A stretch of 22,629 nucleotides of DNA. It comes from a virus. The position numbers and the translations under genes are program-made. Shown piece after piece: positions 1-22,629 of the stretch. Below the pieces are notes generated by a model, which saw nothing but the letters and a program-made list of their open reading frames with translations, did not search any database and was not told the DNA's origin. Within the stretch, counting starts at the first letter, position 1, and each line of letters begins with the position of its first letter. The stretch spans positions 1-22,629 of the IMG/VR virus record IMGVR_UViG_3300027659_000227. One strand, written 5' to 3'.

Positions 1-441
1 TGATAATGTATAATCAGGATTAAAATATGGTAGTATTTGCTCTATTATTTGTGTTCCGTCTTCAGTATTTCGAACAAATATGTTTAGCGAAAAATTAAAA
101 TTATATGGAGTTGAGTATGTAGTTTTTATTTCTGTATTCGATTTAGGAGCAAAATATTTTTGAAACGCAGAAACTTTTCTCAACGGATCGTATACGATTG
201 AATCTAATTCAAACGTCATTCTAGGTAGGTTTATTTGAACTTCTTTTGATAAATTTGGATCTTGCGCTAATCGTTGATAGAATTTTTCTTTTGACATATA
301 TGTCATAGGAACAACAATTCTTTCAATTTCTACAGTATTTTCTTTATTATATCTCTTGAGCATAATGTTGTTAAACATTGTGCCAAAAGCAACAACAAGT
401 TTGCGTGTAATTCTATGGTAGAAATGTGCGTTAGATAACAT
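1..441 (-). CDS. gp15: gp15-like tail completion / sheath stabiliser (partial)
   Basis: The N-terminal 147 codons are present; the gene runs off the left edge of the window. In T4, gp15 is the hexameric tail terminator that caps the contracted or extended sheath and tail tube and joins the tail to the neck. I translated this part by hand. It shares with T4 gp15 the blocks VPxTYxSKExF (about residues 46-56), LPRxxxxL (about 74-81) and, most clearly, QIIEQILPYFNP (about 132-143), matching T4 QIVEQILPYFQP in the same order and spacing. The ATG overlaps the gp14 stop by one base (TAATG), so translation is probably coupled. The gp13-gp14-gp15 order is that of T4. The family call is confident; the missing C-terminus cannot be judged. 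Confidence 0.88.
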   Translation of the reverse strand, partial: MLSNAHFYHRITRKLVVAFGTMFNNIMLKRYNKENTVEIERIVVPMTYMSKEKFYQRLAQDPNLSKEVQINLPRMTFELDSIVYDPLRKVSAFQKYFAPKSNTEIKTTYSTPYNFNFSLNIFVRNTEDGTQIIEQILPYFNPDYTLS

Positions 442-1313
442 TAAGTTTCATCCGATGATCCGAATGGATTTGTTTCAGTCCAATCTAATATATTATCTGC
501 TTCGCTTTCGACAATAATGTTATCATCTGCATCATTTTGATTATCCATAATATTACCTGATTGCATTATCCAGCTAGCAGAACTATTAAATCCTTTAATG
601 TGTTGATTCGCAACAAATGTTCCTTTGATATTTCTTAATCGTAAAATTCTTGTTGCTTTATCAAAATCTGCTACATATGCTTTTATTGAAGCGGCACTAT
701 ATGAATTGCCTTGATATACAGGTTCACCTATTTCAAAATTACCAACGCCACCTGCTGCAACAGTAAAGTTTATTGCGTATGATTGTCTATTTTGGATTTC
801 ATCAATTTCAAAAATACCTGTGTCAAATAATTCTCCATTATATTTAAATGTTTCTATTGTTAGTCCAAACATATATGGGGCAATTTTTCCTGCTTGAAAG
901 AAGTTTTTTTCTTCTTCAACTCTTTTAATTTCCATTAATTTTTGTTGAACAGGAAGCCATATAAGATCTCCTTCTTTCGGAGAATTTCGAGTTGCGTTTG
1001 GAATAAATCTAGAAAAAGTTCTTCGTGCTACTGCTATTTTGGCGTTTTTTTGAATCTCTAATCCAAATTTACTAAAAAATTCTTGATTACCTTCAAAGTC
1101 ATTAAAAGTTTCCATGTATACATCAATAGTATACGATTCGTTGAAGTATTTTACTGTATCATCACCGAACAGTTCATCAATAGTTGATTGCGATGCTCTA
1201 GGTAGGTAGATTACATCGATACCATGATTTTTTATTGATTCTAGAATTAAATCTTCAACAAGAAATTGTTCTCTTGTAGCGTCTTGATTGTTGAAGTATA
1301 CTGAAGTTGGCAT
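441..1313 (-). CDS. gp14: gp14-like neck protein
   Basis: A 290-aa neck protein. In T4, gp14 together with gp13 completes the DNA-filled head and makes the site where the tail attaches. T4-like blocks are YLPRxxxxxxDELFGDD (about residues 36-52), NDFEGNQEFFSKFGLEIQ (71-88) and SPKEGDLIWLP (111-121), which match T4 gp14 YVPRE, FGEDL, SFEGYEGQKSFFSNFGMQVQ and PKEGDLIYFP. Residues about 191-250 (GNFEIGEPVYQG to IKGFNSSAS) look like a small beta-rich 'GExVYQG' module that T4 gp14 lacks; I recall similar modules in marine phage virion proteins. The tail is acidic. The ATG lies 1 nt after the gp13 stop, with a weak GGTGGG in the gp13 end serving as ribosome binding site. The assignment is supported by motif and by synteny with gp13 and gp15. 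Confidence 0.92.
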   Translation of the reverse strand: MPTSVYFNNQDATREQFLVEDLILESIKNHGIDVIYLPRASQSTIDELFGDDTVKYFNESYTIDVYMETFNDFEGNQEFFSKFGLEIQKNAKIAVARRTFSRFIPNATRNSPKEGDLIWLPVQQKLMEIKRVEEEKNFFQAGKIAPYMFGLTIETFKYNGELFDTGIFEIDEIQNRQSYAINFTVAAGGVGNFEIGEPVYQGNSYSAASIKAYVADFDKATRILRLRNIKGTFVANQHIKGFNSSASWIMQSGNIMDNQNDADDNIIVESEADNILDWTETNPFGSSDET

Positions 1314-1314
1314 A

Positions 1315-2076
1315 TTAGCCCACCATCATTTGCGGTGGAGCCTCATATACATCACGAAGTTTTTCTTCAAGCGCAGCAACTTCAATTACAGCATCATTGT
1401 ATATCTTTTCACCATTTACAACTAATCCACCTGGTAATGTATAATTTGTATATTTTGTTAAATTAGATCCCCATTGTTCTTTGAACAATGCAGTGGTATA
1501 ATCCTTAACCCATGTATCATTAAATACTTTTGAATAAGAATTCGGATCAACAACTCTATAACAATGAAATACTAGATAGTCGCCAACAGCAATTCTGCCG
1601 CTCCAATCCATCAATATTTTTAATTGATTTATTTTTTTATTATATGTAAACGGTAGTTCGCCCGTTACAATCATATCTAATGTTGCTAGATGTTCGCGCG
1701 CAATAACATAATATGTGTATGATGAAGATAAAAGATTGTAAAAATCGTTTAAACGAATTTGATAATTAATATCAAAAATATTAAACCCTTGTTCGCTTGA
1801 GGAACTAACGCTTCCAGAATTAATTGGCAAAACTCTACTGACGCCTACTATAGAATCAGCTAATGTCACATAGCTGTTAGCAATATCTCCTGATGTGACA
1901 AGATGGGCTAGGTATAATTCCTCAGTTCCATCGTAATGATAGTCTCTAAACTTTGAAAGAGCATCATCTATTCGATCGTCTAGCTGATCGTCATCAACAT
2001 TAATATCAATTACTGGAAATCCTAATTTTCTTAGGCAGTAATCTTTTAATTGTTCTCTGGTAGTTGGTGTAGCCAT
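1315..2076 (-). CDS. gp13: gp13-like neck protein
   Basis: A 253-aa protein homologous to T4 gp13, the neck component that closes the portal after packaging and binds gp14 and gp15. The N-terminus has the T4 pattern (LKDYCLRKLGFPVIDINV, then a DDRIDDAL-type stretch and a YHYDG block, compare T4 LKDVILRRLGAPIINVEL, YHFDG). The C-terminus has WVKDYTTALFKEQWG, LPGGLVVNGEKI and a final MMVG, compare T4 WVKDYATALAKELNG, LPGGVTIDGQRL and ILVG. It is shorter than T4 gp13 (309 aa), mainly in the middle. An AAGG ribosome binding site lies about 8 nt before the ATG. It is followed with a 1-nt gap by gp14, so the two are probably made together. Confidence 0.93.
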   Translation of the reverse strand: MATPTTREQLKDYCLRKLGFPVIDINVDDDQLDDRIDDALSKFRDYHYDGTEELYLAHLVTSGDIANSYVTLADSIVGVSRVLPINSGSVSSSSEQGFNIFDINYQIRLNDFYNLLSSSYTYYVIAREHLATLDMIVTGELPFTYNKKINQLKILMDWSGRIAVGDYLVFHCYRVVDPNSYSKVFNDTWVKDYTTALFKEQWGSNLTKYTNYTLPGGLVVNGEKIYNDAVIEVAALEEKLRDVYEAPPQMMVG

Positions 2077-2110
2077 TTAAATACCTTCATGCGCATCTAC
2101 CAATATTTAG

Positions 2111-2731
2111 TTAATTTAAAATTAATTCTGTCAAGCTATCTGCTGACCCAACAACACCTTTAAGAAAAGTATTAAATGAGATACTAACTCGAGTTTGTTT
2201 TGCAACTACTGTTTCGACCATATGAACAAAATTAGATGGAAATAGATATAATCTACCTTGGGTTGCTTCCAACCACCATGATTCTGAATTATACTTATTA
2301 TAAGAAACTGTATTAACTCTAATTTCTCTCATATTGTGATTAGTTGTATTGGAATTAAAAAAATGTATTTTATCTTCTTCTGAAGATTGGAGATAAAATA
2401 CACCTGAAACATAACTATTCGGATGTGAGTGTTTATGGTGATATTGACCAGAGTCGGTATAATTTGCCCAAGATTGAGTTATATACACAGAGACTTCATT
2501 TGGATTGATTGCTAATGCATTGTTGCAATAGTCTTGGATACTTTCATCAAAAAATGATTTAAGATGATTTAATTCTGGATAATCATATACAATGTTACGA
2601 GGTTTGCTCGTTAAATTTCCGGAATTACTTCTCCGTTCAAAATTTAATACAGTTTCTTTTTCAATATCACTCACATCCCTATTCAATTCATATATTCCAA
2701 CTGGAGTTGGAAAAAGATCAAGTATAGCCAT
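2111..2731 (-). CDS. 2OG-Fe(II) oxygenase, small phage type
   Basis: A 206-aa protein resembling the phage/marine family TIGR02466 of putative 2-oxoglutarate/Fe(II)-dependent oxygenases. Visible signatures are an N-terminal LFPTPVGIYEL, then W88xN90, a histidine cluster YHHKHSHPNSYVSGVFYL (residues 97-114, with H101 and H103 the likely first metal-binding region), GRLYLFPSNFVHMVE (159-173, with H170 the likely distal iron ligand), and R181 in RVSISFN as the likely 2-oxoglutarate-binding arginine. The fold would be a double-stranded beta helix. It has an excellent GAGGAA ribosome binding site. It sits between fibre-associated small genes and gp13, so a virion protein could be its substrate, but nothing in the sequence identifies one. 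It differs from the second oxygenase at 16720-17310, which has a classical HxD motif. Confidence 0.8.
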   Translation of the reverse strand: MAILDLFPTPVGIYELNRDVSDIEKETVLNFERRSNSGNLTSKPRNIVYDYPELNHLKSFFDESIQDYCNNALAINPNEVSVYITQSWANYTDSGQYHHKHSHPNSYVSGVFYLQSSEEDKIHFFNSNTTNHNMREIRVNTVSYNKYNSESWWLEATQGRLYLFPSNFVHMVETVVAKQTRVSISFNTFLKGVVGSADSLTELILN

Positions 2732-2756
2732 AACAATTCCTCAATTAATAATTAAA

Positions 2757-3122
2757 TTATGTAATAGAAACTTCAACCCAATTTAATTCAGCTTCATTCC
2801 ACTCATAAGATTTACCGTCATTAGGTTTAGCAACAGGTGCGTCCCAATTAGCTGTTGTGTTATTTAACACCCAAGATGGATATGGTTTTGGTGGAACGAA
2901 TGCATCTATACTGGCATTATATGTAAAACCAATGCCAGCATAATTTTTACGCATGTTTCCATTGTAAGAAGTTTGCTTCCAGGTGCCACCGAACAATCGT
3001 TCGCAGAAAGCAGCACCGATGTGTTCTTTTTCAACACCGTTAGCGTCTGATGTGTCTGCGTTCCCTACGACAACAATTCGTAAGACAACATTATTTGCGT
3101 CTAATTCTGCAAAGTGTGCCAT
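2757..3122 (-). CDS. Conserved marine-phage protein of unknown function
   Basis: A 121-aa protein starting MAHFAELDANNVVLR, followed by FGGTWKQTSYNG, KNYAGIGFTYN, PPKPYPSW and a C-terminal YEWNEAELNWVEV. I recall close relatives as a widespread uncharacterised protein in T4-like cyanophages and other marine phages, often beside fibre genes, but no function is established that I know of. It is rich in aromatic residues and has no signal peptide or membrane segment. A CGGAG ribosome binding site precedes the ATG. Its place between the fibre genes and the small oxygenase suggests a virion or fibre-accessory role, which is inference from position only. Confidence 0.75.
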   Translation of the reverse strand: MAHFAELDANNVVLRIVVVGNADTSDANGVEKEHIGAAFCERLFGGTWKQTSYNGNMRKNYAGIGFTYNASIDAFVPPKPYPSWVLNNTTANWDAPVAKPNDGKSYEWNEAELNWVEVSIT

Positions 3123-3155
3123 TGATAAACTCCGTAAGTTATTTTATTATCTATT

Positions 3156-3449
3156 TTAACCATTTAATAAATTTTCATGGTTGTTAATGTTGTTAATTTG
3201 TTCTTCAGTCCATATTGTATTAATGGAATCTTCAAACGCCTTAATTTTTTCCATTGTTTCTTCAACTTCTTTTTTAGATGGACATGGTCTAGGGTCGTCC
3301 CAGCGAGAAAACCCTACACCACCTGTCCATTCCCATTTTGCTCCTGGTCTTAACAATTCAATCGCTTCATTAATTCCATATAGCTGATATACTTTTTCAC
3401 GATTAGTTAATACTTTATCACCAATGTATTTCTTATCAACCTTACTCAT
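3156..3449 (-). CDS. Small hypothetical protein, possible fibre accessory
   Basis: A 97-aa protein of unknown function. The N-terminus is basic, the middle reads ELLRPGAKWEWTG, GVGFSRWDDPRPCPSKKEVEE, and the C-terminal third is predicted helical and charged. The layout of a short tryptophan-containing beta stretch, W-x-D-P-x-P-x-P, then a helix beginning with an acidic run, recalls small proteins placed after tail-fibre genes (XkdW-like or fibre-chaperone-like), but this is thematic resemblance and not a confirmed homology. It has a strong GGAGGT ribosome binding site with a short spacer and lies directly downstream of the 497-aa fibre gene, so an assembly role is plausible. Confidence 0.65.
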   Translation of the reverse strand: MSKVDKKYIGDKVLTNREKVYQLYGINEAIELLRPGAKWEWTGGVGFSRWDDPRPCPSKKEVEETMEKIKAFEDSINTIWTEEQINNINNHENLLNG

Positions 3450-3474
3450 AATACCTCCAAAATAAAATTATATA

Positions 3475-4968
3475 TTATGCTCCAAAGTTTTGTTTTGCGC
3501 CCAATAATGTATATGTTGCAGAACCAGTCTTAAGAATTGTAAACGAATAGATATCTATCGCATTAGCATTTGGTGTTGGGGCAGTGCCACCAGACCAGTT
3601 GATTGTTGTATTTGCGCCGTCTAATTGAACAAAGTTGATTGCATATGGAGTTGCTCCGTTCTTCACAAGAACAGCAACGCTCAATGTTCTATTCGTTGGC
3701 ATCAATGTATTAAGAGTAATCGTTGAATTGCCTCTAATATTCAATGTTGAATTTGCTGTTGAGTTAGCTGATAGATATGTAACAGAGCCGTCGTTAATCA
3801 ACGAAATTTCCAAATTTGCGCCAAGAGCGGTTGCAGAAACATTCGCTCTTTCAACTATTTCGCGAACAGATGTGGTTCCTACGATATGAAGCGCGGCTTC
3901 TGGAGTTGTTGTTCCAACACCGACTTCATTATTGAAAGCATCAACAAACAATGTTCCAGAATCGAAATTTACGTTTCCAGAAACGCCGTTAACAACAGTC
4001 AACGTATTTGCTTCAACATTTGCAACCAAAGTTGCCAAATAGCTGTTTGCAAATGTAATTACGTTGCCGACGTGATCGTTATCTGGTAGTCCATCAAAAA
4101 GTTTATATTTACCATCAGAAGCATCGCGAGCCAATCCAGTTTGAAGGAAACTGCCGCCAGTATTTTTACTGCCAATAAATCCAATATCGACAATGTCGTT
4201 AATAATGTTATTTGATGCTAGATAAATGAGAGAGTCTTCTACAGCATATGTAGCAACGTTAATAAATGTTGTGTTACCTTCTAGGAAAATATTTCCTGAG
4301 ATATTAATGTCTTGGGTGACGTTCAATGATCCAGTAATTGTTCCACCAACAAGCAAATTAGAATTGTTAGCGGCTGTATATGCTAAATTTGCTTGACCAT
4401 AAGCAGCATTGGCTTGAGCATACGCATTCTGACCTGTTGTTTGCGCAGTATTAGCAGCACCATAAGCGCTATTAGCCTGTCCATAAGCATTTTGAGCAGT
4501 TGTTTGGGCTGTATTGGCAGCACCATAAGCAGTATTTGCTTGACCATAGGCATCTTGAGCAGTCGTTTGAGCAGTGTTAGCAGCTCCATATGCGTTTTGA
4601 GCAGTTGTTTGGGCAGTGTTAGCAGCTGTATATGCTAGATTTGCCTGTCCATACGCATTCTGCGCAGTTGTTTGGGCTGTATTGGCAGCACCATAAGCAG
4701 TATTTGCTTGACCATAAGCATTTTGAGCGGTCGTTTGAGCAGTATTTGCTTGACCATAAGCATTTTGAGCGGTCGTTTGAGCAGTATTGGCAGCACCGTA
4801 TGCAGCACCTACTGTTGATTCTTTAGCAAGCGCAAATCCACCTGCAGTTGAACCATCTTGAACGACAACTGTATCCTTATCTGTATCGATAAGGATTTCG
4901 CCAACAGCACCAGTTGTGTTAGCGATGTTCGCTGAATCATAGCGTCTAAATTGTAGTGTTGTTGGCAT
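3475..4968 (-). CDS. Tail fibre-like protein with alanine heptad shaft
   Basis: A 497-aa virion fibre protein. Residues about 1-50 (TTLQFRRYDSANIA, GEILIDTDKDTVVVQDG) resemble the N-terminal domain seen in the phage major tropism determinant and many phage fibres. Residues about 55-200 are AYGxANT/AQTTAQN heptads. Residues about 200-330 hold a module (ITGSLNVTQDI, EDSLIYLASNN, DGKYKLFDGLP, ATLVANVEAN) also found twice in the 2742-aa protein. Near residue 350, VGVGTTTPEAALHI is the 'VGIGTTxPxxxLHV' signature common just before fibre tip or chaperone regions. Residues about 375-497 form a C-terminal beta domain ending LLGAKQNFGA. Two tandem TATAAATA late promoters and a GAGAGAG ribosome binding site precede it. 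It may pair with, or substitute for, the giant fibre; no receptor-binding motif was identified. Confidence 0.82.
   Translation of the reverse strand: MPTTLQFRRYDSANIANTTGAVGEILIDTDKDTVVVQDGSTAGGFALAKESTVGAAYGAANTAQTTAQNAYGQANTAQTTAQNAYGQANTAYGAANTAQTTAQNAYGQANLAYTAANTAQTTAQNAYGAANTAQTTAQDAYGQANTAYGAANTAQTTAQNAYGQANSAYGAANTAQTTGQNAYAQANAAYGQANLAYTAANNSNLLVGGTITGSLNVTQDINISGNIFLEGNTTFINVATYAVEDSLIYLASNNIINDIVDIGFIGSKNTGGSFLQTGLARDASDGKYKLFDGLPDNDHVGNVITFANSYLATLVANVEANTLTVVNGVSGNVNFDSGTLFVDAFNNEVGVGTTTPEAALHIVGTTSVREIVERANVSATALGANLEISLINDGSVTYLSANSTANSTLNIRGNSTITLNTLMPTNRTLSVAVLVKNGATPYAINFVQLDGANTTINWSGGTAPTPNANAIDIYSFTILKTGSATYTLLGAKQNFGA
4370..4810 (-). repeat. Alanine heptad repeat block in the 497-aa fibre
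   Basis: About 20 consecutive 21-nt units encode heptads of the types AYGQANT, AYGAANT and AQTTAQN. Alanine occupies positions 1 and 5 of nearly every heptad. The same units dominate the 2742-aa protein. Many units differ only at synonymous sites. Confidence 0.9.
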
Positions 4969-5013
4969 TGATATGTCTCTCTCTGTTTAAATTAATTGCA
5001 ACCAATAAAAATT

Positions 5014-5021
5014 TATTTATA
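5014..5021 (-). promoter_or_regulatory. Phage late promoter -10, TATAAATA (proximal)
   Basis: A perfect match on the minus strand to the T4-type late promoter octamer TATAAATA, in the 89-nt gap between the giant fibre gene and the 497-aa fibre gene, about 45 nt before the ATG. It is recognised in T4 by the phage sigma factor gp55. AT-rich DNA yields such octamers by chance, but their placement in the rare intergenic gaps supports function. Confidence 0.6.
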
Positions 5022-5042
5022 AAAAAACTGAACATCCGAATA

Positions 5043-5050
5043 TATTTATA
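5043..5050 (-). promoter_or_regulatory. Phage late promoter -10, TATAAATA (distal)
   Basis: A second perfect TATAAATA on the minus strand, 29 nt upstream of the first, in the same gap before the 497-aa fibre gene and just after the stop codon of the giant fibre gene. The two could act as tandem late promoters giving the downstream fibre and neck genes independent transcription. Confidence 0.55.
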
Positions 5051-5057
5051 AAAACAA

Positions 5058-5530
5058 TCAATTCAAGTCAGAATATTCTCTTAAATCGTCATTACTCATT
5101 AAGTCTAAATCTTCGTCTGGACCCATATTTCTGTCTGCGCTATCAAATCTTGTAATTGCGCCGCCAGACATTAAATCCTGACCTAGAGTTGTGTATCCTA
5201 GCATAAAGTCCGTAGGAGTAAATGTCAATGAATTCATGACGTCAAATGCTGGTAAATTGTCAAATGTTTGCGTCAATGCTTCATCTAGAAGATCTGTTGG
5301 TGTTATGTGATTTATGGAATTGTTTAGATTATATGATATTTTAGTAACGCCCTCTAATAAATCATACACCAATCCATCGTTTTTATTTCTAACGTGTCCG
5401 CTGTTCATCAAGTCATTTACAAATGCATCAGTTACATTTAACAAATCGGAATTAGATAAATTGCTACTTATGGCATTCATCAAATCGCCAATTATCTTAT
5501 CGTATAATAAGTCCTCTGGCAAATAATCAA
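5058..5530 (-). other. Acidic D-L-L/M-rich C-terminal tail of the giant fibre
   Basis: Roughly the last 155 residues leave the repeat style and read as helical segments punctuated by Asp-Leu-Leu/Met or close variants: PEDLL, GDLM, SDLL, NDLM, YDLL, TDLL, FDVM, TDFM, QDLM and LDLM. I know no family for it. Confidence 0.7.
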
Positions 5531-8500
5531 TAACAAAATTATTTCTCAAGAACTTCAATAAATTTCTGTAGTAGCTGATTTGTGTGGATGGATCGTTTGC
5601 AGTGAATCGGAGACGAACTTGACCGCTGCTTACATCTGCATTGAATACACCAACATTTGACCCTATAGTTGATTTTCCATATTCAACAATATTTGCTGTT
5701 GTGCCATCATGAATAATCATGGCTTCCAATGCAGCAAATCCATATAAACTTTCTACTTGTAACTGATACTTACCACTTCTATATGTCGTTGCAGAGAACG
5801 TATCGATTGTTTCAGTTGTAATAGTTGTGGTATTATATTTGTTTTGCGATGATGTAGTATTAAAGGATACATTTGCATTACCATTTACGCCAGCGCTTAC
5901 TGAGACACTTACAGTTTCAGTATTGACGAAATTAATGCTATTAGCGTTAAGTGTTCCAGTGCTGTTTTGCGAAACTTTAATATTTGATAGTGATCCACCA
6001 CCACCGCCGCCAGGAATAGTAACAGTCACTGCACTTCCAGTTGCGGTTGTTGTTACTCCATCACCGACAAAATTAATACTCTCAACTGCACTTGCAACTT
6101 GTGTGCCTTCATCTCTCACACTTATATTTGCAGCTGCACCAACCGATGTGAATGAAATATTTGCGTTTCCATTTGCGGAATCAGAAACTGTTATTGTTAC
6201 TGTTGCAGTGTTAACAAAATTTAATTGTTTTCCAGAGAGAATCGATCCATTATTTTGAGAAACACGAACTGTGCTCGCAGCACTATTAGCAGCTCCATAC
6301 GCATTCTGCGCAGTTGTTTGAGCAGTATTCGCTGCTCCATAAGCACTGTTTGCTTGACCGTAGGCAGCATTTGCTTGTCCGTATGCATTCTGAGCAGTTG
6401 TCTGAGCAGTGTTAGCAGCACCGTAGGCACTGTTCGCTTGTCCGTATGCATTCTGAGCAGTTGTCTGAGCAGTGTTAGCAGCACCGTAGGCGCTGTTCGC
6501 TTGTCCGTAGGCAGCATTTGCTTGTCCGTATGCATTCTGCGCAGTTGTTTGAGCAGTATTCGCTGCTCCATAAGCAGCATTTGCTTGTCCGTATGCATTC
6601 TGAGCAGTTGTCTGAGCAGTGTTAGCAGCACCATAGGCGCTGTTCGCTTGACCATATGCGTTTTGAGCAGTTGTCTGAGCGGTGTTAGCAGCTGTGTATG
6701 CTAGATTTGCTTGAGCATATGCGCTGTTCGCTTGATTATATGCAGCTGTAGAGTCTCCACCACCAGAACCACCGATAGAAAATATTGCAATATTTGCGTT
6801 ACCATCACCAGAATCAGTGACAGCGATAGTTACATTTGCAGTGTTGACAAAGTTTAATTGTTTTCCAGAAAGGGTTGATCCACCATTTGCGGATACACGA
6901 ACTGTATTTGCTGCTGTGTTTGCTTGACCATAGGCAGCGTTCGCTTGCCCATACGCATTTTGTGCTGTTGTCTGAGCAGTGTTCGCAGCGCCATACGCAT
7001 TTTGTGCTGTTGTCTGAGCGGTGTTAGCAGCTCCATAAGCGTTTTGAGCAGTAGTTTGTGCAGTATTTGCCGCACCATATGCATTTTGAGCAGTTGTCTG
7101 AGCTGTATTGGCGGCTGTGTATGCTAGATTTGCTTGACCATATGCATTTTGTGCTGTAGTCTGAGCAGTATTGGCAGCAGTATAAGCAGCATTGGCTTGT
7201 CCATATGCACTATTCGCTTGATTATGTGCAACTGTTATTGTTGGTTCAATTACAATATTACCAACCATTCCACTATGAGCAGTGCACTGATAAACATATG
7301 TGTTTCCACCAAGTTCAAAAGGCACCTTCCAATAAAGTTTACCCGTAACCTTGCCTTGAGCGTTGGATCCAGTGCTCACTGTGCCGTCTGTTGCTACATG
7401 CGTCAATCCTGTATCATAATTTGCGCCGCCATTCGATACACGAATTGCAAACGGATGACCAGCATTGTTTAAATTAAATGCAATTGTTTCGCCAGCACGC
7501 ACATAAATTGTAGGATCATCTATTGCGGAGCCATATTGATCAAACCGATATGCTGTTGCTCCGTTATTTGTGACAGCAAGTTCAGTTACTGCTGGCTGAT
7601 AGTCTGAATTAGCCTGAGCATACGCATTCTGAGCAGTCGTTTGAGCAGTGTTAGCAGCTCCATATGCGTTTTGAGCAGTTGTCTGAGCAGTATTGGCAGC
7701 ATTATAAGCATTATTTGCCTGACCGTATGCGTTTTGTGCTGTAGTTTGAGCGGTATTTGCTGCTGTGTATGCTAGATTCGCTTGACCGTATGCATTCTGA
7801 GCAGTCGTTTGTGCAGTATTAGCAGCACCGTATGCTGAATTCGCTTGATTGTATGCATTTCCAGCAGTTGTCTGAGCAGTGTTAGCAGCACCGTATGCAT
7901 TTTGTGCTGTTGATTGCGCGGTATTGGCAGCTGTATACGCTAGATTTGCCTGACCATAAGCATTTTGTGCTGTTGTCTGAGCTGTATTCGCAGCGCCATA
8001 GGCATTCTGAGCAGTCGTTTGAGCAGTGTTAGCAGCACCGTATGCATTTTGTGCTGTTGATTGTGCTGTATTAGCAGCACCATAAGCGTTTTGCGCTGTA
8101 GTTTGTGCTGTATTGGCAGCACCGTAAGCATCTTGGGCTGTCGTTTGTGCAGTATTAGCCGCTGTGTATGCTAAATTTGCTTGACCGTATGCGGAATTGG
8201 CTTGATTATGAGCAGAGGTTAAATTTGCTTGTGTTGCAACAGTATTACCGCCAACAGTTAAATGCTGCGCTTCAATATTAGCAACCAAAGTTGCATAATA
8301 ACTATTAGCAAAATTAATTACGTTACCAACATGATCAACATCTGGTAGTCCATCAAAAAGTTTATATTTTCCGTCAGAAGCATCGCGAGCCAATCCAGTT
8401 TGACTGAAAACGCCACTTGTGTTTTTAGCACCAATAAAACCAATATCAACTGTATCTGATGAATTATTATTTGCTGCGAGATACAACAATGGATCAGAAA

Positions 8501-11500
8501 CATTCAATGTCGCGACATTTATATAAGTTGTGTTTCCTTGTAAATAAATGTTGCCGCCAACAATTAAATCTTGAGTAACGTTTAATGTGCCAGTTATAAC
8601 ACCGCCAAGTTTTAAATTTGAATTATTTGCTGCAGCATATGCTAGATTTGCTTGACTATATGCCGCATTTGCTTGACTGTATGCATTCTGGGCTGTTGAT
8701 TGTGCTGTATTAGCAGCCCCATAAGCATTTTGGGCAGTTGTCTGGGCAGTATTTGCTGCCCCGTAGGCATCTTGAGCAGTCGTTTGAGCAGTGTTAGCAG
8801 CACTATAGGCATTTTGAGCGGTGGTTTGAGCTGTATTCGCAGCTCCATAAGCGCTATTCGCTTGATTGTATGCATTTCCAGCTGTTGTCTGCGCAGTATT
8901 TGCCGCACCATAAGCATTTTGCGCTGTAGTTTGGGCAGTTCCAGCATTTGTTGTTGCTGTATTTGCTTGAGTATATGCAGCATTTGCTTGACCGTATGCA
9001 TTCTGCGCAGTTGTCTGAGCGGTGTTAGCAGCACTATAGGCATTTTGAGCGGTGGTTTGAGCTGTGTTAGCAGCATTATAAGCATTATTTGCCTGACCGT
9101 ATGCGTCAGCAGCACTTGCTCCACTCTGAGAGAATGAAATATTAGCGTTTCCGTTACCGCCATCAGAAACAGTTACTAATACAGAAGCACTATTGACAAA
9201 ATTTAGTTGCTTATTTGTTAATGTTGATCCACCATTAGCAGATACACGAACTGTATTTGCTGCTGTATTTGCTTGATCATAAGCATCAGCAGCCTGATTA
9301 ACTTTGATGTGCAATTTAGGTGTGTAGGCATAATTTGTAGGATTGCCTTGAATGTAGTAACTAGAGAGTGCGCTTGATACTGGCACTTTCCAATATACGA
9401 TTCCACTTGATTGTGCTTGCGCAGAATTGCCTGTTAAGACTGTTGATGGATAACCATTTGCGAAAAGATCATTGCTGACATAAGTTAAACCGCTGGTGAC
9501 AAATGCACCATTAATGGAATTTTCTCTGAGTGTGAATGTTGTATAGTATGTTTGCCCTCCAGATGAGTTGTAAAGAGCACCAAGTCTAAATGCAATGGTA
9601 TCACCAGAATTCACATACAGAGTTTGATTACCAACAACTCCATCAATAGAGTAGTATACTTGATTTGGTATACCAAAGTCAACAATTTGTTCTATTGAAT
9701 ATTCGCGTGTTGAAACTATATTTGCTGTGTAATATGCTGTGTTTGCTCGAGAATACGCAATTATTGCTGTTGATTGTGCAGTATTTGCTGCGCCATAAGC
9801 AGTATTTGCCTGCCCATAAGCATTCTGAGCAGTAGTCTGGGCTGTGTTAGAAGCACCATAGGCATTTTGAGCAGTTGTCTGAGCAGCGTTAGCGGCTCCA
9901 TAAGCACTGTTTGCTTGTCCGTATGCATTTTGCGCAGTGGTTTGAGCAGTTCCAGCATTTGTTGTTGCTGTATTTGCTTGAGTATATGCATTCTGAGCAG
10001 TTGTCTGAGCTGTATTAGCCGCTGTGTATGCGTTTTGGGCTGTTGTTTGAGCAGTGTTGGCAGCACCATATGCATTTTGCGCAGTGGTTTGAGCAGTGTT
10101 GGCAGCACCATATGCATTTTGAGCGGTTGTCTGAGCAGTTCCAGCATTTGTTGTTGCTGTATTTGCTTGAGTATATGCAGCATTTGCTTGACCGTATGCT
10201 GCATTTGCTTGACTGTATGCGTTTTGAGCAGTTGTCTGAGCAGTATTAGCGGCTGCATATGCGTTTTGAGCTGTCGTTTGTGCAGTATTGGCAGCATTAT
10301 AAGCATTATTTGCCTGACCGTATGCGTCAGCAGCACTTGCTCCACTCTGAGAGAATGAAATATTAGCGTTTCCGTCGCCACTATCAGAAACAGTTACTAA
10401 TACAGAAGCACTATTAACAAAATTTAGTTGCTTACTTGAAAGAGTCGATCCACCATTAGCAGATACACGAACTGTATTTGCTGCTGTGTTTGCTGCAATG
10501 TAAGCGTTTTGTGCTGTTGTTTGTGCTGTATTCGCCGCACCATAAGCAGTATTTGCTTGACCATAGGCATTTTGAGCGGTCGTTTGAGCAGTATTAGCAG
10601 CTCCATACGCATTCTGCGCAGTGGTCTGGGCTGTATTTGCTGCACCATATGCTAAATTCGCTTGATTGTATGCATTTTGCGCAGTGGTTTGCGCAGTATT
10701 AGCAGCACCATAAGCGCTGTTTGCTTGACCGTATGCGTTTTGAGCTGTCGTTTGTGCAGTATTGGCAGCTGTGTATGCTAGGTTTGCCTGCCCATAAGCG
10801 TTCTGAGCAGTAGTCTGGGCTGTGTTAGCAGCGCCATAGGCATTTTGAGCAGTGGTTTGAGCAGTGTTGGCAGCACCGTAGGCATTTTGGGCTGTTGTTT
10901 GGGCTGTATTAGCAGCTGTATATGCTAGATTCGCTTGACCGTATGCATTATTTGCTTGAGAGTATGCAGCAGCAACATCAGTATTTACAGCGACTCTATT
11001 TCCAAGCACAGTAATACTGTTCGCTTCAACATTCGCAACGAGAGTCGCAAGATAAGTATTAGCGAAGTCTACAACGTTACCAACATGCCCTTCTTCTGCT
11101 AAACCATCGAACAACTTCCATTTACCATCAGTAGCATCTCTAGCAAAACCAGTGTGTGCGTATGTTCCACCACTATTTTTGCCACCCATGAAACCAATAT
11201 CAACAGAATCTGTCAACTTGTTATTCGATGCAAGATAAATCAAAGAGTCTTCAACAGAATATGTTGAAACGTTGATGAATGTCGTGTTACCTTCAAGATA
11301 AACGTTTCCACCAATAATTAAATCTTGAGTAACGTTTAATGTGCCAGTTATAACACCGCCAAGTTTTAGATTTGAATTATTAGCAGCAGTATAGGCATTA
11401 TTTGCTTGCGTATATGCAAGGTTTGCTTGATTATAAGAATTTTGCCCAATTGTTGTTGCAGTATTTGCTTGAATGTATGCTAGATTCGCTTGATCATAAG

Positions 11501-13286
11501 CAGTATTTGCTTGGGATCGAGCAGCATTGGCTTGAGCATAAGCGTTCTGAGCAGTAGTCTGGGCTGTGTTTGCAGCACCATACGCATTCTGAGCAGTCGT
11601 TTGCGCAGCGTTAGCAGCTCCATAAGCGTTCTGAGCAGTTGTCTGAGCAGTGTTGGCGGCTGTGTATGCTAGATTCGCTTGTCCATATGCACTATTCGCT
11701 TGATTATGTGCAACTGTTATTGTTGGTTCAATTACAATATTACCAACCATTCCACTATGAACAGTGCACTGATAAACATAAGTGTTTCCACCAAGTTCAT
11801 AAGGAACTTTCCAGTATAATGAGCCAGAAACTTTGCCTTGAGCAGAAGAACCAGTGCTTACTGTTCCATCAGTTGCAACATGAGTCAGTCCAGTGTCATA
11901 GTTTGAACCACCAGATGAAACACGAATCGCAAATGGGTGACCAGCATTGTTTAAATTAAATGCAATCGTCTCGCCAGCACGGACATATAGTGTTGGATCA
12001 TCAACTGCAGAACCATACTGATCAAATCGATATGCGCTTGCGCCGTTGTTCGTAACATCAAGGCGAGTTACAGCAGGTTGATAATTTGAATTTGCTTGAG
12101 CATAAGCATTTTGGGCTGTTGATTGAGCTGTGTTTGCAGCACCATACGCATTCTGAGCAGTCGTTTGCGCAGCGTTAGCAGCTCCATAAGCGTTCTGAGC
12201 AGTCGTTTGCGCAGTGTTGGCTGCGCCATACGCTAGATTTGCTTGACCATATGCATTCTGACTTGTAGTTTGAGCAGTATTGGCTGCGCCGTATGCGTTT
12301 TGAGCAGTCGTCTGAGCAGTTCCAGCATTTGTTGTTGCTGTATTTGCTTGTCCATATGCGCTGTTAGCCTGCCCATAAGCATTCTGAGCAGTTGTCTGGG
12401 CAGTGTTAGCAGCTGTATATGCTAGATTTGCTTGACCATATGCATTCTGACTTGTAGTTTGAGCAGTGTTAGCCGCTGCGTATGCTAGATTTGCTTGGTT
12501 ATATGCAGCTGTAGAATCTCCTCCACCACCGCCAGCAGCTGCGAATATTGCGATATTTGCATTACCATTGCCAGAATCTGTTACAGTAATTGTAACATTG
12601 GCTGTGTTTACAAAATTTAATTGCTTCGAAGATAATGTGGATCCGCTATTTTGTGAAACTCTGACAGTATTAGCAGATGTATTGGCAGCACCGTATGCGT
12701 TCTGTGCAGTTGTTTGGGCAGCGTTGGCTTGGTCGTATGCTGGACCAGGACTATTAGCATATGCGCCATTAGCAGCAGCGTATGCTAATAGTGCTATATT
12801 ATATGAATTATTTGCATTATTAGCTGCTACAGCTGCAGTATTTGCTGAATTATTCGCAATGTTCGCAGCGACATTTGCTGTGTTAAGCGCAAAGACGCTA
12901 ATATTTAATACTGTGTTGACTGCATCTCTGGCATTTTTAACTGAGTTTGCAGTTGCGGCTTCTGTTGTGGATGTAGAATTAGTTGAATCAACTAATCTAG
13001 CACTGATTGTAATTGAATCTGTTTGCGCATTAGAAGTGATGTCTATTCCACTTCCAGGTAAAAGAGAAACTGCATCGTCTGTTGAGTCTGCAGATACTAT
13101 AGTTCCATTTGCGTTGATTGTAACAAATGTGTTGCCGCCAGAAAGTCGTTGAACACTATTTGAAGAATTTTTATAGAACAGATAACCATCAGCATAATTT
13201 AATGCCAATTCGCCGTGATCGAGGTTTGCTGCTGCTGGAACGTTACCTGATGCGCCAGAATTTTTAATTATAATTTTTGTTGGCAT
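5058..13286 (-). CDS. Giant modular tail fibre with cupredoxin-like domains
   Basis: A 2742-codon open frame without interruption. Residues 1-65 form an N-terminal domain (IIIKNSGASGNVPAAANLDHGELALNYADG) like those starting other phage fibres. About half of the protein is alanine heptads (AYGQANx, AYGAANT, AQTTAQN). Between them sit cupredoxin-like domains at about residues 404-524 and 1900-2020, a ligand-less relative at about 1195-1330, a LNVTQDL/SLIYLASNN module at about 636-765 and 1556-1686, and several copies of a 45-residue VRVSxNxGSxLxxKQLNFVN beta module. Residues about 2485-2585 (ETIDTFSATTYRSGKYQLQ, IVEYGKS, VRLRFT) are a domain familiar from marine phage virion proteins. The last 155 residues are acidic with repeated DLL/DLM motifs. 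It is a probable homotrimeric fibre. The ribosome binding site is weak, and the ATG is supported by the MPTxxxxK start shared with its neighbour. Confidence 0.85.
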   Translation of the reverse strand: MPTKIIIKNSGASGNVPAAANLDHGELALNYADGYLFYKNSSNSVQRLSGGNTFVTINANGTIVSADSTDDAVSLLPGSGIDITSNAQTDSITISARLVDSTNSTSTTEAATANSVKNARDAVNTVLNISVFALNTANVAANIANNSANTAAVAANNANNSYNIALLAYAAANGAYANSPGPAYDQANAAQTTAQNAYGAANTSANTVRVSQNSGSTLSSKQLNFVNTANVTITVTDSGNGNANIAIFAAAGGGGGDSTAAYNQANLAYAAANTAQTTSQNAYGQANLAYTAANTAQTTAQNAYGQANSAYGQANTATTNAGTAQTTAQNAYGAANTAQTTSQNAYGQANLAYGAANTAQTTAQNAYGAANAAQTTAQNAYGAANTAQSTAQNAYAQANSNYQPAVTRLDVTNNGASAYRFDQYGSAVDDPTLYVRAGETIAFNLNNAGHPFAIRVSSGGSNYDTGLTHVATDGTVSTGSSAQGKVSGSLYWKVPYELGGNTYVYQCTVHSGMVGNIVIEPTITVAHNQANSAYGQANLAYTAANTAQTTAQNAYGAANAAQTTAQNAYGAANTAQTTAQNAYAQANAARSQANTAYDQANLAYIQANTATTIGQNSYNQANLAYTQANNAYTAANNSNLKLGGVITGTLNVTQDLIIGGNVYLEGNTTFINVSTYSVEDSLIYLASNNKLTDSVDIGFMGGKNSGGTYAHTGFARDATDGKWKLFDGLAEEGHVGNVVDFANTYLATLVANVEANSITVLGNRVAVNTDVAAAYSQANNAYGQANLAYTAANTAQTTAQNAYGAANTAQTTAQNAYGAANTAQTTAQNAYGQANLAYTAANTAQTTAQNAYGQANSAYGAANTAQTTAQNAYNQANLAYGAANTAQTTAQNAYGAANTAQTTAQNAYGQANTAYGAANTAQTTAQNAYIAANTAANTVRVSANGGSTLSSKQLNFVNSASVLVTVSDSGDGNANISFSQSGASAADAYGQANNAYNAANTAQTTAQNAYAAANTAQTTAQNAYSQANAAYGQANAAYTQANTATTNAGTAQTTAQNAYGAANTAQTTAQNAYGAANTAQTTAQNAYTAANTAQTTAQNAYTQANTATTNAGTAQTTAQNAYGQANSAYGAANAAQTTAQNAYGASNTAQTTAQNAYGQANTAYGAANTAQSTAIIAYSRANTAYYTANIVSTREYSIEQIVDFGIPNQVYYSIDGVVGNQTLYVNSGDTIAFRLGALYNSSGGQTYYTTFTLRENSINGAFVTSGLTYVSNDLFANGYPSTVLTGNSAQAQSSGIVYWKVPVSSALSSYYIQGNPTNYAYTPKLHIKVNQAADAYDQANTAANTVRVSANGGSTLTNKQLNFVNSASVLVTVSDGGNGNANISFSQSGASAADAYGQANNAYNAANTAQTTAQNAYSAANTAQTTAQNAYGQANAAYTQANTATTNAGTAQTTAQNAYGAANTAQTTAGNAYNQANSAYGAANTAQTTAQNAYSAANTAQTTAQDAYGAANTAQTTAQNAYGAANTAQSTAQNAYSQANAAYSQANLAYAAANNSNLKLGGVITGTLNVTQDLIVGGNIYLQGNTTYINVATLNVSDPLLYLAANNNSSDTVDIGFIGAKNTSGVFSQTGLARDASDGKYKLFDGLPDVDHVGNVINFANSYYATLVANIEAQHLTVGGNTVATQANLTSAHNQANSAYGQANLAYTAANTAQTTAQDAYGAANTAQTTAQNAYGAANTAQSTAQNAYGAANTAQTTAQNAYGAANTAQTTAQNAYGQANLAYTAANTAQSTAQNAYGAANTAQTTAGNAYNQANSAYGAANTAQTTAQNAYGQANLAYTAANTAQTTAQNAYGQANNAYNAANTAQTTAQNAYGAANTAQTTAQNAYAQANSDYQPAVTELAVTNNGATAYRFDQYGSAIDDPTIYVRAGETIAFNLNNAGHPFAIRVSNGGANYDTGLTHVATDGTVSTGSNAQGKVTGKLYWKVPFELGGNTYVYQCTAHSGMVGNIVIEPTITVAHNQANSAYGQANAAYTAANTAQTTAQNAYGQANLAYTAANTAQTTAQNAYGAANTAQTTAQNAYGAANTAQTTAQNAYGAANTAQTTAQNAYGQANAAYGQANTAANTVRVSANGGSTLSGKQLNFVNTANVTIAVTDSGDGNANIAIFSIGGSGGGDSTAAYNQANSAYAQANLAYTAANTAQTTAQNAYGQANSAYGAANTAQTTAQNAYGQANAAYGAANTAQTTAQNAYGQANAAYGQANSAYGAANTAQTTAQNAYGQANSAYGAANTAQTTAQNAYGQANAAYGQANSAYGAANTAQTTAQNAYGAANSAASTVRVSQNNGSILSGKQLNFVNTATVTITVSDSANGNANISFTSVGAAANISVRDEGTQVASAVESINFVGDGVTTTATGSAVTVTIPGGGGGGSLSNIKVSQNSTGTLNANSINFVNTETVSVSVSAGVNGNANVSFNTTSSQNKYNTTTITTETIDTFSATTYRSGKYQLQVESLYGFAALEAMIIHDGTTANIVEYGKSTIGSNVGVFNADVSSGQVRLRFTANDPSTQISYYRNLLKFLRNNFVIDYLPEDLLYDKIIGDLMNAISSNLSNSDLLNVTDAFVNDLMNSGHVRNKNDGLVYDLLEGVTKISYNLNNSINHITPTDLLDEALTQTFDNLPAFDVMNSLTFTPTDFMLGYTTLGQDLMSGGAITRFDSADRNMGPDEDLDLMSNDDLREYSDLN
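5850..6280 (-). other. Tandem VRVS/KQLNFVN beta modules (last copies)
   Basis: This holds the final and most divergent copies of the 45-residue module with the core VRVSxNxGSxLxxKQLNFVN followed by VTVSDxxNGNANISF. Related sequences INFVGDGVTTTATG and INFVNTETVSVSV follow, separated by a glycine-rich PGGGGGG linker. The other copies are at about 6740-6915, 9107-9262, 10327-10482 and 12510-12675. Confidence 0.75.
7226..7590 (-). other. Cupredoxin-like domain, copy 2 of the giant fibre
   Basis: A domain of about 120 residues with RAGETIAFNLNNAGHPFAI, then LYWKVPFELGG and YVYQCTAHSGMVGNIVIE. The apparent type-1 copper ligands are H1944 (in GHPF), C2001, H2004 and M2007. The Cys-x2-His-x2-Met spacing equals that of the amicyanin loop. 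It is flanked on both sides by heptad repeats. Confidence 0.72.
8230..8625 (-). other. LNVTQDL/LLYLAANN module, copy 2
   Basis: Residues about 1556-1686: GVITGTLNVTQDLIVGGNIYLQ, DPLLYLAANN, DIGFIGAKN, DGKYKLFDGLP and ATLVANIEAQ. It is homologous to residues about 636-765 of the same protein and to the C-terminal half of the 497-aa fibre. It is a beta-rich fibre domain of unknown role. Confidence 0.75.
9299..9702 (-). other. Degenerate cupredoxin-like domain lacking copper ligands
   Basis: Residues about 1195-1330 follow the same plan as the two intact copies: QTLYVNSGDTIAFRL, a GLTYVSND strand, TGNSAQAQSSGIVYWKVP and a final KLHIKV. The GHPF histidine is replaced by a GGQTYYTTF stretch, and the Cys-His-Met loop is replaced by IQGNPTNYAYTP, so no ligand remains. 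Confidence 0.6.
10990..11385 (-). other. LNVTQDL/LIYLASNN module, copy 1
   Basis: Residues about 636-765: GVITGTLNVTQDLIIGGNVYLE, EDSLIYLASNN, DIGFMGGKN, DGKWKLFDGL and ATLVANVEAN. It is closely related to copy 2 and to the module in the 497-aa fibre, and marks a shared cassette of exchangeable fibre domains. Confidence 0.75.
11715..12078 (-). other. Cupredoxin-like domain, copy 1 of the giant fibre
   Basis: Residues about 404-524: VTNNGASAYRFDQYG, RAGETIAFNLNNAGHPFAI, LYWKVPYELGG and YVYQCTVHSGMVGNIVIE. The apparent ligands are H450, C507, H510 and M513, the His...Cys-x2-His-x2-Met set of small blue-copper proteins, with the amicyanin-length loop. No signal peptide is attached; the domain is embedded in the fibre. 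Confidence 0.74.
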
Positions 13287-13343
13287 TTAATAATTCGCTG
13301 TTGGTATTAGTTAAAAATTATAACGAAAAAACAATCACCAAAT

Positions 13344-13351
13344 TATTTATT
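13344..13351 (-). promoter_or_regulatory. Possible late promoter of the giant fibre gene
   Basis: The minus strand reads AATAAATA, one mismatch from the late octamer TATAAATA. It lies at the stop codon of the preceding 101-aa gene and about 58 nt before the giant fibre ATG, inside the largest gap between them. Confidence 0.35.
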
Positions 13352-13655
13352 AGAACTTTCCACCATTTAATTCTGAAAAAGTCACATTACCAGTAACATT
13401 GAGGTCATTTAACACATCAACTTTTGCAAGTTGAACATACCCATTTGATGCTCTAACAACTAAAGTAGAATTGCCATTAGCAAAACTAGCATTATCTAAT
13501 TTACGAGTATAATACACACCGCCAACATTCATCACACCATTTGCAGTATCACCAATAAACAACGTATTGCTTAGATAAGAATACGCCATTTCGCCATCTT
13601 GCAGCGTGTTTGGCGCTACATTCGATGTAGATCGTTTTATTTGCAATATAGTCAT
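13350..13655 (-). CDS. Small virion-type protein, fibre N-domain-like
   Basis: A 101-aa protein. Its start, ILQIKRSTSNVAPNTLQDGEMAYSYLSNTLFIGD, has the same plan as the N-terminal domains of the 497-aa and 2742-aa fibres (basic beta strand, then GExxxx and a short 'xLFIGD' strand). The end, LNDLNVTGNVTFSELNGGKF, looks like one turn of a fibre beta-repeat. It may be a minimal fibre or a fibre-attachment protein. The ATG overlaps the preceding stop by one base (TAATG), implying coupled translation with the 63-aa gene. Its exact role is unknown. Confidence 0.75.
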   Translation of the reverse strand: MTILQIKRSTSNVAPNTLQDGEMAYSYLSNTLFIGDTANGVMNVGGVYYTRKLDNASFANGNSTLVVRASNGYVQLAKVDVLNDLNVTGNVTFSELNGGKF

Positions 13656-13846
13656 TAAAACGAACCACCATCGCTAGTCGGTAGCGTTTGAACCTGATAT
13701 GTTCCAGTATTCGCATTATATACTAAAACTGCACCATCTGGCGCTCCTGCGCTCACGACGTCAACCAAATCAGAAAATCGATTTGCTCTTTTGTTTGAAA
13801 ATGTCACTCTACCGATTCTATTGTTCGATGTTAGTTTTATTTCCAT
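13655..13846 (-). CDS. Small virion-type protein, unknown function
   Basis: A 63-aa protein, MEIKLTSNNRIGRVTFSNKRANRFSDLVDV..., with a central GAPDGAVLVYNANTGTYQVQTL. The 'DGxxLxYNxxTGxYxxxxL' stretch is a common short beta motif in phage virion and fibre proteins. It is tightly packed: its ATG follows the 110-aa gene stop directly (TAAATG), and its stop overlaps the 101-aa gene start. Though short, it is supported by this packing and by continuity of the operon. I do not recognise a named family. Confidence 0.65.
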   Translation of the reverse strand: MEIKLTSNNRIGRVTFSNKRANRFSDLVDVVSAGAPDGAVLVYNANTGTYQVQTLPTSDGGSF

Positions 13847-14179
13847 TTATCGTGTTACCTGTGGAGTTACAATTAAAATGCCTTCAACAATTCTGGTTGA
13901 ATTGTTGGCAGTATCAGTCATTTTAACATCATATAGATATCTTCCAGCCTTTAAATTTGAAGTTGTGGCTGCACTCAGAAATAAATTAATATTTCCAGTA
14001 TTGGCATCCATTTTATTAACATTAATGTTAGCTGAAACGTTTGCTGAATAATACGATTTTCTTATGGAGCTAGCAAATGTGTAATTTGTGACGTTTAACA
14101 CATCACCATCATCACCAGTAATAGTAATTGATGTCTCAAATGTAGATCCTTGATCAATCATCAACTCGGCGTATGGCAT
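13847..14179 (-). CDS. Virion structural protein, Ig/BppU-like fold suspected
   Basis: A 110-aa protein starting AELMIDQGSTFETSITITGDDGDVLNVTNYTF, then SIRKSYYSA, LSAATTSNLKAGRYLYDVKM, and ending EGILIVTPQVTR. I recall similar proteins in many T4-like cyanophages. The pattern of an N-terminal 'DQGxTFxxxI' strand and a C-terminal 'GRYxYDVxxxD' strand resembles the N-terminal domain of baseplate protein BppU and related Ig-like virion domains. A perfect TATAAATA late promoter lies 26 nt before the start, with an AGGAA ribosome binding site. It is first in a tight run with the 63-aa and 101-aa genes and probably sits at the baseplate-fibre junction, which is inference. Confidence 0.78.
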   Translation of the reverse strand: MPYAELMIDQGSTFETSITITGDDGDVLNVTNYTFASSIRKSYYSANVSANINVNKMDANTGNINLFLSAATTSNLKAGRYLYDVKMTDTANNSTRIVEGILIVTPQVTR

Positions 14180-14204
14180 GGGAATTCCTAATTATTATAA
14201 TTGG

Positions 14205-14212
14205 TATTTATA
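14205..14212 (-). promoter_or_regulatory. Phage late promoter -10, TATAAATA
   Basis: A perfect minus-strand TATAAATA in the 44-nt gap between the glycosyltransferase gene and the 110-aa virion gene. It restarts late transcription right after the modification cassette. Another TATAAATA lies 87 nt upstream, inside the glycosyltransferase reading frame (14292-14299). Confidence 0.6.
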
Positions 14213-14223
14213 ATTACAAAATT

Positions 14224-15159
14224 TTAGACTTCCCAATCGTTTTCGCATGATGGCGAAATATTGTATGTTATAGCGCGTTTTTCCAATTTTCTATTTATAT
14301 AATCTACCCCAGAATATGCCTTATAGCTCTCCAATACTGAATCATCTAGATGCTCTAAAAATGCCTTAAATTCAATATCTGAAATTAATGCTCGTTGTGA
14401 TAAGATATCGTCTGAGACAACTGGGTTTACCGTTTGTTTTGATGTGTGCAGATTTGCATTTAAATAGTGATAGCAAGAAATTTCCTTTCCATGAAATAAT
14501 TTATACCCCGCAGCAAAAGAAGCCAAAGTCATTATCTGTTCTTCTCCATGAAAGAATATTTTCGGATTTATTCCAACATTTTGGAGCCAATCAGAATGAG
14601 TAAAGAAGTTGCCTGCAAAAACATGTATTGCTGGCATAACTGTTTCTGTTGCTGGGATATGTTCTCCATGAGCATATATCCAAAAATTTTTATTAAATTG
14701 ATAAAATTTGGCTACGGTTGCAACTCTTTTATTATGTTGAAGGCAGGGAGTATCATCGATAACCTCAAAATTTTTACAATTAGAGGATATAATAATTTTA
14801 TTTGTGTCGCATTTAGAAACTGCTTCTCTGTAATCATTAATGAGCATACGATCCCAATCAGGATCAAATACCATATGTGAATCTATTTGATAATAAAAAT
14901 CCTCATCAGTTAATTGTAAACTGTTAATATGCCGAGCCCATCCAACGCCCTCAGAATATTCTGGATCAATTCTTTTATATTTTACATCTTTTCTTTTTAT
15001 TAATTCTGGATAAAGCGTTTCAAGGCTTTTATCTATGGTATTCTGTTCAAAAATAGCATATGTCGCTTCATGTCTATTAGATTTAAATTTAATTAAACTC
15101 TCTATAGTATGATGCAACAAATTATCTCTATATGAACATATGCTTACAAATATTTTCAT
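14224..15159 (-). CDS. Glycosyltransferase, Skp1 GlcNAc-transferase (GT60/PF11397) type
   Basis: A 311-aa cytoplasmic glycosyltransferase with a GT-A-like plan. Residues 1-12 are KIFVSICSYRD, the start typical of the PF11397 'GlcNAc' family. GVGWARH (71-77) and YYQIDSHMVFDPDWD (89-103) follow, in which D93-S-H95 is the likely metal/sugar-nucleotide motif of the family. Later come FAGNFFTHSD (181-190), FFHGEEQIMTLASFAAGYKLFHG (202-224) and CYHYL. The best-known member is Gnt1 of Dictyostelium, which adds GlcNAc to hydroxyproline on Skp1. The gene overlaps the preceding one by 4 nt (ATGA). It is last in a cassette beginning with a prolyl-hydroxylase-like enzyme, next to a proline-rich fibre gene. 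Sugar donor and acceptor are unproven. Confidence 0.85.
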   Translation of the reverse strand: MKIFVSICSYRDNLLHHTIESLIKFKSNRHEATYAIFEQNTIDKSLETLYPELIKRKDVKYKRIDPEYSEGVGWARHINSLQLTDEDFYYQIDSHMVFDPDWDRMLINDYREAVSKCDTNKIIISSNCKNFEVIDDTPCLQHNKRVATVAKFYQFNKNFWIYAHGEHIPATETVMPAIHVFAGNFFTHSDWLQNVGINPKIFFHGEEQIMTLASFAAGYKLFHGKEISCYHYLNANLHTSKQTVNPVVSDDILSQRALISDIEFKAFLEHLDDSVLESYKAYSGVDYINRKLEKRAITYNISPSCENDWEV

Positions 15160-15998
15160 TCTTGGTTACTGCTATCTTTAGGTGGATCGACGTCATTTAA
15201 TGCATATTGTTTTTTTACTTTATGGTTTTTTCTATAAAATTGATTTCTATGCGAAGTCGGATCGTAATTGATTTTAGATTGCTGTTCAATGTTAGGTGGT
15301 CCGTATCCGCAGACAATTTCCTTATTATAAAATGGTATAATTTGCAAAATTGGATCACCAGCTTTTATTGTGTATTGCATTTTTCGTTTCGCGGCAATAA
15401 TTAAATTCATTGCACTGAAAGATTTATAGTCAACCACACCAGGAAATACATAAAAATTATCTAAAAATTCTGGATCTGCGTGAAACCATGCAGGAAGTAA
15501 TAACGCAGATATATTTTTATCGTATGTAAAAATTTTCCATGGAGAAGTAAGATTAAACGGCTTAAGTGGTATACCATCATGGACATTAAGTAAACCTTCT
15601 ACAATGCTAGCATCCATATTGACAGGTTGTTGAAATGGAGATTTTCTTTTGCCTCCACCCATAACACATGCAACACCAGCTTTATTCGCTTTAAAATGAT
15701 AATCCGACCAGCTGGAAACAATATATCCTAGTTCAGAATAATCATACATGCCAGGGCAAAGAGGAAATGTAAATTGCTTTCCAGTTTCCTGAGAATATTT
15801 TTTTGTGTTTAATGGGACATCTTTTGCCTTTTGAATAGGTATAGAAGAAAAAATTAACTTAGAAGAATCTATGAATTCGATTTGATTCTTGGTTTGATTC
15901 GAATATACTTCTTCTGCACTGTTTGATATTGTGTTAATTTCTTCTTCAATATTATATGAAGCAGATTTCTTTTTAGTAAAAAAGTCAAAAATACTCAT
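15156..15998 (-). CDS. DUF6065-like protein, divergent paralogue
   Basis: A 280-aa protein of unknown function. The region SPWKIFTYDKN (152-162), ISALLLPAWFH (163-173), YVFPGVVDYKSF (183-194) and YTIKAGDPILQIIPFYN (209-225) lines up with the clearer motifs of the next gene upstream (GWSTLFIPPINH, CLGGLVDTDNYP, IPAGTPLVTAIPIKR). The two are therefore divergent paralogues, probably of one beta-barrel fold. The N-terminal 60 residues are unique and Ser/Asn/Glu-rich. It has no signal peptide or membrane segment. It overlaps both neighbours by 4 nt (ATGA), so it is made together with the oxygenase and glycosyltransferase. A role in the same modification pathway is guilt by association. Confidence 0.7.
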   Translation of the reverse strand: MSIFDFFTKKKSASYNIEEEINTISNSAEEVYSNQTKNQIEFIDSSKLIFSSIPIQKAKDVPLNTKKYSQETGKQFTFPLCPGMYDYSELGYIVSSWSDYHFKANKAGVACVMGGGKRKSPFQQPVNMDASIVEGLLNVHDGIPLKPFNLTSPWKIFTYDKNISALLLPAWFHADPEFLDNFYVFPGVVDYKSFSAMNLIIAAKRKMQYTIKAGDPILQIIPFYNKEIVCGYGPPNIEQQSKINYDPTSHRNQFYRKNHKVKKQYALNDVDPPKDSSNQE

Positions 15999-16726
15999 TT
16001 CTTTTCTCTTAATTCATTTGTATAAACATGTTTTCTAGTTCTTTGTTGTTTCCTTATTTTCTCTATATGTTTAAACTCACTTTTGGTCATATCCCTAATT
16101 TTTGGTTTTTTACTAAATGAGTTTCTTTTAATCGGAATAGCAGTAACTAATGGAGTTCCTGCAGGAATACAATCATCAAATCCAGGAGTATTCCAAATAG
16201 CAGGAAAATTTACTTCTTTAGGATAATTGTCCGTATCAACTAAACCACCCAGGCATGTGAACGGCTGATCGATATGATTAATTGGAGGTATGAATAACGT
16301 TGACCATCCTGGTGCAGTTTTTATAACCCAATAGTTTATAAATTTTAAAGCATTTAATGGATATCGTGGCGCCACATCATCGCCTAACTGCGCTGGGCTG
16401 TGAAATTCAGCAATAGCAATTTCTGGTGGATTATGTATTTTAATTTCTGTCATTTCTGCGTCTACCTTAACATGTAGATCAGCGCAGAGAGGCATAGTAT
16501 ATCCAAGAGACATTGCGTCTATTAACGGGAAACATTTTTTTGCTGTTAACGCAGGTCCACCAAATGATGGATCACTCACTGATTCATTAACAGGAGGAAT
16601 TCTCTTAAACCAATCTGGCAGATACTTTATCGCAGGTTTTGGTTCTGGGAATATCCCAACATAATTTGGATGGCAATAAAATTCTATAATATCATTTTTA
16701 AAGATGCTGACAAGTTTATTTAACAT
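15995..16726 (-). CDS. DUF6065-like protein
   Basis: A 243-aa protein resembling, as I recall it, the uncharacterised DUF6065 family. Visible blocks are PAIKYLPDWFKRIPP (31-45), KKCFPLIDAMSLGYTMPL (63-80), APGWSTLFIPPINH (138-151), PFTCLGGLVDTDNYP (155-169), VNFPAIWN (172-179) and IPAGTPLVTAIPIKR (187-201). The C-terminal 40 residues are very basic (KKPKIRDMTKSEFKHIEKIRKQQRTRKH), possibly for nucleic-acid or virion contact. It overlaps the oxygenase gene by 7 nt and the next paralogue by 4 nt. No catalytic residues can be assigned. I recall similar proteins in marine phages near oxygenase genes, but the function is unknown. Confidence 0.74.
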   Translation of the reverse strand: MLNKLVSIFKNDIIEFYCHPNYVGIFPEPKPAIKYLPDWFKRIPPVNESVSDPSFGGPALTAKKCFPLIDAMSLGYTMPLCADLHVKVDAEMTEIKIHNPPEIAIAEFHSPAQLGDDVAPRYPLNALKFINYWVIKTAPGWSTLFIPPINHIDQPFTCLGGLVDTDNYPKEVNFPAIWNTPGFDDCIPAGTPLVTAIPIKRNSFSKKPKIRDMTKSEFKHIEKIRKQQRTRKHVYTNELREKK

Positions 16727-17310
16727 GATCTTTCACCCATTACCCAAGCAACTAATGATTTTCTAACACCAGATTTAATAGGCGCAACTCTGTGTGGCAT
16801 CCAAGACGCAAATAGTATAACTGTTCCTGGATTGGGCTTAAATACTTGTGGCTTTTCAATGTTGCCATCAGTCACTATTTCAAATTCGCCGCCACTATAT
16901 TTTTTGGGATCCGACAATATTATTGTTGCGCTAATTTTTCTCTCAAATTTATTGAACTTCGGCTCATAATCAAAATGCCATGTGTAATGTTGACCTTTGG
17001 AATATTTTGTGTATTGGAATGCCTCAAATCCATCAATATTTTGCATAAAATGTGAGTGATTAGTTTGTGCAACTAACCAATTAAACTTATCAAAAATCCA
17101 TTGAGAATCATTGTTCATAAAAAGCCAAGATATATGGCTGTCTCTTACTTCTTTTTGAGTTTTTCCTGATTTATCATAACCAACTTTTCCTAAAGAAAAT
17201 TCTTGTAATTCTTCTAAATCGTTGATTCTATCAACTTCTTCTGGAGTGAAGTAGTTTTCAGCCACGACGAAGTGTGGCAATTCTCGCATATATTTGGGAA
17301 ACGATGGCAT
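16720..17310 (-). CDS. Prolyl-4-hydroxylase-like 2OG-Fe(II) oxygenase
   Basis: A 196-aa double-stranded-beta-helix oxygenase of the P4H/PKHD type. Counting from the ATG at 17310, the iron ligands are H112 and D114 (YTWHFDYEP) and H173 (WMPHRVAP), and R183 (SGVRKSLVAW) is the 2-oxoglutarate anchor. LSDPKKYSGGEFEI (132-145) and PNPGTVILFASWMPHRV complete the family pattern. An upstream in-frame TTG at 17322 exists, but the GGAG six nt before the ATG lies inside that extension, so the ATG is preferred. It is first in the cassette and follows the proline-rich fibre gene after a 46-nt gap carrying a sigma70-like promoter. Predicted activity is hydroxylation of a protein side chain such as proline; the substrate is not shown. 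Confidence 0.87.
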   Translation of the reverse strand: MPSFPKYMRELPHFVVAENYFTPEEVDRINDLEELQEFSLGKVGYDKSGKTQKEVRDSHISWLFMNNDSQWIFDKFNWLVAQTNHSHFMQNIDGFEAFQYTKYSKGQHYTWHFDYEPKFNKFERKISATIILSDPKKYSGGEFEIVTDGNIEKPQVFKPNPGTVILFASWMPHRVAPIKSGVRKSLVAWVMGERSC

Positions 17311-17316
17311 AATAAA

Positions 17317-17320
17317 CTCC
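17317..17320 (-). promoter_or_regulatory. Ribosome binding site deciding the oxygenase start
   Basis: A minus-strand GGAG followed by TTTATT and ATG (17310-17308). It sets the start at the ATG and rules out the TTG at 17322, which would place this site inside the gene. Confidence 0.75.
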
Positions 17321-17335
17321 AATTGCTACATACTA

Positions 17336-17364
17336 ATTATACTATACAATTTAAAATTATTCAA
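17336..17364 (-). promoter_or_regulatory. Sigma70-like promoter of the modification cassette
   Basis: The minus strand reads TTGAAT (17364-17359), a 17-nt spacer, then TATAAT (17341-17336). This is a perfect -10, a 4/6 -35 and ideal spacing. The -35 overlaps the end of the proline-rich fibre gene. Transcription would start near 17329, upstream of the oxygenase ribosome binding site. It differs from the TATAAATA late promoters elsewhere in the window. Confidence 0.5.
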
Positions 17365-18904
17365 TCTTCACTACTATATATCCACCGCTCGGAACACTAA
17401 TTGGATATCCTGCAGGAGCTCCTGGTGTTGTTCCTGGACCAGTTCCAACATTGTCTGGATATTCCCAATAATTAATCGTTGTTTCTGGCACATATGGCGC
17501 ATCAGAACCTACAGGACCTCCTGGGAAATATACTCCAAGAACAGTAGTTGGTGTTCCAGCATTACCAGGAACGTATGGATAGTTCGTTGCATTAGGAGGA
17601 GTTGGATTTCCACCAACTGTATTGTAACTTTCTCCACTCACATATGGATAGCTCGTTGCATTAGGAGGAGTTGGATTCCCAGGAACTGTATTATACACAG
17701 CAGCTGTATACGGATAATTTGGTGAACTCCCACCAACTGTGTTATAACTTTCCCCACTCACATATGGATAGTTCGTTGCATTAGGAGGAGTTGGATTTCC
17801 ACCAACTGTGTTATAACTTTCCCCACTCACATATGGATAGTTCGTTGCATTAGGAGGAGTTGGATTTCCACCAACTGTATTGTAACTTTCTCCACTCACA
17901 TATGGATAGTTCGTTGCATTAGGAGGAGTTGGATTTCCACCAACTGTGTTATAACTTTCCCCACTCACATATGGATAGCTCGGTGAATTCCCAGGAACTG
18001 TATTGTAACTTTCTCCACTTACGTATGGATAGCTCGGTGAATTCCCAGGAACTGTATTGTAACTGGTATCGATAGGGAAATATGTTATGTAAAAGTTTCG
18101 TCCAATAGCCGCATGTGGACCTGCTGCTGGATCAGCATAAACATTAGCTGGACCAGGCAAAGATGGAGAATTTCCAGTTTGTGGATAATATTGAAATCCA
18201 AGTTGCACAGGATCTTCTTCAAAAATTTCAGCAAATCCATTAGTATTACTGTAAAACAATGTTCCCCAAAACACACCTTGAACAGGATAACTTGGTGGAT
18301 TTCCTGGAACTGTATTATACACAGCAGCTGTGTATGGATAGTTCGGTGAATTCCCAGGAACTGTATTATACACAGCCGCTGTGTATGGATAGTTCGTTGG
18401 ATTAGGTGGATTTGGATTTCCTGGAACTGTATTATACACAGCAGCTGTGTATGGATAGTTCAGTGGATTAGGTGGATTTGGATTCCCAGGAACTGTATTA
18501 TACACAGCAGCTGTGTATGGATAGTTCGTTGGATTAGGTGGATTTGGATTTCCAGGAACTGTATTATACACAGCAGCTGTGTATGGATAGTTCGGTGGAT
18601 TCCCAGGAACTGTGTTGTAACTTTCTCCACTTACATATGGATAGTTCGGTGCATTAGGTGGATTTGCGCTACCAGGAACTGTATTATACACAGCAGCTGT
18701 GTATGGATAGTTCGTTGGATTAGGTGGATTTGGATTTCCAGGAACTGTATTGTAGCTCGGAGAATTACCAGAACCGCCTCGCCCTGATACTGTTCCCTTA
18801 TACCGCCCATAGGCAATACTTAATGTGCTGCTAGAATTAAATGTGGTAGTTCCACGATAATTCCCAGGAATCCATGTTTTATTTAAATCAAAACTACGAG
18901 GCAT
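17357..18904 (-). CDS. Proline/asparagine/tyrosine-rich repeat fibre protein
   Basis: A 515-aa protein built from 16 copies of a YNTV-led repeat of 17-23 residues. The long forms are YNTVPGNPNPPNPTNYPYTAA plus V (22 aa) and YNTVGGNPTPPNATNYPYVS plus GES (23 aa); the short forms lack the PPNP/PPNA segment. Residues about 1-50 are a unique Ser/Gly-rich head. Residues about 204-282 are a unique insert (VFWGTLFYSNTNGFAEIFEEDPVQLG, then FYITYFPIDTS), separating a mostly YPYTAAV half from a mostly YPYVSGES half. The end is a glycine/proline tail closing PSGGYIVVKIE, a common final motif of phage fibre proteins. It follows the 429-aa gene after 2 nt. It is a likely extended fibre or decoration protein and a candidate substrate for the adjacent hydroxylase and glycosyltransferase. 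Confidence 0.78.
   Translation of the reverse strand: MPRSFDLNKTWIPGNYRGTTTFNSSSTLSIAYGRYKGTVSGRGGSGNSPSYNTVPGNPNPPNPTNYPYTAAVYNTVPGSANPPNAPNYPYVSGESYNTVPGNPPNYPYTAAVYNTVPGNPNPPNPTNYPYTAAVYNTVPGNPNPPNPLNYPYTAAVYNTVPGNPNPPNPTNYPYTAAVYNTVPGNSPNYPYTAAVYNTVPGNPPSYPVQGVFWGTLFYSNTNGFAEIFEEDPVQLGFQYYPQTGNSPSLPGPANVYADPAAGPHAAIGRNFYITYFPIDTSYNTVPGNSPSYPYVSGESYNTVPGNSPSYPYVSGESYNTVGGNPTPPNATNYPYVSGESYNTVGGNPTPPNATNYPYVSGESYNTVGGNPTPPNATNYPYVSGESYNTVGGSSPNYPYTAAVYNTVPGNPTPPNATSYPYVSGESYNTVGGNPTPPNATNYPYVPGNAGTPTTVLGVYFPGGPVGSDAPYVPETTINYWEYPDNVGTGPGTTPGAPAGYPISVPSGGYIVVKIE
17570..18060 (-). repeat. YPYVSGES-type repeats, 69-nt units
   Basis: Tandem units encode YNTVGGNPTPPNATNYPYVS plus GES. Three adjacent 69-nt copies at about 17760-17970 are nearly identical in DNA, so they duplicated recently or are being homogenised. 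One YPYTAAV unit is embedded at about 17690-17740. Confidence 0.88.
18290..18770 (-). repeat. YPYTAAV-type repeats, 66-nt units
   Basis: Tandem units encode YNTVPGNPNPPNPTNYPYTAA plus V, with shorter 17-residue variants and one YPYVSGES-type unit at about 18600-18660. The DNA of the long units is nearly identical. The block lies on the N-terminal side of the unique insert. Confidence 0.88.
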
Positions 18905-18906
18905 TG

Positions 18907-20196
18907 TTATCTCGCATCTTTTACTGCAAGAGTTCCCAAATATGTAGAACCACCATCATATGTTGTGAACGTCCAAAGGTCTCTTGCGTTTGCAGATGTT
19001 GTTGCTGGTGGAACTAACCCACCTGCCCAATATACGGTATTAGACCAAGTTGGTGTTTTTGATCCAGTTACATCTTGAAGAATAATTAACGAAACAGTAA
19101 ATCCAACACCAGAAGTTGGTGCATTAGTAAATGTAATTTGTCTATTTCCAGAAGAACCTGTCAACGTTAATTTGTGCCAATTAGATTGATTTAAATCAAT
19201 TGTCTTTGATCCGCTGACATTTGTATCTTCTAAAATATAATCAGAATATGATTTTAATTTCAATGAAACATTTGCTTTTTGATTATTTACTAGGAATTGA
19301 TATGCGTTTGACGTCTCATTCCAATAGATATCAGCATTTCCACTGCTACGTCTAACTCTAAAAATACCATCTCCATCGGTATTCGCTCCGAATCTCAGCA
19401 CATAAACAGAATCCGCAGAAACTGCTGGAGCCAAAATAGGCTCAGTAACAGTCAATGAATTTACATATGCAACATTTAGTCTTGCGATTTCTGCATTAGC
19501 AGTTCCAGCAAAATATCCATTTGAGAATATAGAATTACCAGTAACGTTTAATGTCCCTGCAACATTTAAATTTTGTGAAATTACTGTATTTCCAGAAACA
19601 CTTAAATTTTGTGATAAACCAGTGTTTCCATATACAAATAAATCTTGTCCAACATAAACATTTAGTGAAGCGTTCAAATGGCTTCGAACATTTGATGATA
19701 TGTATACGTTCGTTAAATTTGAAGTTCCAACAACTATTAAATTTTGTGATACAGTAGAGTTAGAAGATACAAAGGTATTAGAATAGAAACGCGCATTACC
19801 AACAGATTCCAACATTGTGACAACATTTAATGTGCCAGCAACGTTAACATTTTGAGATATAACTGTATTTTTAGCAACAGATAAATTTGATTGTAATATT
19901 GTATTTCCAGCAACAGTTAGCACATTTCCAACTAACCCATCATCTGTTACAATTAAATCTGTTGTGGTTGTTGTTCCGCCGATAGATGCATCTCCAGATC
20001 CCTCAATTGTAAGGAGAGTTCCTCCAGTTGATCTGGCGATAGACACTGCACCGTTTGCTATTCTAAAATTACTATTATCCTTCACATAAGGATGATTGCG
20101 TAAAATATTACGATCAGAAATAAGATCATTCGTGGCTACTCGCCATTCATCAAATGTATTAGTTACTTGAACTTGTGTAATATTTGCGTTAGCCAT
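18907..20196 (-). CDS. Fibre-like virion protein with beta repeats
   Basis: A 429-aa protein. The N-terminus ANITQVQVTNTFDEWRVATNDLI is, as I recall it, a common start of virion proteins in T4-like marine phages. Residues about 70-240 are repeats of the pattern SGNTVISQNLNVAGTLNV, a beta-helix or triple-beta-spiral-like shaft. Residues about 255-330 contain DSVYVLRFGANTDGDGIFRVRR and IYWNETSNAYQFLVNN. The end has ITFTNAPTSGVGFTVSLIILQDVTG, WSNTVYWAGGLVPP and LWTFTTYDGGSTYLG, a C-terminal beta domain like that of the 497-aa fibre. A strong AGAGGAA ribosome binding site is present. Its start overlaps the 71-aa gene by 8 nt. By position it occupies the T4 gp11/gp12/wac slot; homology to those is not claimed. 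Confidence 0.8.
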   Translation of the reverse strand: MANANITQVQVTNTFDEWRVATNDLISDRNILRNHPYVKDNSNFRIANGAVSIARSTGGTLLTIEGSGDASIGGTTTTTDLIVTDDGLVGNVLTVAGNTILQSNLSVAKNTVISQNVNVAGTLNVVTMLESVGNARFYSNTFVSSNSTVSQNLIVVGTSNLTNVYISSNVRSHLNASLNVYVGQDLFVYGNTGLSQNLSVSGNTVISQNLNVAGTLNVTGNSIFSNGYFAGTANAEIARLNVAYVNSLTVTEPILAPAVSADSVYVLRFGANTDGDGIFRVRRSSGNADIYWNETSNAYQFLVNNQKANVSLKLKSYSDYILEDTNVSGSKTIDLNQSNWHKLTLTGSSGNRQITFTNAPTSGVGFTVSLIILQDVTGSKTPTWSNTVYWAGGLVPPATTSANARDLWTFTTYDGGSTYLGTLAVKDAR

Positions 20197-20404
20197 CTGT
20201 TCCTCTGCTCAATAGAGCCTCGAGCATTCCTTTAATATCAGAAATGTCTCTCTTTAGATTATTTATTTCTTCATCTCGACGAGCGTCACTTTTAACTTTT
20301 TGTAATTCTATTTCGTATTTTCTCTTTTCTGTTAAATCATTGCATAATATTGCGCGTGTTTTTGCATCTCGAGAAAATTTTGTGCCAGGAATTTTATGTC
20401 TCAT
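20189..20404 (-). CDS. Small coiled-coil protein
   Basis: A 71-aa protein, MRHKIPGTKFSRDAKTRAIL..., with a basic N-terminus and a long charged helix (KRKYEIELQKVKSDARRDEEINNLKRDISDIKGMLEAL) having heptad hydrophobics, so a probable coiled coil. An in-frame TTG at 20425 would add seven residues, but the AGGTGG ribosome binding site lies inside that extension, five nt before the ATG at 20404. The ATG is 1 nt after the stop of the preceding large gene, so translation is likely coupled. It could be an assembly factor or fibre/baseplate linker; the function is unknown. Confidence 0.75.
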   Translation of the reverse strand: MRHKIPGTKFSRDAKTRAILCNDLTEKRKYEIELQKVKSDARRDEEINNLKRDISDIKGMLEALLSRGTDG

Positions 20405-20405
20405 A

Positions 20406-22629
20406 TTAGCCACCTGGGACAGCAACAGCTCTCATTGATTCAACATAAGGAATGACGCTAGGATCTTCTGCAGTTAAACAAATTTTAATTGCAAAATATT
20501 TAAACGTTCCGCCCAAAGGATATGTGTTAGTTCCTTCAGTGTAAGAAATTGTGCCCTTTTCTAAAGAATGTCTAAATTCTAATGGAACACGCTGCGTTGA
20601 ATTTATTGAGAAATTATCTCTGACAACTTGCATTTTTTGCCACTTTTTCGCAGTAAATGCATCACTGTCTAAGGCAGAAAGAACCTTGAAATATACAGCA
20701 ACATCAGTTCCATTAGGTTTAATCGCGTTCAATCGAACAATTAAATCTCCTGAATCAAATCCATCTTCTAACGTAACAATCTTAGTTTGATATTTCGTTA
20801 AGATATTGCCGCCGCTTACATCGTTTTCGCCATTAACAATTGCAGTTGCATTAGATGTGGCAGAAGGTTCAGCTATAGTAACTGTCGGAGAGGTAAAGTA
20901 TCCTGCTCCTGGATTGACTATATTAACACCAATTATTTTACCGCCAACTAATTGAGAAGTCAATACATTTGCAGTTGCAGTATTGCTTCCAACATCAGGA
21001 GCGCTAATTGTGATAACAATATTTGAAGCATTGCTATGAGAGCCACCATTTGTAATAGAAATTAGATTATTTGCTATGCCAGCATTATTAATAATGTTTT
21101 GAAGTGTTGTTAATCCGAATCGTTCTCTGTTTAATATAGGCGACACAGAATCATCTGTGGTTTTCATTGTGACCTTTACATTAATTGATGCCACATTACC
21201 TGATGATATTAATCTTCTTCTTTTCTTCGAAGCAGAAGAAACATCTGTATCGCCACCAAAAGAGAATACTTCACGATTATTTACTTTGATAAAATCTGTA
21301 ACAGTGCCATCAGTTAACACAGTCTTAACTTCATACGATATTGTCGTTGGAGCAAAAACTTGCTCTGTAGCAGTCAATTGAATGTAGTCGTATACTAAAT
21401 TCGATGTCATTTTATCATTTGGCGTCAAATTAAAATACACAGTATTTCCAGAAGCGCCAGTTTCGAATGATGCTCTGTTAATAACAAACATTAAATCTTC
21501 ATTTGCTATTGGATTCCATAATGATGCATTTTGAGATTTGAAGAAATTTCCAACATTAGGTTGATCAGATATTCTTCTAGTATTTCCCAAATTATCAGTA
21601 TACTCTTCACCTAATTTAGCAGTCCATACTTCATAGTCGGGAGACTCAGTAATCAATTTGATTGCATATTCTGTTTCAGGCAACAAATACACTGGATCTG
21701 TAAATCTAAACGTTGTAACAGTATTAGAGTTTGATGTGCTAGGATTATCAGAAACTTTTATATACGCTGGCTCTAGTGTTTTTGATGCTAGTGGCTCTGC
21801 GTAACTAGGGATTCCGCTTTCAACCTTACATAACACAAGCGTAAATGGCAGCAATTCTTCAGCATTTGTTGGTTTAGTCTTAAAGAATAAATCAACTGAA
21901 GATACAAAGATGCCATATCCGTTTTTAACTTCGTTATCAACAATTTGTGATCCGCGTGGCGTAAAGAATGTTTGCGCCATAAATTTGCGATCATTTAATT
22001 TTTGTGTTTGTTGTGTTGTTTTTTCAGGTGCTTTTTGTGTTGCTGGAGTCATTTCTCGCAACACAGTATTTCTAGCATTGACGTCTGTATTCACCTTACC
22101 AAGAGCAGTATATTTTGTAATAGCACGCATGTTATAATCATTGTCATTATAAGTTGCTGTATCTGTTACAATAAATGTTCGCTCACCAGTTAACCATTTT
22201 AAATTTGTTTCTGATGGTATATGGAAAATACCGAACATAGCACCAACATCATTTACTTTATGCGTTCCAATAGAATATACGGTATTTGATGTGGTTGCTG
22301 CTGGCATATCAGTATCTACTATTGCCTCGAGCCATCCCATTGTTGAGTTCGCAACAACAGTCACAACATTTGCGGAAAATCCCATATTAGTTCCAGAAAC
22401 TATGCTTATAGTGTTAGAATTAATTGTGGAGATTCCGTCTCGAGACAAATTAGACGTTGATAAAACAATAGATCGCAAATTATTAGTATTAGATCCACTT
22501 ACCGTTGAAGATAATGCAATATAAGAATTAGCCCCGCTGATTGTAAATGCGGAAACACTATTCACTGAATATTGAATTGTTTCTCCAGAAGAAAATCTGT
22601 TATTTGCTATAACGACTGCAGCATTCTTT
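20406..22629 (-). CDS. Large baseplate/virion structural protein (5' end missing)
   Basis: The frame is open to the right edge: 740 codons are visible and the true start lies outside. A GTG at 22565 is internal, because the frame upstream encodes AVVIANNRFSSGETIQYSV without a stop. Visible parts are FTPRGSQIVDNEVKNGYGIF, VSSVDLFFKTKP, VYLLPETEYAIKLIT, YEVWTAKLGE and FFKSQNASLW. I associate this block with very large baseplate-associated virion proteins of T4-like marine phages (DUF4815-containing proteins). Later, VNPGAGYFTSPTVTI is a 'GxGYxxxPxVxI' module, and the end is EFRHSLEKGTISYTEG...YFAIKICLTAEDPSVIPYVESMRAVAVPGG. Its position before fibre genes and upstream of gp13 fits a gp10-like slot, but homology to T4 gp10 cannot be shown by eye. 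Confidence 0.75.
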   Translation of the reverse strand, partial: KNAAVVIANNRFSSGETIQYSVNSVSAFTISGANSYIALSSTVSGSNTNNLRSIVLSTSNLSRDGISTINSNTISIVSGTNMGFSANVVTVVANSTMGWLEAIVDTDMPAATTSNTVYSIGTHKVNDVGAMFGIFHIPSETNLKWLTGERTFIVTDTATYNDNDYNMRAITKYTALGKVNTDVNARNTVLREMTPATQKAPEKTTQQTQKLNDRKFMAQTFFTPRGSQIVDNEVKNGYGIFVSSVDLFFKTKPTNAEELLPFTLVLCKVESGIPSYAEPLASKTLEPAYIKVSDNPSTSNSNTVTTFRFTDPVYLLPETEYAIKLITESPDYEVWTAKLGEEYTDNLGNTRRISDQPNVGNFFKSQNASLWNPIANEDLMFVINRASFETGASGNTVYFNLTPNDKMTSNLVYDYIQLTATEQVFAPTTISYEVKTVLTDGTVTDFIKVNNREVFSFGGDTDVSSASKKRRRLISSGNVASINVKVTMKTTDDSVSPILNRERFGLTTLQNIINNAGIANNLISITNGGSHSNASNIVITISAPDVGSNTATANVLTSQLVGGKIIGVNIVNPGAGYFTSPTVTIAEPSATSNATAIVNGENDVSGGNILTKYQTKIVTLEDGFDSGDLIVRLNAIKPNGTDVAVYFKVLSALDSDAFTAKKWQKMQVVRDNFSINSTQRVPLEFRHSLEKGTISYTEGTNTYPLGGTFKYFAIKICLTAEDPSVIPYVESMRAVAVPGG

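Follow-up and report, generated by a model that had tools for sequence, protein, structure and literature searches.

In the Skp1 pathway of Dictyostelium and Toxoplasma, a 2OG oxygenase (PhyA) is combined with a GT60/PF11397 enzyme (Gnt1), as in the locus described here, and a plant pathogen carries a fused P4H/GnT. Gnt1 acts on the hydroxyproline of Skp1 (PMC6939170), and the substrate is one proline of a cytosolic ubiquitin-ligase subunit. GT60 also holds enzymes that act on the Thr/Ser of mucins, such as the T. cruzi enzyme (PMC8724618, PMC6939170). In Mimivirus, L230 is a lysyl hydroxylase-glucosyltransferase with viral collagen as its substrate (PMC9614988). The 2OG-Fe(II) oxygenases of cyanophages are usually assigned to DNA repair or metabolism (PMC9146016, PMC3037559), and a study of collagen-like proteins stated that the collagens of bacteria and viruses need prolyl hydroxylases which these organisms do not have (PMC3368898).

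The window analysed here is a stretch of viral DNA of 22,629 nucleotides (IMG/VR record IMGVR_UViG_3300027659_000227). The initial annotation proposed that this phage hydroxylates the prolines of its own proline-rich fibre and glycosylates them in a second step, and the five genes it named lie at the coordinates it gave, all on the minus strand. In the direction of transcription, the features are as follows.

18907..20196, minus strand: conserved upstream neighbour, tail-fibre protein, 429 aa (phrog_9017 tail fibre, 1.5e-13)
17357..18904, minus strand: repeat fibre, proposed substrate, 515 aa (N-cap HMM 8e-22, C-cap HMM 1e-22)
18770..18904, minus strand: fibre N-cap, residues 1–45, conserved in relatives (AF2 pLDDT about 80–93 for residues 21–50)
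18284..18769, minus strand: putative outgoing repeats, 162 residues, YNTVPGNPNPPNPTNYPY type
18065..18283, minus strand: mid-fibre non-repeat insert, 73 residues, proposed tip or receptor-binding domain
17540..18064, minus strand: putative returning repeats, 175 residues
17357..17539, minus strand: fibre C-cap, last 60 residues and stop
17317..17320, minus strand: GGAG in the sequence, Shine-Dalgarno-like, before the ATG of OX
16720..17310, minus strand: OX, P4H/PKHD-like 2OG-Fe(II) oxygenase, 196 aa (PF13640, 2e-17; phrog_61)
15995..16726, minus strand: D1, DUF6065 protein, predicted dUTPase-like fold, 243 aa (PF19541, 1.5e-6; AF2; Foldseek)
15156..15998, minus strand: D2, diverged D1 paralogue, 280 aa (phrog_7084, 2e-17; 23% identity to D1)
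14224..15159, minus strand: GT, PF11397/GT60 glycosyltransferase, 311 aa (PF11397, 3.9e-29; invariant DSH)
13847..14179, minus strand: downstream neighbour, L-shaped tail fibre assembly-like (phrog_1084)

Overlaps of 4–7 bases join OX, D1, D2, and GT into an operon-like arrangement. The phrog_9017 neighbour occupies the equivalent position in L001, L002, and L008–L013, and the phrog_1084 neighbour does so in L001, L008, L013, and L169.

The oxygenase, the GT60 enzyme, and the repeat fibre co-occur almost without exception, whichever member serves as bait, in agreement with the neighbourhood expected from the initial annotation. OX lies downstream of the fibre C-cap in all 28 non-redundant uncut loci, and 37 of the 38 raw C-cap loci contain both OX and D1, the remaining one being a contig that is cut off. 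With D1 as bait (best 80 of 178 candidates), OX is located upstream in 39/40 loci, an adjacent D2 is present in 38/39, GT in 34/39, and the fibre in 33/34, and many contigs are common to the C-cap, D1, and GT surveys. Likewise, OX accompanies GT relatives of more than 40% identity wherever the contig extends to it. A fibre directly precedes 45 of 55 non-redundant OX genes; in three further cases a sulfotransferase-like gene is directly before OX, with the fibre upstream. Meanwhile, collagen-like GXX fibres precede the D1-OX pairs in L158 and L170. GT is missing only at loci with a short fibre: the fibres of the five GT-less loci measure 213–312 aa and carry 4–9 [YF]N, whereas the 35 loci with GT have a median fibre length of 629 aa and a median [YF]N count of 37 (p ~3e-4). 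DUF6065 is a more constant partner of the fibre and OX than GT is.

The repeats of the window fibre number 16, as initially counted, with eight [YF]N anchors on either side of the insert. A plain proline-rich rod is contradicted by the 73-residue non-repeat insert near the middle of the repeats and the conserved cap at each end. The window fibre is among 49 non-redundant fibres of full length in which both caps are present. In 30 fibres from 17 clusters, ranging from 353 to 884 aa, the variable insert sits at the midpoint (left fraction 0.4997, SD 0.0135, r 0.99), and one insert type is common to L016 and L032, whose fibres otherwise differ. In the AF2 model of the whole window fibre, confident folding is limited to the two caps, and the repeats have pLDDT <50, so that no shaft structure was obtained. 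Together, the caps (residues 13–515) align to a single jelly-roll domain, a weak match at Z 4.0, and Foldseek with the whole-fibre model returned nothing significant. Composition favours neither mirror nor direct symmetry of the shaft halves (mean 0.075 vs 0.04). The fibre probably forms a shaft that runs out and then back.

OX matches PF13640 at 64.3 bits against a cut-off of 27 (2e-17), and the catalytic set H112/D114/H173/R183 is complete, as first reported. H112, D114, and R183 are each present in 48/48 aligned OX, and H173 in 43/48; the iron and 2OG residues are retained in all 43 non-redundant OX outside OX-GT pairs. In the split gene arrangement, the GT-adjacent OX is without the distal iron-binding His and the DUF6065-adjacent OX keeps it. 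The OX paired with GT in such loci is therefore probably inactive, judging from its residues, and OX and GT need not act sequentially on one fibre. The PDB profile matches are PKHD (5e-15), prolyl 4-hydroxylase (1e-10), and a Tet-like enzyme at only 0.4, and OX falls below the PKHD-type PiuC/YbiX equivalog cut-off (NCBIfam PRK05467; 67.4 bits vs 143). Prolyl hydroxylation by OX is a candidate activity.

An HMM search places GT inside PF11397/GT60 (102.7 bits where the cut-off is 21, E 3.9e-29), and the DSH motif read at the outset (D93-S94-H95) is invariant in 34/34 aligned GT. Transfer from UDP-GlcNAc to hydroxyproline or Ser/Thr of a protein would be its candidate activity. Searching viral contigs and a phage collection with a single GT sequence gave no matches, a two-sequence profile gave 41 loci, and a PDB sequence search found no solved relative. 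More distant relatives (24–28% identity, L033–L047) sit outside the cassette. The sole isolated phage found to carry a relative of this GT is Xanthomonas phage XacN1, in which at least two glycoproteins were detected by proteomics (PMC5852040).

The earlier reading gave D1 and D2 no role. Of its two DUF6065-like proteins, D1 exceeds the Pfam threshold (28.3 vs 26.6 bits), and D2 has no Pfam match but reaches phrog_7084, the phage family to which both belong. Of 37 aligned D1, 35 match PF19541 with E values of 1 or lower, the best being 1.8e-13. The AF2 model of D1 has a pLDDT of 92; its best structural match (Foldseek/VIA) has Z 10.8 over 119 residues at rmsd 3.4, and dUTPases account for 50/50 of the structural matches listed, from which a dUTPase-like fold is predicted for D1 and DUF6065. 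In a reading of the sequence by eye for the five dUTPase motifs, the motif III-like GLVDTDxY is kept, and the motif II Arg and motif IV Gln are apparently missing. DUF6065 is also found in haloarchaeal viruses that have no PF13640 oxygenase.

Since GT belongs to PF11397/GT60 and the genes co-occur with so few exceptions, inference gives good support to a cassette that modifies the fibre, and the cassette is likely widespread. The initial proposal of fibre modification is supported to this extent, and its hydroxyproline chemistry is not supported as stated. Association of the genes with the fibre is not, in itself, proof that the fibre is the substrate. We consider it quite probable that the five genes form a fibre-maturation operon, in which OX would hydroxylate the shaft repeats, the GT60 enzyme would add sugar, and D1 and D2 would assist OX. 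Hydroxy-Asn, hydroxyproline, and Ser/Thr are all candidate modifications of the fibre.

The Skp1-like form of this explanation, in which OX makes 4-hydroxyproline in the repeats and the GT60 enzyme adds alpha-GlcNAc, is favoured by the match of OX to solved prolyl 4-hydroxylases, by the action of Gnt1, by a proline content of at least 4 per 100 residues in every fibre, and by the N-P-G-rich collagen-like fibre beside D1-OX in L158. However, none of the proline contexts is conserved: some fibres have no PG, some no NP, and some no YP, and PG and NP are lost between loci with OX 73% and GT 71% identical. L020 and L025 have only 4–5% proline, yet full OX and GT, and L160 and L161 have proline-rich fibres without GT. 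Hydroxyproline specifically is therefore not borne out as the acceptor and appears rather unlikely. In a second form, the acceptor would be the Asn of [YF]N, which OX would convert to beta-hydroxy-Asn and which might or might not be glycosylated afterwards. No dipeptide other than [YF]N is retained in almost every fibre (its median is 8 per 100 residues), and the presence of GT tracks the number of [YF]N, not proline. Tyr as a universal acceptor is rejected, since Phe replaces it in L098, L099, L115, and L122 while their OX remain 81–88% identical. Such conservation may be purely structural, OX is PKHD/P4H-like and unlike known Asn hydroxylases, and L091 and L160 have few [YF]N, so that Asn is regarded as an unlikely acceptor as well. 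Hydroxylation of Lys, as by Mimivirus L230, was also rejected, as the window repeats contain none; across fibres, Lys makes up 0–1% of the repeat region.

A mucin-like glycosylation of repeat Ser/Thr by the GT60 enzyme, with no need of the oxygenase, would fit the T. cruzi enzyme, the Ser/Thr content (at least 11 per 100 residues in every fibre), and the probably inactive OX paired with GT in split loci. Nevertheless, GT nearly always shares an operon with an OX whose site is intact, and the constant presence of OX is left unexplained, which makes this reading distinctly unlikely. dUTPases are typically trimers, as are tail fibres, and this shared state speaks for OX and the dUTPase-fold D1 and D2 being mainly fibre chaperones, with modification minor. 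The Pam3 fibre depends on a trimeric chaperone that contains both beta and helical parts (PMC9608196), OX is retained despite a lost iron ligand, and DUF6065 lies close to a Gly-rich adhesin in haloviruses; nonetheless, the Fe/2OG residues are invariant in every OX outside OX-GT pairs, and a mainly assembly-related role is judged improbable. The least probable reading, which we regard as very doubtful, is hypermodification of DNA or nucleotides, with OX, the dUTPase-like enzyme, and GT building a modified base. The predicted fold of D1, the position of DUF6065 near ribonucleotide reductase in halovirus L005 and S-RIM4, and the usual proposal of DNA repair for phage oxygenases (PMC9146016) agree with it. 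Against this, every lineage found has the cassette amid tail-fibre genes and immediately after the fibre, the members of GT60 act on proteins, the Tet-like match of OX reaches only 0.4, and the presence of GT follows fibre length.

In the preferred fibre-maturation reading, the repeat protein would be a late virion fibre. Its end caps probably form a single base, from which the repeats would lead out to a variable tip domain at the midpoint and then return. Within the host cell during infection, OX would hydroxylate a residue that recurs in the shaft repeats, and the enzyme of the GT60 family would add a sugar to the shaft, most simply on the hydroxyl made by OX. Simultaneously, the dUTPase-fold DUF6065 protein and its paralogue may work with OX as a further enzyme, a nucleotide-binding partner, or an assembly platform. 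The shaft would likely become stiffer, protease-resistant, hydrated, or masked, and the tip would be held off the particle. A fuller version is offered tentatively, with rather less than even confidence: an undescribed, widespread system in which OX and a repurposed dUTPase-fold DUF6065 hydroxylate Asn (or Pro) of the out-and-back shaft, and GT60, sometimes with a sulfotransferase, decorates it.

Directly after a repetitive fibre-like gene, many aquatic phages carry a fixed set of genes for an oxygen-using hydroxylase, a glycosyltransferase, and two proteins of an unusual kind. The phage probably decorates its own fibre shaft chemically, which is rarely documented in phages, and some aquatic phages are predicted to display modified mucin- or collagen-like shafts. 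If true, the OX/DUF6065/GT60 system would be a phage equivalent of the maturation of mucins or collagens. No earlier description of the cassette was found in the open-access literature, which most subscription papers lie outside, and no papers on DUF6065 were found.

Compared with the Skp1 pathway, the phage cassette faces a repetitive fibre without a conserved proline context and adds two DUF6065-like proteins. It resembles Mimivirus L230 in that a virus-encoded hydroxylase and glycosyltransferase would act on the virus's own repetitive structural protein (PMC9614988); however, L230 is a single fusion protein with Lys as its target, whereas the cassette consists of separate genes of other families beside almost Lys-free repeats. 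The D1-OX pairs behind collagen-like phage fibres call into question the statement on missing prolyl hydroxylases (PMC3368898). In its proposed architecture, the fibre would share with the Gly-rich adhesins Pam3 gp24 and S16 gp38 a base beta-domain and low-complexity loops reaching out to a hypervariable tip (PMC9608196), but its repeats are Tyr/Asn/Pro/Thr-rich, extend to ~700 residues, and have enzymes encoded alongside. D1 is a member of DUF6065/phrog_7084, to which the sources searched assign neither function nor fold; here, the family is linked to an oxygenase, gains a partner, and receives a predicted dUTPase-like fold. OX belongs to the same broad phage family (phrog_61) as the cyanophage 2OG-Fe(II) oxygenases, and because it accompanies a structural fibre and a protein glycosyltransferase family in nearly every case, a whole group of such oxygenase genes may be virion-maturation enzymes.

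Five minus-strand genes, in the order fibre, oxygenase (OX), D1, D2 and glycosyltransferase (GT), form a probable operon, and OX, D1, D2 and GT overlap by 4–7 bases:

17357–18904, minus strand, repeat fibre (515 aa) with a cap at each end
16720–17310, minus strand, OX, 2OG-Fe(II) oxygenase; ATG start at 17310, preceded by GGAG
15995–16726, minus strand, D1, DUF6065 protein
15156–15998, minus strand, D2, diverged D1 paralogue
14224–15159, minus strand, GT, glycosyltransferase

By profile matching, membership of GT in GT60/PF11397, as the initial annotation had assigned it (3.9e-29), and of OX in the 2OG oxygenase superfamily (PF13640, 2e-17) is established; the 196-aa numbering of OX given there is reproduced from the ATG and its GGAG. 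D1 matches DUF6065 (1.5e-6), and phrog_7084 is D2's sole link to that family. The neck proteins Hc2 and Ad2 (the best match of Ad2 being Caulobacter phage Cr30, 49%), encoded elsewhere in the window, place the virus among T4-like tailed phages in the wider sense. A 2742-aa protein (5058–13286, minus strand) built of NTAQTTAQNAYGQAN repeats is probably another long fibre, with a shorter relative at 3475–4968. Near a separate fibre gene group lies a further 2OG oxygenase, different in type from OX (2111–2731, minus strand; PF13759 7e-20, phrog_81).

Viral contigs were searched with three baits, the fibre C-cap, D1 and GT, with contigs shared between the surveys. The cassette genes were found together with each bait, in agreement with the co-occurrence anticipated earlier. 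With the C-cap, OX and D1 were present in 37 of 38 raw loci, the remaining locus being cut off, and OX in 28/28 non-redundant loci. With D1 (41 non-redundant loci from the best 80 of 178 candidates), OX was found in 39/40, D2 in 38/39, GT in 34/39 and the fibre in 33/34 where the contig permits. GT relatives above 40% identity lie inside the cassette, and those at 24–28% outside. Two loci, L160 and L161, lack both D2 and GT; together with these counts, the core is therefore fibre–OX–D1, with D2 and GT as additions. The nearest relative, L169 (D1 86% identical, gene order unchanged), sits on a contig in a Chitinophagaceae MAG, a possible host hint, or the contig may be a mis-binned phage. Extra OX genes occur near other genes of the L092 (3880–4449) and L160 (6210–6785) loci; the one in L160 lies two genes ahead of a Gly-rich fibre with an N-cap similar to those of the cassette fibres. 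At L020:7273–7923, L022:1860–2552 and L063:1602–2309, a sulfotransferase-like gene directly precedes OX, with a repeat fibre upstream (PF03567 3e-6 in L022, 1e-5 in L063, only 0.1 in L020).

Related fibres have the N-cap and C-cap in common, and the repeats between them vary in sequence around a non-repeat insert. In 30 fibres (17 clusters) this insert divides the repeats into near-equal halves (left fraction 0.4997, SD 0.0135, r 0.99), although total length ranges from 353 to 884 aa. Read most simply, the shaft would extend outward and return, with the insert forming its tip. In the AlphaFold2 model, only the caps fold confidently, and both align jointly, weakly, to one jelly-roll domain (Z 4.0). 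The window's insert type (18065–18283, minus strand) also occurs in the otherwise different fibres of L016 and L032, which suggests that tip domains are swapped between fibres. The Pam3 fibre is built to a comparable plan, its TNF-like base bearing a Gly-rich stem that ends in a hypervariable tip (PMC9608196).

Searched against the PDB, a profile of 48 OX sequences hits PKHD-type hydroxylases at 5e-15 and prolyl 4-hydroxylases at 1e-10. The residues for iron and 2OG vary in one group only, the OX–GT copies of a split arrangement (L014, L016–L019, L032 and duplicates), where one fibre is followed by OX–GT and another by OX–D1–D2. In all these OX–GT copies (the first OX of each locus), the distal His has become Ala or Ser (MPHR to MPAR/MPSR); it is kept in the other aligned OX, including those ahead of D1. 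Because of this loss, the OX–GT copy may be a substrate-binding partner of GT. The copies directly before GT are retained despite lacking the distal iron His.

The predicted D1 model (pLDDT 92, pTM 0.84) is matched by dUTPases (Foldseek 9.5e-5, Z 10.8). Compared by eye with the dUTPase motifs, its conserved GLVDTDxY is a motif III-like element, and the motif II Arg and motif IV Gln appear to be lost; D2 lacks the second Asp of GLVDTDxY. In haloarchaeal tailed viruses, DUF6065 genes (L005:11908–12750, L006:7914–8795) lie a few genes from a Gly-rich host-range adhesin, and a single gene separates them from ribonucleotide reductase; no PF13640 oxygenase was found in these genomes. Collagen-like GXX fibres precede the D1–OX pairs of L158 (3981–5299) and L170 (7992–9306). 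Repetitive fibres are the constant theme of DUF6065. The L170 pair is inside a Dehalococcoidia chromosome record.

Known GT60 acceptors are hydroxyproline and mucin Ser/Thr (PMC8724618, PMC6939170). Tyr is ruled out as the target, since fibres paired with OX 81–88% identical carry Phe in its place throughout the repeats. The Tyr/Phe-Asn dipeptide is retained in nearly all fibres; the five loci lacking GT have fibres of 213–312 aa with 4–9 such dipeptides. Two of these five fibres are proline-rich, so the evidence, from small numbers, leans away from proline as a GT-linked feature. The PG and NP contexts of proline do not carry over between L008 and L001 (OX 73%, GT 71% identical). Of the initial proposal, hydroxyproline-GlcNAc decoration of the fibre, modification of the fibre as such is probable; the hydroxyproline-GlcNAc chemistry is one of three options and less likely than not.

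The best reading, which we consider probable, is a conserved operon for fibre modification. One isolate lends support: among isolated phages, a relative of this GT turned up only in XacN1 (2e-8), where at least two glycoproteins were detected, and the authors of that study propose that the phage glycosyltransferases may produce them (PMC5852040). The logic resembles that of the Skp1 pathway, but the cassette's substrate and gene set differ; compared with Mimivirus L230, the logic is again alike, whereas substrate, gene set, residue and families are all different.
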